The position numbers were made by a program, and so were the translations under genes. Positions 1-64,000 of a stretch of DNA of 64,000 nucleotides are shown piece by piece; within the stretch, counting starts at the first letter, position 1; each line of letters begins with the position of its first letter. Below the pieces are notes generated by a model. That model ran no database searches, was not told where the DNA came from, and was given only the letters and a program-made list of their open reading frames with translations. Source of the stretch: Nitrospinota bacterium (lineage in GTDB: Bacteria; Nitrospinota_A; UBA7883; JACRLM01); contig JACQXA010000004.1 of NCBI GenBank assembly GCA_016208975.1, forward strand, positions 428,501 to 492,500, given 5' to 3'.

Positions 1-429
1 CGCCAGCCTTCCGGAAAGGCCAACCAGCCCCAACAACTCCCGTGCCCTTTTTAGCGACTCGTTCTTGTCCGCCCCGGCTATCATGGCCGCCAGCGCCACG
101 TTCTCCTCGGCGGAAAACTCGGGCAGAAGGTTGTTGGACTGGAAAACAAAACCAATTTCCCGCGCCCGGAAATAGGCTTTCTCCCGTTCCGTTAGGGCGA
201 AAATGTCCGTGGATCCATAACGAACCGAGCCGCCGGTGGGCCTGTCCAGCGCCCCCATCAGCAATAGCAGGGTGCTTTTCCCGGCGCCGGAGGCTCCCAT
301 CACCCCCAACATCTCGCCCTGGTTTATGGTCAGGTCCACCCCGTCCAGGACCTTTATCTCCCGGTCGTCCATCAAGAACGTCCTGCTCAGGTTCTCGACG
401 GTCATCAAAGGTTTTAAGGATTCTTCCAT
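1..429 (-). CDS. lolD: Lipoprotein-releasing ABC transporter ATP-binding protein LolD (C-terminus beyond window)
   Basis: The reading frame runs off the left edge, so only the first 143 residues are present. It has a Walker A motif (GASGAGKST, about residues 39-47) and a Q-loop followed by an NNLLPEFSAEEN stretch typical of the LolD/MacB class; the signature motif and Walker B lie outside. LolD powers extraction of mature lipoproteins from the inner membrane for delivery to LolA. It is the third gene of a minus-strand set after lolC/E and a DGK1-like gene, 5 bp after the latter's stop. The start at 429 is the ATG that gives a normal LolD N-terminus. The family call is firm; LolD rather than MacB rests on the lolC/E neighbour. 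Confidence 0.9.
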   Translation of the reverse strand, partial: MEESLKPLMTVENLSRTFLMDDREIKVLDGVDLTINQGEMLGVMGASGAGKSTLLLLMGALDRPTGGSVRYGSTDIFALTEREKAYFRAREIGFVFQSNNLLPEFSAEENVALAAMIAGADKNESLKRARELLGLVGLSGRLA

Positions 430-434
430 CGCCG

Positions 435-1022
435 CTATCCGAAAGACACCATGGTTGCCCCGGCCAAAATGGGCACCATAAGGTTATCGTCTATTCTCCC
501 CGAGTAAAGCTCCGCCAGGGTGGCCACCAGCGCCCCGGCGATGGACACGGGCCAGGCGAACCCGCCGATGAACCGCGCCACAACAAGGCACACGGCCAGC
601 ATGGCCAGGCTTCCCTGCAAAGAGCGGCCATGTAGAAGTTTTATAGTTCCGAACCGCTTGCCGATTACCGCCGCGGCAGGGTCCCCCAGGGCGATGAAAA
701 ACAGGGTGGACACCGCCACCGCCGGTGGAAACAAAAGAAGCGCTATGGCCGTGCCGCCTAAAAGGTAAGACACGCCGCTGACGCTGTGAGCCTCTTTTTT
801 TTTCATGAGGAACGAAAACCTGGCCATCACCCAGGTGTTGAACCGGGGGAGTTTCAGCCGGGCAGAATCCACCCATATCCAAAGAACGGCCAGCAAAGTT
901 ACCGCCGCAACGATCACCCCACGGGGCAAAACCTCCAGATGATACAGCGCGGGTATGATGGACGCCGCCAGGGCGTGAAAAAGTTTCCGGGGCGCGTGGC
1001 TGTCATGCTTCGGCGCTGTCAT
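435..1022 (-). CDS. DGK1/SEC59/VTE5-like polyprenol or diacylglycerol kinase, integral membrane
   Basis: This 195-residue polytopic membrane protein has the GDPAAAVIGKRFG motif of the CTP-dependent dolichol/phytol/diacylglycerol kinase family (SEC59, VTE5, DGK1). Members phosphorylate lipid alcohols in the membrane using CTP or another NTP; the substrate here cannot be told from sequence. The start at 1022 forms an ATGA overlap with the lolC/E stop, and an in-frame upstream extension to 1067 was rejected for that reason. Lying between lolC/E and lolD, it is probably co-transcribed with them, which suggests an envelope-lipid role. It could also be annotated as a phosphatidate cytidylyltransferase-like protein. 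Confidence 0.75.
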   Translation of the reverse strand: MTAPKHDSHAPRKLFHALAASIIPALYHLEVLPRGVIVAAVTLLAVLWIWVDSARLKLPRFNTWVMARFSFLMKKKEAHSVSGVSYLLGGTAIALLLFPPAVAVSTLFFIALGDPAAAVIGKRFGTIKLLHGRSLQGSLAMLAVCLVVARFIGGFAWPVSIAGALVATLAELYSGRIDDNLMVPILAGATMVSFG

Positions 1023-2293
1023 TCGTACCTCAACGCTTCCGCCGGATCCAGCCGCGAGGCGCTCCAAGACGGGTAAAGCGTGGCCAGCGCCGTTATGAAC
1101 AAAGCCGACGCTGATATCAACAACACGTCCAGAAGCTCAATCTGCACCGGCAGGGTGTCCACGTTGTAAACATCCTTTGGCAGGCTTATGAAATGGTAAT
1201 TGTCCAACAACCAGCAGAGCACCAGCCCCAGCGCGTCCCCCAAAATGGTTCCGGCTATGCCAACTATAAGCCCCTCTATGAAGAACACCATGGTGACGCT
1301 CCGCTTGGTGGCGCCCATGGCGGTAAGGATAGCGATGTCCCGGCTTTTCTCCATCACCACCATGATGAGTGTGGATACTATGTTGAACGCCGCCACGCAC
1401 ACTATAAGGGTGAGGATAATCCCTATCACCGCCTTCTCCAGCGCCAGCGCGAAGAAAAGGTTGTGGTTGAGCTGGCGCCAGTCCCGGGCTATATAAGGGA
1501 AACCCAGGGCGTCCTCTATCTTCCCGGCTATGAAAGGCGCCTGGTAGATGTCCTTCACTTTCACTTCCACACCGGTGACGTTATCCCCCATGTTGAACAG
1601 GGATTGCGCCTGCGTAAGGGACACGATGGCCAGCGACGAGTCATACTCGTACATCCCGGCGTTGAATATCCCCGCCACGTAAAACTCGCGGGATATGGGG
1701 GCGCCACCGGCGGGAGTGGCGCGGCCCACGGGGCTAACCACCGTCACAGGATCGTACAGGCCCACTTTAAGGTTACCGGCCAGTTCCGCGCCGATGATTA
1801 TCCCGGCCCTTTTAACCACCGTCTCCACCCCCAGTTCGTCCAGCTCCGTACCTTTGCGGATGTATTCGTCCTTCAGCCTGTCCAGGGAGCCCTCTTTCAT
1901 GTAATCGCCGATGTCCGTGGAGCGGATAGCGGAAGATACGTCCAGCCCACGGATGACCACTCCGGAAATGCGGGAGGCGGAGGTGATCATCACCTGGTTC
2001 ATCACAAAGGGGGATACCGCCGCCACGCCGTCTATCTTTTCCGCTTTCCGGGCCACCATCTCGTGGTCTGTTATGCCCGCGGCGGAAATGTGGTTGATGA
2101 TTATGTGGGAGGTTGCGCCCAGGATTTTTTTCCTGAGGTCCTCCTGCATCCCGGTCATCACCGCCAGCACAACGATGAGCGCGGCCACACCAACAGCCAC
2201 GCCCAGCACCGAAATCCAGGTGATCAGCGATATGAAGGTCTGCTTGCGCTTTGCCTTGAGGTAGCGGAGGCTGATGAACCATTCGTAAGACAT
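1019..2293 (-). CDS. lolC: Lipoprotein-releasing system permease LolC/LolE
   Basis: A 424-residue protein with the MacB/LolC layout: an N-terminal membrane helix (about residues 22-45), a large periplasmic domain, and three C-terminal helices from about residue 280. The N-terminus (SYEWFISLRYLKAKRKQTFIS) is characteristic of LolC/LolE. It forms the membrane part of the LolCDE lipoprotein release complex; only one permease gene is present here, so it may act as a homodimer as in other non-gammaproteobacteria. The start at 2293 was chosen over a longer frame to 2416 because the longer N-terminus has no family match and would cover the divergent toxin-antitoxin promoter region. Confidence 0.92.
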   Translation of the reverse strand: MSYEWFISLRYLKAKRKQTFISLITWISVLGVAVGVAALIVVLAVMTGMQEDLRKKILGATSHIIINHISAAGITDHEMVARKAEKIDGVAAVSPFVMNQVMITSASRISGVVIRGLDVSSAIRSTDIGDYMKEGSLDRLKDEYIRKGTELDELGVETVVKRAGIIIGAELAGNLKVGLYDPVTVVSPVGRATPAGGAPISREFYVAGIFNAGMYEYDSSLAIVSLTQAQSLFNMGDNVTGVEVKVKDIYQAPFIAGKIEDALGFPYIARDWRQLNHNLFFALALEKAVIGIILTLIVCVAAFNIVSTLIMVVMEKSRDIAILTAMGATKRSVTMVFFIEGLIVGIAGTILGDALGLVLCWLLDNYHFISLPKDVYNVDTLPVQIELLDVLLISASALFITALATLYPSWSASRLDPAEALRYE

Positions 2294-2394
2294 AATAGTG
2301 GTGAAGTATAGCGCAACACGGAAGCGAGGCCAATGAGGAAGGGGATGTTCTGGAAAAACTTGCTTTTGTCTTATATTTATGACATAATGCCGCA

Positions 2395-2712
2395 ATGATA
2401 CGAATTGACCGCGCATGCCAGCGGGAGATCGGAAAGTTTCCCGAAATCATAAGAGAGTAATTGGCTGACGCGGCGGCAAGGATTGAGCCGGGAATGACTC
2501 TAACGATGCCCCTTTCAAGGCCAATGCCCGGCATTGGGAGCGGAGTTAATGAGCTTCGTTTCAGAGGACCCGGCGGAGTGTACCGGGTGATTTATTGGCT
2601 TGCGGGGGGCGGAGTGGTTTGGTTCATTCATGCTTTCCAGAAAAAAACGGCTCAAACATCGCTGACCGATATTAACGTGGCGAGACTGCGATTGAGGAGG
2701 ATTCAGGAATGA
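2395..2712 (+). pseudogene. RelE/HigB-type (phage Gp49-like) toxin with internal stop codon
   Basis: The frame opens at ATG 2395 (MIRIDRACQREIGKF...) and reaches an in-frame TAA at 2458-2460, then continues as ...LADAAARIEPGMTL... through PMPGIGSGVNELRFR and VWFIHAFQKKTAQTS to TGA at 2710. Read across the stop, the 105 codons match the usual length and order of Gp49-like HigB toxins: an N-terminal helix, PMPGIG, the RVIY strand and HAFQKKT. A single C-to-T change (CAA to TAA) would explain it. A TTG directly after the stop could in principle restart an N-truncated 83-residue product. The antitoxin overlaps the end by ATGA. Probably an inactivated toxin; sequencing error is the main alternative. 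Confidence 0.75.
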
Positions 2713-3002
2713 AAAGGACAACGGCTGGCGAATTGTCGGAGATGTTCGGCATTAGAAACTCTCGCGCCCTTGAAGCGATATTGAAGGCGGACATCATTAA
2801 AGCTGTATTAAAAGAGATGGAGAGAAAAGGGATCACCCACGCCGGGTTGGCAAAGCGTTCAGGCTTGGCGAGGTCAACCGTTACCGGAATATTAAGCGGC
2901 AGTCTTCAGAAGATAACCCTGGACAGAACTTTGCGGCTTCTTGAAGGGGCCGGATTGACCGCCAAACTGCAGGTAATAAGGGCCAAACAAAAAGCGGCTT
3001 AA
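2709..3002 (+). CDS. XRE-family HTH antitoxin (HigA-like)
   Basis: A 97-residue protein with a Cro/C1-type helix-turn-helix (about residues 40-75; ITHAGLAKRSGLARSTVTGI). The first residues resemble those of antitoxins paired with Gp49-type HigB toxins. Its ATG overlaps the toxin stop (ATGA), the usual translationally coupled arrangement. It would bind the toxin and repress the pair's promoter. Since the toxin frame is interrupted while this gene is intact, the antitoxin may persist as a stand-alone repressor or as protection against related toxins. The gene ends 23 bp before the convergent HD hydrolase. Confidence 0.82.
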   Translation: MKRTTAGELSEMFGIRNSRALEAILKADIIKAVLKEMERKGITHAGLAKRSGLARSTVTGILSGSLQKITLDRTLRLLEGAGLTAKLQVIRAKQKAA

Positions 3003-3025
3003 GATAAAGAAGGGGTCTGGCTTCC

Positions 3026-3670
3026 TTACAACTCCCCCCGCGTCTCGGCGTTTAGCCTGCCGAAAAAAAGCTCCATGAAACTGTGCCGCTCTTCGGCCAT
3101 GGCCTTGCCGGTTTTGGTCTGCATGCGGTCTTTCACATGCCGCAGTTTAACCAGGTATTCGCGGTAGGCTGTATCGTCTTCCGTATATGACTCCGTCTTC
3201 TCTATGTCCACGTCCGGGTCGTGTAGCATTGCGCCTATCTCGCCTGCGAAAAGGAACGCCCGGCCTATGCCCACCGCGCCGATGCCGTCCAGTTTGTCGG
3301 CGTCGAACAACACCTTGGCCTCCATACTCACAGGCACGGCCCCGCGCCGGAACCTGTGGGTCTCCACGCAATGGGCCACCGCCCCGATGAGCGCTTCATC
3401 GGCCCCTGCCTCCTTCAATATGCCTCTGGCCATTTCCGCCCCCAGTTGGGCGTGGCAAGTCTCGCCGCCGCCCGCGTCGCTTTCGTTCCTGCCGATGTCA
3501 TGCAAAAGCGCCGCCAGCCTCAACACCGTCATGTCGCACCCTTCCAGCGGGCCGATGTGCTCGCAGAGTTTCAACACTCTTTGAACATGGTCCCACCCGT
3601 GGGAGCCGCGCACGCTCTCAAAATGGCTTTTCGCCAGAGGCTCCACCAAAAAACAAAGTTTACCTGTCAT
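3026..3670 (-). CDS. HD-domain metal-dependent phosphohydrolase
   Basis: A 214-residue HD-superfamily protein: SHGWDHVQRV early, the metal-binding AALLHDIGR motif at about residues 55-63, then H..E and FDADKLDGIGAVGI. This matches the YedJ/YpgQ-like subgroup of HD hydrolases that act on nucleotides or phosphate esters; the substrate is unknown. ATG 3670 was preferred over a TTG at 3679 because an AAGG sits about 10 nt upstream of the ATG but almost abuts the TTG. The gene converges with the antitoxin gene and diverges from the BON-domain gene. Confidence 0.85.
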   Translation of the reverse strand: MTGKLCFLVEPLAKSHFESVRGSHGWDHVQRVLKLCEHIGPLEGCDMTVLRLAALLHDIGRNESDAGGGETCHAQLGAEMARGILKEAGADEALIGAVAHCVETHRFRRGAVPVSMEAKVLFDADKLDGIGAVGIGRAFLFAGEIGAMLHDPDVDIEKTESYTEDDTAYREYLVKLRHVKDRMQTKTGKAMAEERHSFMELFFGRLNAETRGEL

Positions 3671-3699
3671 GATAGCCAAACCTTAAATCACCGCCGGTT

Positions 3700-3729
3700 T
3701 TGCGTCAAGCGGCCTGTTGGCGATATAAT
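3700..3729 (+). promoter_or_regulatory. Sigma-70-type promoter for the BON-domain gene
   Basis: TTGCGT at 3700-3705 and a perfect TATAAT at 3724-3729, separated by 18 bp, about 38 bp upstream of the BON gene start. The GGAGG ribosome-binding site follows at about 3751. Confidence 0.65.
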
Positions 3730-3766
3730 CCACAGAACCTTTACCAATAACGGAGGTTTACCCAGG

Positions 3767-4147
3767 ATGCTCCACCGATTTACGCCGTTCGCCGTGGCGA
3801 TTGTGATGGCCATTGCCCTGCCCGCACATGCTCAAGCGGAAAAAGAAGAAAAAGGGACCATGGAGCGGTTCGGCGCCGCCGTGGATGAAAAGTATGAGAA
3901 GACCAAGGAGTTTTTCAGCGACACGGCCATAAACGCCAGAATCAAGAGACGCCTGCTGGAAGACGATCAGGTTTCGGTGAAAAATATCAGCCTCACCGTT
4001 GACCAGGGCGCCGTGACTGTGGAAGGGGACGCGCCAAGCGAAGAGATGGCCCAGCGGACGCTGGAGATAGTCCGCGCCACCGAGGGGGTCACAGGCGTGA
4101 CGAACAAACTCCAGATAATAGTAAGAGAACCTTCGCAGGCCAAGTAA
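3767..4147 (+). CDS. BON-domain periplasmic protein
   Basis: This 126-residue protein has a signal peptide (MLHRFTPFAVAIVMAIALPAHAQA) and one BON domain (about residues 52-120; ARIKRRLLEDDQV ... GAVTVEGDA ... GVTGVTNKL). BON proteins such as OsmY and DolP are periplasmic and bind or stabilise membranes and the outer-membrane assembly machinery. ATG 3767 was chosen because it begins the signal peptide and has a GGAGG ribosome-binding site 10-11 nt upstream; a much longer in-frame extension lies antisense to the HD gene. It is a single-gene unit with its own promoter, convergent with the PLP decarboxylase 4 bp away. Confidence 0.85.
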   Translation: MLHRFTPFAVAIVMAIALPAHAQAEKEEKGTMERFGAAVDEKYEKTKEFFSDTAINARIKRRLLEDDQVSVKNISLTVDQGAVTVEGDAPSEEMAQRTLEIVRATEGVTGVTNKLQIIVREPSQAK

Positions 4148-4151
4148 TCAG

Positions 4152-5441
4152 TTAAATCTCCACGGGTGTTACCAGCCCGTGATCCGGCAGTTCCCGTTTC
4201 CTTATGATGTAGGCTTTTCCCCCGTCCACCAGCGCTTCGGCCGGGGCGGGATGGGAGAGAAAATAGATCATCCCGGCGGTATAGCCGTAAGCCCCGGAAT
4301 TGAACACTCCCAAAAGATCGCCCACCCTGGGTTTGGGCAGTTTAAGCTCCCGCGAGAACTGGTCGGCGGAGGCGCATAACGGCCCCGCCACCGTAACCAC
4401 ACAGCGCGCGGGTTCTCCCATCCTGTTCAGCAGGGCCGAGGGATAATTCTTGTTGAACACTATCGGCACCAATGCGTGATGTATCCCCCCGTCGGTGAGA
4501 ACGAAAGTCCGCCCGCGAGACTCTTTAATGTCCGTGATCCTGGTTACATAAACCCCAGCCGGGCCAGCCAGGTATCTGCCCGGCTCCAGAATGTAACGGG
4601 TGTTTTTGAAATAAGCGGAGCGCCCCAGCCGGTTGACTGTTTTCTTTAACGCGGCTCCCAGCTTTTTCACGTCCAGCTCCCGCTCGCCTTCCTTGAAGGG
4701 TATCCCCAACCCGCCGCCAAAATTTATCATCCGCACCGGGAAAGAGAGTTTAGCGGCGGCCTCCACGGCCCATGCGCCAAACGCGCCATGGATCGCGCCC
4801 AGCGTGGCGGTGTCCAATAATTGCGTGCCTGCGAAACAATGGAACCCCAGCACATCAACCCTTGGGTCTTTAATGGCCCGCGCCACCACCGGAAGCAGTT
4901 TTTCCCCATCGAACCCGAATTTGCGCGCCCCACCTATCATCACCGTGCCTCCAGCGGCGGAGAACTGGAGGTTCACCCGGAACGCTATTTTGACCGGGGC
5001 GGATTTTTTACCCATGGCATCCGCCGCTGAAAAAATCCGCTCCAGCTCCGTTTCCGACTCTATATTGATGGAGCCTATCCGTTTTTTAGCCGCCAGGCGG
5101 ATTTCCTCTTCACTTTTTCCCGGCCCGGCGTAAATTATGTCTTCCGGTTTGAATCCGGCGGACAGGGCCATGGCAAGCTCGCTGGCGGAGGCCACTTCGG
5201 CGCCCGCCCCCAGCTTTTGAAAAATGTGGGCCACGGAACGGTTGGGGTTGGCTTTTACGGAGTAATGGACGCGGAAGCTGGCGGGTATCGCCGATGTAAG
5301 GGCTTTATATTGTCCGCGCATTATGCCCGCATCGTACAGGTATAACGGCGTACCGGCCTTGGCCACTATCTTTTCCAGGGAGGCTCCGCCAGCGGAAAAC
5401 CCGCCCCCTTTGGACATATACAGCTTGATTACAGGGTTCAT
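4152..5441 (-). CDS. Fold-III PLP-dependent decarboxylase (diaminopimelate/BtrK-like; possibly exosortase-associated type)
   Basis: A 429-residue alanine-racemase-fold decarboxylase. YSVKANP carries the PLP lysine (about K63), FGGGLGIPF is the glycine-rich phosphate site, EPGRYLAGPAGVYVT is the C-terminal strand entry, and GPLCASAD holds the catalytic cysteine. The usual LysA HCHIGSQ is replaced here by GFHCFAGTQ, and LTDGGIHHAL follows. Those variants resemble BtrK and the PEP-CTERM/exosortase-associated decarboxylases more than true LysA. It may decarboxylate an ornithine/lysine-like or carrier-bound substrate; meso-DAP decarboxylation remains possible. GGAGG touches the ATG at 5441, an unusually short spacing; MSKGG at 5417 is an alternative start. 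Confidence 0.78.
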   Translation of the reverse strand: MNPVIKLYMSKGGGFSAGGASLEKIVAKAGTPLYLYDAGIMRGQYKALTSAIPASFRVHYSVKANPNRSVAHIFQKLGAGAEVASASELAMALSAGFKPEDIIYAGPGKSEEEIRLAAKKRIGSINIESETELERIFSAADAMGKKSAPVKIAFRVNLQFSAAGGTVMIGGARKFGFDGEKLLPVVARAIKDPRVDVLGFHCFAGTQLLDTATLGAIHGAFGAWAVEAAAKLSFPVRMINFGGGLGIPFKEGERELDVKKLGAALKKTVNRLGRSAYFKNTRYILEPGRYLAGPAGVYVTRITDIKESRGRTFVLTDGGIHHALVPIVFNKNYPSALLNRMGEPARCVVTVAGPLCASADQFSRELKLPKPRVGDLLGVFNSGAYGYTAGMIYFLSHPAPAEALVDGGKAYIIRKRELPDHGLVTPVEI

Positions 5442-5519
5442 CCTCCGGATTATACCCCGCCGGGAGCCGTCACACCAACGCAGGGTAATTTGACTTAAAT
5501 TTTGTTGATGGACATTGAA

Positions 5520-6374
5520 TTATTCAACTTCCACAATAGTCCCAACTTTGAGATTGGAAAATAGAGCGCCAACACTTCCTTTCTTATTTCGCTCCGGGCA
5601 ATTCGCCATTGTGCCATGCTTAATGTGAAAACCCTTTTTCCTTGATTGGCAAAACCCAATTACTTGCCGACTCAATTGGTCGTAAAAATCTGTTTCCTCA
5701 TTTAAATATTTAGTAACCAGTGAATTGTAATTAAGCCTTCCAAAAATAATCTTATCTACAAAGGCAATCGATTCCAGTATCTCTCTAAAATCTTGATCCA
5801 AAATATTTGGAGTTGGATATGGCTCAATGCTCACCCATGTTTTTACTCCCTTTTTATGCAAAGCATAAAGGCTCCTAATTCTCTCTTTATACGGCGCTGA
5901 AAATGGCTCGTATTTTTTTCTATATTTATCGTCAAGCGAAATTAAGGTTATTCCGAATTCATTCAATTCGCTTAGCGAGGAAAGCTCGGCTGGGAGCGTT
6001 CCCTTTGTCAGCGCAGTGCACCTTATGTTTGCATTATTAAGCATTTCAATAATTCTTAAGGTTAAATTCGAGATTTCCTTATAACCGTGCATAAAGGGAT
6101 CCGTGCTAAAACTTAGATGGACAAACTTGATTTTGTCTCTATACTTCGGTATTTCCTTTTGTAGAAGTTCAAGCGAATTTGAAACAATTTTAGGCCTAAT
6201 CCAATCTTCATAGGTTTTTACTTTGCCGAACCTTTTGGCCATAAGCATAGCGTAACAAGGATACAGGCATCCATGCGAGCAACCTTCGACATGGTTAATC
6301 GTGTAGTCCCCGTATTCAACGCCTGTTTTATAAAGAAGTGATTTTCTCTCAATATAAGAACATACCTTATTCAT
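5520..6374 (-). CDS. Radical SAM protein (SplB/COG1533-like) with CX3CX3C cluster motif, partner of the TcmP-like gene
   Basis: A 284-residue protein with GCSHGCLYPCYA at about residues 31-42. The three cysteines (C32, C36, C40) are spaced CX3CX3C, not the usual radical SAM CX3CX2C. Downstream strands (FVHLSFSTDPF, ITLISLDD, TWVSIEPYPTP) fit a partial TIM barrel of the DNA-repair-photolyase-like COG1533 group. The substrate is unknown. The ATG at 6374 is one base after the stop of the upstream TcmP-like gene, so the two are surely co-transcribed. Base composition is clearly more AT-rich than the flanking housekeeping genes, which suggests horizontal acquisition. Radical SAM assignment is strong; function is not known. 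Confidence 0.8.
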   Translation of the reverse strand: MNKVCSYIERKSLLYKTGVEYGDYTINHVEGCSHGCLYPCYAMLMAKRFGKVKTYEDWIRPKIVSNSLELLQKEIPKYRDKIKFVHLSFSTDPFMHGYKEISNLTLRIIEMLNNANIRCTALTKGTLPAELSSLSELNEFGITLISLDDKYRKKYEPFSAPYKERIRSLYALHKKGVKTWVSIEPYPTPNILDQDFREILESIAFVDKIIFGRLNYNSLVTKYLNEETDFYDQLSRQVIGFCQSRKKGFHIKHGTMANCPERNKKGSVGALFSNLKVGTIVEVE

Positions 6375-6375
6375 A

Positions 6376-7563
6376 CTATGAAAGCTTTCTAACCATGATA
6401 TCGTATTTGGAATACTCCATTGATGTTGCAGGCCTCCTTGTCTTTTTGGTTACAGGGGGATCTCGGACTATTACCAAATCGGAATCGCTTTCCATTCGGC
6501 GAATCTCTTTTTTATAATCTGACTCGCAAAATGCAATCCCGTATTTTTGAATCAATCCGACAATCAAGTCCTGCAGAGAGATGCCTGAACTGCTTGCAGA
6601 CACTAAAGACATAATGTCAGCATGTAAATCAAATCCCTGACACAGTTTAAAATCAGGGAATTCAAGGTCAAGAAGGGCTAGTTGACCATTTCGTTGGCGG
6701 GCAACTATTTCCTTCCATTTTTTGTGCATATTATCTGCCATTAAAATCAAACCGTCTTTATGATTGGAGCAAAAAATTAACCGATATTTAGGGATGTGGT
6801 TTGATTTGGTTTTTATTGGTATATTTACAGTGTACTTAAATACATTCCTCAGCGTTAGACAGTACTCCGATATAAAAGCATCTTCAGCCTCATAGAAAGT
6901 TATCGCTTTTTCATAGTATCTCCTCAGTATATCTTGCCAGTATGCGCCCCCAGCAATTTCGTTTAAGCGGGCAATGGTATTAATGTCTCCATCGCTCTCA
7001 TAATCGGCCAATTCATCGTCGCCCAGGGGATCTGTATATTTCAATAACCGACAGCCTTCTCTGAGGAATCCGACTGAATTGAAATTCATCAGCATTTCAA
7101 TGGATGAAAAACTTGTTTCTCCGACACGCTGGAAGTTGTTGAGGTTGAGGCTTTTTATGCCGTAAGGATCAACATACAAAAAAATGCTACTGTTTCTGTC
7201 TAATGATAATATTTCATTCAGGTTGTCCTCGAATGTTCCATGCAATACCTTTGTATTCGGGTAACCGGCCAGATTGTTTTCTAAATCTGTACCGTACTTT
7301 TTTTCAATAAAAGCTCCCCTAAGCATACCGGTATTTGTCTGATTACTTAGAAGCTTTCCTCTTATTTGTTCTGCTATTATCAACGGCGAACCTGGCGTAC
7401 CATCGTCAAACCTTCCTTTGCCAGCAAAACAATCAAATATATATAACGGCCTATGTGCTCGTAAAATTTTTGAAATATATGGGGTAAGATAGTAGTCAAG
7501 AATTTCGTCTTTCAGCGCCGACCACGCTTTCTTTTCCTTGAAAAAATCTTTGGTCTGCCCCAC
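6376..7563 (-). CDS. Three-Cys-motif partner protein TcmP-like, with methyltransferase-like N-terminal motifs
   Basis: This 395-residue protein opens with FFKEKKAWSALKDEILDYYL, then IFDCFAGKGRFDDGTPGSP, then GTFEDN and LYVDPYG. These are hallmarks of the TcmP family, named for proteins encoded beside a three-cysteine-motif partner. The D.FAG.G motif and the DPYG motif resemble motifs I and IV of SAM-dependent nucleic-acid methyltransferases (my inference). The C-terminal third may hold a winged helix. GTG 7563 was preferred over TTG 7578 because GGGGAAGGA lies just upstream of the GTG. Codon and base use are AT-rich like its radical SAM partner and unlike the flanking ftsZ region. No experimental role is known to me. 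Confidence 0.78.
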   Translation of the reverse strand: MGQTKDFFKEKKAWSALKDEILDYYLTPYISKILRAHRPLYIFDCFAGKGRFDDGTPGSPLIIAEQIRGKLLSNQTNTGMLRGAFIEKKYGTDLENNLAGYPNTKVLHGTFEDNLNEILSLDRNSSIFLYVDPYGIKSLNLNNFQRVGETSFSSIEMLMNFNSVGFLREGCRLLKYTDPLGDDELADYESDGDINTIARLNEIAGGAYWQDILRRYYEKAITFYEAEDAFISEYCLTLRNVFKYTVNIPIKTKSNHIPKYRLIFCSNHKDGLILMADNMHKKWKEIVARQRNGQLALLDLEFPDFKLCQGFDLHADIMSLVSASSSGISLQDLIVGLIQKYGIAFCESDYKKEIRRMESDSDLVIVRDPPVTKKTRRPATSMEYSKYDIMVRKLS

Positions 7564-7695
7564 GATTTCCTTCCCCAACCAAACGTTTTTAAATCAATAA
7601 CCGTTACCCGCCATAACCAAAATATTCGCACACCACAAACTTTTATCCATACAGGCTTACACCCAAACCGCAATCTAACGTGGTGTGGATATCAA

Positions 7696-8343
7696 TCAAA
7701 TTGGCACACTTTCCACCACAGCGGCTTGCTCCACCCTTTCATAACGGGCGGCGAAATTGTCCATCTTCAACGCCAGCAGGCGGGCCAGCCTTTTGAGGTA
7801 TCGCACGCCATCCCCTTCGTTGAATCTTGTGGGAATGGAGCTTCCAAAGGCCACCACCGCCAGCAACCCTCCGGCGCTTCTGACAGGCAGAAGAGCCTCG
7901 GAACGCACCTTCATGCACAATCCGTTTGGGAAGAAGGTTTCAGACCCCTTTTTGCCCCGGCGCAGGCGTGGCTCTGTAAGATCAACCAGTGACTGGTCGG
8001 CCATAAGCTCCGCGAAGAAAACATTGCCGGAATTGATGAACACGTTTACGCCGGGCTCCTTGTACCCTTCGGGGTAGCCATTCTCGAACCGTGTGTCCAG
8101 GGTGACGGTTATGGCGTCCAGCCCGAAGATCTGCCGTCCCTGGGTGATGAGCGTGTCGAACATCTCTTTAAGCGACCCGGAGGTGAAGATTATCTCCTCC
8201 ATCTCCTCCACCCGCTGGTCCTTTATCTCGTTCTCCTCGGAGCAGTTGATGAGGAACTTGAGCTTCTTGCTCAACGACGCCACCGATTCCCTGAGCCGCA
8301 CATTGTTCATCTTAAGAGACTGCGAGGCCAGATCCTGCTTCAT
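7696..8343 (-). CDS. DUF484-like GAF-domain protein
   Basis: A 215-residue soluble protein with an N-terminal coiled coil (residues 1-50, NVRLRESVASLSKKLKFL) followed by a GAF-like domain (about 55-200). GFL-type strands and AALLPVRSAGGLLAVVAFGS match the DUF484 family, often encoded near xerC or dapF in proteobacteria. The function is unknown. It follows ftsZ with 15 bp between them, so it is the last gene of the dcw transcription unit. A role connected with division or chromosome dimer resolution is guilt by association only. Confidence 0.7.
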   Translation of the reverse strand: MKQDLASQSLKMNNVRLRESVASLSKKLKFLINCSEENEIKDQRVEEMEEIIFTSGSLKEMFDTLITQGRQIFGLDAITVTLDTRFENGYPEGYKEPGVNVFINSGNVFFAELMADQSLVDLTEPRLRRGKKGSETFFPNGLCMKVRSEALLPVRSAGGLLAVVAFGSSIPTRFNEGDGVRYLKRLARLLALKMDNFAARYERVEQAAVVESVPI

Positions 8344-8358
8344 ACCGTAATGCTCCCC

Positions 8359-9609
8359 CTAGTCCGCCTGGCGCCGGATGAACGCGGGTATGGCCAGGTT
8401 TTCGTTCTGGATGTCCATATCACCGTTGACCGCTTTCAAAGTTGGCCGCCTGGGTGGCACGAAAGCCCTTTCCGCCGCAACTTCCCGCGCGATGTCGTCT
8501 GCTATCAGCCTGTCGCGGGATATGCGGAGGGGGGCTATCTTCCCCTGGGGCGCCAGCTGGTCCTGCCGGGAGGATGAACCGTACTCGTCGCCCCTGCGCC
8601 CTTCCTGGAAGGCCTTGAACCCGGTGGCGATGACGGTAACGCTAACGCGTTCGCCCATGGTCTCGTCTATCACCAGCCCGAACTTGATGTCCGCGTCGTG
8701 GTCGGCGTGGTCGGTGATGAAGGATACGGCCTCGCTCATCTCGTTGAGGGAGAAATCCGGCCCGCCGGTGATGTTTATCAAAAGCCCCTTGGCGCCGTCT
8801 ATGTGGGAGTCTTCCAGCAGGGGGCTGTTTATGGCGCTCTGGGCGGCTTCCATGGCGCGTTTGTCGCCGGAACCCACGCCCACGCCCAACAGGGCCATGC
8901 CTTTCTGGCTCATCACTGTGCGCACGTCGGCGAAGTCCACGTTTATGTTGCCCACGCCGGTGATGATGTCGGATATGCCTTTAACCGCGCCGGACAGCAC
9001 CCCGTCGGCCTTGCCGAAAGCGGCCACGGCGGGGGTGGACTTGTCCACATACCCCAGCAATTGCTGGTTGGGGATAATTATGAGCGTATCGGCGTTCTTC
9101 CTTAACTCCGCCAGCCCCTGCTCGGCGTTGCCCAGCTTCCTTTTCCCCTCAAAGGAGAAAGGCTTTGTTACCACCGCCACGGTAAGCGCTCCCATCTCCT
9201 TGGCGATAGCGGCTATAACCGGCGCGGCCCCGGTGCCAGTGCCGCCGCCCATGCCAGCGGTGACGAACACCATGTGGGCGTCCCTTAAATGCTCCCTTAT
9301 ATCCTCCTCATCCTCGATGGCCGAGGCCTTGCCCACCTCGGGCCTGCCGCCGGCGCCAAGCCCGCGGGTGTGCTGTTTGCCCAGCTGTATCTTCTGCGGC
9401 ACGGGCGAGGCGCGCAGGGATTGCGCGTCGGTATTGGCCACGATAAACTCCACGCCGGATATGCCGTGGTTTAGCATGGTGCGCACGGCGTTGCCCCCGC
9501 CGCCCCCAACGCCCACCACCTTTATCTTCGGGGTGAAGTTGTAATCCGCAATGCTGTCGGCGCAATCGAAAATCACTTCGCTGTCATCTATATCCTGGAA
9601 CTCGCTCAT
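8359..9609 (-). CDS. ftsZ: Cell division protein FtsZ
   Basis: The 416-residue tubulin homologue that polymerises with GTP into the division ring. It shows VGVGGGGGNAV near the N-terminus, the GTP-binding GGGTGTGAAP signature, the T7-loop region NVDFADVR, a variable linker, and a C-terminal peptide (IPAFIRRQAD) of the type that binds FtsA. The start at 9609 (MSEFQDID) has GGGAGG 6 nt upstream; an upstream in-frame start at 9642 lacks support. It closes the division part of the dcw cluster, 71 bp after ftsA. Confidence 0.97.
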   Translation of the reverse strand: MSEFQDIDDSEVIFDCADSIADYNFTPKIKVVGVGGGGGNAVRTMLNHGISGVEFIVANTDAQSLRASPVPQKIQLGKQHTRGLGAGGRPEVGKASAIEDEEDIREHLRDAHMVFVTAGMGGGTGTGAAPVIAAIAKEMGALTVAVVTKPFSFEGKRKLGNAEQGLAELRKNADTLIIIPNQQLLGYVDKSTPAVAAFGKADGVLSGAVKGISDIITGVGNINVDFADVRTVMSQKGMALLGVGVGSGDKRAMEAAQSAINSPLLEDSHIDGAKGLLINITGGPDFSLNEMSEAVSFITDHADHDADIKFGLVIDETMGERVSVTVIATGFKAFQEGRRGDEYGSSSRQDQLAPQGKIAPLRISRDRLIADDIAREVAAERAFVPPRRPTLKAVNGDMDIQNENLAIPAFIRRQAD

Positions 9610-9680
9610 CTCATCCTCCCTAGCGTTTATTGCCTTGCGCATGGCGGCCCGTTAAAAAGCCGCCCCTCCCGTGTGACCTA

Positions 9681-10910
9681 TCAGAAAAAATCCTTTATCC
9701 AGTCTTTTATCTTCACCAGCCCGCCGTCCAGAGCGCCTTTGCCACGGCTTCTCCTCTTGCGTCCACTGGCCATATCCCTCGCCCCGTAAAGAATCAGCCC
9801 CACCGCGGTGGCGTATTCGGCGCTGTCCACAATGTCGGTAATGCCGCCGAGCTTTCGCGGATGCGCCCGGCGCACCGGCATGTTGAAAATAGCCTCGGCT
9901 ATCTCCGGCATCCCCTGCATCATGGCCGTGCCTCCTGTAAGCGCCAGGCCCGCCGCCAGCTGGTCCAGATAGCCGGATACCTCCAGGTCGCGTTTGACCA
10001 TCATGAATATCTCCTCCACCCGAGGCTGGATTATGTCCGCCAGTGTCCTGCGGTAAACCTGCCGCGCCTCGCGTTCACCAACGCCGGGCACATCTATCAC
10101 CTCGTCGTCGGGCACCAGGTCTGACGCGGCGCAACCATAAAGACGTTTTATCTTCTCGGCTTCGTGCCCCGGGGTGCGGAAGCCGATGGATATGTCCCCG
10201 GTGATGTCGTTTCCGCCCAGGGTCACCACCGAGGTCCATTTGATGGAGCCTTTGTGGTATATGGCTATGTCGCAAGTGCCGCCACCCATGTTCACCAGGG
10301 CCACGCCCAGCTCTTTCTCGTCCTCGTCCAGCGCCGCCTCGGAGGCGGCCAGCTGTTCGGCCACAGTGGCCGAAACCACCAGCCCCGCCCTGTTCACGGA
10401 ACGCACGATGTTCTGTATCCACGTTACCGACCCGGTGATGATGTGCACCTTGGCCTCCAGCCGCACACCCCGCATACCCACGGGTTTGGCCACGCCCCCC
10501 TGCTCGTCCACGATGAATTCCTGGGAGAGCGTGTGGATCATCTCCCGGTCCATCGGTATGTTCACCGCCTTGGCCGCCTCCAGCACCCGGTCCACGTCGG
10601 CCTGGGTAACCTCCGAGCCTTTCACGGCGATTATGCCGTGGCTGTTTATCCCCTTGATATGCTCCCCGGCCACCGAGGCGTAAACGCTTTCTATCTCCGC
10701 CCCCGCCATGGTTTCCGCCTCTTCCACGGCGGCCTTTATGGACTCTACCGTGGACTCGATGTTCACCACCACACCCTTGCGCAGGCCGTGGGATGCGTGG
10801 CTTCCCAGTCCCACTATGTCTATGGCCCCACCGCTAATGTCCGCCAGCACACAGCAGGTCTTGGAGGTGCCGATATCCAAACCGGCGATTAGTTCCCTGT
10901 TCTTGGCCAT
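9681..10910 (-). CDS. ftsA: Cell division protein FtsA
   Basis: A 409-residue actin-like ATPase that tethers FtsZ to the membrane. IAGLDIGTSKTCCVL is the phosphate-1 motif, GVALVNMGGGTCDIAIY the phosphate-2 motif, and LTGGTAMMQGM the adenosine motif. The C-terminal end (GGLVKIKDWIKDFF) is an amphipathic membrane-targeting helix preceded by a basic linker. The start ATG lies 5 bp after the ftsQ stop. Confidence 0.96.
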   Translation of the reverse strand: MAKNRELIAGLDIGTSKTCCVLADISGGAIDIVGLGSHASHGLRKGVVVNIESTVESIKAAVEEAETMAGAEIESVYASVAGEHIKGINSHGIIAVKGSEVTQADVDRVLEAAKAVNIPMDREMIHTLSQEFIVDEQGGVAKPVGMRGVRLEAKVHIITGSVTWIQNIVRSVNRAGLVVSATVAEQLAASEAALDEDEKELGVALVNMGGGTCDIAIYHKGSIKWTSVVTLGGNDITGDISIGFRTPGHEAEKIKRLYGCAASDLVPDDEVIDVPGVGEREARQVYRRTLADIIQPRVEEIFMMVKRDLEVSGYLDQLAAGLALTGGTAMMQGMPEIAEAIFNMPVRRAHPRKLGGITDIVDSAEYATAVGLILYGARDMASGRKRRSRGKGALDGGLVKIKDWIKDFF

Positions 10911-10915
10911 GTCTT

Positions 10916-11770
10916 CTATCCTCTGCTTCCATTTCCGGCGCTTCGCGGCGACGGATACGTGACAATCACCTTGTCGGCGAACATCATGCTCAGCGACAAA
11001 GGCGTCCCCTCCTTAGTCCTCAAGATGTGGTCCACGGTAATCAGCCTCTCCACTTCATCCTCCCACTTGCGTCTTGGGAACGTAAGCGAGGTTTGAGAGT
11101 CCTTGATCCGTATTTTTATTTTCCCCGGCTCGGCCAGGTCGAATCCCATCACCTGGTGTTTTCCCAAAAACCTGTAGCCGCTCAAGCGTTCCCATGCGTA
11201 AACGGCGGCTTTGAAATCCTGCTGGGAAAGCTTTGCCCCAGCCGTCACTTTGCCATCTTCCACCGGGGCTCCCTCGATGATCGGCAGGAGGATTTCCGCC
11301 GGGTTCTCGGCGGGGCATATCAGCACGCCGCCGTCGTCCACCACCCAGAACTCTTTCCCAGCCCTGGCCACGAACGCCGGAACCCGTTCCTTTATCCTTA
11401 CGCCCAAGGTGGAGGGAAGCTCGCGCCTCAGCTCCACTTCGCCCACCCAGGGGTGGGCTAACAACCTCTTGCTTATCTCACGCATGTCCAGCGACAGGGT
11501 GTTGCGCCCCTCCACCGGCCCGGCCAGCTTCTTTATCTCCTCCTCGTGGATGACAGAAAGGCCTTCCACACGGATCTGCGACACGTCGAAATAACGGTTT
11601 TTCACCGCCGCCTCGTAGCCTGTGTTGGCGCCGAAAGCCATAATGGCCACCGCCGCCAGCGCCGCCATGGTTTTAAGCGCCGCCCAAACCACCACCCGGG
11701 CCGCCTTTTTTCGTCCCTTTCCGGCGGAACCTGTCATCTTTCCATTGGGGGTATTCTGTTCACCGGTCAT
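10916..11770 (-). CDS. ftsQ: Cell division protein FtsQ
   Basis: A 284-residue bitopic protein: a cytoplasmic basic N-terminus, one membrane helix (about residues 25-48), a POTRA domain (FDVSQIRVEGLSVI) and an FtsQ beta domain ending with the YPSPRS region. It bridges FtsZ-side and periplasmic division proteins with FtsL/FtsB. The ATG overlaps the 3' end of ddl by 11 bp, which indicates translational coupling. Confidence 0.93.
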   Translation of the reverse strand: MTGEQNTPNGKMTGSAGKGRKKAARVVVWAALKTMAALAAVAIMAFGANTGYEAAVKNRYFDVSQIRVEGLSVIHEEEIKKLAGPVEGRNTLSLDMREISKRLLAHPWVGEVELRRELPSTLGVRIKERVPAFVARAGKEFWVVDDGGVLICPAENPAEILLPIIEGAPVEDGKVTAGAKLSQQDFKAAVYAWERLSGYRFLGKHQVMGFDLAEPGKIKIRIKDSQTSLTFPRRKWEDEVERLITVDHILRTKEGTPLSLSMMFADKVIVTYPSPRSAGNGSRG

Positions 11771-12701
11771 CGGCTAAAGCCTCCATAAGGATGGTCAACA
11801 CCAGGTCATCGAACGAAAGTCCCACGGCGGCGGCCTCTTTGGGCAGAAGGCTGGTTTCCGTCATTCCCGGGATGGTGTTGAGCTCCAGAAACCAGGGTTT
11901 GCCCGCCCGGTCCACAATAAACTCGGAACGGGTGGCCCCCTTGCAACCCAGCGCCCCGTGTACGGCCAATGTCATGCGGGCGGCCTCTTGCAACGACCCG
12001 TCCGCCAGCCGGGCGGGAATGTGGTAATGGGTAGAGCCTGGGGTATATTTATGGGTGTAGTCGTAAAAACCCCCGGTGGTCTCTATCTCCACGGCGGGCA
12101 AGGCCATGTCGCCCAGCACGCCAACGGTTATAAGCGCGCCTTCCACGAAATCCTCGGCCACCATTTCATGGTATTCGCCGAATGCCCTTTCCACCGCATC
12201 CGCTATCTTGTCGCCGGAAAGGCAGACCGTAACACCTATGGACGATCCTCCAACCGAAGGTTTTATGACCACCGGCGCGGCCAGGGACGCTATCGCCGTT
12301 TCCCTGTCCGCGTCGTTTTTCCCTATAACCCGGTAACCCGGCGTGGCCACGCCGATGCTTTGGCAAACCATTTTCGTGAGCCGCTTGTTCATGGCTATGG
12401 CGCTGGCCGCCACCCCGGAAGCGGTGTATGGAACGCCCATGGCCTCCAGCGCCCCCTGGATGCACCCATCCTCGCCATAGCGGCCATGCAGGGCGATGAA
12501 CGCCACGTGGGCGCCGCTCTTTTTTATCTGCTCGCATACGTCGCGGCCGGCGTCTATGCTTACAGAGGGGATCCCCAGCCGCGCAAGGGCCCCCAGCACG
12601 GCGGCGCCGGTTTTCAGGCTTATCTCCCGTTCGCTGGACAGGCCGCCCATGAGTACGGCCACTTTTTTGTATTTGAGCGTATCTATGCGAGCCTTACTCA
12701 T
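11760..12701 (-). CDS. ddl: D-alanine--D-alanine ligase
   Basis: A 313-residue ATP-grasp enzyme making the D-Ala-D-Ala dipeptide used by MurF. VLMGGLSSEREISL, HGRYGEDG, KPSVGGSSIGV and ELNTIPGMTETS are the family motifs. The start at 12701 (MSKARID) overlaps the murB end by 8 bp; a 5-codon longer frame to 12716 is possible but less likely. It lies between murB and ftsQ, the standard dcw position. Confidence 0.95.
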   Translation of the reverse strand: MSKARIDTLKYKKVAVLMGGLSSEREISLKTGAAVLGALARLGIPSVSIDAGRDVCEQIKKSGAHVAFIALHGRYGEDGCIQGALEAMGVPYTASGVAASAIAMNKRLTKMVCQSIGVATPGYRVIGKNDADRETAIASLAAPVVIKPSVGGSSIGVTVCLSGDKIADAVERAFGEYHEMVAEDFVEGALITVGVLGDMALPAVEIETTGGFYDYTHKYTPGSTHYHIPARLADGSLQEAARMTLAVHGALGCKGATRSEFIVDRAGKPWFLELNTIPGMTETSLLPKEAAAVGLSFDDLVLTILMEALADDR

Positions 12702-13575
12702 CGAATTCCCCCACAAGCTTTATCTCCGGCGCAAGTTTCACGCCGGACATTTCGTAAACCCTGTCCTGGGCCAGCTTCATAAGCGCGCGCACGTCCCGCG
12801 CAGTGGCGCCACCTTCGTTCACTATGAAATTGGCGTGTTTTTCAGACACCCTGGCGCCTCCAATTCGAGTCCCCTTAAGCCCAGCGGCCTCTATGAGCCG
12901 TCCGGCGTAATCCCCCGGCGGGTTTTTAAACACCGATCCGGCGGAGGGAATGTCCAGCGGCTGTGAAGCCTTCCGCGCAAGCTGGGACTGTCGCATCCGC
13001 TCTTTTATCCGCGCCCTGTCCCCTTCCCGCGCCACGAAGCGGCAGGAAAGAATCAACGCGTCTTTAGGCAAGGCTGACGAACGGTACGCAAACCCCATAT
13101 CGTCACTTCCCAAAGTAATGGTCTCCCCTTCCCTTGTGACAACGGTGGCGGACAAGAGGACATCTTTAACCTCTCCGTCCCTCGTTCCCGCGTTCATCAC
13201 TATCGCTCCTCCAACCGTGCCCGGAATCCCATGGGCGAACTCAAGCCCGCTCAACGACTGGCGGCATGCCGCCACCGCAAGTTTCGTAAAAGAAACCCCG
13301 GCTTGCGCCTCTATTACCATTTGCCCGCCGGGCCCCTGCAAAAACTCCACTTCGGCCAGTACACCCGCAAGGCAAAGCGCCGTTCCCCTCACGCCCGCGT
13401 CCGACACCAGCGTGTTCGATCCGCCGCCCAGGATGAGCGAAACCTCTCCGGAGCGTATCCACCTCCCCGCCTCTTCCGCCGTGGCGGGAAAAACCAGCCT
13501 GTCCGCCGGGCCGCCTATTCCAAAGGTGGTAAGCCCGGCCAGTGGAGCGTTCACCTCCACCAATCCTTTTTTCAT
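12694..13575 (-). CDS. murB: UDP-N-acetylenolpyruvoylglucosamine reductase MurB
   Basis: The 293-residue FAD flavoprotein that reduces UDP-GlcNAc-enolpyruvate to UDP-MurNAc. TTFGIGGPAD and LGGGSNTLV are the FAD-binding motifs. FAHGIPGTVGGAIVMNAG follows, then the catalytic serine in PSAGSVFKNPPG, and NFIVN near the end. The short form is typical of type II MurB. It starts 24 bp after murC and overlaps ddl. Confidence 0.95.
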   Translation of the reverse strand: MKKGLVEVNAPLAGLTTFGIGGPADRLVFPATAEEAGRWIRSGEVSLILGGGSNTLVSDAGVRGTALCLAGVLAEVEFLQGPGGQMVIEAQAGVSFTKLAVAACRQSLSGLEFAHGIPGTVGGAIVMNAGTRDGEVKDVLLSATVVTREGETITLGSDDMGFAYRSSALPKDALILSCRFVAREGDRARIKERMRQSQLARKASQPLDIPSAGSVFKNPPGDYAGRLIEAAGLKGTRIGGARVSEKHANFIVNEGGATARDVRALMKLAQDRVYEMSGVKLAPEIKLVGEFDE

Positions 13576-13599
13576 CGGCTTCTCTCATTCCTTATTCCG

Positions 13600-14997
13600 T
13601 CAGGCCAGCGCGGAGAGGATCCTGCCGCCCAGTTGAGTCACATTTCCAGCGCCAAGGGTAAGCACAATGTCCCCCTCGCGCGCGGTCTCCAGCGCGATCT
13701 TCAGGGCCGCGTCCAGGCTGGCGGCGAACTTCACCCCTTTTTTCCCGTGGGCGGCCACCCCTTCGGCCAGGATCTCACCGCGTACCCCTTCAATGGGCGC
13801 CTCACCGGCGGCGTATATCTCCATAACGATGAGTTCGTCGGCGTCGTAGAAAGAGGTGTGGAACTCCTCCATCTGGTCGCGGGTCCTGCTGTACCTGTGG
13901 GGCTGGAACACCACCACAAGCCTCCTGTCGGCGAAACCTTCCTTGATGGCGCGCAAGGTGGCGCGGATCTCGTTGGGGTGGTGGCCGTAATCGTCTATCA
14001 TCATTATTCCGCGCGCCTCGCCCTTCACCTGGCACCGCCGCTGGACACCGGCGAAACCGGTTAGCGACGCCACCGCCCCGGCGGGCTCCATGCCAAGCTC
14101 CATCCCCACAGACATGGCCGCCAGAGCGTTATACACGTTATGCACGCCGGGCATGGATATGCCCACGCGGCCCACTTCATGCCCTTCTAACGCCACGGTG
14201 AAGGTGGAATTGAACTTGTCGTATTTTATTTCCCGCGCCGTAAGGTCGGCCGTGGACTTAATGCCGTAAGTTCGGAACCGCTTGGTGACGTGGGGGATTA
14301 TTTCCTGTATCGCCGGGTCGTCCAGGCACAGCACCGACACGCCGTAGAACGGGGTCTTGTTGATAAACTCCACGAAGGCGCGTTTGACGTTGTCGAAGGA
14401 GCCGTAATGGTCCAGGTGCTCGGCGTCTATATTGGTCACTATGGCTATGGTGGGATACAGCTTCAGGAACGACCCGTCGGACTCGTCCGCCTCGGCCACC
14501 AGAAACTCACCCTGCCCCAGCTTGGCGCCGGAGCCGAACCTGTCCACCTTGCCGCCGATGATTATCGTGGGGTCATATCCACCTTTTGTGAGGGTCACCG
14601 CCGTCATGGAGGTTGTGGTGGTCTTGCCGTGGGCGCCCGCCACCGCCACCGAGTGTTTCATCCGCATAAGCTCGGCCAGCATTTCCGCCCTGGGGATCAC
14701 CGGTATCAGGCGGCTCCTGGCTTCCACTATCTCCGGGTTGTCGCTCCGGATGGCGGAGGAGACCACCACCACGTCGGCTTCGCCAACGTTTTGCGCCCCA
14801 TGGCCCACGGCCACCCTCGCCCCCATCGAACGCAGGACCTTCACCGTGTCAGACTCGGCCACGTCCGACCCTGTAACCGCGTACCCCATGTTAAGCAGTA
14901 TCTCCGCTATGCCGCTCATCCCCGCCCCGCCTATGCCGACGAAATGCAGGGTCTTGGTTTTTCCGAACCTTTGAGTTTTCATTTCCTGTCCGTCCAC
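13600..14997 (-). CDS. murC: UDP-N-acetylmuramate--L-alanine ligase MurC
   Basis: A 465-residue Mur ligase adding L-Ala to UDP-MurNAc. HFVGIGGAGMSGIAEIL is the Rossmann UDP-binding motif, GAHGKTTTTSM the ATP-binding loop, and DDYGHHPNEI the C-terminal domain motif. The frame can start at GTG 14997, which has AAGGA 7 nt upstream, or at ATG 14982 (MKTQRF), whose upstream sequence is poorly spaced; GTG was taken. It follows murG after 10 bp. Confidence 0.95.
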   Translation of the reverse strand: MDGQEMKTQRFGKTKTLHFVGIGGAGMSGIAEILLNMGYAVTGSDVAESDTVKVLRSMGARVAVGHGAQNVGEADVVVVSSAIRSDNPEIVEARSRLIPVIPRAEMLAELMRMKHSVAVAGAHGKTTTTSMTAVTLTKGGYDPTIIIGGKVDRFGSGAKLGQGEFLVAEADESDGSFLKLYPTIAIVTNIDAEHLDHYGSFDNVKRAFVEFINKTPFYGVSVLCLDDPAIQEIIPHVTKRFRTYGIKSTADLTAREIKYDKFNSTFTVALEGHEVGRVGISMPGVHNVYNALAAMSVGMELGMEPAGAVASLTGFAGVQRRCQVKGEARGIMMIDDYGHHPNEIRATLRAIKEGFADRRLVVVFQPHRYSRTRDQMEEFHTSFYDADELIVMEIYAAGEAPIEGVRGEILAEGVAAHGKKGVKFAASLDAALKIALETAREGDIVLTLGAGNVTQLGGRILSALA

Positions 14998-15007
14998 AGC
15001 TTTTTCC

Positions 15008-16081
15008 TTACGCCGCCACGAGCTTCATGAGCCCGTCGGCGATCTCCCGCGCCGCGTGGGGCCTGGCCATCCGCCGGGCGCTTTCGCCCATTTGGGCAAG
15101 TCCGGCGCGGTCATTTAAAAATTTCTCAACCATCCCGGCGATTGCGGCGCCGTTCAACCCCTGATCCCTCACCACCAGCGCCGCCCCCGCCTGGGCCATT
15201 GCCTGGGCGTTTTTCGTTTGATGATCGTCCGCCGCGTGGGGGAACGGAACGTAAACCGCAGGCCTGCCCACGGCGCATATTTCCGCCACGGCCCCGGCCC
15301 CGGCGCGGGAGATGACGATGTCCGCGTCGGCCAGCCTCTGGGGCATATCCGCGTAAAACGCCGAAGCCTCCCATCGGAACCTGGCGTTAATGTAGGCTTT
15401 CTTAACCCGCTCTATATCCTTGGCTCCGGTCTGGTGAACAACGCTTATGGAGCCCGCGAAAGCGTCCATCGTTTGCACAGCCTCCATCATTGCCGTGTTC
15501 ATGGAGGAGGCGCCCAGACTGCCCCCCACAACCAATATGCCCAGCCGCGAGTCCTGCCGTCTTCTCTGGACGGTGAAAAATTCCGGCCGTATGGGGTTGC
15601 CCGTCACAATCCCTTTGCCGCCGGGAAAGAAACTTTCAGAACCTGGCCAGGTGACGAAAACTTTTTGGGCTATCTTTCCCAGCCACCGGTTGGTCAACCC
15701 CGGCGCGGCGTTCTGCTCGGCCACCGCCAGCGGTGTTCCCGCAAGAACCGCCGCCAGCCCCACCGGGCCAGACGCATAGCCCCCGCAACCTAGTATCACG
15801 TCCGGCTTAAAATTACCCATGATCTCCCGAGCCTGTCCGACGCCCTTCACCAGCTTGGCCAGGGCCGATACGCGGCTTAAAAAACCTTTGCCTTTGATTC
15901 CCGCCACATCCAGCGTTTCGATGGCGAAACCCTCCTGGGGCACAAGCCTTGTCTCCACCCCGTTCACTGCCCCCACAAACAGGATTTCCACCCCGGCCCT
16001 CCGGGCCAATAGCTCCTTGGCCACCGCCACTCCCGGATAAACGTGGCCCGCCGTTCCGCCGCCGGTGATTATCACTTTCAT
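15008..16081 (-). CDS. murG: Lipid II synthase MurG (UDP-GlcNAc:lipid I transferase)
   Basis: A 357-residue GT28 glycosyltransferase that converts lipid I to lipid II at the inner membrane. It has the N-terminal GGGTAGHVYPG glycine loop, a second G-loop GGSLGASSMN, and the nucleotide-sugar site SRAGAGAVAEICAVGRPAVYVP. ATG 16081 overlaps the ftsW stop (ATGA) and has a GGAAAGG just upstream; the frame stays open far upstream but that part is antisense-like to ftsW and was discarded. Confidence 0.96.
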   Translation of the reverse strand: MKVIITGGGTAGHVYPGVAVAKELLARRAGVEILFVGAVNGVETRLVPQEGFAIETLDVAGIKGKGFLSRVSALAKLVKGVGQAREIMGNFKPDVILGCGGYASGPVGLAAVLAGTPLAVAEQNAAPGLTNRWLGKIAQKVFVTWPGSESFFPGGKGIVTGNPIRPEFFTVQRRRQDSRLGILVVGGSLGASSMNTAMMEAVQTMDAFAGSISVVHQTGAKDIERVKKAYINARFRWEASAFYADMPQRLADADIVISRAGAGAVAEICAVGRPAVYVPFPHAADDHQTKNAQAMAQAGAALVVRDQGLNGAAIAGMVEKFLNDRAGLAQMGESARRMARPHAAREIADGLMKLVAA

Positions 16082-17199
16082 GACCTTTCCAGATACGGCC
16101 TTGCGGCCTTCTCCGATATGTTCGCCAGCAGACCAACGCTTATGAGCCACATCACCAGCGCCGTGCCTCCCAAGCTTATGAAAGGAAGCGGCAGACCCTT
16201 GGTGGGCATGGCTCCGGCGATTACCGATATGTTCAACAACGCCTGTATGGTGATGGTGAAGGTTATGCCCAGGGCCAAAAGGGAGCTGAACCTGTCCTGC
16301 GCCATAAGCCCCGCGCGGATCCCTCGCCACGCCAGAATCAGGAATAGCCCCACCACCGTGAGCGCCCCCACCAGGCCCAATTCCTCGCCGATGATGGAAA
16401 ATATGAAATCCGTATGCGGCTCCGGCAGGTAGAAAAGTTTCTGTCTGCCATTGCCCAGGCCAACGCCCAGCACGCCACCCTTGGCCAGCGCCACGAAGGA
16501 CTGGATGATCTGATAACCTGAATCGGACGCGTCGTCCCACGGGTTGAGGAACGAGAGGATCCGGCGGCGCCGGTAGCCCACGTTGTAAACCGCCGCCCAC
16601 AGGATGGGCAGGGCCAGCAGAAATGTGCCCGCCAGGTAACGGCCACGGACACCCGAAATCAGGAACATGGTGAACGAGACCATGCCTATTATCATGGCCG
16701 TGCCCAAATCGGGCTGGAGCTGGATGAGGATGAACACCACCAGCAAGGCCACCAGGTTGGGCATGTAGCCGAACACGAAGTCCTTTATGGTGTTCTCCTC
16801 TTCTTTCTTGGCCAGAAAACCGGCGAAGAATATCACTATGCCCAGCTTGGCCACCTCTGAAGGCTGGACGGTGGCGAACCCGAGGTTTATCCATCTTTTC
16901 GCGCCGTTCACGTTCACTCCGAGCCCCGGCGCGTAAACCAGCACAAGCGCCGACAGGACCAGCGCGTAAATCAGCCATATCCTTTTTTTCAGGAACCGGT
17001 AATCGAACCTCATGGCGGCGAACATGCCCAGCACGCCCAGCAGGGACCACATCCCCTGCCGTTTGAGGAAATAATAGGAGTCCCCGTGTTTCTCTATGGC
17101 GATTACCGCCGAACTGGAGAAGATCATGACTATCCCCAGCCCCAGCAATAACAGGGCGCATATGATTATCCAGATGTCGGGCCTTGTTTTTACCGGCAT
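16078..17199 (-). CDS. ftsW: Septal peptidoglycan glycosyltransferase FtsW (SEDS family)
   Basis: A 373-residue SEDS protein with about ten membrane helices. MIFSSSAVIA near the N-terminus, LQPDLGTAMII, EELGLVGAL and GLPLPFISLGGTALVMWL are diagnostic. It polymerises lipid II at the septum with the FtsI transpeptidase encoded in the same cluster. It overlaps murD by one base upstream and murG by four bases downstream. Confidence 0.96.
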   Translation of the reverse strand: MPVKTRPDIWIIICALLLLGLGIVMIFSSSAVIAIEKHGDSYYFLKRQGMWSLLGVLGMFAAMRFDYRFLKKRIWLIYALVLSALVLVYAPGLGVNVNGAKRWINLGFATVQPSEVAKLGIVIFFAGFLAKKEEENTIKDFVFGYMPNLVALLVVFILIQLQPDLGTAMIIGMVSFTMFLISGVRGRYLAGTFLLALPILWAAVYNVGYRRRRILSFLNPWDDASDSGYQIIQSFVALAKGGVLGVGLGNGRQKLFYLPEPHTDFIFSIIGEELGLVGALTVVGLFLILAWRGIRAGLMAQDRFSSLLALGITFTITIQALLNISVIAGAMPTKGLPLPFISLGGTALVMWLISVGLLANISEKAARPYLERS

Positions 17200-18548
17200 C
17201 AGGCCCGCTCCTTCCCGAAAGCGGCCACGGCTTTCCTGAACTCTTCGCCGCGATGCTCGTAATTCCTGAACATGTCGAAACTGGCGCAGGCGGGGGATAG
17301 AAGAACCGTGTCACCCGATGCGGCCATGCCAGCGGCCAACCGCACGGCCTCTTCCAGGCTGGCCGCCATTTCCACCGGATTAAAATCCCCCAGGGCCGTT
17401 TTTATTTGACCGGCGGTCTTGCCGATAAGCACGGCTCCCTTGGCGTGGAGGCGCGCCGCTTCGGCGAAAGATGTGAAATCCGCCCCTTTGCTGGAGCCTC
17501 CGGCGATTATCACCACGTTCCCCTTGTATCCTGAGAGGGATTTTATGGACGCGTCGGTGTTAGTCCCTTTGGAGTCGTTTATGAACGCAACGCCGTTGAT
17601 GAGACCCACGCGCTCCATGCGGTGCGGCAGGCCTTCGAAATCCACGATGACCTCGCGGACATCCTCCACGGAGGCTCCGCCCGCCAGCGACAAAAGCGAC
17701 GCGGCCAGCGCGTTTTCCACGTTGTGGGTTCCTGGAACTTTCAGGTCGGTCAAGGTGAACAGCTCCACCTTGCCGCCACCGATGTCGGCCACGGCTTTAG
17801 AGCCTTCCACCCACGCCCCGGGTTTGCCGTGGGGGTTTATCCCGAAATACAGTTTTCGAACCCCTGGCGGCGGCGTGAGCCTGGAGCCTATGGGATCTTC
17901 GGCGTTGAGGATAACCGTGTCCCCCTCCCTCTGGTTTTCGAACAACCTGGCTTTCAGCCCGGCGTATATCTCCATGGTCTTGTGCCTGTCCATATGGTCC
18001 GGCGTGACGTTCAGCACGGCGCTAACCTTCGGCCTGAACGTCTTTATCCCCTCCAGCTGGAAGCTGGACATTTCCACCACGGCCCACTGATGCCCCCCGC
18101 CCACGGCCCAGCAAAGCGGATCCCCAATGTTGCCGCCCACGAAGGTTTTATGCCGCCGGGACATCATCCTGCCGGTGAGGGTGGTGGTGGTGGTCTTGCC
18201 GTTGGCTCCGGTTACAGCCATAACCGGCGCGTTCAAATGGCGGAACGCCAGCTCCACCTCGGAGATAAGCTCCACCCCCGCGTTTCTTACCGCCGCTGGC
18301 AAAGGCGCCTCCCACGGCACGCCGGGGCTTATAACCGCCAGGTCGTACTCCGCAGGATTTATCCCGTCATGGCTACCCAAAACGCGTGTGGTCCTCCCGG
18401 GTAGCATGGCGGCAAACTCCGCCAGGTCCTTTTCGGGCTTCACGTCGGTGACCATGGTCTGGCCCCCCATGCTGTCTATCAGCAATGCCGCGGCGGCTCC
18501 GCTTTTGGCCAGGCCGATTATCAGCGCCTTTTTATTTTTGTAATCCAT
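17199..18548 (-). CDS. murD: UDP-N-acetylmuramoylalanine--D-glutamate ligase MurD
   Basis: A 449-residue Mur ligase adding D-Glu. ALIIGLAKSGAAAALL is the UDP-binding domain, VTGANGKTTTTTL the ATP loop, and NVTPDHMDRH the metal/carbamate region. FINDSKGTNTDASIKSL and LLSPACASFDMFRNYEHRG are typical of MurD. ATG 18548 is preceded by GAGGGAG; an adjacent GTG at 18551 is the alternative. Confidence 0.96.
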   Translation of the reverse strand: MDYKNKKALIIGLAKSGAAAALLIDSMGGQTMVTDVKPEKDLAEFAAMLPGRTTRVLGSHDGINPAEYDLAVISPGVPWEAPLPAAVRNAGVELISEVELAFRHLNAPVMAVTGANGKTTTTTLTGRMMSRRHKTFVGGNIGDPLCWAVGGGHQWAVVEMSSFQLEGIKTFRPKVSAVLNVTPDHMDRHKTMEIYAGLKARLFENQREGDTVILNAEDPIGSRLTPPPGVRKLYFGINPHGKPGAWVEGSKAVADIGGGKVELFTLTDLKVPGTHNVENALAASLLSLAGGASVEDVREVIVDFEGLPHRMERVGLINGVAFINDSKGTNTDASIKSLSGYKGNVVIIAGGSSKGADFTSFAEAARLHAKGAVLIGKTAGQIKTALGDFNPVEMAASLEEAVRLAAGMAASGDTVLLSPACASFDMFRNYEHRGEEFRKAVAAFGKERA

Positions 18549-18555
18549 CACTCCC

Positions 18556-19641
18556 TCACCTGAGTTTCAGCGTGCTAAGGGAGATGAGGGCCAGGATGGC
18601 GGACACTATCCAGAACCGCACGATAACCTGCGGCTCGGGCCAGCCCAGCTGTTCGAAATGATGATGCAGGGGCGCCATCCTGAAAAACCGTTTGCCGGTG
18701 GATTTGTACCAGGCCACCTGGATGATCACCGACAGCGCCTCCACCACGAACACGCCGCCCACGATGGCCAGCAGTATTTCCTGTTTGCACATCACCGCCA
18801 CCACGCCGAGGATACCCCCCAGCGCCGTGGAGCCCACGTTGCCCATGAAGATCATGGCCGGGTAGCAGTTGTACCAGAGGAACCCCAGTGAGGCCCCCAC
18901 CACCGCCGCGCAGAACACCGTCATCTCCCCCGCCTGGGGCACGTAAGGGATGTTGAGGTACTCGGCGAACTTGGCGTTGCCCGACAGGTACATGAGCGCG
19001 GCGAAGGCAAGGAATGACACTGTTACGGGGCCTATGGCCAGCCCGTCCAGCCCGTCGGTGAGGTTAACGGCGTTGGCCGCCGCCACTATCACCAGCATGG
19101 CGAAGGGGATATAAAATACTCCCAGGTCCGGCCGCACACTTTTAAGGAACGGCACATGTATCCTTGTGAAACTTTCCGCCCCGCCGTTGATGACGTAAAG
19201 GATCAACACCACAACCAGGGCGGCGGCGAACTGCAAAAGAAGTTTCCGCTTTCCGGAGATGCCCCCTTTTCTCAATCCGGTGAGTTTGGCGTAATCGTCA
19301 TAAAACCCGATGAGGCCGAAAAGGAGCGCCGTGAGGACGGCGGCCCAAATGTAGCCGCTGGTAAGGTCCGCCCACAGCAAGGTGGGAAAGGCCAGCGATA
19401 TCAGTATCATTATGCCGCCCATGGTGGGGGTGCCCGCCTTGGAAAGGTGGGTCTTGGGCCCGTCGGCGCGGATCTTTTCCCCTATGTTCTGGGTCTTGAG
19501 ATACTCGATAAGCACGGGCCCGATGATTAGCGCCGCCGCCAGGCCGGTTATCACCGCGTAGATTGAACGGAACGTGATATACCGGAACACGTTGAACAGC
19601 GTGTGGCTGTCGTGCAGAGGATATAGAAGATGATATAACAC
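18556..19641 (-). CDS. mraY: Phospho-MurNAc-pentapeptide translocase MraY
   Basis: The 361-residue, ten-helix membrane enzyme that transfers phospho-MurNAc-pentapeptide to undecaprenyl phosphate, making lipid I. KAGTPTMGGIMIL, GFYDDYAKLT and NAVNLTDGLDGLA hold the catalytic aspartates, and MAPLHHHFEQLGW is the family's triple-histidine loop. It uses a GTG start sharing one base with the murF stop (TAGTG). Confidence 0.97.
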   Translation of the reverse strand: MLYHLLYPLHDSHTLFNVFRYITFRSIYAVITGLAAALIIGPVLIEYLKTQNIGEKIRADGPKTHLSKAGTPTMGGIMILISLAFPTLLWADLTSGYIWAAVLTALLFGLIGFYDDYAKLTGLRKGGISGKRKLLLQFAAALVVVLILYVINGGAESFTRIHVPFLKSVRPDLGVFYIPFAMLVIVAAANAVNLTDGLDGLAIGPVTVSFLAFAALMYLSGNAKFAEYLNIPYVPQAGEMTVFCAAVVGASLGFLWYNCYPAMIFMGNVGSTALGGILGVVAVMCKQEILLAIVGGVFVVEALSVIIQVAWYKSTGKRFFRMAPLHHHFEQLGWPEPQVIVRFWIVSAILALISLSTLKLR

Positions 19642-21035
19642 TACGCCACTCCCCCCATGACCGGCAAAAGCCTGTTTACCACTTTTTCCATGGCCGACCC
19701 GCGCGAGCCTTTAATAAGCGCCGTGTCATACGGCTTTATAAACGCCGCCAGTTTGTCCGCAAGCTCCTCGTGGGTATGGCCCACTACGGCTTTGACGCCC
19801 AGCCGCGCCGCTTCCGCCGCGGCGTCTTCCGAATGCGTTCCCAACACGAAAATCGCGGAAACGCCGGTTTTCGCCGCCACCTTGCCGATATGCCTGTGCA
19901 CGCGGGAACTGGCCGGGCCAAGCTCCAGCATGTCGCCCAGCACGAATATGGTTCTGCCTTTGTCCTTGTATTCGGCCAGGGTGTAAAGCGCCGCCTCGGC
20001 GGATTGCGGGTTGGCGTTGTACGTGTCGTTTATAAGTAGCGCGCCGTTCTTCAAGCGGACCGGCTCCATTCGCATCTTCTCCGCTTTAACCTTTGCCAGG
20101 CCCCGGCCTATTTTCTCCGGCTCCACACCGGCCATAACGGCGGCGGCGAAAGCGGCCACGGCGTTCTCCGCGTCTTTCAATCCTATAAGCCCGATGCGCG
20201 TCTTGTATTCTTTGCCTTTGGCTTTTATGGTGAGCGCTCTGCCCCCCGTTCCAAGTATTGGCTCGGAGCCCATTAGGCGGAACGAGGCCCCGGCGGCGGC
20301 GCCAAAGGTGACCGTCCGCCTTATCTTCTTTTCTATCAGCGGCGCGCTATGCCAGTCATCGGCGTTGAGCGCGGCCACGCCACCCTTGCGCATGTTCTCC
20401 AAAAGCTCCGCCTTGGCGGCCCGCACAGCGGCCACCGAGCCCAGCTTGCCCATGTGCGCCGAGCCCACGTTGGTAATTACGCCTATCTTCGGGTCTGCTA
20501 TCTTCGCAAGCCTTGCAATCTCGCCGGGGGAACTCATCCCCATCTCAATAACCGCCGCCTGGTGTTTTGCCGTGAGGTTTAGAAGGGTCAAAGGCGTTCC
20601 TATATGATTGTTCAGGTTGCCTTCCGTTTTCAGGGTGTTGTATTTCACCGAAAGGGCCCCGGCTATAAGGTTCTTCACCGTGGTCTTCCCCGACGAGCCT
20701 GTAACGCCAACGACAATCAACTTCCTGAACTTTCTCCTGTGATAGGCCGCCAGCTCCTGCAGGGCGAAAACCGTATCCTCCACCAGGATAAGCGTGGCCT
20801 GGGGCTGGGTGAGTATAAGATACGGCTCCGATATGATTGCCGCACCGGCGCCACGGTTGAAAGCTTCGCGGGTGAAGACGTGGCCGTCGAACCTGTCCCC
20901 TTTTATCGCCACGAAAAGGTTCCCCCGGCGGACAAGCCTGGAGTTTATGCACACCCCGCGCGTTTTCTGGCCCGTGCCCAGCACCAGCCTGCCGCCCACG
21001 GCGTGGGCTAGTTCCAACGCCTCAAACGCTGGCAT
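19641..21035 (-). CDS. murF: UDP-MurNAc-tripeptide--D-alanyl-D-alanine ligase MurF
   Basis: A 464-residue Mur ligase that adds D-Ala-D-Ala to the UDP-MurNAc-tripeptide. GVTGSSGKTTVKNL is the ATP loop, NLNNHIGTPLTLL the conserved substrate region, VIEMGMSSPGEIA the Mg site, and INDTYNANPQSAEAAL the C-terminal motif. It overlaps the murE end by 14 bp. Confidence 0.95.
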   Translation of the reverse strand: MPAFEALELAHAVGGRLVLGTGQKTRGVCINSRLVRRGNLFVAIKGDRFDGHVFTREAFNRGAGAAIISEPYLILTQPQATLILVEDTVFALQELAAYHRRKFRKLIVVGVTGSSGKTTVKNLIAGALSVKYNTLKTEGNLNNHIGTPLTLLNLTAKHQAAVIEMGMSSPGEIARLAKIADPKIGVITNVGSAHMGKLGSVAAVRAAKAELLENMRKGGVAALNADDWHSAPLIEKKIRRTVTFGAAAGASFRLMGSEPILGTGGRALTIKAKGKEYKTRIGLIGLKDAENAVAAFAAAVMAGVEPEKIGRGLAKVKAEKMRMEPVRLKNGALLINDTYNANPQSAEAALYTLAEYKDKGRTIFVLGDMLELGPASSRVHRHIGKVAAKTGVSAIFVLGTHSEDAAAEAARLGVKAVVGHTHEELADKLAAFIKPYDTALIKGSRGSAMEKVVNRLLPVMGGVA

Positions 21036-22515
21036 TTAAAAGCCTCACCGCTTCCGCCGCCTCCTCGCGGTCGTCGAAATGTATCTTTGTGGCGCCGATT
21101 ATCTGGTAATTCTCGTGTCCCTTCCCGGCGATCACCACTATGTCCCCTTCCCTGGCCTGCGCCACGGCGGAACGGATGGCCGCGCGGCGGTCCGCCTCCA
21201 CCATAAGCTCACCGGCGGGATTTTCTTCCCTGTCAATCCCGGCCAGGACCTCTTCAATTATTTTGTCCGGGTCTTCCGTGCGGGGGTTGTCGGAGGTCAC
21301 CACCACCCGGTCGGACAGCCTCCACGCCGCCCTTCCCATAAGCGGCCTCTTTTTCCTGTCCCGGTCCCCGCCGCATCCGAACACGGTGATTAGCTTGCCC
21401 CTGGTGACTCCCCGCGCAGTGGTCAGGACGTTTACAAGGGCGTCGTCGGTATGGGCGTAGTCCACTATCAGCGCGAAAGGCTGGCCCGCGTTCACGCTTT
21501 CAAACCTTCCCGGCACGTTTTTCAGGCTGGCCACGCCCTTTACCAGCGTGTCTATATCCACCCCCTCGGCCACAGCCACCGCCGCCGTGGCCAGGATGTT
21601 ATAAACGTTGTGCCGGCCTACTAAGGGGGAGCGTAGCGGCGCGTCGCCAAAAGGGGTTTTAAGGGTCATGCTTATCCCTTCCACAGTCACCGCAACGCCC
21701 TCGGCGAAACAGTCGGCGCCCGGCTGGAGGCCGTAGGTTATTTTCGGCGCGTGGGTGATATCGAACAGCCTTACGCCATACGGGTCGTCCATGTTGATGA
21801 CGGCGTGGCCTGGGGAAAGCTCCGTAAACAGCCGCGCCTTGGCGGCGAAGTAGCGCTCCATGTCCCCGTGGTAATCCAGATGGTCCTGCGTGAGGTTGGT
21901 GAAGACCGCCGTGGAGAATTTAACCGCGTCGGCCCTTCCCTGGTCCAGCGCGTGGGAAGACACCTCCATGGCGCAGGCCGACCCGCCATGTTTGCGGATG
22001 GTGGCCAGCATCCGCATAAGGTCCAGCGCTTCCGGCGTGGTGTTCTCCGCTGGCATCTCGGTTCCGGTCAGAAGGTCGTGACCCACGGTGCCTATCCGCC
22101 CGCAGGAACGCCCGGCGGTCCTCATCATTCCGGCTATGAGGTACGAAGTGGTGGTCTTGCCGTTGGTGCCTGTTATCCCCACCACGCTCAATGCGGAGGC
22201 GGGCCAGTTGTAAAAATATCCAGCCAGCGCACCCAGCGCTTTTCTTGCGTTTTCCACCACAACCATGGTGACGTTGGCGGGGATGGGCGTCTGCGGCTCC
22301 TTCTCGGCCACTATCATCGAGGCGCCTCTGTCCAAGGCGTCCGCCACAAAAGCGGTTCCGTCCAGTTTCGCCCCGGGGATAGCCACAAAAGCGAAACCGG
22401 AGCTGGTCTGTCTTGAGTCGTAGCACAACCCATTCAGCGCTCCAGCGCCATGCCCGGCCACGCGCAAAGGCGCAATGGTTTTTAGCGCCTCTTCCAGGCT
22501 TTTTGCTCCGGTCAT
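21022..22515 (-). CDS. murE: UDP-MurNAc-L-Ala-D-Glu--meso-DAP ligase MurE
   Basis: A 497-residue Mur ligase. GITGTNGKTTTSYL is the ATP loop, TNLTQDHLDYHGDM the central motif. The C-terminal VTSDNPRTEDP contains the DNPR sequence that marks meso-diaminopimelate specificity rather than lysine. The organism therefore should make m-DAP peptidoglycan. It starts four bases inside the ftsI end. Confidence 0.95.
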   Translation of the reverse strand: MTGAKSLEEALKTIAPLRVAGHGAGALNGLCYDSRQTSSGFAFVAIPGAKLDGTAFVADALDRGASMIVAEKEPQTPIPANVTMVVVENARKALGALAGYFYNWPASALSVVGITGTNGKTTTSYLIAGMMRTAGRSCGRIGTVGHDLLTGTEMPAENTTPEALDLMRMLATIRKHGGSACAMEVSSHALDQGRADAVKFSTAVFTNLTQDHLDYHGDMERYFAAKARLFTELSPGHAVINMDDPYGVRLFDITHAPKITYGLQPGADCFAEGVAVTVEGISMTLKTPFGDAPLRSPLVGRHNVYNILATAAVAVAEGVDIDTLVKGVASLKNVPGRFESVNAGQPFALIVDYAHTDDALVNVLTTARGVTRGKLITVFGCGGDRDRKKRPLMGRAAWRLSDRVVVTSDNPRTEDPDKIIEEVLAGIDREENPAGELMVEADRRAAIRSAVAQAREGDIVVIAGKGHENYQIIGATKIHFDDREEAAEAVRLLNASV

Positions 22516-24371
22516 GAATCCAGTCCCGGCTGGCTCTCAATAGCCCGCCCGCCATTCCCGGCTCCCGCCACCCGGTCTTTGCCGGAGAGCTTCCGCCAGT
22601 TGATTTCGTATATCTCCGAGTCGGTTGATGGTATCCGCAACGCGCGGGCCGCCCGGGCGCCTATCTCCGAGAACACCGGCGCCGCCACCGCCCCGCCCCA
22701 TTCAACACCCTTAGGTTCGTCCACCATCACAAGGATCACAAGGCGCGGCGCCTCTACAGGGAAAAAACCCACAAACGAGGCCAGGTATTTATCCGTCGAA
22801 TAGGCCCGTGTGACAGGGTCTATCTTCTGGGCTGTGCCGGTTTTCCCCGCCACGGTATAGCCGGGTATGGCCGCGTTCTCGCCGGTGCCGCCGGTCACCA
22901 CGCCTTTCATCATCTCGCGCATGAGCATGGCAGTGGCCGCCGTTATGGGCCTCCCCACCACCTCGCGGGCGGTCACTGAATCCACTTCGCCCTCTCGCAT
23001 TTTCGCCCGCAGGAAATGGGGGCGCACCAGGTATCCGCCATTGGCGAACACCGCCACGCCGGTAATTAACTGGATCGGCGTAACGGAAGTCTCCTGCCCG
23101 AACGAGATGGACGGAAGCGACGTGGCCGACCATTGGGAGACCGGCCGTAGCAGGCCAGGGGCTTCGCCGGGCAAGTCAATTTCGGTTTTAGCGCCGAATC
23201 CGAAATCCTTAAGATGCCTCATGAGCCGTTGCGGACCCAGCATTTCGCCTATCTTTATGGCGCCAATGTTGGAAGATTTGGCTATGATCTCCGAAACCGT
23301 GAGGTTGCCATATCTGTTTTTGTGCGCCTCTTTGAACTGCCTTCCACCCAGAGAATAACTGCCCAGCTCGCAATCAATAACATCGTCGGGAGTGACAAGC
23401 CGTTCATCCATGGCGGAGGCCACCACGAAAAGCTTGAAGGTGGAGCCCGGCTCCACCGACTCGGCCACGGCCTTCGGCTTCATGTTCTCGGCGCTGTATC
23501 TTGCAAAATTGTTCGGGTTGTACCTGGGCTGTTCGGCCATGGCCAGTATTTCCCCCGTGGCCGGATCCATCACTATGGCCACGCCCCCTTTGGCGCCAGA
23601 CTTGAGCACCTGTTTTTCCAGGGCTTTTTCCGTGATGTACTGCACCCGCTCATCTATGGTGAGGACCATGTCCAAAGGCGCCGCCTTGTCCGCCAGCTCC
23701 ATGGCCTCGGGCATGGACACGGGCCTGCCCAAAGCGTCTTTTAGCACAACGAACTGGGAGTTCAACGGCCTCATAACGTTGTTGTAGGCGTACTCGATGC
23801 CGTATAGCCCCTGGTTGTCCATTCCGCAAAACCCGATTATTTTCGCGGCGATGTCCCGTTTAGGATAGAACCTCTTGGACTCCTTAACGAACCCCACGCC
23901 CGGCAAATCGGCCTTGCGCACCTTTTCCGCCAGCTCCGGCTCCACCTTGCGGCGCACCCATATAAAACTCCTTCTGCTCCTCTTGCGCAGGTCGGAGAGC
24001 ATCTTCTTGTGTAAAGCGTCCCGCGCAGTGGCGTCTTCCGGCTCCAGCATGTCCGCCAGCGTCTTGATGGCCTTGGCCGGGTTTTCCATCAGGCGGGGGT
24101 TCATATAGATGGAGTTCATGTCTATGGAAACGGCCATCTCGTTAAAATTCCTGTCGTAGATGACTCCACGGGGAAGGTGCACCCGCATATGGCCGAAATG
24201 GAGGTTCTCCGAATACTCATCCACCCGCTCATCCGAGAACAGCATCAGCTGGGCCAGCCTGCCGGACAAAACGGCGAACCAGACCAGTATCACAGCGGAA
24301 ACAAGATAGACCCGCGCCTTGTACCAGTCCCGCTTTACGCCCCCGGCTGAACCGCCGTTACCGCTTCGCAA
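22512..24371 (-). CDS. ftsI: Septal transpeptidase FtsI (class B PBP3)
   Basis: A 619-residue class B penicillin-binding protein: one N-terminal membrane helix (about residues 20-40), a PBP dimer domain, and a transpeptidase domain with the SxxK serine in EPGSTFKLF, SxN in KSSNIG and the KTG box in VAGKTGTAQK. It crosslinks septal peptidoglycan together with FtsW. No ATG or GTG lies near the expected N-terminus; a TTG at 24371 overlapping ftsL by 14 bp is the best start. Confidence 0.95.
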   Translation of the reverse strand: MRSGNGGSAGGVKRDWYKARVYLVSAVILVWFAVLSGRLAQLMLFSDERVDEYSENLHFGHMRVHLPRGVIYDRNFNEMAVSIDMNSIYMNPRLMENPAKAIKTLADMLEPEDATARDALHKKMLSDLRKRSRRSFIWVRRKVEPELAEKVRKADLPGVGFVKESKRFYPKRDIAAKIIGFCGMDNQGLYGIEYAYNNVMRPLNSQFVVLKDALGRPVSMPEAMELADKAAPLDMVLTIDERVQYITEKALEKQVLKSGAKGGVAIVMDPATGEILAMAEQPRYNPNNFARYSAENMKPKAVAESVEPGSTFKLFVVASAMDERLVTPDDVIDCELGSYSLGGRQFKEAHKNRYGNLTVSEIIAKSSNIGAIKIGEMLGPQRLMRHLKDFGFGAKTEIDLPGEAPGLLRPVSQWSATSLPSISFGQETSVTPIQLITGVAVFANGGYLVRPHFLRAKMREGEVDSVTAREVVGRPITAATAMLMREMMKGVVTGGTGENAAIPGYTVAGKTGTAQKIDPVTRAYSTDKYLASFVGFFPVEAPRLVILVMVDEPKGVEWGGAVAAPVFSEIGARAARALRIPSTDSEIYEINWRKLSGKDRVAGAGNGGRAIESQPGLDS

Positions 24372-24660
24372 TTATCACCACCTGGTCCCGCGTGGGGAAA
24401 ACGTAGCCCAACTCCCGCACCGCGCGGTTTTCTATAAGGTCAAAAGAGCGGCGCGAGGACACCTCCAGCTTCATTTTTTTGTTCAGTTCCCGCAGGTCGG
24501 CCAGCTTTTTGAGGTTGGCGGAATATTCATACATCAGCGCCGTGGCCCGTATGGAGGGATAAACGTAAATGAGCGTGGCCGTCACAAATAGGACTCCGGA
24601 CAAAACATATAGGGCCAAAACCTTGGCCCCATGCCCGTTTTTGCCGTTCTGACTGATCAT
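24358..24660 (-). CDS. ftsL: Cell division protein FtsL
   Basis: A 100-residue bitopic protein with one membrane helix (about residues 13-35) and a periplasmic coiled coil (ANLKKLADLRELNKKMKLEV). Sequence conservation in FtsL is low; the call rests on size, topology and the position between rsmH and ftsI. AAAGG abuts the ATG, so translation is probably coupled to rsmH, whose stop is 3 bp upstream. Confidence 0.85.
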   Translation of the reverse strand: MISQNGKNGHGAKVLALYVLSGVLFVTATLIYVYPSIRATALMYEYSANLKKLADLRELNKKMKLEVSSRRSFDLIENRAVRELGYVFPTRDQVVIIAKR

Positions 24661-24663
24661 CCT

Positions 24664-25623
24664 TTAAGCCGCCTCTTTTTCTTCCACACGCTCGGCCACT
24701 CTCAGCTTGGCCGACCGCGCCCTGGGATTGGCCCCCGTCTCTTCATCACCGGCCGTCACCGGCTTTCTGGTGATAACGTTCACCGATTTTCTCTTGCCGC
24801 ACACGCACACCGGAAGCCCCGGCGGGCATTCACAGCGGCCCGAAAGCCTGCTGAAAACGTCTTTTACTATCCTGTCCTCCAGGCTGTGGAAGGAGATCAC
24901 CCCTATCCTGCCGCCCGGGTTGAGCCTCTCGGCCGCCTTCTCTATGGATTGGGCCAGGTTGTCCAGCTCGCCGTTCACCGCAATCCTCAACGCCTGGAAC
25001 ACCCTGGTGGCCGGATGGATGGGGCCGTGTTTCGCTCCGCCGGGCATGGCTTTTTCAACTATTTTCGCCAGCCTGCCGGTGGTGGCTATGGGCTCTCCAG
25101 CCCTCTCTTTTACGATTTCTTTGGCGATCCTGGCCGAATGGCGCTCTTCGCCATATCTGTAAAAGATCAAAGCCAGTTCCCTTTCTCCAAGGGTGTTCAC
25201 CAGTCCGGCGGCGGTAAGGGATTGGGCTTTGTCCATCCGCATGTCCAGCGGACCGTTCTTGGAAAAGGAAAAACCCCGTGCGGGATCGTCCAAATGAAAT
25301 GAAGAAACGCCCAGGTCCATCAAAACCGCGTCCGCCTTCGATACGCCCATACGGTCCATAACATCCCCCAGTTCGATGAAATGGGCCTTTTGCGCCCGAA
25401 CCCTCGGGCCAAAAGGAGCAAGCCTGGCGGCGGCTCTTTCCACCGCCTCTTCGTCCCTGTCCAGCCCTATGAGAAGTTTCACCTCCGGAAACCTTCGCAG
25501 AACCGCCTCCGCATGGCCGCCACCGCCCAAAGTGGCGTCCACCACGACACTCTCCCCCCTGCCGAACAGGAAAGAGACAACCTCCTCCAGCAAAACAGGC
25601 ACATGCTTCATCACGCCGGCCAT
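24664..25623 (-). CDS. rsmH: 16S rRNA (cytosine(1402)-N4)-methyltransferase RsmH
   Basis: The 319-residue MraW/RsmH methyltransferase. HVPVLLEEVV at the N-terminus, VVDATLGGGGHAEAVL is the SAM site, MDLGVSSFHLDDPARGFSF and ISFHSLEDRIVKDVF are diagnostic. It methylates C1402 in the ribosomal decoding centre. ATG 25623 is 29 bp after the mraZ stop; GTG or ATG codons four and five residues in are alternatives, and none has a clear ribosome-binding site. Confidence 0.95.
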   Translation of the reverse strand: MAGVMKHVPVLLEEVVSFLFGRGESVVVDATLGGGGHAEAVLRRFPEVKLLIGLDRDEEAVERAAARLAPFGPRVRAQKAHFIELGDVMDRMGVSKADAVLMDLGVSSFHLDDPARGFSFSKNGPLDMRMDKAQSLTAAGLVNTLGERELALIFYRYGEERHSARIAKEIVKERAGEPIATTGRLAKIVEKAMPGGAKHGPIHPATRVFQALRIAVNGELDNLAQSIEKAAERLNPGGRIGVISFHSLEDRIVKDVFSRLSGRCECPPGLPVCVCGKRKSVNVITRKPVTAGDEETGANPRARSAKLRVAERVEEKEAA

Positions 25624-25652
25624 TCCAATGGAAAACCGGCGAAACCGGCTTT

Positions 25653-26081
25653 CTAGTATCCGTACTGGCGGATGCGCTCCGACAATTCTCCCGCCGGAAC
25701 CGACTGGCTAACCTGCCGGTACCGCTCCGCCGACCAGATCTCTATTTTCTTGACGCAACCTACTATCACCGCGTCTTTGTCTATCCCCGCGTACTCCCGG
25801 AGCCTGGCGGAAATTAACACCCTGCCGTTTTTCAAGGGGCATTCCTCGGCGTTGGCCGAGATGGCCCTCAAAAGATCCCCCTTTTCGGGGGTATAAGGCT
25901 CCGATGCCAGCTTCTCGTACCGCTCCAGCCATTGCCTGGCCGGATAGCCCGCCAAACACCGGTCCGATACTGTAACCACAAGAGGCGGCTCGTAAACTTC
26001 CATGAGCGCATCCCGCACCTTCGCCGGAAGATGGACCCTTCCCTTGGGATCCACACTTACTTCGTACGTGCCTATGAACAT
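25653..26081 (-). CDS. mraZ: Transcriptional regulator MraZ
   Basis: A 142-residue AbrB-like protein with two MraZ repeats (GTYEVSVDPKGRVHLPAKVRD and ...KNGRVLISARLREYAGID). MraZ binds direct repeats in its own promoter and regulates the dcw operon. GAGG lies 5 nt before the ATG at 26081. It is the first gene of the cluster, and three 10-bp direct repeats are found immediately upstream, as expected for autoregulation. Confidence 0.95.
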   Translation of the reverse strand: MFIGTYEVSVDPKGRVHLPAKVRDALMEVYEPPLVVTVSDRCLAGYPARQWLERYEKLASEPYTPEKGDLLRAISANAEECPLKNGRVLISARLREYAGIDKDAVIVGCVKKIEIWSAERYRQVSQSVPAGELSERIRQYGY

Positions 26082-26090
26082 GCTCGCCTC

Positions 26091-26120
26091 TTGCCACTTT
26101 ATGACACTTTATGACACCGT
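26091..26120 (-). promoter_or_regulatory. Three 10-bp direct repeats, probable MraZ operator
   Basis: On the plus strand the consecutive decamers are TTGCCACTTT, ATGACACTTT and ATGACACCGT; on the transcribed (minus) strand they read as GTGTCAT/GTGGCAA units. MraZ is known to bind three or more short direct repeats with about 10-bp period upstream of mraZ. Here they fall between the -10 box and the mraZ start, so bound MraZ would block initiation or early elongation. Confidence 0.75.
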
Positions 26121-26125
26121 TCATA

Positions 26126-26154
26126 ATATTAGCTAAACAAAGTAAGAGCGTCAA
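26126..26154 (-). promoter_or_regulatory. Sigma-70-type promoter of the dcw cluster
   Basis: On the minus strand TTGACG (plus-strand 26149-26154) and TAATAT (26126-26131) are separated by exactly 17 bp. The predicted transcription start is near 26119, at the edge of the direct repeats. No other good promoter was noticed between here and ftsZ. Confidence 0.7.
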
Positions 26155-26632
26155 GCCTATTTAATCTATATTTAGCAAAAGCGCCCAGTTTCATTATTTA
26201 AAATTATCCCAGATTTATCAGATATTTATAGCTCAATTAATCCTAATAACATTTTAATATCATCTAATTTTTGTAAATAATATGCTAATTATATATAAAT
26301 GTCAACCGGACTGTCAAAATAATGACGGGGGGAAATCCTGGTCAATTGAGAGCCGATGTCAACTGAATCCAAACCTGGCTGGACGTTCCATGGGCCGCGA
26401 ATCCACGACGGTTAAAATTTGAAAAGGGTAAAAATTTTATAACCCGTTTCCCAATCCCCGAATCGTGATGATGGGTCACTGCGGCCAACAAAAAACGTAG
26501 CTTTCCAGGCGGCAAACCAGTGATGTTTAAAATCAGGTTTAAATAGCTTATTTAAACTCTTTGTTTATATAGGAGTAATTAATTTGAAAAAGCGGGGCGA
26601 ATTGGTACTTAACTTGCTTTTTCCATTTCCGC
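26155..26632. other. AT-rich divergent intergenic region between mraZ and xerC-like gene
   Basis: About 480 bp without a credible gene. The first 140 bp are strongly AT-rich (runs such as TAATTATATATAAATG), unlike the GC-rich surroundings. It separates a long minus-strand block from a largely plus-strand block. I found no DnaA-box cluster, tRNA or known riboswitch in it. A sigma-54-like element occurs at its right end. Confidence 0.5.
26602..26618 (+). promoter_or_regulatory. Sigma-54-like -24/-12 element upstream of the tyrosine recombinase gene
   Basis: TTGGTACTTAACTTGCT has GG and GC dinucleotides exactly 10 bp apart, close to the TGGCAC-N5-TTGC consensus (TTGC perfect, TGGTAC one off). 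The predicted start of transcription is only a few bases before ATG 26633, so the mRNA would be nearly leaderless. Chance occurrence is possible. Confidence 0.35.
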
Positions 26633-27631
26633 ATGAGCGCAAAAGTGGAAATCAAATTTCCGGAGAAGGAGATAATTGACCTTTATCTGGATCGAATGCT
26701 GGCGGAGAAAAGCGCATCCTCCCATACGTTGCGTGCATACTCCCTAGATCTCCGCCAGTTTTTCGATTTTCTCCGGAAACGGGGCGCCTGGAGCGACAAC
26801 TCGGATGTTAAAACGTTTATTGCCATAGACTGCCCCGGCATACGGGCTTTCGTTGGGGCCCTGCATGCGCGGGGCCTGGCGCCCTCCGCCATTGAGCGGA
26901 AGATTTCCACTTTGCGTTCCTTTTTTTATTACCTTATGCTCATCGGCCTCATCCAGGCCAACCCGGCGCGTTCTGTTCCCCTCCCATCCAAGCCCAAAAC
27001 CACCCCGGGCTTATTGACACCAGACGAAGCTTTCCTGCTAGTACAGGCGCCCGAAGGAGACGATTTCGCCGCCGTGCGCGACAAGGCCATCCTTGAGATG
27101 TTTTACGCCACCGGCCTGCGGGCCTCGGAGCTTGCCTCTTTGTCCATATCCTCCCTGGACATGGGGCGGTGTTTCGTGACCGTGATGGGCAAGGGGATGA
27201 AAGAGCGCATCACGCCCTTCGGCGGCAAGGCGGCCCAGGCCTTGCGCGAATGGCTGATGATAGCCACGCCCAAAGGCCCCGACGGTTTGGGGACTCCCCT
27301 GTTCTTAAACCAGCGCGGGGAGCGGCTGACCGTGCGTTCCATCCACGCGATCGTTAAGAAATGGGGCAGGAAAAGCGGGCTGGACCGGCCCGTGGCGCCC
27401 CACAGGCTCCGCCACAGTTTCGCAACCCATCTTTTGGATGGCGGGGCGGACCTGCGGCTTATCCAGGAAATGCTGGGCCATTCCAGCCTTTCCACCACCC
27501 AGAAGTACACACACGTAAGCCTGACCCAGCTTATGAAAGTTTACGACAGCGCCCATCCAAGGGCCCTTATCCAACGAAACCCTCGCGATGACAGACGTGT
27601 CAGGAAGGAAGAATCCCATGAACAACCTTAA
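26633..27631 (+). CDS. Tyrosine recombinase, XerC/XerD family
   Basis: A 332-residue protein with an N-terminal SAM-like core-binding domain (about residues 10-105) and a C-terminal catalytic domain. The active-site set is visible: R in ATGLRASELASL, K in VMGKGMKERI, HRLRHSFATHLLDGG (H and R), LGHSS (H) and the nucleophile Y in TTQKYTHV. This fits chromosome-dimer resolution at dif; XerC and XerD cannot be separated without a phylogeny. No ribosome-binding site is evident before ATG 26633. The next gene starts inside its 3' end. The basic C-terminal tail is longer than usual. Confidence 0.9.
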   Translation: MSAKVEIKFPEKEIIDLYLDRMLAEKSASSHTLRAYSLDLRQFFDFLRKRGAWSDNSDVKTFIAIDCPGIRAFVGALHARGLAPSAIERKISTLRSFFYYLMLIGLIQANPARSVPLPSKPKTTPGLLTPDEAFLLVQAPEGDDFAAVRDKAILEMFYATGLRASELASLSISSLDMGRCFVTVMGKGMKERITPFGGKAAQALREWLMIATPKGPDGLGTPLFLNQRGERLTVRSIHAIVKKWGRKSGLDRPVAPHRLRHSFATHLLDGGADLRLIQEMLGHSSLSTTQKYTHVSLTQLMKVYDSAHPRALIQRNPRDDRRVRKEESHEQP

Positions 27632-28019
27632 ACGCAAGATCACCCTGGACAGGTTCATGTCCTATCCCAGCCAGGTGGTGAGCCTGGCCAACCGGCGCGG
27701 GCTGGAAGTTGTGGTGTACGACTCCACCGGGCCAATCGCCCGCATCATGCCCTGCAGAAAAAACTCCATGGTGGCCATAACAAACCTCCGCAAAGAACCC
27801 GCCGAGGCGGTGGAAGCGGCGGTGTCGCAGGAGATAGGCTATCTAAGCGAGGTGACTTCCGAACAGCTGGACACTGGCGGCGTGTGGCGGCTGGACGATT
27901 ACCTGAAAAAAGACATGGAGCGCCCGGCGTGGGTCTCCAGGCTTTCCAGGCTTTCCGTGTCCGGCCTTTTGAAAAAAGTGAAGGTTTTGGACTTCATTCC
28001 CAGCTCTGTCCGGGCGTAA
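27618..28019 (+). CDS. Conserved hypothetical protein, weakly Phd/YefM-like N-terminus
   Basis: A 133-residue soluble protein starting at ATG 27618 with an AGGAAGGA ribosome-binding site; it overlaps the recombinase by 14 bp. Residues 8-40 (DRFMSYPSQVVSLANRRG then VVVYDSTGPIARIMP) resemble the short helix-strand-strand pattern of Phd/YefM-type antitoxin DNA-binding domains, but no toxin gene is adjacent. I do not recognise the rest. It is followed by argB after 11 bp and may be a small regulator encoded in that operon. Confidence 0.55.
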   Translation: MNNLKRKITLDRFMSYPSQVVSLANRRGLEVVVYDSTGPIARIMPCRKNSMVAITNLRKEPAEAVEAAVSQEIGYLSEVTSEQLDTGGVWRLDDYLKKDMERPAWVSRLSRLSVSGLLKKVKVLDFIPSSVRA

Positions 28020-28030
28020 AATAGCCCTCC

Positions 28031-28933
28031 ATGGAGAGAGCTAAAGAATTAGGGGATTTAGTCCGCAAGGCCGAGGTGCTGGCCGAGGCCCTGCCTTACA
28101 TGCAGAAGTTCCGGGGCAAGACCATCGTTATAAAGTACGGTGGCGCCGCCATGGTGCAGGAGGACTTGAAAAAGGTCTTCGCCAGGGACGTGATACTGCT
28201 AAAACACATCGGCATAAACCCCGTGGTTGTCCACGGGGGCGGCCCGCAGATTGGCGATTTCCTCAAACGGCTGAACATACCCACCCAGTTTATCCAGGGC
28301 ATGCGCGTTACCGACGAGGCCACGGTGGACGTGGTGGAGATGGTACTGGTGGGCAAGGTGAACAAGGAGATAGTCTCCCTCATCAACGGCGCCGGTGGCC
28401 GGGCCGTGGGCCTTTCGGGAAAAGACGGCAACCTTATCCGCGCCGAAAAGCTATATGTGGAGAAGGCCGGGCCCGAGGTGGACAGGCCGGAAATAATAGA
28501 CGTGGGGCTGGTGGGCAAAGTGACCGATGTGGACGCCACCGTTCTACGCGCTCTGGAAAACGCCGGGTTCATCCCAGTAATAGCCCCGGTGGGTTTCGGT
28601 GAAAACGGCGAAACTTACAATATCAACGCCGATTATGTGGCGGGGGCCGTGGCCGGAGCCCTGCGGGCAGACAAGGTGGTATTGCTTACAGACTCCTCCG
28701 GCGTGCTGGACGGCGACAAGAACCTTATTTCCGCCATAACGGAATCCGAAGCGAAAACGCTCATCGAAACCGGCGTAATCTCCGGCGGCATGTTACCTAA
28801 GGTGGACGCCTGTTTTTCCGCCCTGGACGCGGGCGTTCACAAAGCCCACATCATAGACGGCCGGGTGAAACACTCATCTTTGCTGGAGATTTTCACGGAT
28901 ACTGGAGTGGGGACGGAGATTAGGCGGGGGTAG
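28031..28933 (+). CDS. argB: Acetylglutamate kinase
   Basis: The 300-residue amino-acid kinase catalysing the second step of arginine synthesis. [12 protein letters not shown] is the ATP-phosphate loop, [14 protein letters not shown] the glycine-rich substrate loop, and [14 protein letters not shown] and [14 protein letters not shown] are the C-terminal motifs. The N-terminal helix ([15 protein letters not shown]) is typical of arginine-sensitive enzymes. No other arg genes are nearby. Confidence 0.95.
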
Positions 28934-28971
28934 GGGGTTTTCTTCGCGGTTTATCCCTTAGCTAAGCTTCG

Positions 28972-28990
28972 CCGGGGTCGCCGACCCCGG
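28972..28990. repeat. Palindromic hairpin element (CCGGGGTCG type)
   Basis: CCGGGGTCG and CGACCCCGG arms of 9 bp around a single base, 39 bp after the argB stop. The same palindrome, with small changes, recurs at 29165, 29903, 29984 and 30677. It could serve as an argB terminator (TTT follows) or be a REP-like repeat. Confidence 0.6.
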
Positions 28991-29044
28991 TTTATCACCA
29001 CACATCAAGGCAACTACATGAGGTTGCCCTTACGCTAATAATCC

Positions 29045-29232
29045 GTGGTTTTGTAGTGGCGCCGCTTGCCGCGCCCTTGGGCAGGGCAAGTCCTGCCCCT
29101 GCCGCGGGAATCATCCATCATGGTTTGTGGCTCGGCAAACTCGCCATGACAATTTCCCGCTCCGCCGGGGTCGCTGACCCCGGGCATACACGCTTCTGAT
29201 TCTCTCGCGCATCTGCCACCCTCCCCTTTCCC
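29045..29232. repeat. 188-bp direct repeat, copy 1
   Basis: Matches 29783-29970 at 186 of 188 positions without gaps (738 bp apart). It contains three potential hairpins: GGGCAGG/CCTGCCC at 29079-29098, a CATGG/CCATG pair further on, and the 19-bp palindrome CCGGGGTCGCTGACCCCGG at 29165-29183. The 3' end of brnA reads into it. Confidence 0.9.
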
Positions 29233-29464
29233 ATCCCTCTTTCACTGCCTCTTTCACTATTTCCTGAATTGGCCGCTGGTCTTGCTGGATGTAATTCCGC
29301 AAAGCCTGATTAATGGCTGTTTGATAGCCGACCGCATCGCTTTCCGCTTTTTCCTTGAACCATTCAAGGGTAGAGTTGTCCACCCAAATGGTGATCCTGG
29401 TTTTTCCGGCGTTAGGAACAACCGGGCCGCGTTTCCCTTTGCTGAAGTCATAATCCTTTTTCAT
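29111..29464 (-). CDS. brnA: BrnA-like antitoxin with repeat-derived C-terminus
   Basis: A 117-residue protein. The conserved part is TRITIWVDNSTLEWFKEKAE then GYQTAINQALRNYI, the ribbon-helix-helix-like DUF4415/BrnA antitoxin signature. A normal BrnA would end soon after; here roughly the last 38 residues are encoded by copy 1 of the 188-bp repeat, so the original stop seems to have been replaced. ATG 29464 has AAAGG 7 nt upstream; a GTG two codons earlier is less likely. It overlaps brnT by 17 bp. It should neutralise BrnT and repress the operon if the N-terminal part still folds. Confidence 0.82.
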   Translation of the reverse strand: MKKDYDFSKGKRGPVVPNAGKTRITIWVDNSTLEWFKEKAESDAVGYQTAINQALRNYIQQDQRPIQEIVKEAVKEGWERGGWQMRERIRSVYARGQRPRRSGKLSWRVCRATNHDG

Positions 29465-29720
29465 AATCACGCCTTTCTTTATGGGTCGCTTTGCGGGCCG
29501 AAATCAGCCGTATTTCATCATCGCCAGTTATCGAAAAAACAACTACGATCAATCCGCCTGTCATATCGCTACCAAGTGAAACGAATCTCTGTTCACTATG
29601 TCTTTGGTCTTCAATGGTAAGGGCCATGGGATCATCAAGAACTGTGGCGGCCATCGAAAACTTCACCCCATGCTTTTTCTCATTCAAGGCCGCCTTGACC
29701 GGATCCCATACGATTCTCAT
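29448..29720 (-). CDS. brnT: BrnT-like ribonuclease toxin
   Basis: A 90-residue RelE-fold toxin: WDPVKAALNEKKHGVKF at the N-terminus, DDPMALTIED, and RLISARKATHKERRDYE at the C-terminus are the BrnT family hallmarks. BrnT cleaves mRNA and is neutralised by BrnA. It is first in the pair (toxin before antitoxin, the normal BrnTA order). The start at 29720 sits about 7 bp after a TATAAT box, so the message may be leaderless. Confidence 0.88.
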   Translation of the reverse strand: MRIVWDPVKAALNEKKHGVKFSMAATVLDDPMALTIEDQRHSEQRFVSLGSDMTGGLIVVVFSITGDDEIRLISARKATHKERRDYEKGL

Positions 29721-29726
29721 GCGATT

Positions 29727-29755
29727 ATTATATGTATATTATATGCATACCGCAA
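29727..29755 (-). promoter_or_regulatory. brnTA promoter with overlapping AT-rich palindrome
   Basis: On the minus strand TTGCGG (29750-29755) and TATAAT (29727-29732) are 17 bp apart. The spacer contains TATGCATATAATATACATA, a near-palindrome suited to binding by the BrnA ribbon-helix-helix dimer. The predicted start of transcription coincides with the brnT ATG. Confidence 0.6.
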
Positions 29756-29782
29756 CACCAAGAGTCCATATTGATGGAATTA

Positions 29783-29970
29783 GTGGTTTTGTAGTGGCTC
29801 CGCTTGCCGCGCCCTTGGGCAGGGCAAGCCCTGCCCCTGCCGCGGGAATCATCCATCATGGTTTGTGGCTCGGCAAACTCGCCATGACAATTTCCCGCTC
29901 CGCCGGGGTCGCTGACCCCGGGCATACACGCTTCTGATTCTCTCGCGCATCTGCCACCCTCCCCTTTCCC
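29783..29970. repeat. 188-bp direct repeat, copy 2
   Basis: Same sequence as 29045-29232 apart from two substitutions, same orientation, and 63 bp upstream of brnT. Together the copies bracket about 550 bp of unique DNA holding brnT and most of brnA. Confidence 0.9.
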
Positions 29971-29983
29971 GGAAGCAGAAGAA

Positions 29984-30002
29984 CCGTGGTCAGCGACCAC
30001 GG
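29984..30002. repeat. Palindromic hairpin element (CCGTGGTC variant)
   Basis: CCGTGGTCAGCGACCACGG. The stem change G-to-T is matched by C-to-A on the other arm, so pairing is kept relative to the CCGGGGTC copies. The rest of 29971-30146 shows no gene I can support. Confidence 0.6.
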
Positions 30003-30146
30003 GGAAGCAGATGGGGGGGCTACCACGGGAAACGTAAATGATGTGGCATAAAGCGCGCATCCACCCCCACCCCTTCACGCAGTACGCCGGGATTATCCAA
30101 AACCCCGGCGTATAAAATCGCGCAATGTAACCGGTTACCGGCAATA

Positions 30147-30521
30147 TCAGGGCGCTTTGATCTCCGCGGACTCCATGCTCTCCCCATCGGAACCAACGGC
30201 TGTCACCACGAAATAGTAGCTCTTGCCGCCTCCGGCCTTGGGATGGTTAAAAGATGGGCCGGATGCTGTATGGGTCATGGCGTCTGGAAGGTTTTTGTAA
30301 CCCTTCATTGTCACCCCGGGAGCGGAGGCCATATATATGTTGTAAGACTTGGCCCCGTCCACGGCTTTCCATGAAAGGGTTATGAATATCATCCCGGTGT
30401 CGGCTTTCAACCCATCGGGGGCTTTCAGCATGCTTTCGCCTGCCAATGCGGAAGCAGGGTCAAGGACAGATAGCGCCAGGAAACCGGCCAGCGCCATAAG
30501 CGCCAGTCTTAACCTTTTCAT
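30147..30521 (-). CDS. Exported protein with one fibronectin type III-like domain
   Basis: A 124-residue protein with a signal peptide ending near ALAGE (about residue 29) and a single FN3-like domain (LKADTGMIFITLSWKAVDGAKSYNIYMAS ... YYFVVTAVGSDGES). No enzyme motif. ATG 30521 has AGGAGG 7 nt upstream. FN3 repeats usually mediate protein or polysaccharide contacts outside the cell; the role here is unknown. It stands alone, downstream of hairpin-rich DNA. Confidence 0.7.
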   Translation of the reverse strand: MKRLRLALMALAGFLALSVLDPASALAGESMLKAPDGLKADTGMIFITLSWKAVDGAKSYNIYMASAPGVTMKGYKNLPDAMTHTASGPSFNHPKAGGGKSYYFVVTAVGSDGESMESAEIKAP

Positions 30522-30556
30522 TTTCAACCTCCTTCAAGGATGAAAGATGATTATTA

Positions 30557-30690
30557 GCCCCTATCGGGGCCGGTTCTTTTCTGTGCCTAATATTGTTCCC
30601 GGAAAGCCAAAAAGCAAGATTTTATATGCATCTTCTAAATTTTCGATGTACTGCGGCACAGGTTGTTAAGAATACAGGGTCGGGCGACCC
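30557..30690. repeat. Intergenic hairpins GCCCCTATCGGGGC and GGGTCGGGCGACCC
   Basis: The first palindrome lies at 30557-30570, upstream of the FN3 gene, and the second at 30677-30690, just after the end of the flippase-like gene. The second shares the GGTCG...CGACC core with the 28.9-30.0 kb palindromes. Nothing else was seen between 30522 and 30723. Confidence 0.5.
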
Positions 30691-30723
30691 CGGGGAAGCG
30701 TTAAGCGCGCTAGGGATTTTCAA

Positions 30724-31728
30724 TCATGGCGCGGTTTCGCCAGGAACGGGTTTGGTGGTCCCTTTCTTCCAGTACACCAGCCCGCCGAGCATGACAAAGG
30801 TAAGGTCCATGGCGAAGCTCAAAACGCCAAGGCTTAAGGCCTGACCCGCGTCCAGCCCGGCATAGGTGAAGAAAAACACATACCCCCCCTCGCGCACACC
30901 GATGCCGGATATGGATACGGGAATCATCATCAACGCGGCTATTACAGGCACGAACACGCAGAAAGCCACGAAATCCACGTTGAATCCCAGGGCCAGCGAG
31001 GTCATGTAAACGCAGATGATACGGTTCATCTGCAAAGCCGCCGCGCCGGACAGGGCCATATACATAGCCGGGCCGGGTTTCATATAAGAGATGAACGCCG
31101 AGTGCAGTTTTAATAGTTTCGCTTTCAGCCCGTCGCGCCCGAACCAGTCCAACACAACAGCGCCAGCGCGGGTCATGGGGGTGGAGAAGAAAAACCCCGC
31201 CACGAAAAGCGCCGCCAGCGCCGTTACGGCCATGGTGGTCAGCTCTATCACCGGGGCGTCGGGCAGTCTGCCCGGGAACAGGGCCGCCGCAGTGGCCGCG
31301 ATGCCGAACAGCATGATGTACCCCACCCCGCGAAACACCACCAGCGACGAAAGCGCCTCCGCAGTGTTCGAGATATACCGGGAAAGGCTAACCACCTTCA
31401 CCACATCCGACCCCATTGACGATGGCATCACGAACCCGATGAAGTTGGACACCAGCAGTATGTCCAGCACCGGTTTGAAAGGCAGGTTGAACCCTTTTGT
31501 GGACAACATCGCCCGCCATGAGAACGCCACCACCATCTGCTCCATATATATCAACGCCAGCACCCCCGCCAGCCACAATGGATTGGCCGTAACGATGGCT
31601 TTCAAGAAAGCTGGAATGTCCACCTGGGTGAGGATGAGGGTGATTATCCCGCCGGAAACTATCAACTTGAGCAACCATGTTTTGCTCTTCTTCTCCGGTG
31701 GCTGGCGGGGCGCGTTATTGTCCATCAT
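30724..31728 (-). CDS. Lysylphosphatidylglycerol synthase TM region / UPF0104 family membrane protein
   Basis: A 334-residue integral membrane protein with about eight helices. FIGFVMPSSMGSDVVKVVSL and MMIPVSISGIGVREGGYVFFF are the two signature stretches of the LPG_synthase_TM/AglD2 (UPF0104) family, which includes lipid flippase-like proteins associated with glycolipid or aminoacyl-lipid transfer. There is no fused aminoacyl-transferase domain, so only the membrane part is present. The start is one of two tandem ATGs (31728/31725). No neighbouring glycosyltransferase shows what it works with. Confidence 0.75.
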   Translation of the reverse strand: MMDNNAPRQPPEKKSKTWLLKLIVSGGIITLILTQVDIPAFLKAIVTANPLWLAGVLALIYMEQMVVAFSWRAMLSTKGFNLPFKPVLDILLVSNFIGFVMPSSMGSDVVKVVSLSRYISNTAEALSSLVVFRGVGYIMLFGIAATAAALFPGRLPDAPVIELTTMAVTALAALFVAGFFFSTPMTRAGAVVLDWFGRDGLKAKLLKLHSAFISYMKPGPAMYMALSGAAALQMNRIICVYMTSLALGFNVDFVAFCVFVPVIAALMMIPVSISGIGVREGGYVFFFTYAGLDAGQALSLGVLSFAMDLTFVMLGGLVYWKKGTTKPVPGETAP

Positions 31729-31838
31729 CAATCCAAAAGGTCAGGTGAAGTTGCTTTGCGAAAAGGGGGATTGTACGCCAGCGGGTTAACACAAGGCAAT
31801 CGGGCCCACAATTTTTTCCGGCTTGGGACGGCCGCCTA

Positions 31839-31867
31839 TTGACGGATGTTAACTACTGGTTTACAGT
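31839..31867 (+). promoter_or_regulatory. Promoter of the higBA module
   Basis: TTGACG (31839-31844) and TACAGT (31862-31867) with a 17-bp spacer, about 8 bp before the GTG start of higB. This argues against translating from the TTG at 31839. Confidence 0.5.
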
Positions 31868-31874
31868 ATTAAAG

Positions 31875-32153
31875 GTGATAATTACGATACGTCATAAGGG
31901 GCTTGATGCCTTTTACCACAAGGGGATAACGAAAGGGCTTCCCCAGAAGCTCGTCAAACGCATCGCTATCATATTGCCGGTTTTGGACGTGGCGGAGGAC
32001 CATGGAGATTTGGACATTCCAGGTCTGGGTCTTCACCAGTTGAAAGGTGGAATGAGAGGCTATTGGGCCGTGTCCGTATCGGGTAATTGGCGTTTTGTTT
32101 TCAGGTTCAGGAACAAGGCCATATATGACCTGGACCTGGTTGACTATCATTGA
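31875..32153 (+). CDS. higB: HigB toxin (proteic killer / RelE superfamily)
   Basis: A 92-residue toxin starting at GTG 31875 (VIITIRHKGLDAFY...). RHKGLDAFY at the N-terminus, LDIPGLGLHQLKGGMRGYWAVSVSGNWR in the middle and DLVDYH at the end match the HigB/PSK family ribosome-dependent mRNA endonucleases. The open frame extends 12 codons upstream to a TTG, but that codon forms part of the promoter. The antitoxin gene follows after 13 bp. Confidence 0.9.
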   Translation: MIITIRHKGLDAFYHKGITKGLPQKLVKRIAIILPVLDVAEDHGDLDIPGLGLHQLKGGMRGYWAVSVSGNWRFVFRFRNKAIYDLDLVDYH

Positions 32154-32166
32154 TGGAGATTAAGCT

Positions 32167-32451
32167 ATGCCCATTAAAAACCCGCCCCATCCAGGCGAAA
32201 CTATAAGGGAGCTATGCCTGAAGCCGCTCAAATTGTCCGTGACAGCGGCGGCGGCGGCCCTTGGTATAAGCCGTGTGTCTCTTTCCGAGCTGTTGAATGG
32301 CAAGAATGGCGTTTCACCCGAGATGGCCTACCGGCTGTCCAAGGCATTCGGTTCCACTCCGGAATTCTGGCTGAGGTTGCAAATGGGCTACGACCTCGCC
32401 CAAGTAAAGAAGTCAGCCTCAAAGTTCAAAATCAAGCGCATAGCCGCCTGA
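32167..32451 (+). CDS. higA: HigA antitoxin (XRE family)
   Basis: A 94-residue protein with the HigA/VapI signature: [16 protein letters not shown], then the helix-turn-helix ([18 protein letters not shown]) and [25 protein letters not shown]. It binds HigB and represses the operon. TGGAGATTAAGCT before ATG 32167 is the ribosome-binding site. Unlike the module at 2.4 kb, both partners are intact. Confidence 0.92.
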
Positions 32452-32550
32452 TTGCCGGACAGGATTATTCGCGTTCCGGGAAGCCCCTGTCACGCCCCAA
32501 AATTTCCCGGTGACAAATTGCCGGATTGCCGCTATCATTTCTCTTTTGCT

Positions 32551-32625
32551 GGGCGGTTAACTCAGCGGGAGAGTGCCACCTTCACACGGTGGAAGCCGCA
32601 GGTTCAATCCCTGCACCGCCCACCA
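32551..32625 (+). tRNA. tRNA-Val (anticodon CAC)
   Basis: A 75-nt cloverleaf. The acceptor pair is GGGCGGT/ACCGCCC, the D arm is ACTC-GAGT, the anticodon stem CCACC/GGTGG encloses the loop TTCACAC (anticodon CAC, reads GTG), the variable loop is five bases, and the T arm is GCAGG-TTCAATC-CCTGC. The CCA end is encoded. All stems pair without mismatch. Confidence 0.95.
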
Positions 32626-32777
32626 TTTCAATCTACATCCCGGCATTTTTCAGAATCATCACCTTGAAATACCACGATTTTTCAAAGCCCGCTTCCACTT
32701 GAAGGCTCAATTTTTCGCCAAAAGCGAAGCGTGGCGCGTTAATATAGCTGGATTCATTCTTAACATTTTTTGGCGCC

Positions 32778-33983
32778 GTGAAAAAGAACAGCAAATTTAA
32801 TTTCGCCCCCGGGGAGCGCAAGGCCATAGCTGGCCTATCGTCTGTAATCAGCCTCCGTATGCTGGGGCTTTCTTTCATGATACCCGTGTTTTCGGTTTAC
32901 GCCACAAACCTGCCGGGCGCCACAACGCTTTTGGCTGGCGTGGCGTTCGGCATATATGGGCTGACCCAGGCCTTTTTGCAGATTCCGTTCGGCTTCATGT
33001 CCGACAAATACGGCAGACGCCCAGTAGTGGCGGGTGGCCTTTTCGTGTTCGGAGTAGGTAGCGTTATAGCCGCGATAACCACCAACATTTACATACTTAT
33101 CGCCGCCAGGTTCCTGCAAGGGGCCGGGGCTGTGGCATCGGCATGTTTCGCGTGGATAGCCGACCTTACCGAGGAGTCCCGCAGGAACACGGCCATGGGT
33201 TTCATGGGCATGTCTGTGGGCATGGGCGTGGTTGGGGGCATGGTGCTGGGGCCGATATTGGCCGCCTGGTGGGGAGTGCCTTTCCTTTTCTGGCTTTCGG
33301 CCATTCTCTCGGCGGTGGCCATAACCATAACGCTGGGCTTTTTAAAAGAGCCTCCGGTGAACCAGCCCCATGTGAGCGCCGATTTCGAGCTTAACGCCAA
33401 ATCCACCCTGTCCCACGCCCTTACGCCAGACCTTATCAAGCTGGACCTGGTGGGGTTTCTGGTTAACTCCACCATGATCGCCACCAACTTTTATGTGCCG
33501 CTGAAACTCAAGGAGACCCTTTCCATGGGCCAGTTGTGGAAAGTTTACCTGCCCCTGACAGTGCTGGGCGGGCTCACCATGATGTTCTCCTCCATGCGGG
33601 CGGACAAGGGCGACCCCAAAAAGATCATAATCACCGCACTCATAACCCTAACGGCCGGTTTTCTTGTGATGTCTTCATCGCAAGGGTTCTGGGTGGTGGT
33701 GGCGGGGTTCGCCCTGTTTTTCGCAGGCTTCTCGGTGCTGGAGGCCACGCTTCCGGCGGCGGTGTCCAAGCTTGCCAACCCGGCCCATCGCGGGTCCATC
33801 ATTGGCGTATATAACCTGAGCCAGTTCTTTGGCGTGTTCATAGGCGGAGCCCTGGCGGGATTGTTAAGCTCGGCCCATAGCGGGGCGCTGTTCCTGATAA
33901 TGGCCGGGGCGGCGGCCTCGGCGGCCATATTGGTGGGGGCGGCAAAGGGTGTGCGCCCGGTGGCCCCGGAAATGGTCGCCTGA
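32778..33983 (+). CDS. MFS transporter (YajR-like drug/solute antiporter subfamily)
   Basis: A 401-residue protein with twelve predicted helices. GFMSDKYGRRPVV is the MFS motif A between helices 2 and 3, RFLQGAGAVASAC is the helix-4 motif, and GMGVVGGMVLGPILA the antiporter motif C in helix 5. This fits a proton-coupled drug or metabolite exporter; the substrate is unknown. It uses a GTG start without a clear ribosome-binding site. It is unlinked to the tRNA gene ahead. Confidence 0.8.
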   Translation: MKKNSKFNFAPGERKAIAGLSSVISLRMLGLSFMIPVFSVYATNLPGATTLLAGVAFGIYGLTQAFLQIPFGFMSDKYGRRPVVAGGLFVFGVGSVIAAITTNIYILIAARFLQGAGAVASACFAWIADLTEESRRNTAMGFMGMSVGMGVVGGMVLGPILAAWWGVPFLFWLSAILSAVAITITLGFLKEPPVNQPHVSADFELNAKSTLSHALTPDLIKLDLVGFLVNSTMIATNFYVPLKLKETLSMGQLWKVYLPLTVLGGLTMMFSSMRADKGDPKKIIITALITLTAGFLVMSSSQGFWVVVAGFALFFAGFSVLEATLPAAVSKLANPAHRGSIIGVYNLSQFFGVFIGGALAGLLSSAHSGALFLIMAGAAASAAILVGAAKGVRPVAPEMVA

Positions 33984-34015
33984 AAGCCGGATGATTGTCC
34001 CCCGGGCGGGGCTCC

Positions 34016-34480
34016 ATGAAAAAGCGGAGAAACGCAAAACTGGTTAGCCGCATAATGGCCTCGGTGAAAAGCGCCGGAACCAGGCCCGAAATAATCCTAA
34101 GAAAAGGTGTTTGGGCAAAAGGTTTGAGATACAGGCTTCACGATTCGCGCCTGCCCGGCAAGCCGGACATGGTTTTCACCTCGGCCAGGCTGGCCGTTTT
34201 CGTGGATGGGGATTTCTGGCATGGCAACCAGTGGAGGCTGAGAGGCTTTAATAGCCTGGAGGAGCAGTTGAAAGGCCTTCGCAACAAACCGTACTGGGAG
34301 CGCAAGATTAAAAGAAACATGGAGCGGGACCGCCAGGTAAACCATGCCCTCCGCCGGGGGGGCTGGCGCGTGGTGCGGATATGGGAAAGCCAGATAACAA
34401 AACAGCCGGACAGGGCCATTAACCGGATATTTAACGCTGTTTCCCGTTGGAAGCCGCAACTCATCGTTCAGCCTAAATGA
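34016..34480 (+). CDS. vsr: Very short patch repair endonuclease Vsr
   Basis: A 154-residue nuclease. SRIMASVKSAGTRPEIILRK at the N-terminus, LPGKPDMVF, AVFVDGDFWHG and RRGGWRVVRIWES form the Vsr fold, with the catalytic aspartate in GKPDMVF and a histidine in DFWHG. Vsr nicks next to T:G mismatches that arise when 5-methylcytosine deaminates. It overlaps the C5-methyltransferase gene by ATGA, which ties it to that enzyme's site. ATG 34016 was chosen over an upstream start at 33995. Confidence 0.93.
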   Translation: MKKRRNAKLVSRIMASVKSAGTRPEIILRKGVWAKGLRYRLHDSRLPGKPDMVFTSARLAVFVDGDFWHGNQWRLRGFNSLEEQLKGLRNKPYWERKIKRNMERDRQVNHALRRGGWRVVRIWESQITKQPDRAINRIFNAVSRWKPQLIVQPK

Positions 34481-35574
34481 CCCGGGGCGCCCATAAGACT
34501 TTCGCCGAATTTTTCGCCGGGGTGGGGCTCGTGCGGCTGGGCCTTTCGCGGGCGGGCTGGGAATGCGTTTTCGCCAACGACATAGACAAAACCAAGGCGG
34601 CCATCTATAAAAACAATTTCGAGGGCAACCATTTCGTCCTGGGCGATGTGCGCCATTTAAAACCTTCCCAAATACCCCCATGCGCCTTGGCCACGGCATC
34701 TTTCCCCTGCACCGACATATCCCTGGCCGGAGCCCGGCGCGGCATTCGCGGAAAACAGTCTGGCGCTTTTTTCGGGTTCGCCTCCAGGCTTGCAGGCATG
34801 AGAAGCGCAAAACCGAAACTCCTGCTTTTAGAGAACGTCCCGGGCCTGCTCACCGTCAACGGCGGCAAAGACATCCACGAAACTCTCAAGACCCTGAACG
34901 AACTCGGCTATGGGGTTGACATGTTCGTGATGGACGCCCGGTGGTTCACGCCGCAAAGCAGGCCCCGGTTATTTGTGGTGGGGGTTCATGGAGCCGGGAG
35001 AAAAGGGGACGTGGCGGGGTTGACGGGGCGTGATGAAAAACTACGCCCCAAAACGCTTGTACGGGTGGCCTCCTCGCTAGAGGACATCAAATGGGCGTTA
35101 AATCCCATCCCCGCGCCGCCCCGGAATGTGTCCATTAAACTGCGGGACATTATCGAAGATGTTCCCGATGAAAACTTTTGGCCCGGCGAAGAGGTGGAAA
35201 ACCTGTTAAGGCAGATGAGCGAGAAAAACATTTCAACCGTAAAGCAGTCGCTCAATAGCAAGTCGTGGGTACACGCCACGGTATTCCGCCGGGTGCGGAA
35301 AAACCAGGTGGCGGCGGAACCCCGGTTCGACGGCGTGGCGGGGTGTTTACGCACACCCCGGGGCGGCAGTAGCAGGCAGATCCTTTTACGGCTGGGGTAC
35401 GGGCGGGTGGAAGCCCGTTACCTGACAGCCCGGGAATATGGCAGGCTTCAGGGCGCTCCGGACGATTTTGTTATTCCGCCCAGGCAGAACGCCGGGCTTT
35501 TCGCATTTGGCGACGCCGTATGCGTTCCCGTCATCCAATGGATAGGCGAAAACGTTTTAAACCATCTGGCTTAA
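34477..35574 (+). CDS. DNA (cytosine-5)-methyltransferase
   Basis: A 365-residue C5-methyltransferase: motif I FAEFFAGVGL (residues 9-18), motif IV SFPCTDIS with catalytic C78, motif VI LLLENVPGLL, motif VIII QSRPRLFVVGV, motifs IX-X YLTAREYGRLQGAPDDF and AFGDAVCVPV. It methylates cytosine in double-stranded DNA; the recognition sequence cannot be read off. No restriction endonuclease gene is adjacent, so with vsr it looks like an orphan (Dcm-like) system or the remnant of a restriction-modification system. Confidence 0.93.
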   Translation: MTRGAHKTFAEFFAGVGLVRLGLSRAGWECVFANDIDKTKAAIYKNNFEGNHFVLGDVRHLKPSQIPPCALATASFPCTDISLAGARRGIRGKQSGAFFGFASRLAGMRSAKPKLLLLENVPGLLTVNGGKDIHETLKTLNELGYGVDMFVMDARWFTPQSRPRLFVVGVHGAGRKGDVAGLTGRDEKLRPKTLVRVASSLEDIKWALNPIPAPPRNVSIKLRDIIEDVPDENFWPGEEVENLLRQMSEKNISTVKQSLNSKSWVHATVFRRVRKNQVAAEPRFDGVAGCLRTPRGGSSRQILLRLGYGRVEARYLTAREYGRLQGAPDDFVIPPRQNAGLFAFGDAVCVPVIQWIGENVLNHLA

Positions 35575-35587
35575 AAGGAACCAGCTC

Positions 35588-36190
35588 ATGAACGACAGGA
35601 TAGACGCCCTATACAAAAAGATCCGGGAGCTGGAGAAGGAACTGGAAGAGGCCATAACCCGCGCCGGGGAAGAGCTTAGCTACCACCTGGAGGAGCGGCG
35701 GATACGCTTCGAAAGGAGCGCGCTGGAGCTTCACCGCAGGCTTAAAAAACCGCTATTAAAATTCATTGGCGAGGCCAGCGTATCCCATGCGCTCACAGCT
35801 CCGGTGGTTTATTCGCTCATTTTCCCGATGGTACTGCTGGACATCTTCGTGACCGTTTATCAATGGATATGCTTCCCGGTGTACGGTATCAAGAAAGTGC
35901 CCCGGAGCGATTTTATCGCCGTAGACCGCCATCACCTGGCGTATCTGAACATCCTCGAAAAGGTGAACTGCGTATATTGCGGTTATGGCAACGGCCTTTT
36001 GTCATACGCCAGGGAAGTGGCCGCCAGGACGGAAAATTACTGGTGCCCCATCAAACACGCCACGCGGATAAAATCCCCCCATTCGCAATACCACAAGTTC
36101 GCCCGGTACGGCGACGCGGAAGGATACCGGGAGCTTATCGGCAAACCCGCGCCCAAAGCCGGGGAGAATGGCGAAAACAACGGGGCGTGA
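35588..36190 (+). CDS. Conserved hypothetical membrane protein with coiled coil and cysteine motif
   Basis: A 200-residue protein: an N-terminal coiled coil (about residues 5-60, ALYKKIRELEKELEEAI), a hydrophobic hairpin (about 68-95, HALTAPVVYSLIFPMVLLDI), then a conserved soluble tail with CVYCGYGNGLL and YWCPIKHATR. The CX2C plus distal C suggests metal binding or a redox-active site. I recall similar uncharacterised proteins in proteobacteria but no function. It starts 13 bp after the methyltransferase stop and may be co-transcribed with it; the connection is not obvious. Confidence 0.7.
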   Translation: MNDRIDALYKKIRELEKELEEAITRAGEELSYHLEERRIRFERSALELHRRLKKPLLKFIGEASVSHALTAPVVYSLIFPMVLLDIFVTVYQWICFPVYGIKKVPRSDFIAVDRHHLAYLNILEKVNCVYCGYGNGLLSYAREVAARTENYWCPIKHATRIKSPHSQYHKFARYGDAEGYRELIGKPAPKAGENGENNGA

Positions 36191-36280
36191 CATTTTTCAT
36201 CCCCGTTCCATTCACAAGGATGTTGTGTTAAATTACGGCATCCTGTATTCATTGAATTTACCAAAGGCGCGGTTAGGCTC

Positions 36281-37696
36281 ATGGAAGAGGAAATTAAGCC
36301 ACTAATCCTCGCGGTGGATGACGAGGAGGACAACCTTGCCCTTTTAAAGGGCAGGCTCACCCGCAGGGGATACGAGGTGCATTGCGTATCGTCCGGGGAT
36401 CTGGCTTTAAAAACGCTTGAAGACATCTCGCCGGACCTGATATTGCTGGACGTGATGATGCCCGGCATGGACGGTTATGAGACTTGCAAACAGATAAAAA
36501 GCCGCTCCACCAGCGAATTTCTGCCCATAATCCTGCTCACAGCCAAGGATGACAAGGAATCCAAGATAAAGGGGCTGGAGATCGGGGCCGACGATTATGT
36601 AACCAAACCTTTTGACATGGACGAGCTTGTAGCCCGCATCCGGGCCATGCTCCGCATCCGCGCCCTCCAGCAAGCCCTTGCCGACACCAAAAAAGAGGTG
36701 CGAAGGCTGGAGGGCGAGCTTAAGGGCCGTTACGCTTTCGACAACATTATAGGCGTGTCCGAGGCCATGCGGGAGGTGTTCGAGAAGATGCGCGGCGCCG
36801 CCGCCATCACAAGCCCCGTCATAATCACGGGGGAGTCGGGCACCGGCAAGGAGCTGGTGGCCAGGGGTATCCATTACGCCAGCCCGCTGGCGGCGAGGCC
36901 GTTCGTGCCGGTAAACTGCGCCTCTTTGCCGTCGGATCTTATAGAGTCGGAGCTGTTCGGGCATAAGAAGGGGTCGTTCACCGGGGCGGTGTCGTCCTCC
37001 ATCGGCCTTTTCAAGAGCGCCGATGGTGGCACCATTTTCCTGGACGAGATAGGCGAGCTTCCCAAAGAGGCCCAGGCCAAGCTGTTACGCGTCCTGCAGG
37101 AAGGGGCCGTGCGGCCGGTTGGCGGGACAGAAGAGGTGAAAATAAACGTCCGCGTCATCGCCGCCACCAACGTGGACCTGGAAGAGGCGGTGGAGGAAGG
37201 AAGGTTCCGGGAAGACCTTTATTACCGTATCACCGTTTTGCCAATAGAGCTTCCCCCGTTGAAAAACCGGCGGGCGGACCTGCCCATACTGGCCTCCCAT
37301 TTCATAAAGAAGTTCAACGAGAAGTTCAACAGGAACATAAAGGGGCTGAGCGATTCGGGAATGGAAGCTCTGATAAATTACGACTGGCCAGGCAACGTCC
37401 GGGAGTTTCAGAACGTCATAGAACGCTGTTACATATATCCCGACGTGGAATGGATAGAGGCCAAGCACCTTAGCCTGCGCGGAGGGTTGCGAAAGAAGGA
37501 GCCCGCCGCCGCGGAAACGCCAGCCAAGCCAGATGAAACTGGCGATAAAATGCCCACCCTGGAGGAGGCTGAAAAGGCTTTGATCGAGCGGGCTCTCCAG
37601 GTGGCCGACAGCAACAAGGCCAAGGCCGCCAAATTGCTGGGCATACACCGTTCCAGGCTTTATAAAAAGCTGGAATATTATGGTTTGGCGTTGTAA
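36281..37696 (+). CDS. Sigma-54-dependent response regulator (NtrC family)
   Basis: A 471-residue protein with three modules. The receiver domain (residues 8-120) has D13/D14, phosphoacceptor D57 in LILLDVMMPGMDG and K in VTKPF. The AAA+ domain (about 155-385) has Walker A GESGTGKE, the sigma-54 contact loop as GSFTGA (serine in place of the usual alanine), Walker B GGTIFLDEIGEL and the arginine-finger region. The Fis-type helix-turn-helix (about 445-470, KAAKLLGIHRSRLYKKL) ends the protein. It activates sigma-54 promoters when phosphorylated. A porin, a binding protein and a histidine kinase follow on the same strand, so the kinase at 39.4 kb is its likely partner. Confidence 0.92.
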   Translation: MEEEIKPLILAVDDEEDNLALLKGRLTRRGYEVHCVSSGDLALKTLEDISPDLILLDVMMPGMDGYETCKQIKSRSTSEFLPIILLTAKDDKESKIKGLEIGADDYVTKPFDMDELVARIRAMLRIRALQQALADTKKEVRRLEGELKGRYAFDNIIGVSEAMREVFEKMRGAAAITSPVIITGESGTGKELVARGIHYASPLAARPFVPVNCASLPSDLIESELFGHKKGSFTGAVSSSIGLFKSADGGTIFLDEIGELPKEAQAKLLRVLQEGAVRPVGGTEEVKINVRVIAATNVDLEEAVEEGRFREDLYYRITVLPIELPPLKNRRADLPILASHFIKKFNEKFNRNIKGLSDSGMEALINYDWPGNVREFQNVIERCYIYPDVEWIEAKHLSLRGGLRKKEPAAAETPAKPDETGDKMPTLEEAEKALIERALQVADSNKAKAAKLLGIHRSRLYKKLEYYGLAL

Positions 37697-37738
37697 ATTG
37701 CCGTAATGGGCTTATTACCCGTTTTCTGGAAAGTTCCA

Positions 37739-38884
37739 ATGATCACAGAAAAACCGGCTGTAAAGATCCGCAACAGGGGCTTTTGCTTCCCCGTTGGCTG
37801 GATTACTACGGGTTTAAAGGTGGCGCTGACAGGCGCGTTCTTCTCGATTTTCAGCGTCACGCCAGCCTCCGCCGTTACATGGGACAGGGTGACCCTCCAC
37901 GGTTACCTCGACCTTGAATACACCCAGGCCACCAAACCCGAGGGGGAGGACGACCCTTCATCCCCCGGCGCCGACAACGGCTCGTTCGACCAGCATCATT
38001 TCAACCTGCTGACGGACATCCATGTGGCTCCAGACCTTTGGGTGAAAGCCCATGTGGAGTTTGATCATGGGGCGGACAGTGAGCTGGGGCAAGGAGGAAT
38101 AATCCTGGAGTACGGCTTTGGCGAATATGTCATGCGCGAATGGCTCAAATTCCGCGGCGGCAAGGCGCTTACCCCTTACGGCATATATAACGAGATCCAC
38201 GACGCCACCCCAGCCTTCATAAGCGTTTCCGTGCCCGAAATGATCTACAAATCTGAAAGGCGTGGCGGATTCGCCATGATGCCCAAATGGATTACGGGCT
38301 TGTACGCGCTGGGCGAGACTCCCGTTGGGAAAAGGCAAAACAATTTCGACTATGTGTTCTATGTGGGCAACGGCGAGTCTGTCGGGGTGAATGAAGCCCA
38401 ACACGACGCCAACCCCAACAAAGCCGTGGGCGGAAGACTTCAATACTCCATGGACGACGACAAGTTCATGGGCGGGGTTTCATACTATTACGGAGACAAG
38501 GCCGTTTCCGAAGACAACCTTTCGCAAAACCACTGGGGCTACATTGTCTCCCTAAATTACAACGCGTATCCGTTGAACCTGATGGGCGAGTATGGCCAGT
38601 CCAAGCTTGGCTCCAGAACGTTATACGCATGGTACGGACAGGCCAGTTACGCGCTGGGGAGGTTCACCCCTTACGCCAGGTATCAGTCCATAGACCCAAG
38701 CGACAACGAGGCGGACGATTTCTGGAACGCGCTGACCTTGGGGCTGAACATAAAGGCCAACAACAACCTGTTCTTCAAGTTCGAATGGAACGATAACAGG
38801 CGCGGCGAGAACAATAACGACATACTGACGCCGGGGAACGAGGATTTCAGCGAGTTCCGCTCGGCGATAACCATATTTTTCTAA
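37739..38884 (+). CDS. Outer-membrane beta-barrel protein (porin-like)
   Basis: A 381-residue exported protein: a long signal sequence ending near ASAVT, then alternating amphipathic strands (LHGYLDLEYTQ, LWVKAHVEFDHG, WLKFRGGKALTPYGIYNE) and a C-terminal FF after FRSAITI, the terminal aromatic recognised by the BAM machinery. It looks like a 16-strand porin of the type found with phosphate-binding-like proteins. ATG 37739 has GGAAAG upstream; an earlier ATG at 37706 would lengthen the leader. It is followed after 5 bp by the binding protein. Confidence 0.78.
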   Translation: MITEKPAVKIRNRGFCFPVGWITTGLKVALTGAFFSIFSVTPASAVTWDRVTLHGYLDLEYTQATKPEGEDDPSSPGADNGSFDQHHFNLLTDIHVAPDLWVKAHVEFDHGADSELGQGGIILEYGFGEYVMREWLKFRGGKALTPYGIYNEIHDATPAFISVSVPEMIYKSERRGGFAMMPKWITGLYALGETPVGKRQNNFDYVFYVGNGESVGVNEAQHDANPNKAVGGRLQYSMDDDKFMGGVSYYYGDKAVSEDNLSQNHWGYIVSLNYNAYPLNLMGEYGQSKLGSRTLYAWYGQASYALGRFTPYARYQSIDPSDNEADDFWNALTLGLNIKANNNLFFKFEWNDNRRGENNNDILTPGNEDFSEFRSAITIFF

Positions 38885-38889
38885 GACGG

Positions 38890-39378
38890 ATGAAATTCAA
38901 CTTTCGGTCTTGGGCTTTGGTGACGGCGCTTTGCGGCGCCATACTCGCCACCGGCTTGCCTTGGGCGGGCGTGGCGGAGAACGCCCAGGCCGCATCCAAG
39001 CGGGAGATACTGGTTATAGTCAACCGGGCCAGCGGCTTAAGTTCCATGTCCCGGTCGGAGCTGTCCAGCATTTTTCTGGGTAAAAGAAGGGTGTGGGCCA
39101 ACGGTGATTCAATTAAACCCTGCGACCTGCAGGAGCCGGGGATGGACGAGGAGCGCACGGCCATGGCCAGCTTCAGCCAGACATACCTTGGGAAAGACAT
39201 CGCATCCCTCAAGCATTACTGGATAAGGATGATATTCTCCGGCGCCGGGGAGCCTCCGCAAGTCTTCAAACGGGCCGAGGACGTCATCCGGTACGTTTCA
39301 GGGAACGCCGAGGCCATCGGCTACGTTTACGAAGACCAGGTGACCCCGGACGTGAAGGTCGCGCCGGTAAGCGATTAA
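38890..39378 (+). CDS. PstS-like phosphate/oxyanion-binding periplasmic protein (short form)
   Basis: A 162-residue exported protein: signal peptide ending at AQAAS, then VNRASGLSSMSRSELSSIFLGKRRVWANG and FSQTYLGKDIASLKHYWIRMIFSG, the short PBP-like_2 domain found in isolated PstS-like proteins. The last strand (AIGYVYEDQV) is also typical. It may bind phosphate or another oxyanion; at this size it has only about half of a full PstS. Lying between the porin and the histidine kinase with 5- and 15-bp gaps, it probably feeds a signal to the kinase. Confidence 0.78.
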   Translation: MKFNFRSWALVTALCGAILATGLPWAGVAENAQAASKREILVIVNRASGLSSMSRSELSSIFLGKRRVWANGDSIKPCDLQEPGMDEERTAMASFSQTYLGKDIASLKHYWIRMIFSGAGEPPQVFKRAEDVIRYVSGNAEAIGYVYEDQVTPDVKVAPVSD

Positions 39379-39393
39379 GGGCTTTCCGGTGAA

Positions 39394-41079
39394 GTGTCCA
39401 CAGGCCCGGAAGGCGCCCGGCGGGCGATTGAACGATACGAGGATGTCAGGAGCGCCGCTCAATCTGTGAAAAACACCACCATAAAAGCCAGGCTTTGGAC
39501 GGGGGCGGCCATGTTCCTGGCTTTTTACATATTGATGTGGATCCTGTCATATTACACATCGCTTAATATCAGCTCCAACCTGGATCCATCCAAGGTGGAC
39601 GTGATGCGGCAGGCCGACCAACTGCACCACTCCCTGACCGACGTGGAACAGAAGCTTAACGAAGCCGCCCAGAGCAAGGAACCGGACCTGGTGGCAGACG
39701 CGTCCAGGCGCGCTGAGGATTTCAAAAAAGCCGTGGCGAAACTCCGCGCCGTGGACGAAACCAACCGGGCGGACTATGACCTGGTGGAAAAAGAGTTCGA
39801 CCGCTATTTCATCAGCGCCAGAGAGGCTTCCATCGCCATCATCCGGGAGGGGGAGCTTACCGGCGAGGTGCTGGCCCTGGCCAGGGAGATGAACGAAAGC
39901 CTGCCTCCATTGCGGCGGGATGTGGACAAGATCACCGACCGGAGCTACAACACATTTTCCGCGCTGTTAGACAAATCAGTGCGGAGCGCCTCTCTGCTGG
40001 TCACCCAGAATTTCGTGGTACTCATTTCGGTGGTGATGCTTTGGGCCATAATCTTCCCCATGATAATCCGCTCAATTATTTTGCCCATCGAAAAGCTGGT
40101 GTACGCCACCAACGAGCTGGCCCAGGGTAACCTGGAAACCCAGGCTGAGGTGAGCAGGATGGACGAGATCGGGGTGCTGGCGGTGTCGTTCAACCGGATG
40201 GCCAGGGCGTTGAAAGACAAGAACGCCGCGCTGGAAAAAACCACCAGCGAGCTTAAGACATCCCTGGAAATCCGCAAGGAAATGCAAAAAAGGATAGTGG
40301 AGGCCAACCGGGACCTTACCGCCGCCAACGCCCGGCTAATGGAGGCCGACAGGCTAAAGTCCGACTTCCTGGCCTCCATGTCCCATGAGTTGCGCACGCC
40401 GCTCAACGCCATCATCAACTTTACCGACCAGATAATAGAGGACTGGGACTATCTGGAGAAAGATAAAAAATGGGCTGGCGAAGCCAAAGAAATGCTCACC
40501 AGGGTTTATAAAAGCTCCAGACACCTGCTCTCGCTGATAAACGACCTTCTGGATCTGGCCAAGATAGAGTCCGGCCACATGGGGTTGGACCTGGCGCAGA
40601 CAGACCTGAGGGAAATCGTGGCCGAAAGCATAGCTTCCGTGTCGTCGCTGGCGAAGGCAAAAGGTCTGGAGTTGAAGTCCACAGCCCCTGCCCAGCTGGC
40701 GCAATTCACCCTGGATGAGCGCCGTGTGCTTCAGATACTCATCAACCTGCTTTCCAACGCCATAAAGTTCACCGAAACAGGCTCCGTGACAGTAAAAATC
40801 GAAACCCCCCAGGATTATCCTGAAGGAGCGTTGATAAAAGTGGTGGATACGGGGGTAGGTATCCCGGAAAGTTATTTATCGGTGATCTTTGACCGGTTCC
40901 GGCAGGTTGATGGGGGCGATTCCAGGAAACACGCGGGTACCGGACTGGGTCTGAACCTGGTTAAAGAACTGGCGGAATTGCATGGCGGATCGGTAAAAGT
41001 GGAAAGCGAAGTGGGGAAAGGCTCAACCTTCATTGTCCACCTCCCATTTGTCGCCAGCGAAACGAAAAACGAGTCGTAA
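39394..41079 (+). CDS. Membrane sensor histidine kinase (HAMP, HisKA, HATPase)
   Basis: A 561-residue kinase: TM1 about residues 32-55, a helical periplasmic sensor (about 56-198) without a recognised ligand fold, TM2 about 200-225, HAMP (about 226-280, LPIEKLVYATNELAQGNL), a coiled coil, the phosphoacceptor H331 in SMSHELRTPLNAI, then N box NLLSNAIKF, G1 DTGVGIP and G2 GTGLGLNLV. GTG 39394 is the start. The helical sensor could contact the PstS-like protein encoded 15 bp upstream. The likely target is the sigma-54 regulator at 36.3 kb. Confidence 0.88.
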   Translation: MSTGPEGARRAIERYEDVRSAAQSVKNTTIKARLWTGAAMFLAFYILMWILSYYTSLNISSNLDPSKVDVMRQADQLHHSLTDVEQKLNEAAQSKEPDLVADASRRAEDFKKAVAKLRAVDETNRADYDLVEKEFDRYFISAREASIAIIREGELTGEVLALAREMNESLPPLRRDVDKITDRSYNTFSALLDKSVRSASLLVTQNFVVLISVVMLWAIIFPMIIRSIILPIEKLVYATNELAQGNLETQAEVSRMDEIGVLAVSFNRMARALKDKNAALEKTTSELKTSLEIRKEMQKRIVEANRDLTAANARLMEADRLKSDFLASMSHELRTPLNAIINFTDQIIEDWDYLEKDKKWAGEAKEMLTRVYKSSRHLLSLINDLLDLAKIESGHMGLDLAQTDLREIVAESIASVSSLAKAKGLELKSTAPAQLAQFTLDERRVLQILINLLSNAIKFTETGSVTVKIETPQDYPEGALIKVVDTGVGIPESYLSVIFDRFRQVDGGDSRKHAGTGLGLNLVKELAELHGGSVKVESEVGKGSTFIVHLPFVASETKNES

Positions 41080-41613
41080 ACAGGCTCAAAGACCGGCCCT
41101 TGCGCAGGTGATGTAGCGTTACCTCCAAAACGGCCTTCAACCTTCCAAGAACCGTAGCTTCCAAAGCCAGGCCAGCCTGTGGATAACTTATGGAAAACTT
41201 CTTCCTATAATTGCCAACTCTCTCTTTTTTAATAATTTACATATCAGCGCCACACCCCCCACAATGGGTTTACCCCTTTATCTATCAATATGATACGCGA
41301 GCCACAGTTGAAAACACCAAGTATTTTCCAACTGTGTCCATCCTAATACAAATTTTTTCCACATTAGCAAGGGCGAAATTGGAAAAAACCGTTTGCCATA
41401 AAGTGGCCCATCCTGCTTCTATTGCAAGATTTTCCCTGTTTTCAACGATAAAAAATGTGTTTTTAAAACCGTTAATTTTGCAGAGTCAGATAGCATGGTT
41501 CCTTGTTGGGGGATATGATGTGGCTATTGGTTATCAGCGCCCATTTATCCCTGCGACGCAAGAAGACGCAAGAAATAAAAGCCACAATTTGTTAGTTTTT
41601 TAACGCTTAAACC
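41080..41613. other. AT-rich intergenic stretch with DnaA-box-like sites
   Basis: Over 500 bp with no gene I can support; a 130-codon open frame at 41211-41603 has no recognisable protein character. A perfect DnaA box occurs on the minus strand at 41178-41186 (TGTGGATAA on plus), and TTTTCCACA at 41355-41363 matches TTWTNCACA. No origin genes are near. Confidence 0.4.
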
Positions 41614-42825
41614 ATGAACTCGCCAAAATCCGGCTCCCCTGACCGCCGCTTACCGGGAACCGTGGTAGTTTTGGGCCTTGTAAGTTTCTTCAACGACATC
41701 GCCAGCGACATGATAATCCCCCTGTTGCCGGTGTTTCTCACCACGGTTCTGGGGGCAGGCCCAGCGGCGCTTGGGCTGATGGAGGGTTTGGCCGAATCCG
41801 CCTCTAGCCTTTTAAAACTCTGGTCTGGAAAACTGGTGGACAAGGGCGCCAGCCAAAAACGGTTGGCGCTAGCGGGCTACATTGTGTCCAACGCGGCCAG
41901 GCCTTTTCTAGCCATGGCGGGAAGCTGGCCGATGGCGTTGACCTTGCGGTTCGCCGACAGGGTGGGCAAAGGGTTAAGGACCACCCCAAGGGATTCGTTG
42001 CTATCCCGGTCGGTGGACAAAAATAACCGCGGCAGGGCTTTCGGGTTCCACCGTTCCATGGATCACGCCGGAGCCATGGTGGGCCCTTTGGTTGCGGCAG
42101 GTCTTCTGGCATTTGGGCTGGGCATGCGGGATGTGTTTCTTCTGTCGGTGATTCCCGGGGTGGCGGCTGTGTTGTTGTTGGCCTTGGGCGCCAGGGAGCC
42201 AGAACCCGCCGCCCGGCCCGTGGAGCCCGTGTCCGAGCCTATAATTCCATGGAGGGAACTGGACAGGAAAGCCCGGGCCATGATTATCGCTGGAGGCGGG
42301 TTGGCGCTGGCCACCGCGCCCGACGCTTTTTTCGCGTTATGGTTGTCGCAGGCGGGTGTCCAGCTGGAGCTTATCCCGGCGTTATGGGCGGCGGGCCATC
42401 TGGTGAAGGCCGTGGTGGCCATGCCCGCAGGCAGGCTTTCGGACAACCACGGGCGGTTCCGGGTGGCGATTTCCGCCTGGATCCTCCGGGGCGCTGTGGT
42501 AGCGGTGATTCCGTGGTTCGAAGGTGTTGGCCCGGCCGCCGGGCTTTTTATGCTCTACTGCGCGGCGGCGGCGGGCTCCGAGGGGGCCGAGCGGGCGTTG
42601 ATAGGCGACAGCGCAAGGCCCGGCGTTTCCGGAGCGGCCTTCGGAATGTATCACATGACGGTGGGGATTATGGCTTTGCCTGGCGCTTTGTTGTTTGGGG
42701 CTGTTTGGCAGGTATCCGGCCCGAAAGAGGCGTTCGGGCTATCGTGCGCGCTTACGATATTGTCGGCGGGCGCGGCGCTTATGGCCGTGAATAACAAGCG
42801 GGGACGGGGCCGTGGCCATGCCTGA
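41614..42825 (+). CDS. MFS transporter
   Basis: A 403-residue protein with twelve predicted helices. VSFFNDIASDMIIPLLPVFL at the N-terminus, the motif-A-like SGKLVDKGASQKR, and RVGKGLRTTPRDSLLS with GFHRSMDHAGAMVGPL resemble a distinct bacterial MFS group of unknown substrate (often annotated MFS permease, related to YxaM/Bcr types). The start ATG 41614 lacks a clear ribosome-binding site. It converges with gltA, 47 bp away. Substrate not inferable. Confidence 0.78.
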   Translation: MNSPKSGSPDRRLPGTVVVLGLVSFFNDIASDMIIPLLPVFLTTVLGAGPAALGLMEGLAESASSLLKLWSGKLVDKGASQKRLALAGYIVSNAARPFLAMAGSWPMALTLRFADRVGKGLRTTPRDSLLSRSVDKNNRGRAFGFHRSMDHAGAMVGPLVAAGLLAFGLGMRDVFLLSVIPGVAAVLLLALGAREPEPAARPVEPVSEPIIPWRELDRKARAMIIAGGGLALATAPDAFFALWLSQAGVQLELIPALWAAGHLVKAVVAMPAGRLSDNHGRFRVAISAWILRGAVVAVIPWFEGVGPAAGLFMLYCAAAAGSEGAERALIGDSARPGVSGAAFGMYHMTVGIMALPGALLFGAVWQVSGPKEAFGLSCALTILSAGAALMAVNNKRGRGRGHA

Positions 42826-42872
42826 GGGAGTGCACATACCCACGGGGGGCCCGTCCGCCGCAAAATGAAAAC

Positions 42873-44165
42873 CTATCGTTTCTCCACAGGCGTGTAGTCC
42901 CGCCGGGCCGGGCCCACATACAGCTGGCGCGGCCTGCCTATCTTCATGGTTTTCTCGTTCATCATCTCGTTCCACTGGCTTATCCAGCCTATCGTCCTGC
43001 CGATGACGAACATCACAGTGAACATGCTGGTGGGTATGCGAATGGCCCTCAGGATGATTCCCGAATAAAAATCCACATTCGGATAAAGCTTCTTCTCGAT
43101 AAAATACTCGTCTTTTAACGCTATTTCCTCCAGCCGCATGGCTATCTCGAAAAGAGGCTCGTCCACCTTCATTTCCTTGAGCACTTCCATGCAGGCTTTA
43201 CGGATTATCTTCGCCCTGGGGTCGTAATTTTTGTAAACGCGGTGGCCGAAGCCCATCAGCCTGAAGGGGTCGTTCTTGTCCTTGGCCCGTTCCACGGCCT
43301 TTTCCACGTGTTTGGGGTCGCCAATATGCTCCAGCATTTTTATCACCGCCTCGTTGGCCCCGCCGTGGGCAGGCCCCCATAGCGCGCCCACCCCGGCGGA
43401 TATGCAAGCGAAGGGATTTGCCTGGGACGACCCGGCCAGCCTCACCGTGGAGGTGGAGGCGTTCTGCTCATGGTCGGCGTGCAGGAGGAACAAAAGGTCC
43501 AGCGCCTTGGCCGCAACCGGGTTTACGTGGTAATCCTCGGTTGGGAACGAGAACATCATGTGAAGGAAATTTTCCGAGTATTTAAGCTTGTTCCTCGGGT
43601 ACGCGAATGGCTCCCCCCGGGAGAACCGGTAAGCGCCAGCGGCTATTGTGGGCATCTTGGCTATCAGCCTGTGGGCGGAAATCTCCCGGTGGCGCGGGTT
43701 CCAGATGTCCAGCGAGTCGTGATAGAAAGAGGACAAAGCCCCCACCACGCCCACCGTGATGGCCATGGGGTGCGCGTCCCGCCTGAAGCCGTTATAGAAG
43801 TTGTGGAGCCCCTCGTGCACCATGGTGTGGTGGGAGATGATACCCCTGAACCCGGCAAGCTCATGTTGCGTGGGCAGATGGCCGTACCAGAGAAGGTAGC
43901 AAACTTCCATGAAGTCGCTCTTCTCCGCCAACTGTTCAATGGGGTAACCCCTGTACAGGAGGACCCCCTCGTCGCCATCTATGAAAGTTATGGCGCTTTC
44001 GCAGGCGGCGGTGGCGGTGAACCCGGGGTCGTAAGTGAACATTCCAAGCCCCTGGTACAGCCCCCCAATGTCTATGACCGGTTGGCCGTGGACGCCCCGC
44101 TTTATGGGAAGCTCCACGGATTTGCCTGTGGAGTTGTCGGTAATGGTGACTGTGTCTTTAGACAT
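42873..44165 (-). CDS. gltA: Citrate synthase (type II hexameric)
   Basis: A 430-residue citrate synthase of the Gram-negative hexameric type, condensing oxaloacetate and acetyl-CoA. Catalytic histidines are in [15 protein letters not shown] and [14 protein letters not shown], and the catalytic aspartate in the NVDFYSG segment. The N-terminal domain ([23 protein letters not shown]) is the NADH-sensitive type's beta domain. A CDGSH protein gene lies 30 bp upstream and may share the transcript. Confidence 0.96.
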
Positions 44166-44195
44166 ATTGGCCAGCCTCTTCCCGCAATATTTAGT

Positions 44196-44438
44196 TTAAG
44201 GGAGCTTTACGTGCGCCCCGTCGCACCATGGGCTCATCTTGGTATGCTTGCACATGCACCATGGAACCTTGCCGCTCTCGGTGATTTTCACCTCTTTTGG
44301 CTCAATCCCCGTGCCTTTGTGCGCCCCATCGCAGAACGGCTGGTTGGCCGAACGCCCGCAGGCGCACCACCAGTAGACACCTGGCTCCATGTGTAATACG
44401 AGAGGATTTTTCTTGACCACCACAGGCTCTCCGGCCAT
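44196..44438 (-). CDS. CDGSH iron-sulfur domain protein (two repeats)
   Basis: An 80-residue protein with two CDGSH-like cluster sites, CACGRSANQPFCDGAH and CMCKHTKMSPWCDGAH, each giving the three cysteines and one histidine that hold a 2Fe-2S cluster. Tandem-repeat prokaryotic CDGSH proteins are small electron-transfer or cluster-shuttle proteins. ATG 44438 has GGGGGTGAAG upstream; a TTG at 44453 is an alternative. A second, paralogous gene is at 55230. It probably leads the gltA transcript. Confidence 0.88.
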   Translation of the reverse strand: MAGEPVVVKKNPLVLHMEPGVYWWCACGRSANQPFCDGAHKGTGIEPKEVKITESGKVPWCMCKHTKMSPWCDGAHVKLP

Positions 44439-44606
44439 CTTCACCCCCAACAAAAACAGGTTCGTAAAGAAAAGGGTCCAGTTGTAAAAAACAACCTATC
44501 ATACCCTCCACCGGGGCGCATCTGAAAAAGATATGGCAAAACCATATTATGCTTGCCATTGCTACCGGTTATGAGCTAAATTATTACCAGCTTTTTTTTA
44601 GTTGCC

Positions 44607-44637
44607 GCCGGGGTCTTCGGGGGCCCCGGCAATTTTT
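44607..44637 (+). terminator. Intrinsic terminator-like hairpin with no upstream gene
   Basis: GCCGGGG (44607-44613) pairs with CCCCGGC (44624-44630), followed by AATTTTT. On the plus strand there is no intact gene just before it, which suggests it terminated a gene now lost. Confidence 0.55.
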
Positions 44638-44685
44638 GCTTCCCCCTGCAATCATCATCCACTTCACTATATATGCGGCGCCAAA

Positions 44686-44997
44686 ATGCCCGTGGTTTAT
44701 ACGCGGCATGACGCCGGATACACGGATTCCGCCACCGGAAGTTACGGCCTTAAACTTACCGGCGGCCCCTGGGGCCGGGCCAACAACGCCTTGGGTTTGG
44801 CCAATGGCGCGATTACGGTCAGCAATAACGTTCTAACCGGGCAGGACGGCGATGAGCCAGCCGCGGAAGTTTATTACCGCTGGCAGATGGGCGAGAACCT
44901 CGGCCTTGCCGCTGACGGACATTATCTTACCAACCTTGGGCGGCCCATGAACCGGGATGAGGCCGTTTTTGGAATCGGCGCTCCGGCGGATTTTTAG
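44686..44997 (+). pseudogene. C-terminal remnant of an OprB-like carbohydrate porin
   Basis: About 100 codons ending in TAG at 44995. The reading frame ESGLKLTGGPWGRANN-type region (GLKLTGGPWGRANN), AAEVYYRWQMGENLGLAADGHYL, and the closing AVFGIGAPADF match the last strands of OprB-type porins, including a terminal phenylalanine. There is no signal peptide or upstream barrel, so only the 3' end survives. An orphan terminator-like hairpin lies just upstream. Fragment identity is inferred from motif spacing only. Confidence 0.55.
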
Positions 44998-45051
44998 CCA
45001 AACGGAGGCGCCCGCCCTTTGGACACCCCCGTTTTCATCTTGTTTTCATCT

Positions 45052-45080
45052 TTGACAACGCCTTGAATCACAAATAGAAT
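45052..45080 (+). promoter_or_regulatory. Strong sigma-70 promoter of the roadblock/MglA operon
   Basis: Perfect TTGACA (45052-45057), 17-bp spacer, TAGAAT (45075-45080, 5 of 6). Transcription would start near 45087, giving a leader of about 90 nt before ATG 45177. Confidence 0.7.
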
Positions 45081-45176
45081 GGTGTTTGCCGGCTGGGGGC
45101 TGGCGCGGTAATCCCGCCTTGGCCTGGCGGGTGATAAAAATAAGGCCATTACGGGCCTAAACATTTTTTACGGACA

Positions 45177-46238
45177 ATGGCAGGCCTTATCGAACCGAAG
45201 GAATCACCGGCGGCCTTGGCGCTGGCATACGGCAAGATCGCCAAAAGCCTGCATGGCATGGGCGAGAAGGCGCTGGCGCTAGAGGTTTTGGACAGCGGAG
45301 CCAAAAAACTTCCCGAAGCCGCCGGAATCCACATCGCCCGGGGCGAGATATTCATATCCAGCTACAACGCCGAAAACCGGGCCGACTATCTGAAAGCCGC
45401 GCTGGAGAGCCTGGAGACGGCCATCCATCTGGATCCCCAAAATTACCTGGCAAGGCTGTTGGCCAGCCAGATTTATGTTCGAGCGAAAAAGGCATCCCGC
45501 GCCAAGGCGCTCCTTGAGGATATTCTTAAGACAACTCCCGGCGACGACAGGGCCACTGCGCTTCTCAACATGATCGTGGAAGCCCAAAAGGCGGCCCAGG
45601 CCAGGAAGGAAGAAGCGGCCAGACGGGCGGCCGAAGAGCAGGCCAAGGCCGCCGCGCCCGTTCTGGAGCCAGCGCCTGCGGCGCCTGAGGCCATAGCCGA
45701 AGTGCCCCCCCCCGCTCCCGCCGAACCGCCCGCCACCGAGACATTGGGCGAGGGAGAAGAAGATGAAAACGAGCCGGGCGATATCATCATATCCGGCGGG
45801 GGCGCCGCCGATACCGGCGGCAAAGGCCAGTGGGGCCTCGACGAAAAAGTGGTGATAGGCGCCCATGAGGATGAAACCGAAGAAGAGATGGCCCAGGAGA
45901 ACCTGGTGGCCAAGCTCCCCATCTTCTCAAGGCTCGAAGGGATGATGGGCATTTTCCTGCTGGACGCCAACGGCCAGCCTTTCAAGATAATAAACAAGGC
46001 CAAGCTGGACGAGAACGTCCTGCCGTCGCTTATATTCAACCTGTTCAAGACATCGGTCAACGGCGTCCGCCGAAGCGGCCTGGGCAGTTTCCAGCGGGGA
46101 ACGCTGGTCACGCCCATCGGCACCCTTCTGGTGGCCAACGCCTTTTACGCCACCATCGCCCTTATGGTGGATAACGACTCCAACATGCAGGTGGTGGAAA
46201 CCAGGTTGCAACGCTACTTGAGCGAGGTGACGGGGTGA
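45177..46238 (+). CDS. TPR protein with C-terminal roadblock/LC7-like domain
   Basis: A 353-residue protein in three parts: TPR-like helices (about residues 10-140, ALEVLDSGAKKLPEAAG and ALESLETAIHLDPQNYLARLL), an Ala/Pro/Glu-rich linker (about 141-225), and a C-terminal alpha/beta domain (about 240-353, LPIFSRLEGMMGIFLLDANG ... GTLLVANAFYATIALMVDND) resembling roadblock/LC7. Roadblock domains regulate Ras-like GTPases (MglB for MglA). It is the first gene after the promoter and overlaps the next, also roadblock, gene. No Shine-Dalgarno is evident before ATG 45177. Confidence 0.72.
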   Translation: MAGLIEPKESPAALALAYGKIAKSLHGMGEKALALEVLDSGAKKLPEAAGIHIARGEIFISSYNAENRADYLKAALESLETAIHLDPQNYLARLLASQIYVRAKKASRAKALLEDILKTTPGDDRATALLNMIVEAQKAAQARKEEAARRAAEEQAKAAAPVLEPAPAAPEAIAEVPPPAPAEPPATETLGEGEEDENEPGDIIISGGGAADTGGKGQWGLDEKVVIGAHEDETEEEMAQENLVAKLPIFSRLEGMMGIFLLDANGQPFKIINKAKLDENVLPSLIFNLFKTSVNGVRRSGLGSFQRGTLVTPIGTLLVANAFYATIALMVDNDSNMQVVETRLQRYLSEVTG

Positions 46239-46597
46239 GCCAGCTAAAGCCGATACTCAAGGTACTTTGCGGCGTGTCCGGGGTGCGCGGCGCGGTGATC
46301 ATAACCAAGGACGGCATGGTGATAGACTCCATGCTGGAACCGCCGTTCGACGCGGAAACGATGGCGGCATTCATGTCGCAGATCGCGGTGACGATCACCA
46401 ATTCGCTGGCCAGCATGGGCGTGAAAGAATTCACGCGGTACGTCATGCAGTCCAACAGCGGCAGGATATACATGATGGACCTGGGCAAGTCGGCATTGTT
46501 AGCCCTTACCGAGGGAAACGCGGATCAGGGCAGGATGAACGTTGCCCTGTTCCAGGCCGCCAACGAGATCAAGAAATCCGGTCGTATAGACGTTTGA
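46235..46597 (+). CDS. Roadblock/LC7 domain protein (MglB-like)
   Basis: A 120-residue single-domain roadblock protein: LKVLCGVSGVRGAVIITKDGMVIDS at the N-terminus and GRIYMMDLGKSALLALTEGNADQGRMN later follow the MglB/LC7 pattern. In Myxococcus MglB is the GTPase-activating protein of MglA. GTG 46235 overlaps the preceding stop (GTGA). Directly downstream is an MglA-type GTPase, which makes this the likely partner. Confidence 0.85.
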   Translation: MSQLKPILKVLCGVSGVRGAVIITKDGMVIDSMLEPPFDAETMAAFMSQIAVTITNSLASMGVKEFTRYVMQSNSGRIYMMDLGKSALLALTEGNADQGRMNVALFQAANEIKKSGRIDV

Positions 46598-46628
46598 TGG
46601 CCCACGGTTTTTTGGAGACCTGAGGGAA

Positions 46629-47867
46629 GTGCAACTTAATTACGCGAAACGCGAAGTCTCGTGCAAGCTTGTGTACTACGGGCCGGGCATGAGCGGTAAA
46701 ACCACCAACCTGGAAATAATACACCAGCGGGTGCCCGACCAGAATAAGGGGGAGATGACATCCATCGCCACCGAGGGGGACAGGACGCTGTTCTTCGATT
46801 TCCTGCCGCTGGACCTGGGCCAGGTGCGGGGGATGAACACCAAGTTCCAGCTTTACACGGTTCCGGGCCAGGTGTATTACGCCTCCACCCGCAAGCTTGT
46901 GCTTCAGGGGGCGGACGGGGTCATATTCGTCGCGGACTCCCAGCGGGAGAAACTGGACGAGAACATCGAGTCGCTCAAAGACCTGCAACAAAACCTGGAA
47001 GACTACGGGCTGAAAATAGAAGAGTTGCCCATGGTTATCCAGTGGAACAAGCGGGACCTGCCCAACGCCATGCCCGTCGAAGAGCTCAACGAGAAGATAA
47101 ACTGGATGCGCGCCGCCACCACCACCGCCGTGGCGGCCACCGGCGAAGGGGTCTTGAACACGCTGAAACTTTGCGCGTCGCTGATCCTGGACCGGCTTAA
47201 CGCCAAGGAGCCCGGCTCCGCGGCCAAACCCCAGAAGGCGGAAGCGGCCCAGGCCCCAGCCCCCGAGGCTCCTCCTGAGAAGAAAGAGATATTCGTAGCC
47301 AAGGTCAACGCGGACCAGATATCCAAGAGCTATTTCACCCAGTACTGCCAGGTGCAGTACCGCCTGGCCTCCAGGACCGACGAAGTTGATGATTTCAAGA
47401 AATTCTCCCCGGAGGACAAGCAGAAGCTCCTGGACTCGCTCATGAATTTCGTGCTTCTGCTCCAGGACGCCAAGAAAAGAGGCATCGCCGCCCCCAAGGA
47501 GGATGTGGACGCCCAGGTGGCCGAGTATCTGAAGAGGTTCAAGAGCCGCGAGGATGTGGACGGGTATCTTTCCCGCAGAAAGCTCACGCTGGACAATTTG
47601 CGCAACGAAGCCACGAAAAATGTGATAATAAGCAAAATCATACAGAAGGTAATCCCAAACCTTAACGAGAGGCTGAAGATTACCGAAAGCGAGGTGCGGG
47701 ATTTTCATTCCGCCAACGCCGCGCGGTTCGGTGGCAGGCCGCTGGACGCGGCGAAGGCCGAGGTGATAGCCGCCATAAAGGGGCAAAGGAAGAAATCCCT
47801 GCTCGATGAGCTTTTCATGAGGCTCAGGCAGGAGGCGAATATAACCGTGTTCAAGGAAAATCTGTAA
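46629..47867 (+). CDS. MglA-type Ras-like GTPase fused to a SurA-N-like domain
   Basis: A 412-residue fusion. Residues 1-195 are an MglA GTPase: VYYGPGMSGKTTNLE is the P-loop, TEGDRTLFFDFLP is switch I/strand, YTVPGQVYY is switch II (VPGQ, as in MglA), and QWNKRDLP is the NKxD base motif. After a Pro/Ala linker (196-218), residues 219-412 look like the N-terminal chaperone domain of SurA/PpiC proteins (VNADQISKSYF, LLDSLMNFVLLLQDAKKRG, LTLDNLRNEATKNVIISKII, ITESEVRDFHSANAARFG). No signal peptide exists, so this chaperone-like part would be cytoplasmic. I know of no characterised protein with this fusion. Confidence 0.8.
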   Translation: MQLNYAKREVSCKLVYYGPGMSGKTTNLEIIHQRVPDQNKGEMTSIATEGDRTLFFDFLPLDLGQVRGMNTKFQLYTVPGQVYYASTRKLVLQGADGVIFVADSQREKLDENIESLKDLQQNLEDYGLKIEELPMVIQWNKRDLPNAMPVEELNEKINWMRAATTTAVAATGEGVLNTLKLCASLILDRLNAKEPGSAAKPQKAEAAQAPAPEAPPEKKEIFVAKVNADQISKSYFTQYCQVQYRLASRTDEVDDFKKFSPEDKQKLLDSLMNFVLLLQDAKKRGIAAPKEDVDAQVAEYLKRFKSREDVDGYLSRRKLTLDNLRNEATKNVIISKIIQKVIPNLNERLKITESEVRDFHSANAARFGGRPLDAAKAEVIAAIKGQRKKSLLDELFMRLRQEANITVFKENL

Positions 47868-47891
47868 GACAGGCTGGAAGGTCGGCGAAAC

Positions 47892-48392
47892 ATGAAGGAC
47901 GAAAAGCTCCGCGAAAAGCGGATGGTGTATTACAAGGAGGATTTCGACCAGATTGAGAAGCTTATGGAGGAATACCTTAAGCTGTCCAATTCCCGGTGCG
48001 TGTTCCTCATAGACAAGGAAGGCCATCTTGTGACCCAGCGTGGGATGACCCAAACGTTCAACGCCGAGACCCTCTCGGCGCTGGTGGCGGGCGCTTTCGC
48101 GGCCACCAAGGAGATGGCGCGCCTGCTTGGCGAAACGGAATTCACCGTGATGTTCCACCAGGGCAAGAAAGACAACATACACCTTTCGCTGGTTGGGGAC
48201 AGGTCCATCGTGGCCACGGTTTTCGACGAGAAGACCACTGTGGGAATGGTGAACCTCTACTCCAAGGAGCTTACGGGAAAACTGGTGAGGATATTCGAAA
48301 TAGCGTTGAAACGCCAGCCCCAGGAACAGCCGATGGAGGCGGACTATTCCGATTCGGTGCAGAACCGCCTCGACGACATGTTCAAGGAATGA
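47892..48392 (+). CDS. Roadblock/LC7 domain protein (MglB-like, extended)
   Basis: A 166-residue roadblock protein with a charged N-terminal helix (residues 1-30) and a C-terminal extension. RCVFLIDKEGHLVTQRG, ALVAGAFAATKEMARLLGE and MVNLYSKELTGKLVRIFE are the LC7 elements; it resembles roadblock proteins next to MglA genes in deltaproteobacteria. It would form a heterodimer or homodimer that acts on the GTPase encoded 24 bp upstream. Confidence 0.85.
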   Translation: MKDEKLREKRMVYYKEDFDQIEKLMEEYLKLSNSRCVFLIDKEGHLVTQRGMTQTFNAETLSALVAGAFAATKEMARLLGETEFTVMFHQGKKDNIHLSLVGDRSIVATVFDEKTTVGMVNLYSKELTGKLVRIFEIALKRQPQEQPMEADYSDSVQNRLDDMFKE

Positions 48393-48445
48393 CCCTTGGC
48401 CGGCCTTCGCCTGAAGGACGCGGCCTTATTCACGCATATGGCCTC

Positions 48446-50362
48446 ATGATTAAATTCGCCCGCTTCATCATGGCCCTGGCCGCGGTCGCCGCTTTGGCGG
48501 CCGCCCCCCCTTCTTTCGGAGAGGGCAAGGTGGACGAGGCCCGGTTCGCGCCAGTCTCGGAGCTTTCCGTGGGGGACATAGAGCATGACCCGGAGATGAA
48601 AAAATCTTTCTCCATATGGCTTGAGGCGCTCCATAAAGGGGACGAGGCTTCTTCCTTCGCCGAGACCAACAGGATGCTGGAGGGGATGAACCGGCTTGGC
48701 ACCCGCAACCTTTATCCTTTGTCGGACGCGTGCATAGCCCTGGCCCGGTCGGCCCTTACCGGCGGTGACGCGGCCAAGGCGGTCACGGCGGCGAGGTACG
48801 CGACGTTTTTCGCTCCAGACTCCGCCCAGGCCCATTTCTTCCTGGCGCGGGCCATATTCGCCAAGAACAAGGCCGACGTTTCGGCGGCGGGCATGAGCGC
48901 GTTCACGGGGTTTAAGAAACTGCTGACCGACAGGATCCAGCGGGACCTGTTCATATCCCAGGCGGCCCTTTACATGTTGCTGGCGGTGGGCACGGCTTTT
49001 GTAATCACATTCATAGCGCTTTTCGCCCAAAGCCATCAGGCGGTGCTTTCCAACATAACCTCGTTCTTCCCTGCGGCCCAGCACGGTTTCTGGCGGCCAC
49101 TGGTTGGCGCCATGGTCATACTGGCGCCGCTGGCGGTGGGCGGCTGGCAGATATTTATCATATCGTTGCCGCTGTTCCTGTGGCCCTGCTCACGGCGCGG
49201 GGCAAGGGTGTTGATGGTGATTTTCGCGGCGTTCGTGCTGTCGGCCCCGTATCTTTTCATGAACATGGCAAGAGGCGCCGCCATGGCATCCGCGGACACA
49301 TACAGGTCGCTTTACCTGCTCTCCCAAAGCACATGGGACCACGACACAAAGCTTGCCCTGGAGCGGGAGCGGGCGCGCAATCCGGAAGACACGCTGGTGG
49401 CTTTCGCCCTGGGGCTTCTAAACAAAAGCAGGAAAGACAGGCCCGCCGCCGTGGAGGCATTCGACGCGGCCCTGGCGCAGGACCCGCGGGACATCCGGAC
49501 GCTGATAAACAAGGGCAACGCATATTATGTGGCCCGGGAATATGAAGACGCGGTGGCCATGTACCGGGAAGCCATGGAGGCCGACCCCCAATCGGTTGAG
49601 GCGCATTTCAACCTCTCGGTCACCTTCAACGAAATGTTGCGCACGAAAGACTCGGAGGGGGAATACAACAAGGCCAACGTCATAGACCCCAAGAGGACGC
49701 AGGAGTTGGTGGAACTTACAAAGGACCAGGAGCATGACCGCAAGGTGGTGGATTTCCCCATCACCGACGCGGACTTGAAATCATACGAGCAGGCGGCCGA
49801 GGAGCGGACGATGAGCGTGGGCGCGTCCATGTGGAGCGTCTATTTCGGCGCCATCACCATGAAGACGTACCTGGGCATCACCGCCGGTTTCATCGCGCTA
49901 CTGGCCCTTTCCCACGTTTACTGGATGCGCAGGGTCTCCCACGAGGTGTGCTCTTCTTGCGCGTCTCCGTTCCTGCCCCCCATCAAGCTGGGGCCGGAGC
50001 TTCCGCAGTGCAACCAGTGCGTGGCGGCGCAGATAACCAAGGCCGGCGTATCCTCGGCCAAGAAAGACAAGAAGCGCAAGGAGATAAGGGAAAGCAAGGA
50101 GCGCCGCAGGATGGCGGCTGTGGTGATGGACAGGATAATCCCCGGCGCGGGACGGATATACGCCCACGAGTACATTTCGGGCCTGTTGTTCAGCGTGCTC
50201 ACCAGCATGATACTGGTCTACGGCGCGGGTTTTATCATGCCGGACCTTATGGAGCGGGAAGGCGCCATGACGGACGCGCTGAAACTTTACATCCCGTTCA
50301 TCGCGGTGGCGGCGGTTTACTGGGCCCTGATGAACACGGCCCTGAAAAGGGAGTTCTACTAG
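48446..50362 (+). CDS. Polytopic membrane protein with TPR repeats and zinc ribbon
   Basis: A 638-residue protein: signal peptide/anchor (residues 1-25), a soluble helical region, membrane helices about 165-190, 211-235 and 240-270, TPR repeats (about 310-440, VEAFDAALAQDPRDIRTLINKGNAYY and AMYREAMEADPQSVEAHFNL), a helix at about 474-495, a zinc-ribbon-like CSSCASPF...PQCNQCVAA (C502, C505 and a second CX2C), a basic stretch, then two final helices. An ATG at 48389 overlapping the preceding stop is possible but would bury the signal segment. It could be the membrane scaffold that the GTPase system acts on. No family name recognised. Confidence 0.68.
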   Translation: MIKFARFIMALAAVAALAAAPPSFGEGKVDEARFAPVSELSVGDIEHDPEMKKSFSIWLEALHKGDEASSFAETNRMLEGMNRLGTRNLYPLSDACIALARSALTGGDAAKAVTAARYATFFAPDSAQAHFFLARAIFAKNKADVSAAGMSAFTGFKKLLTDRIQRDLFISQAALYMLLAVGTAFVITFIALFAQSHQAVLSNITSFFPAAQHGFWRPLVGAMVILAPLAVGGWQIFIISLPLFLWPCSRRGARVLMVIFAAFVLSAPYLFMNMARGAAMASADTYRSLYLLSQSTWDHDTKLALERERARNPEDTLVAFALGLLNKSRKDRPAAVEAFDAALAQDPRDIRTLINKGNAYYVAREYEDAVAMYREAMEADPQSVEAHFNLSVTFNEMLRTKDSEGEYNKANVIDPKRTQELVELTKDQEHDRKVVDFPITDADLKSYEQAAEERTMSVGASMWSVYFGAITMKTYLGITAGFIALLALSHVYWMRRVSHEVCSSCASPFLPPIKLGPELPQCNQCVAAQITKAGVSSAKKDKKRKEIRESKERRRMAAVVMDRIIPGAGRIYAHEYISGLLFSVLTSMILVYGAGFIMPDLMEREGAMTDALKLYIPFIAVAAVYWALMNTALKREFY

Positions 50363-50365
50363 GTC

Positions 50366-51598
50366 ATGGCCTTACAGGGAAGCCTGGACGATTTTAACAT
50401 CCTCAACATTCTCCAGATGATAAAGCTGGAGGGCAAGACGGGAAGGCTTACCATTACCGAGGGTGAAGACCTGGTGAAAATCACCTTCGACAACGGGGCC
50501 ATAATATTCGCCGAATGCGCCCCAGGCCGGGAGGAGGCCCGCATTAAAGGCACCCTTATCGGCAACAGGATAGTGGACCTGCAGGCGTGGAACGAAACGA
50601 AAAAAGAGCATGAAGACTCCTTAAAACCATACTGGGAGCTTCTCGCCAAAAGATTGCCATTGCCGACGCTGGTGGAGCTTATAAAGCGCCAGGTGCTGGA
50701 CAACGTGTATTACGCCCTGCGGTGGAAAAAGGGGACCTACGAGTTCACCCCCATGAAAGGGATCAAGTACAACGACAAGATCATGCCCCCCATGGACGTG
50801 GACGCGGTGCTGATGGAGGGATGCAGGATAGCTGACGAATGGCCCAGGATAACGGCGGCCATCCCGCCGCTGGGCACATACATCATGAAGAACATCCTTG
50901 CCGAGGACGAGTATGAGTCGCTGGCGTTAAAAGGGCCCGAAACCGGGGTGGATTTCCAGACTTCCATCGAGTACGAGATACTCATGGCGCGAGGGATGCG
51001 CCTTTCCCCGTCCGAGGTGAATGTCCTGTCGGTCATAGGGCACGGGATGACCATCCAGACAGCGCTGGACGCGGCCAGGCAAGGGCATTTCACAAGCCTG
51101 GAGGCCATCCAGAGCCTGTTCCGCACGGGCATCCTGAAAGCCGGCGCCAAGAAAAAAGACACAACCGTAGCCGTGGACAACACGGGAAACACCGCCCGGA
51201 TTGCCACAGTGGGGGCGCTGGGAGTCATCCTGGCGGCTGGTTTGGCGTGGCAGATTTTCTCATGGCCCAAGTTTGTGGAGGCCCGCAAAGAGGGGATAAT
51301 AGAGGTCAAGTCCATGCAAGCCGCTGGACAGCTAAACAAGATAGAACGGGCGTTGAAAATCTACACCACCCTCAATGGCGCGCCGCCGCAAAACCTCAAG
51401 GCTCTGGTGGAGAAAGGGGCGCTGGAAAAGAGCGGCCTTTCAGACCCATGGGGAAACCCATACCAATACTCGTTGAAAAACGACCGGTTCATTTTATACT
51501 CCACAGGGCCTGACACGTTCCTGGGGGCCGACAATATCTATATTCCCAGCCAGTCCTCCCCCCGGCCCGCCGCGACAGCGCCGGACGAGAACACATGA
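50366..51598 (+). CDS. PATAN (DUF4388) protein with TM anchor and GspG-like C-terminal domain
   Basis: A 410-residue protein. The N-terminus (residues 1-100, LQGSLDDFNILNILQMIKLEGKTGRLTI) is the PATAN/DUF4388 domain often linked to two-component or GTPase signalling. The middle holds winged-helix-like helices. A single membrane helix lies at about 283-300 (IATVGALGVILAAGLAWQIF). The C-terminal part (LNKIERALKIYTTLNGAPPQNLKALVEKG, SDPWGNPYQYSLKNDRFILYSTGPD) copies the GspG/T2SG major-pseudopilin C-terminal domain with its calcium-loop region. It therefore joins a cytoplasmic signalling domain to a periplasmic pseudopilin-like head. It begins 3 bp after the TPR gene and overlaps moaB-like by ATGA. 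Confidence 0.78.
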   Translation: MALQGSLDDFNILNILQMIKLEGKTGRLTITEGEDLVKITFDNGAIIFAECAPGREEARIKGTLIGNRIVDLQAWNETKKEHEDSLKPYWELLAKRLPLPTLVELIKRQVLDNVYYALRWKKGTYEFTPMKGIKYNDKIMPPMDVDAVLMEGCRIADEWPRITAAIPPLGTYIMKNILAEDEYESLALKGPETGVDFQTSIEYEILMARGMRLSPSEVNVLSVIGHGMTIQTALDAARQGHFTSLEAIQSLFRTGILKAGAKKKDTTVAVDNTGNTARIATVGALGVILAAGLAWQIFSWPKFVEARKEGIIEVKSMQAAGQLNKIERALKIYTTLNGAPPQNLKALVEKGALEKSGLSDPWGNPYQYSLKNDRFILYSTGPDTFLGADNIYIPSQSSPRPAATAPDENT

Positions 51599-52104
51599 CC
51601 GCGCAATCCCGCGGGATATCCATAGCCCTTCTGGTGGTTAGCGACAGGGCTTCCACGGGCGTAAGGCCAGACCAGGTTGAACCGGCCATGCGGGCGTTCC
51701 TGGAAAAACAGGGGGAGAGCCTGGCCCATTGCGCCGTGGTTCCAGACGAAAAGGGCCCAATCGCCGAAACTGTGGCCCGATGGGCCGATTCCGGCGATTA
51801 CGACCTGATACTCACCGCGGGGGGCACGGGCCTGTCACCAAGGGACGTCACCCCCGAAGCCGTAAAGCCTCTGCTCGAACGGGATATACCGGGAATACCC
51901 GAGATCATGCGGGCCGAGTCTTTCAAGATAACCCCCAACGCGCCCCTGTCCCGCGGTTACGCCGGTTGCCGGGGCCGGGCCATGATAATAAACCTGCCAG
52001 GAAGCCCCAAGGCCGCCGTGGAGAACCTGTCGTTCGTCTGGAAGGCGGTGGCGCACGGTGTGGTAAAACTAAAAGGCGACATGGGCGATTGCGCCCCGGC
52101 GTAA
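51595..52104 (+). CDS. MoaB/MogA-family molybdopterin-binding protein
   Basis: A 169-residue protein of the MoaB/MogA fold: VVSDRASTGVRPDQ, DLILTAGGTGLSPRDVTPEAV and LPGSPKAAVENLSFV are the family motifs (the TGGTG loop and PGxP loop bind molybdopterin). MogA adenylylates molybdopterin for molybdenum cofactor synthesis; MoaB/MogA cannot be told apart here. It overlaps the PATAN gene by ATGA, so it is transcribed with the GTPase operon although its known chemistry is unrelated. Confidence 0.85.
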   Translation: MTAQSRGISIALLVVSDRASTGVRPDQVEPAMRAFLEKQGESLAHCAVVPDEKGPIAETVARWADSGDYDLILTAGGTGLSPRDVTPEAVKPLLERDIPGIPEIMRAESFKITPNAPLSRGYAGCRGRAMIINLPGSPKAAVENLSFVWKAVAHGVVKLKGDMGDCAPA

Positions 52105-52127
52105 AATAACCGGGTGTGTTGTAGGAA

Positions 52128-52877
52128 ATGATACATATCCATAACGTCACGAAAATGTACGGCAAGACCGTGGCGGTCAAGGAGTTGACCCTTCATGTCC
52201 GGGCCGGTGAGGTGTTCGGGTTTCTAGGCCCAAACGGAGCGGGTAAAACCACATCCCTCAAGATGCTCGCGGGGCTCCTCACTCCCACGGAAGGCTCCAT
52301 GGCCATAGCCGGGTTCGACACGCAGACGCAAGCGCTGGAGTCCAAGCGGGTCATCGGCTTTGTTCCGGACAAACCGTTCATTTATGAAAAGCTCACGGGC
52401 AGGGAGTTTCTGGAGTTCGTCCGCGAGATCTTCAGAATGGGGCAGGACAAGGCGGCCCTCGAAAAACAAGACGGGCTCATAGAGATGTTCGGCCTGTCCG
52501 GCTGGCTGGACGAGCTGGTGGAAAGCTATTCCCATGGCATGAGACAGAAGCTGGTGATAACCTCCGCCCTCATGCACAACCCCAAGGCGCTCATCATAGA
52601 CGAGCCGATGGTGGGGCTGGACGCGCGGGGCATGCGGCAGGTAAAAGAGCTTTTCCGGCAGGTGGCGCGGGACGGGTGCACGGTTCTCCTTTCCACCCAC
52701 ACCATGGCCACCGCCCAGGAGATATGCGACAGGATAGGCATACTCAACAAGGGAAAGCTTGTGGCCGTGGGGGACATAAACGAGCTTCGCGCCATGTCCG
52801 GCGAGACTGATGACGACCTGGAATCCATATTCCTCGCCCTCACCGAAAAGGAGCTTAAAAACAGCCATGGCGCTTAA
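52128..52877 (+). CDS. ABC transporter ATP-binding protein
   Basis: A 249-residue ABC ATPase of the CcmA/NatA type: Walker A FLGPNGAGKTTSLKML, Q-loop region GFVPDKPFIY, signature SYSHGMRQKLVI (variant of LSGGQ), Walker B ALIIDEPMVGLDARG and H-loop LSTHT. No permease gene is beside it in this window; the downstream small exported protein is not a permease. Energy supply for efflux or envelope traffic is likely, and the partner must be encoded elsewhere. Confidence 0.85.
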   Translation: MIHIHNVTKMYGKTVAVKELTLHVRAGEVFGFLGPNGAGKTTSLKMLAGLLTPTEGSMAIAGFDTQTQALESKRVIGFVPDKPFIYEKLTGREFLEFVREIFRMGQDKAALEKQDGLIEMFGLSGWLDELVESYSHGMRQKLVITSALMHNPKALIIDEPMVGLDARGMRQVKELFRQVARDGCTVLLSTHTMATAQEICDRIGILNKGKLVAVGDINELRAMSGETDDDLESIFLALTEKELKNSHGA

Positions 52878-53304
52878 CCTGCGGAGTACCCTTATTGCCG
52901 CGCCGGTTCTTATAACCCTTGCAATATTGGCGGCGCCCGCGGCTTACTCCGCCGCGGTGGAGAACTACGACATCCAGGGGGAGAAGGTGCGGATCAGAAA
53001 GACTTACAAAGACGGCGACACCATAAGGTTCTGCCTGACGCGGGCCAATTCGGTCAAGAATGTAAAATGGATAAAGCTTCTCAATAAGGATGGGCATGGG
53101 GTGGCGTTGCTTGAGATAAACGGAAAATCCGATGCGCCGGTATGCGCCACAGTGAGCCGCGAAGCCCTGCCCGGAGGGTTCCGGTACGAAATGTGGAAAC
53201 GCCGCCTGCTGTTTTTCGACACTTACTTAAACGGCGTGGATGTGACCTACCCCGGGCTTGCCCCCCTGGCCCGGCTGGATGTCCACTGGTTGGGAGAAAA
53301 CTGA
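52867..53304 (+). CDS. Small exported protein of unknown function
   Basis: A 145-residue protein with a signal peptide (LRSTLIAAPVLITLAILAAPAAYSA, cleavage near 29) and a compact beta-rich domain with two cysteines (IRFCLTRA and APVCATVSR) that could form a disulfide. No family recognised. It overlaps the ABC ATPase end by 11 bp, the last gene of the operon beginning at 45.18 kb. Confidence 0.7.
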   Translation: MALNLRSTLIAAPVLITLAILAAPAAYSAAVENYDIQGEKVRIRKTYKDGDTIRFCLTRANSVKNVKWIKLLNKDGHGVALLEINGKSDAPVCATVSREALPGGFRYEMWKRRLLFFDTYLNGVDVTYPGLAPLARLDVHWLGEN

Positions 53305-53322
53305 CGCGCGCGACTGCCTGTC

Positions 53323-54168
53323 TCAGTCCATCCCCACGGGGCCGCCCATCAAATCCCCCTCCAAACTGCCCCAATACCTGTGACCATGAACTGAAAGAAT
53401 AACCCGCTCCACGGCGAAGCATCCGTCGGCACCCGGAGGATAGTTTTTAACAACGGAATCTATAAACGGCGAATGTTGCGACTGCGGCAGATTCTGGATA
53501 TATGGAGCCCCGGCATTGGCGGCCAGCCATATTGGAAAATAGCCGCTATTTATCCTGACGGTTTCTTTGCGCATCTCCACTGCTGGCCTGCCATAGCCCG
53601 CTTCGGTTACTATCTCCAACGCCTCGTTTCTGGAAAGCGGTCTATACGGGTATCGAAAAGCCATAAAATGACCGGCGAAGGGGCCACTGGCCATGTTGTC
53701 CATGACATCCCTTAGCGCCTGGCAGTCCCCCTCTCCCGCCATTTCCATATAAACCTGCCCATCCTGCCGGGCAAGCCGGATAAGCCTGTGGAAGAGCCTT
53801 GTCATGTTGGGACACCGCTCTGCGGCCATGTGGCTCATCACCACATCGAAAGGCGCGCCGGGCAACTGGCTGGGCAGGGCGCAAGGGTCGCCGGTCAAGA
53901 ACGTCACATTGCCCCGGGCGGGAAACCTTTTATCGGCCATAGCTTCCCGAAACGGGGCCTCGCCGAAATCCACCGCCAACACATGGCCATCTGGCGCCAG
54001 CTCCGCCAACCGGGCGGTTAAATCCCGCCCTCCAAACGACACCTGCAAAATGCTGTACGCAGGCGCCACGTTAACCTTTTCAAAGAACAGGGAGGGCCAA
54101 TCGTTCTGCGCTCCCTGCGCCCTGCGGTATTTGGGACCGGACCAGACGTCCTTGGGATTTGCGCGCAT
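53323..54168 (-). CDS. Class I SAM-dependent methyltransferase
   Basis: A 281-residue protein with Rossmann methyltransferase motifs: YSILQVSFGGRDLTARLAE in place of motif I, HVLAVDFGE motif II, TGDPCALPSQLPGAPFDVVMSHMAAER motif IV/post. The glycine loop reads VSFGGRD rather than the canonical E.GxGxG, so SAM binding is likely but not certain. The C-terminal region is family-specific and unknown. ATG 54168 follows the transporter stop by two bases; a GTG at 54174 is an alternative. The open frame continues upstream antisense-like and was ignored. It is co-transcribed with the DMT transporter. Confidence 0.72.
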   Translation of the reverse strand: MRANPKDVWSGPKYRRAQGAQNDWPSLFFEKVNVAPAYSILQVSFGGRDLTARLAELAPDGHVLAVDFGEAPFREAMADKRFPARGNVTFLTGDPCALPSQLPGAPFDVVMSHMAAERCPNMTRLFHRLIRLARQDGQVYMEMAGEGDCQALRDVMDNMASGPFAGHFMAFRYPYRPLSRNEALEIVTEAGYGRPAVEMRKETVRINSGYFPIWLAANAGAPYIQNLPQSQHSPFIDSVVKNYPPGADGCFAVERVILSVHGHRYWGSLEGDLMGGPVGMD

Positions 54169-54170
54169 CT

Positions 54171-55142
54171 TCACCCGGCTTTCCTGCTGAACGCCTGGTA
54201 CGCCGCAACCGAAGCTACCACCAACAATCCGCCCACCAGCGATGAGGCGCTGGGCGACTCCCCCAGCATGCCCACACCGTAAACAAAAGCGAACACCGGT
54301 ATGAGCAGTTTGAACGCCGCCGCGTCCGCCGAGCCAACCCGTATCATCCCCTCGTTGAACAGCAGGGATGGAACACCTGTGCAAATAACGCCGAAAAATA
54401 CGGCCACCGCCGCATGGCCTGCGGTTAAAGAAGCAAAGCGCCCAGTACAAACCAGGACCCCGATGGAAACCACGGCGGCTATCCAGAAAGACATGCGGGT
54501 TACAGCCACGCCGCCCGCCTGGGCCAGCGGTTTTTCTATGGCTATGGTCATCAGCGCGATAAGCGCCGCCGCCATTAAAAGATAGGCCACTCCCAGCGCC
54601 TGACCGCCCAAAGCGCCCCGTTCAACGCTTACCCAGACAACTCCGGCGAAGCCCGCGCACAGCGCCACAAGTTGGGGAGCCGTGAATTTCTTGCGCCCCA
54701 GCGCCCAGGCCAGCGCCGCCACCATCAGGGCGTTGGATATCACAATGACCGCCGCCAGGGATGGTGTGATAACCCGTGAGCCTTCCATCACCATAAAACA
54801 GGTGGCCGCCGACCCCACTCCGTTGAATACGATGGGCCATATGTGCGGGCGCATCCCGGAGCCAGCGAATTTGCCCGGCGTCAACGATAGGAGTATGGCG
54901 CTCACCACCATCCCCTGGGCCACCAGCATGTCCATTCCGTACGACGCGTCCACCGCCCGGGCCAAGGGATAACCCGAGGCGAACATTGCGCTGGCCGCCA
55001 CGAGAAAAACATAAGCCATCGCCCGGCTTCCCTCGCCGTTTGCGGGCTCAACCTCGCCGGGCCGCTCCATATCCCGCCCCGCAAGGCCGGAAGGAACAGC
55101 ATCATCCATAGTGGCGGGTTCCATGTCGAGTTTTAATTCCAT
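54171..55142 (-). CDS. EamA/DMT-family transporter
   Basis: A 323-residue protein with a 40-residue hydrophilic N-terminus and ten predicted helices in two EamA halves (first about 45-175, second about 185-315; FNGVGSAATCFMVMEGSRVITP and FFGVICTGVPSLLFNEGMIRVG). DMT proteins export metabolites such as amino acids or nucleosides; the substrate is not inferable. The methyltransferase gene follows after 2 bp. Confidence 0.8.
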   Translation of the reverse strand: MELKLDMEPATMDDAVPSGLAGRDMERPGEVEPANGEGSRAMAYVFLVAASAMFASGYPLARAVDASYGMDMLVAQGMVVSAILLSLTPGKFAGSGMRPHIWPIVFNGVGSAATCFMVMEGSRVITPSLAAVIVISNALMVAALAWALGRKKFTAPQLVALCAGFAGVVWVSVERGALGGQALGVAYLLMAAALIALMTIAIEKPLAQAGGVAVTRMSFWIAAVVSIGVLVCTGRFASLTAGHAAVAVFFGVICTGVPSLLFNEGMIRVGSADAAAFKLLIPVFAFVYGVGMLGESPSASSLVGGLLVVASVAAYQAFSRKAG

Positions 55143-55229
55143 GCTTGTTATACTAACTCAAAACCGGCCAGCTTTCCTTAAGTGGGAGCCGGTGGAGAGG
55201 CCAAAATTTAGAAGCGGAGGAGAATAGGC

Positions 55230-55487
55230 ATGCCTGAACCCAAGTCGCCCCAACACGCCCCTTATGTAATGGACATTGAGCCTGGAACATATATCTGGTG
55301 CGGATGTGGTCTCTCAAAAAACCAGCCTTTCTGCGACAACGCCCACAAAGGCACAGCATACGAGGGAACGCAACACGCCGCCGTTCTTTTCGAGATTGAA
55401 GAGGGCAGGACCGTAGCCCTGTGCGGATGCAAACACACCCACAAGCAACCCTTCTGCGACGGGACCCACGCCCTGCCGAAAGAATAA
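55230..55487 (+). CDS. CDGSH iron-sulfur domain protein (two repeats)
   Basis: An 85-residue protein with CGCGLSKNQPFCDNAH and CGCKHTHKQPFCDGTH, two CDGSH-type 2Fe-2S sites. PGTYIWCGCG and TVALCGCKHTHKQPFC are the tandem-repeat form also seen in the gene at 44196-44438, so the window carries two paralogues. GCGGAGG precedes ATG 55230. A monocistronic gene divergent from the DMT transporter. Confidence 0.9.
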   Translation: MPEPKSPQHAPYVMDIEPGTYIWCGCGLSKNQPFCDNAHKGTAYEGTQHAAVLFEIEEGRTVALCGCKHTHKQPFCDGTHALPKE

Positions 55488-55656
55488 CATCAGGTGGCCA
55501 AAAAAGGATGGGGGGCCGCCGCCCGGGTTTTATAGCTCCACCGTCCCCCGCGCCTTGCGGCTGGAGCGACAAGATAAATTTCTATGGCGCGTGGACTGCC
55601 TTAAACCCTGGGCGACGGCCACCTCATCCTAAAAAAAGGGAGCGGAACCGGATGGC

Positions 55657-55740
55657 TCAGATGGTCAAGCCGCTCATGTACACCATCATATAAGTAAGGC
55701 TCAATAAGCCCATCACCCAATCCCTGTGTTCCAAGGTCAT
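55657..55740 (-). CDS. 27-residue single-helix membrane protein
   Basis: A short frame starting at ATG 55740 with AAGGAG 6 nt upstream: MTLEHRDWVMGLLSL then a hydrophobic stretch (TYMMVYMSGLTI). It begins 38 bp after the 37-residue gene and has the same layout (charged start, one helix). A T7 tract (plus-strand AAAAAAA at 55631-55637) lies downstream and may end transcription. Too short for family recognition; called on ribosome-binding site, hydrophobicity and pairing. Confidence 0.5.
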   Translation of the reverse strand: MTLEHRDWVMGLLSLTYMMVYMSGLTI

Positions 55741-55778
55741 GTTCCGCTCCTTCCCCGTCATCTATTTCGCCCGGCGTT

Positions 55779-55892
55779 CTAGTTGGCCAAGGCAACGGTT
55801 AAAATAACCATGTAGGCCGAAGCAAGCGTCAACATGGCGCCCACGGCGAACACCACAAACTTACTGTCTTCAACACCCTGTATGTTTTCCAT
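55779..55892 (-). CDS. 37-residue single-helix membrane protein
   Basis: ATG 55892 with GGGAAAAGGAA just upstream. The product is MENIQGVEDSKF followed by one membrane helix (FAVGAMLTLASAYMVILTVAL). Size and topology resemble accessory subunits of respiratory or transport complexes, but no such complex is encoded nearby. The frame extends 42 codons upstream with no good start. Paired with the 27-residue gene. Confidence 0.6.
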   Translation of the reverse strand: MENIQGVEDSKFVVFAVGAMLTLASAYMVILTVALAN

Positions 55893-56132
55893 TTCCTTTT
55901 CCCTATCCAAATCCTGTTTATCATCTTCGGCGACTTTCACCGATACGCTTACATAAAAGCAACGGCTGTGCCAAATCTTGCTACACATTAACAATCTAAA
56001 TGTTGAGTGATTATCCATGGATCAATGGAGGTTGGTTGTGTGCAGTTTGCAAGGCCTTACGTCTGTTATCAGGACAAGGAAATGTCCTAAAGGAGGCGGA
56101 CAATAGTCCGAACAAGAAGGAAAAGGGAAAAG

Positions 56133-56912
56133 TTACTGCCGGTTGCGGTAGTAGATGGCTTTCAGCCCTTGCAGGGTGAGGTGTTCTTCCACCGCTTCTA
56201 TAGTCTCGGAGGCGGAGGCAACAAGCAAGGCCTCGCCACCGGTGGCTATTACCTTGGGTTCCGGGGTCAGCAATGGTTTCATCTTCTTAACGATACCGTC
56301 CACCAGGCTGGCGTAACCATAATATGAACCCGACTGCATGGAATGGATAGTATTGCGCCCTATGACGGAAGGGGGCTTGGCGAATTCCACTTCCGGCAGT
56401 TTGGCGGCGTTATGGTAAAGGGCGTTTAAGGAGAGCCGCATGCCGGGGACGATGGCTCCGCCAAGGTATTCGGATTTGGCAGACACCGCGTCTATGGTGA
56501 TGGCCGTGCCGAAATCCACAATTATAAGCGGTGGCTGATACTTCAGCAGGGCCCCGGCGGCGTTGGCTATCCTGTCGGCCCCCACCTCCCTGGGGTTGTC
56601 TATGTTAATGGAGACGCCGGTTTTTATCCCCGGCCCGATGATGAGCGGGTCCAGCCGGAAAGTTTTTTCGCAGAACCCTGTGATAATGGGGAGTATCTGG
56701 GGTACCACACAGGATATCACCGCCCGGGAAACCTTGGAGATGCCCAGCCCGTTGATGGCGAATAGCTGGGTGACCACCACCGAAAGCTCGTCCTCGGTTC
56801 GGCGAAGCTTGGTTTCCAGCCGCCAATGGGCCAGCAATTCGTCGCCGTCATACAACCCCAGCACGATGTTGGTGTTGCCTACGTCCACCACCAGCAACTG
56901 CCCGTCCGCCAT
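56133..56912 (-). CDS. coaX: Type III pantothenate kinase
   Basis: The 259-residue CoaX, an ASKHA-fold kinase carrying out the first step of coenzyme A synthesis. LLVVDVGNTNIVLGLYD is the phosphate loop, GADRIANAAGAL and IIVDFGTAITIDAV the active-site motifs, and KVIATGGEALLVA the adenosine motif. It follows birA by 6 bp, a common pairing because both vitamin-dependent genes are co-transcribed in many bacteria. Confidence 0.95.
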   Translation of the reverse strand: MADGQLLVVDVGNTNIVLGLYDGDELLAHWRLETKLRRTEDELSVVVTQLFAINGLGISKVSRAVISCVVPQILPIITGFCEKTFRLDPLIIGPGIKTGVSINIDNPREVGADRIANAAGALLKYQPPLIIVDFGTAITIDAVSAKSEYLGGAIVPGMRLSLNALYHNAAKLPEVEFAKPPSVIGRNTIHSMQSGSYYGYASLVDGIVKKMKPLLTPEPKVIATGGEALLVASASETIEAVEEHLTLQGLKAIYYRNRQ

Positions 56913-56918
56913 ATCCCG

Positions 56919-57719
56919 CTACCCCGCGCTTCTTATGGTGTGATGGAGGCTCGTCTCTCCGGAAATAACGGTGACCACTCCACCCTCATCCTGCTCCAAA
57001 AGCAACGCGCCAGCGCCGTCCACATCCAGCGCCATGCCGCTGAGTTTTCGTTCCCCTTCCAGCACGGTAACGCGGCGGCCCAGCAACATGGAGAGAGAGC
57101 GGTAGCTAGCCAGCATCCGCTCCGGGCCTGTTCGGGTCACTTCGTTTAAAAGAGGCTCCAGCCTGTTTATGAACCCGGCCAGTAACGCCTCCCTGGAAGC
57201 GGGTTGGCCGGTCTCTATCTTTATGGACGTGGCTGTCTCCCGCAAATCTTCCGGGAACATCCATTCCTCAGTGTTCACGTTCACGCCCAGGCCAATCACC
57301 GCCCAAGGCTCCTGGCCCCGGATTTTGCGCTCGGCAAGAATACCGCCCGCTTTGCGCCCGTTCAAATAAAGGTCGTTCGGGTATTTTAATGTGGCCGGGG
57401 CGCCGCAAACGTCCCGTACGACCTCGGCCAGCGCTACTCCCGCCGAAAGAGTCACCAGCCCCGGAGAAATGACCGCCGAGGGCAAAGGCCAGGCCAGGCT
57501 TGCGGCTATATTCACACCGGCTGGGCTGACCCAGGATTTCCCAGACCGGCCCCGGCCGTCTGTCTGGCGCTCGGCGAACACCAGCATGGCCCCAACATTC
57601 CGCTCCACTAGCATGGCCGCAAGGCGGGTGTTGGTGGAATCCACGCTATCAAGACGCGCAACGCTCCGGCCCATCAGGGTTGTGGTCAATAAACCCTCAT
57701 AGCGATGAGTATCGAACAT
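56919..57719 (-). CDS. birA: Biotin--acetyl-CoA-carboxylase ligase (no DNA-binding domain)
   Basis: A 266-residue biotin protein ligase: SVDSTNTRLAAML, the adenylation loop DGRGRSGKSWVSP, LKYPNDLYLNGRKAGGILAE and IGLGVNVNTEE are the catalytic motifs. It lacks the N-terminal winged helix of E. coli BirA, so it does not repress transcription. It biotinylates AccB. It begins the birA-coaX pair. Confidence 0.94.
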   Translation of the reverse strand: MFDTHRYEGLLTTTLMGRSVARLDSVDSTNTRLAAMLVERNVGAMLVFAERQTDGRGRSGKSWVSPAGVNIAASLAWPLPSAVISPGLVTLSAGVALAEVVRDVCGAPATLKYPNDLYLNGRKAGGILAERKIRGQEPWAVIGLGVNVNTEEWMFPEDLRETATSIKIETGQPASREALLAGFINRLEPLLNEVTRTGPERMLASYRSLSMLLGRRVTVLEGERKLSGMALDVDGAGALLLEQDEGGVVTVISGETSLHHTIRSAG

Positions 57720-57738
57720 GATCCTTCGCCAGCTTCTT

Positions 57739-58329
57739 TTACTTTTTTGGGATGATGTGGTAGGTTTCTACAAATTTGGGATCGGCCCAATTACGGTCCC
57801 GGTTAGGGAGCCTGTGTTTGAATGGGCTGTTCTGGTTATAGTGGCACGAGGCGCACGTCCCCTGTCCAGATTGGTCGAACGGTTTCCTCAAACCAGCCTG
57901 TTTAAGCTTGCGGTCGCGGCGCTCCAGATCTTTTTTCTCGTGGATCTCAAGGTATTTTTCGGCGGAACCGTGACAGTCCTCACATCCCACGCCTTTCCAT
58001 TCATCCTTGTCGGCGCGCTCAGAAGAATAGCCTCCTTCTTCCCAACCCATCACGTGACACCGCATGCAGGATTTGTCTTTCCGGTAGTCTTCGGCGGGTT
58101 TTAAGCCAGCCTCCTTTTTCTTGTCCGCCCGCGTTTTTGGCGCCAGCAGGTCGAACGTTTTGGCGTGGATGGTTTTTTTCCAGGAATCGTAAATCTCTTT
58201 GTGACACTTTTGACAGGACTTGTTCCCTGTATAGCCGAAGGCGGCCATGGCCGGCCCGGTCCACGCTAGAAGGAGCGTCACAACAGTAAACGCCAAGAGA
58301 GCCAAGCCCCTCTTTTCCTGCGAAATCAT
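57739..58329 (-). CDS. Tetraheme cytochrome c554-like periplasmic protein
   Basis: A 196-residue exported protein (signal peptide ending at GPAMA) with four CXXCH haem sites: CQKCH, CMRCH, CEDCH and CASCH. YTGNKSCQKCHKEIYDSWKKTIHAKTF and VGCEDCHGSAEKYLEIHEK fit the cytochrome c554/c' family (multihaem proteins in nitrogen or sulfur redox chains). Its partner oxidoreductase is not in the window. ATG 58329 was picked because it begins the signal peptide; the longer frame to 58452 was rejected. Confidence 0.88.
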   Translation of the reverse strand: MISQEKRGLALLAFTVVTLLLAWTGPAMAAFGYTGNKSCQKCHKEIYDSWKKTIHAKTFDLLAPKTRADKKKEAGLKPAEDYRKDKSCMRCHVMGWEEGGYSSERADKDEWKGVGCEDCHGSAEKYLEIHEKKDLERRDRKLKQAGLRKPFDQSGQGTCASCHYNQNSPFKHRLPNRDRNWADPKFVETYHIIPKK

Positions 58330-58495
58330 TACGCAAAATCCCCCGAAGTTAAAGTTTACCCCTTTAAAATTCGCTATTTGATGCATTGAAATGATAACAC
58401 GATTCACATGGCCCAAGACCTTGCGAATAAAAATTGTAATAGATAGCGCCATGCCATAGAATCGTTCTATGGAATGGCGGTAACCCGGGGCAAGT

Positions 58496-59980
58496 ATGCC
58501 AAAACAAGATCAGTCGCACATCAAGAAAATCCGCACCACCGACCTGCGGGTGGGTATGTATGTTACCCAAACCGACAGCCCATGGTTATCCACGCCGGTC
58601 ATGATCGGCGGATTCGAAATAAACTCCGAAAAAGACATCAAGAAACTGCTGGATTACGAGATCCAGACGGTTTCCATCGATGTCTCCAAGGGTCTGGACA
58701 TAGGGCAGGAATTACCCTTACATTTCCCGGAAGTGCGGGTAATAACCCCGGATGACACTTTCGAGGTGGAAATAACGGAGTTTAAGGTTGGCCGGGAGAT
58801 GCCTGTGGACATATACCACACAACATCCGACGGGCATTTCGCTCTGGAGTTGAAACGGGGGCTTTCATACACCGAGGAGGTGGAGGAGCTTTTTCAGGGG
58901 CGGGGCATCTCCCAGGTGCGTGTTCCGCAAGACCAGCGACGGGCTTACGATCTATATAAAAGGACACTGGAAGGGGAAACGGCAAGCCAGAAAGACAAAG
59001 GGTTTTCCGACAGGTACCTGGATCCGAAAAAAGTCGTTATCCATTACAACTTCATGGACAATTACCATGCCATAAGCCCGCATGCGCTGATAGATGGAAC
59101 AAAGCCACCCTTCTCGGTTTTTGTCCGGGCAAAGGAGGATGTGACGCTGGCTCACAACGCCGGAGACACAATTGGAGCGGGTACGCTGGAAGAATGGGCC
59201 CACAAAGACCTCAACCTGCTTATTCTTAAAAAGGAAATGCCCCCCTACCAGGCTTACCTGATGGAGCATACGAAAAACTCCAAGAACCACGCGGCCAGGG
59301 TTACTTTCGTGCGGGAAAACTCAAAAATGATCGTGGAAGGGCTGGCCCACAACCCGCGCTCCGAGCAACTGATGAAGGAAACCAAGGAGTCCATCACGGA
59401 CCTTACTGATCTGGTCATAGAAAATCCCACAACTTTCTACGGCCTGATGAAGATAAATAACTACGACTACTACACCTTCACCCACTCGGTGAACGTGGCG
59501 ACCCTCTCGCTGGCGCTGGCCATGGCCGCTGGTGTGCATGAAAAACAGGATTTGGCGGACTTGGGGCTGGGCTCAATTTTGCACGACCTCGGCAAAAGCC
59601 GGGTGGACCAGAAACTTATCAACAAGCCCGGCAAACTGACGGACGATGAATACAAGGCGGTATCAAACCACGTCACCCTCGGCTACGAGATGCTCAAGAA
59701 CCACAAGTCGGTGCCGGAACGGGCGCTTATACCTCTCCTCCAGCACCACGAGAAACTCACCGGCAAGGGTTATCCAAACAAACTGGCTGGTGATGATATC
59801 CATTATTTTGGCCGGATAGCCGCGATAATAGACATCTATGACGCACTGACCACAGAACGGGCCTATAAAAAAGCATTCCGCCCATTTGACGCGCTTGCCC
59901 TTTTGACCAAAAGCGAGGGTGATTTCGACATGGCCCTGATCACCACATTCATAAAGCTCATCCACCGTCAGGAGACATAG
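58496..59980 (+). CDS. HD-GYP cyclic-di-GMP phosphodiesterase with N-terminal DUF3391
   Basis: A 494-residue protein. Residues 1-140 (KKIRTTDLRVGMYVTQTDSPWLS ... QTVSIDVSKGLDIGQ) are DUF3391, common upstream of HD-GYP. Residues about 175-270 form a separate alpha/beta module I cannot name. The HD-GYP domain (about 310-490) shows HSVNVATLSL, GSILHDLGKSRVD (HD motif), HHEKLTGKGYPNKL (HHE and GYP motifs) and AAIIDIYDALTTERAYK. HD-GYP enzymes hydrolyse c-di-GMP. It is the first gene of a plus-strand unit; the divergent neighbour is the cytochrome. Confidence 0.9.
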   Translation: MPKQDQSHIKKIRTTDLRVGMYVTQTDSPWLSTPVMIGGFEINSEKDIKKLLDYEIQTVSIDVSKGLDIGQELPLHFPEVRVITPDDTFEVEITEFKVGREMPVDIYHTTSDGHFALELKRGLSYTEEVEELFQGRGISQVRVPQDQRRAYDLYKRTLEGETASQKDKGFSDRYLDPKKVVIHYNFMDNYHAISPHALIDGTKPPFSVFVRAKEDVTLAHNAGDTIGAGTLEEWAHKDLNLLILKKEMPPYQAYLMEHTKNSKNHAARVTFVRENSKMIVEGLAHNPRSEQLMKETKESITDLTDLVIENPTTFYGLMKINNYDYYTFTHSVNVATLSLALAMAAGVHEKQDLADLGLGSILHDLGKSRVDQKLINKPGKLTDDEYKAVSNHVTLGYEMLKNHKSVPERALIPLLQHHEKLTGKGYPNKLAGDDIHYFGRIAAIIDIYDALTTERAYKKAFRPFDALALLTKSEGDFDMALITTFIKLIHRQET

Positions 59981-59993
59981 GCCGCTCACCCCC

Positions 59994-61127
59994 ATGCGCA
60001 ATAAGCTGGTTTACCTGGACAACGCGGCCACAAGTCACCCCAAACCCGCCACTGTGATAAATGCGGTAGGCAAGGCTATCGCCGGAATCGCCGGGAGCCC
60101 TGGCCGGGGCGGGCATAAAGGCTCGCTGGCGGCGGCGCGCATGATGTTTTCAGCGCGGGAGACCATAGCTGAATTTTTCGGACTCTCATGCCCGGAGCGG
60201 ATCGTTTTTACCCGTAACGCCACCGAGGGGCTTAACATCGCCATAAAAGGGCTTATCCATGCCGGGCATAAGGTGGCCATATCCAGACTGGAGCACAACT
60301 CTGTGATCCGGCCCATTATGGCGAGGAAAAATGTTGGGGTGGATGTGGATTATGCCCCCTGTGACAATAATGGATTACCGGACATTGTAAATCTTCCAGA
60401 CGTGGATTACCTTGTGACCACTTCGGCCAGTAATGTGACCGGAGCAGTTATAAACACGCAAGCGTTGGCTTCCGCTTGTCGCAAAAAAAATATAAAACTT
60501 ATCCTGGATGCGGCCCAGTCCGCAGGCTCCATCCCGCTCAACGCCAAAGATGTGGATGTTTTGGTATGTTCAGGCCATAAAGGGCTTTTAGGCCCTCAAG
60601 GCATAGGATTCGTTTATTTCGCCCCTGGCATGGAGCCGGACTGTTTCCTGGAAGGTGGCACTGGATCGGATTCCGAAAGCGAAAGAATGCCGGATATCTG
60701 GCCGGACAAGTTTGAGGCGGGCACTCCAAATGTGCCTGGTGTGGCTGGGTTAAAAGCGGGGATCGAATATATAAAACGAATGCCGGTGGCAAAAATCCGC
60801 CAGAAGGAGTTGGCCACCCTTAAGCTACTCATCAGCAATTTAAAGGATATGGAGGGGGTGACAGTATATGGCCCCGGGAAGCTGTCTTCCAGGGCGGGAC
60901 TGGTCTCTTTCAACGTGGCTGGCATTGATCCATCCATCATCGCAGATGAGCTGGATAGCCAGGGGGTGGCCGTCCGGGCTGGATTGCATTGTGCGCCGGA
61001 AGCTCACAAGTTTATAGGCTCTTTCCCTCAAGGATCCGTCCGGGTAAGCCCCGGCCCTTTTACCGCGTTGAAAGACATAAACATTTTTATTGAGGCGATG
61101 CGGCGAATCCTCAAAAAGAAAAGATGA
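59994..61127 (+). CDS. Cysteine desulfurase-like class V aminotransferase
   Basis: A 377-residue PLP enzyme: YLDNAATSHPKP at the N-terminus, ILDAAQSAGSIP, PLP lysine in CSGHKGLLGPQG, EAGTPNVPGVAGL and RAGLHCAPEAH with the reactive-cysteine region. It is the EF2568-like (SufS-related, non-IscS) group often placed with sulfur or selenium carriers. It overlaps DUF3343 by ATGA. Sulfur donation to an unknown acceptor is likely. Confidence 0.88.
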   Translation: MRNKLVYLDNAATSHPKPATVINAVGKAIAGIAGSPGRGGHKGSLAAARMMFSARETIAEFFGLSCPERIVFTRNATEGLNIAIKGLIHAGHKVAISRLEHNSVIRPIMARKNVGVDVDYAPCDNNGLPDIVNLPDVDYLVTTSASNVTGAVINTQALASACRKKNIKLILDAAQSAGSIPLNAKDVDVLVCSGHKGLLGPQGIGFVYFAPGMEPDCFLEGGTGSDSESERMPDIWPDKFEAGTPNVPGVAGLKAGIEYIKRMPVAKIRQKELATLKLLISNLKDMEGVTVYGPGKLSSRAGLVSFNVAGIDPSIIADELDSQGVAVRAGLHCAPEAHKFIGSFPQGSVRVSPGPFTALKDINIFIEAMRRILKKKR

Positions 61128-61393
61128 GCGGAATTATTTACGCCGTTTTCACGACCACTCATGAAACCATGCGGGCGGAAAAATTCTTAAAACAGGCTGG
61201 CATTAAATTCCGTACGGCGATAAAACCCAGAAGCCTCGGGGGAAGCTGCCAAATGGCCTTAAGTTTCGCGCCGGATTCATTAAACCGGATAATCTCACTG
61301 GCCACCGCCAACGGGCTTGGTCTTGTGGGTTTCTTTATTGAGAAAAATGGGGGGTGGGAAAAACTATCTACCGCCAATCCTGCGCAATCCTAA
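61124..61393 (+). CDS. DUF3343 protein (putative sulfur/selenium carrier)
   Basis: An 89-residue protein. IIYAVFTTTHETMRAEKFLKQAG then RSLGGSCQMALSF match DUF3343, a family found next to cysteine desulfurases, YedF and selenium metabolism genes; the CQ-containing GSC loop is the conserved cysteine. The ATGA overlap with the desulfurase strongly links the two. A persulfide or selenium carrier role is inference. Confidence 0.85.
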   Translation: MSGIIYAVFTTTHETMRAEKFLKQAGIKFRTAIKPRSLGGSCQMALSFAPDSLNRIISLATANGLGLVGFFIEKNGGWEKLSTANPAQS

Positions 61394-61764
61394 CGCCGTT
61401 CATTTCCCTTCAGCCAAAACGCGGCAACAGCTACACCGATGGCCATGGCCGCCGTGGCTGGCCCGTCATTTACCAGATTGCGGGTTTGGTGCGCCACCAT
61501 TAAATAGATGATTGGGGAGGTCAAACCCAGCCAGGTCAACAATTTCACGCTGGTTTTTTGCGACTTCCAGTCGTTGGCTAAAACAATCTCTAAAGCCATC
61601 CCCAGCGCAGAGCCCAACAAAAGCCCGCAGAGCCCGCTCAACAAATGTTCGCCCGGCCTTTCTGCGACAGTCATCAGCACGGAACCGTTTTTAAAAAATC
61701 TTGTAGCCGATGTAACCGCCAGCGCCAGGGTTATGGCCGCTTGAAAAACAAGCCCCTTGTTCAA
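61390..61764 (-). CDS. Small integral membrane protein
   Basis: A 124-residue protein with about four hydrophobic helices (LVFQAAITLALAVTSATRFF, LLSGLCGLLLGSALGMALEIVL, LLTWLGLTSPIIYLMVA, AAMAIGVAVAAFWL). TTG 61764 is supported by AAGGAG 6 nt upstream; no ATG is well placed. It overlaps the DUF3343 end by 4 bp on the opposite strand. No family recognised. Confidence 0.65.
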   Translation of the reverse strand: MNKGLVFQAAITLALAVTSATRFFKNGSVLMTVAERPGEHLLSGLCGLLLGSALGMALEIVLANDWKSQKTSVKLLTWLGLTSPIIYLMVAHQTRNLVNDGPATAAMAIGVAVAAFWLKGNERR

Positions 61765-61852
61765 ACTGTCTCCTTTTTAACGCTAAAGCCGGTAGCCCGG
61801 AAGTAGGATTATATACCTTTAGTTTTTATACAACGTTTACTGCATACAAATC

Positions 61853-61881
61853 TTGACTTTACTTGATATGAAGCCAATACT
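61853..61881 (+). promoter_or_regulatory. Promoter of the small exported helical protein
   Basis: TTGACT (61853-61858), 17-bp spacer, AATACT (61876-61881). The predicted start is near 61888, about 85 nt before ATG 61972. Confidence 0.5.
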
Positions 61882-61971
61882 CATTCCAAACGGGTAATGG
61901 CGGTATTTGGCGGTTATGTGATTTAAACCAGAGCCGTTCCTACCCAAAACTAAACTTCTTGGGGGGATATC

Positions 61972-62382
61972 ATGTTTAACAAACGTTCCATCGGCATTAC
62001 AGCTCTGCTTTTTGTATTTACCATATTTTCCGCGAACGCGGGCGAGTTTGGAGATTTGAAGAAAAAGGTGAACGACGCCAGGGAAGCCTTCGTAACGTTA
62101 CTTAAGAACAAGGACAAGAGGGGAGCCGACCAGCAAAAGCTTGTCAAAGACACGGCGGATGCGGTCAGCGCGGCTCTTGCCAAGATGAAATCCCCCGCGG
62201 GCAAAGACGCGCAGTTCAAGGAGCTTTCGGACACCTGGGCCGCTTTCAAAAAGACCCGCGAGGATGAACTGGTGCCGATGGTGCTGGCCGGCAAGCAGGA
62301 AGACGCGGAAAAACTGGCCGGCGGGATCCAGAAAGAGAGACTTGGCAAAGTAAACGCCCTTTGCGACGAGCTGGACAAGTAG
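61972..62382 (+). CDS. Exported all-helical protein of unknown function
   Basis: A 136-residue protein with a signal peptide (MFNKRSIGITALLFVFTIFSANA) and a mature part that is almost entirely amphipathic helix (FGDLKKKVNDAREAFVTLL, ELSDTWAAFKKTREDELVP, LAGGIQKERLGKVNALCDELD), like a four-helix-bundle sensor or cytochrome c'-type bundle without a haem motif. GGGGGG precedes the ATG. A clear promoter and a strong terminator mark it as a single-gene unit, possibly abundant. Confidence 0.75.
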   Translation: MFNKRSIGITALLFVFTIFSANAGEFGDLKKKVNDAREAFVTLLKNKDKRGADQQKLVKDTADAVSAALAKMKSPAGKDAQFKELSDTWAAFKKTREDELVPMVLAGKQEDAEKLAGGIQKERLGKVNALCDELDK

Positions 62383-62404
62383 CCTAGAGTTGCTATTGGC
62401 GTGA

Positions 62405-62451
62405 ACAAAAAAGCCCCGATCTCATTTCTGAAATCGGGGCTTTATATTTTT
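62405..62451 (+). terminator. Strong intrinsic terminator
   Basis: AAAGCCCCGAT (62410-62420) pairs perfectly with ATCGGGGCTTT (62433-62443), an 11-bp stem with a 12-nt loop, followed by ATATTTTT. It ends the exported-helical-protein transcript, 23 bp after its stop. 62452-62615 shows no gene. Confidence 0.9.
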
Positions 62452-62615
62452 AATCCCGGCGGCGTTTATTGCCGTCATTTCACCGGCGTCGAGTCGGCGA
62501 AAAAGACGTTGTGGGCGGGATGCCCGCACTCCCAGGGGGAAGATAGCGCCAACACATCACCGAGCGAAAAAAGTCAAAAGTAAAGACCTGACCCCTTTCT
62601 TGTGACTGTTTATTG

Positions 62616-63761
62616 TCATTTTGCTTGTTCGACTTTAAGCACTAAATCAGACTTAACGTATCCAAACTTCGCTAATAGCATGTAGCAAATTTTTACGATT
62701 GACGTTGCGCTTTCATTAGTACCTACATAATAGCCCGATTCGCCAATGGGTTCAGGACTAAAGACATCAGCTTTTTCCTTGCTAAAATATTTTCGTTTAC
62801 GTCCGACAAGTTCCGTGCATTTATGGAAATCACTTTTTTGCATCTCATAAATTTTCTTGCTCGTTAACAATAAAAGTTGGTTATAATTCTTTGGACGGAA
62901 ACTTTGCCCGAATAATTCAATCTCAATAATTTTTTTATGCGCGTAATTAGATTCTCGATTAATATGAGAAATAGGAATTTCCATATGTTGTTTTTCAGGG
63001 CGTTTTGGTAAATTTGTACTGGGAACATCTTTTTGCGAGATTATTTCCGCCTTTGGTTCAGGCGCTTTAACTTCGTCGCTAATACTTGAATATTCTTTTA
63101 TTGCCTCCTTCGCCTCTTCACGATCAATTTCAAATCCCTTTTCACTGCAGATATCTATCAATGCCTGTACCCAGCTTTTATCGGGATCATCCTCTGCGAT
63201 TCGTTTGGCGATAGGAACAGAATCATCAACAGTTTTTTGCTTTTTGGTTAATTTAAGATAATTCTCTGCATATTCCCGCGCCTTTCCTGATGTTATTGCT
63301 TGCCTTGATAGAAAAGATAATATTGTGAGTTCAACATCTTCAATGCCATCCTTGCAAATATTCATAGTCCTAAAACATTTCTCACTAAACTCACCTCCAG
63401 TCTGGGAAAAGTAAAATCTCCACTCTTCCCCGTCTGTTATTATTGAAAAGGGTGCGGTATTGTTTCTGTTGTAATCCCTTAGTTGGCGCTCAGTTTCTTG
63501 TAACTTTGCCCTAATAGAACCAAGCGACTTTACTTCAATGAATGCGGTTGGTTCATTTGAATTGGCAAATATGGCTATATCTACTTTTGTTTTGTCCTCA
63601 TTTCGATTTGCGCTAAATTCTAAGTAAACTTCCGCCGGATCGAAAATATCCCACCCTGCTTTTTGCAATAACCGTAGAACAATTCCTATGCGAACATGTT
63701 CCTCGTTCTTATATGCCATTCTCTGACGTTTGGCAATAATGTCATCAATCATGGTTCTCAT
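62616..63761 (-). CDS. Orphan HsdR-N-type PD-(D/E)XK nuclease-like protein
   Basis: A 381-residue protein. Residues 1-120 are a type I restriction HsdR N-terminal (PD-(D/E)XK) domain: NEEHVRIGIVLRLLQKAGW, then catalytic D61 (KVDIAIF), E76 and K78 (AFIEVKS), and DYNRNNTAPFSIITDGEEWRFY. There is no helicase part. A helical linker follows, and the last 100 residues (FRPKNYNQLLLLTSKKIYEMQ and SGYYVGTNESATSIVKICYMLL) form an unrecognised conserved domain. AT-rich composition and the neighbouring IS end suggest a recently acquired gene. It could be a type IV restriction-like or other defence nuclease; orphan status makes this uncertain. Confidence 0.72.
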   Translation of the reverse strand: MRTMIDDIIAKRQRMAYKNEEHVRIGIVLRLLQKAGWDIFDPAEVYLEFSANRNEDKTKVDIAIFANSNEPTAFIEVKSLGSIRAKLQETERQLRDYNRNNTAPFSIITDGEEWRFYFSQTGGEFSEKCFRTMNICKDGIEDVELTILSFLSRQAITSGKAREYAENYLKLTKKQKTVDDSVPIAKRIAEDDPDKSWVQALIDICSEKGFEIDREEAKEAIKEYSSISDEVKAPEPKAEIISQKDVPSTNLPKRPEKQHMEIPISHINRESNYAHKKIIEIELFGQSFRPKNYNQLLLLTSKKIYEMQKSDFHKCTELVGRKRKYFSKEKADVFSPEPIGESGYYVGTNESATSIVKICYMLLAKFGYVKSDLVLKVEQAK

Positions 63762-63837
63762 TGTTTATCTCATGCAGTACATTAAGATTCGATGCGAATT
63801 TACTGTTTTGTTAAGCCTCTGTTTTTTTGTAGCACAT

Positions 63838-64000
63838 TGGACTGCGCCCCGTCAACTGGAGTGTTAATCGGCCAGTTTTAGTGTGACCTGTCCCAGCTCC
63901 TGTTTCCTGTCCTCGTCCCGCAATATAGCCTCAAACTCCTCCGGCGGCAAGTATCCTATGCCGGAATGCACCCGTTTCCTGTTGTACACCGTCTCGATGA
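63838..64000. mobile_element. IS3-family insertion sequence, right end (cut by window edge)
   Basis: TGGACTGCGCCCCGTC at 63838-63853 looks like the terminal inverted repeat of an IS3-type element (TGGACTG start). The transposase C-terminus ends 26 bp inside it. The rest, including the other inverted repeat and orfA, is outside. Confidence 0.8.
63864..64000 (-). CDS. IS3-family transposase OrfB, C-terminal end (partial)
   Basis: The last 45 codons to TAA at 63864-63866: ETVYNRKRVHSGIGYLPPEEFEA followed by a short charged tail. The YNRKRxHSxxGYxxPEEF stretch is the conserved end of the IS3 OrfB integrase core with the catalytic region's downstream motif. The start is beyond the window. Confidence 0.92.
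   Translation of the reverse strand, partial: IETVYNRKRVHSGIGYLPPEEFEAILRDEDRKQELGQVTLKLAD

Follow-up and report, generated by a model that had tools for sequence, protein, structure and literature searches.

A conserved MglA/MglB operon of Nitrospinota, with a SurA-N-like domain on the GTPase, is a candidate module for type IV pilus control

The window analyzed here, a stretch of 64,000 nucleotides from a Nitrospinota genome of 2.97 Mb in 4 contigs, contains nine plus-strand open reading frames (ORFs) that overlap by a few bases or are separated by gaps of at most 53 bases (Table 1). Their positions and spacing agree with a preliminary description of this DNA, and Pfam and NCBIfam confirmed its domain calls, namely roadblock, MglA-type GTPase, TPR, DUF4388 (equivalent to PATAN), T2SSG, MoCF_biosynth, and ABC_tran. 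The strong promoter placed in front of the genes in that description stands as a close consensus match, but promoter-like sites in the region, 6 versus 4.0 +/- 2.2 in shuffled sequences, are within chance. Among terminator-like sites on the plus strand, two lie within genes and none lies between genes of the operon.

Table 1. Features of the operon region, in positions of the window
Feature	Position	Strand	Basis
Promoter TTGACA-17-TAGAAT, sigma-70-like	45052..45080	+	11/12 consensus positions; consensus match only
Gene 1: TPR repeats and C-terminal roadblock domain	45177..46238	+	Pfam TPR_19; hhalign; PDB profile search
Gene 2: roadblock/LC7, single domain	46235..46597	+	Pfam Robl_LC7 1.3e-12
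Gene 3: Group 1-type MglA GTPase, variable linker, and SurA-N-like domain	46629..47867	+	MglA structures 1e-67; SurA_N_3 9.7e-11
Gene 3, C-terminal SurA-N-like domain	47286..47867	+	Pfam, model, Foldseek
Gene 4: MglB, likely GAP of the GTPase	47892..48392	+	M. xanthus MglB full-length, E 3.5e-30
Gene 5: TPR/zinc-ribbon membrane protein	48446..50362	+	Pfam TPR; hydropathy; four conserved Cys
Gene 6: PATAN (DUF4388)-TM-GspG-like	50366..51598	+	Pfam DUF4388 4.8e-22, T2SSG 7.7e-8
Gene 7: MoaB/MogA-like, non-core	51595..52104	+	Pfam MoCF_biosynth
Gene 8: ABC ATPase, local neighbor, non-core	52128..52877	+	Pfam ABC_tran
Gene 9: small exported protein, local neighbor, non-core	52867..53304	+	Without Pfam match

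Elsewhere in the window, an ORF at 44196-44453 encodes a CDGSH iron-sulfur protein according to Pfam, and a second ORF at 55230-55487 is similar to it by eye. Just 5' of the operon, the ORF at 44602-44997 resembles the remnant of a beta-barrel porin. The minus strand carries a cell-division and cell-wall cluster at 8359-24371 with FtsZ, MurG, and a penicillin-binding protein (Pfam). An apparent MurG fusion at 15008-17314 was rejected as an over-extended ORF because, on inspection, its N-terminal part is overlapped by another ORF.

Full-length fusions of MglA with a SurA-N-like domain, as encoded by gene 3, occur in 17 of the 24 Nitrospinota genomes, including the source genome. All 16 relative loci that were retrieved show the same gene order (TPR-roadblock, roadblock, MglA fusion, MglB, TPR-membrane protein, and PATAN protein) to the limit of their contigs, a few of which end inside the block. 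MoaB lies 3' of the block in the 7 order-level relatives with long enough contigs and in none of the f6 loci, and the ABC ATPase and the small exported protein adjoin the block in no relative examined. Genes 1 to 6 are a real operon, and genes 7 to 9 are outside the conserved unit. Of the single nine-gene system proposed originally, the six genes conserved as a unit thus remain, whereas MoaB is shared only within the taxonomic order, genes 8 and 9 are local, and a role of the last three genes as machine parts is not supported. The gene order is not confined to one genome, as the six-gene order recurs in 16 further genomes and a five-gene core in other phyla. Several Nitrospinota relatives have a divergent gene upstream of the operon (cluster c10; L044:2964-4370 and similar loci) that codes for a Ser/Thr kinase with a cNMP-binding domain, the domains having been assigned by Pfam in L044 only; no such gene was seen at this place in the window.

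Residues 1-191 of the gene 3 product constitute the GTPase. Group 1 MglA proteins are defined by an intrinsic Arg finger beside the G2 Thr and by TVPGQ in G3 (PMC4316618). The Arg finger (R52) and TVPGQ (T77-V78-P79-G80-Q81) are invariant in 17 sequences, as are the P-loop GPGMSGKTT and the G4 motif NKRD, and gene 4 supplies the coupled MglB that also characterizes Group 1. Judged by its sequence, the GTPase keeps every catalytic residue of a Group 1 MglA.

The preliminary description was right that MglA is part of a fusion, and we can now name the partner as a SurA-N-like domain. It spans approximately residues 220-412, scores 42.2 bits against the Pfam cut-off of 27.2 bits for SurA_N_3, and is fully covered in 17/17 Nitrospinota fusions. 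In the AlphaFold model, pLDDT is mostly 84-92 over approximately residues 221-412; we used only this C-terminal domain, as residues 1-94 are mostly under 50. Foldseek matched the domain to SurA and LIC12922. There is neither a rotamase match in gene 3 at E 0.1 in Pfam, as expected of a parvulin domain, nor a signal peptide before the SurA-N-like domain, which comes after the GTPase. The domain should be cytoplasmic because no transmembrane (TM) segment separates it from the GTPase. In a sample of 385 genomes, the full-length fusion matches among those listed all come from Nitrospinota, and no other listed match extends beyond approximately residue 238, so that among the matches listed a SurA-N-like tail occurs in no other phylum sampled. 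A search of open-licence papers found none that treats MglA together with SurA and roadblock proteins.

Gene 4 is, by sequence, MglB: its residues 10-165 align to residues 4-158 of the Myxococcus xanthus protein, covering both the roadblock domain and the conserved C-terminal region. Pfam missed the roadblock domain of gene 1 (approximately residues 238-340); support for it comes from an hhalign comparison with the gene 2 family (E 5e-6, probability 86%) and from a PDB profile match to 9jue (E 4e-5). Only two recognizable Robl_LC7 genes exist genome-wide, both in this operon.

Gene 5 combines a signal-like N terminus and several TM segments, according to hydropathy, with TPRs and a zinc ribbon at residues 502-525, the four Cys of which are invariant in 14/14 homologs. 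Gene 6 is the only DUF4388 gene of the genome, with a PATAN score of 78.7 bits against the Pfam gathering score of 25 bits. In its predicted model, a single helix (residues 275-337) runs continuously through the membrane. In the C-terminal domain, the DPW motif of GspG is invariant in 13 homologs. We call gene 6 pseudopilin-like only, because it has no prepilin peptidase site at its N terminus, with the TM helix lying at approximately residue 277 behind PATAN, and because it falls short of the cut-off of the NCBIfam GspG equivalog (23.9 versus 88.85 bits). Foldseek with the gene 6 model returned no match under E 0.1.

A related block comprising PATAN, TPR-roadblock, roadblock, MglA, and MglB genes was found in Planctomycetota, Zixibacteria, and BRC1 by profile searches and by a named-genome scan that covers the best 80 loci and is not a census. 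An Ignavibacterium record (L117) has the same core, with the counterpart of gene 1 matched via its roadblock part. PATAN, roadblock, and MglB are all present in 33 of the 49 loci with enough flank in which MglA precedes MglB. Outside Nitrospinota, long and mostly low-complexity tails mark the MglA proteins whose gene precedes MglB, whereas none of the 11 MglAs encoded after MglB has a tail exceeding 19 residues. A hydropathy rule placed a TM-like segment near the C terminus in 36 of the 38 untruncated tails of Planctomycetota MglAs encoded before MglB. A basic-aromatic motif ends 10 of 12 Zixibacteria tails, a descriptive count and no independent test since the pattern was composed after viewing the tails; the ends in L118 and L127 are similar by eye. 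Two MglA tails, in L050:9062-10216 and L085:9959-11122, resemble a folded DUF3108-like domain, by eye only. The second MglA of one genome (L051:8156-9037) lies after a receiver-TPR protein and before an 865-aa TPR protein, with no adjoining MglB.

We placed 87 GTPase domains (192 columns) in a quick tree with SH-aLRT support only, in which many inner branches are weak. The Nitrospinota fusions form one group (support 97) nested in a larger group (96) made up mainly of tailed MglAs from Planctomycetota, and the tailed or short state changes 3 times on the tree versus 15.1 times in shuffles. The nesting among tailed MglAs points to replacement of a TM anchor by the SurA-like domain in Nitrospinota, and either horizontal transfer or shared ancestry may lie behind it. 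Two features appear to be new, namely C-terminal MglA tails tied to gene order and their SurA-N-like replacement in Nitrospinota.

An indication of function comes from Zixibacteria, where the order in L113 is comEC, PATAN, small exported protein, TPR-roadblock, membrane protein, roadblock, MglA, MglB, PilB, and PilT. Most other loci of this type have pilB or pilT in the same place, the exceptions being contigs that end near or before it; where contigs of Zixibacteria and close relatives reach that far, pilB is downstream, usually with pilT, and comEC is mostly upstream. Because the block sits between comEC and pilB-pilT there, control of a type IV pilus is the likeliest function, and on balance we favor the reading that genes 1 to 6 are an MglA/MglB switch module that acts from the inner membrane to control a type IV pilus or a closely related pilus-like structure. 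The contig that carries the block in one Nitrospinota genome (G005) also has pilM and a secretin gene, roughly 10 kb downstream; within the block of the window itself no pil gene was found, and the pilM of this genome is approximately 220 kb away. Across the 385 genomes, with presence of MglA taken as a match at 1e-50, PilT occurs in 129/137 genomes with MglA and in 187/248 without (Fisher p 1.5e-6; p 1.4e-5 for non-Nitrospinota only), p values that overstate the evidence since the genomes are related and not independent; the association may stem partly from shared ancestry. That the operon occurs only where PilT is present fits 17/17 genomes, a weak result given PilT in 23/24. Six Nitrospinota genomes have PilT and lack the MglA operon; therefore, the pilus can work without it. 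The PATAN protein PixE has been proposed to bind PilB1 (PMC7690835), and MglA with the TPR effector SgmX recruits PilB in M. xanthus (PMC11580455). By analogy with PixE-PilB1, PATAN is the likely contact to the motor PilB. The GTPase-controlled envelope or secretion machine envisaged in the preliminary description is thereby narrowed to type IV pilus control, through the Zixibacteria pilB/pilT genes and the precedents linking PATAN and MglA to PilB.

An alternative target of control, in place of a pilus, would be a type II secretion or pseudopilus machine, with gene 6 as a membrane-tethered minor pseudopilin. The T2SSG match of gene 6 above the Pfam cut-off and its PDB profile matches, which are to GspG, speak for this, and the several PilB/GspE-like ATPases in the genome make a secretion or competence filament possible. 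We nevertheless consider this function unlikely, given how far gene 6 lies below the GspG equivalog cut-off and the pairing of the Zixibacteria blocks with both pilB and pilT. PilT-type retraction ATPases are typical of type IV pili, not of type II secretion systems. It is slightly less unlikely that the core is a polarity or membrane-organizing module without a fixed output, positioning different machines in each phylum. In the Planctomycetota loci, a pil gene was not detected next to the block, most MglAs are predicted to be tail-anchored, and PATAN is joined to TPRs, usually via a TM segment (at approximately residue 460-590 in most proteins by hydropathy, and later in L069, an over-long ORF); in L066, Pfam identifies a BamB-like propeller in addition to the TPRs. 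Against such a variable output stand the consistent pilB/pilT link in Zixibacteria and the co-occurrence of MglA and PilT above expectation.

We regard it as highly improbable that the operon simply collects unrelated genes and that the SurA-like domain is a general cytoplasmic chaperone fused accidentally. The linker and the SurA-like domain do diverge faster than the GTPase, with identities between the order and f6 of 37% for the SurA-like domain and 71% for the GTPase. However, the 16 relative loci retain both the fusion and its gene order even though gene 5 is down to 22-26% identity in f6, and residues such as Y239, C240, Q241, N326, E327, and N331 in the SurA-like domain are invariant in 17 sequences.

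For the favored module controlling a type IV pilus, we propose a mechanism in which MglA would cycle between GTP and GDP and MglB, by homology, would speed GTP hydrolysis. The further roadblock proteins of genes 1 and 2 would probably serve as platforms or regulators of the GTPase, and gene 5 is probably a membrane scaffold. Through its single helix, gene 6 would join a cytoplasmic PATAN domain to a periplasmic pseudopilin-like domain and likely form the link to PilB and the pilus base. In related MglAs, the predicted C-terminal TM helix or basic-aromatic end probably keeps the GTPase at the membrane. In the weakest step of the mechanism, the SurA-N-like domain of Nitrospinota would take the place of this anchor and probably serve to dock the GTPase, with gene 5 or gene 6 as a possible partner. 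As a tentative generalization, somewhat short of an even chance, MglAs encoded before MglB may be a class tethered to the inner membrane by the C-terminal tail, with a cytoplasmic SurA-N-type binding domain and GTPase-governed client binding in Nitrospinota instead.

Most studies of MglA concern Myxococcus, in which the partners of MglA are encoded at dispersed chromosomal sites, and in many eukaryotic Ras-family GTPases a C-terminal tail is the membrane tether. In the present case, a single operon gathers the likely partners of a candidate GTPase for pilus control, with related blocks in several phyla, which makes each gene a testable candidate, and the variety of tails prompts the question of what keeps bacterial Ras-like GTPases at membranes. 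Like the M. xanthus MglA/MglB/SgmX pathway (PMC9481161, PMC11580455), the module has a Group 1-type MglA with Arg finger and TVPGQ, an MglB, extra roadblock proteins, a putative TPR effector and, as predicted here, control of PilB and the type IV pilus. Unlike in M. xanthus, the Nitrospinota genes lie together in one operon, a SurA-N-like domain is attached to MglA, the TPR protein of gene 5 is membrane-bound and has a zinc ribbon, PATAN shares a protein with a GspG-like domain, and the block has no RomR-like gene, as Pfam identified no receiver domain of a RomR/RomX-type GEF among the nine genes. The cyanobacterial PATAN response regulators PixG, PixE, and LsiR (PMC7690835) likewise place PATAN in type IV pilus control, a role predicted here; by contrast, gene 6 lacks a receiver domain and links PATAN through a TM helix to an extracytoplasmic pseudopilin-like domain. 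The actinobacterial conservons (Cvn, MglA Group 2; PMC4316618) are also operons of a GTPase with roadblock proteins, but the present operon differs in that it encodes no histidine kinase, its GTPase has the catalytic residues of Group 1 and not those of Group 2, and the partners are others. The C-terminal domain of gene 3 has the fold of the N-terminal helical region of SurA and LIC12922 (PDB 1m5y, 3nrk), although here it follows a cytoplasmic GTPase and lacks their signal peptide and parvulin domain. The designation of the operon as undescribed was only partly right, since the neighborhood of MglA/MglB and PATAN genes, the same type as here, is already reported, and called occasional, in PMC4316618 (citing Makarova 2006). 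Compared with that occasional neighborhood, the block described here is a recurrent five-gene core in several phyla, built around a tailed MglA.
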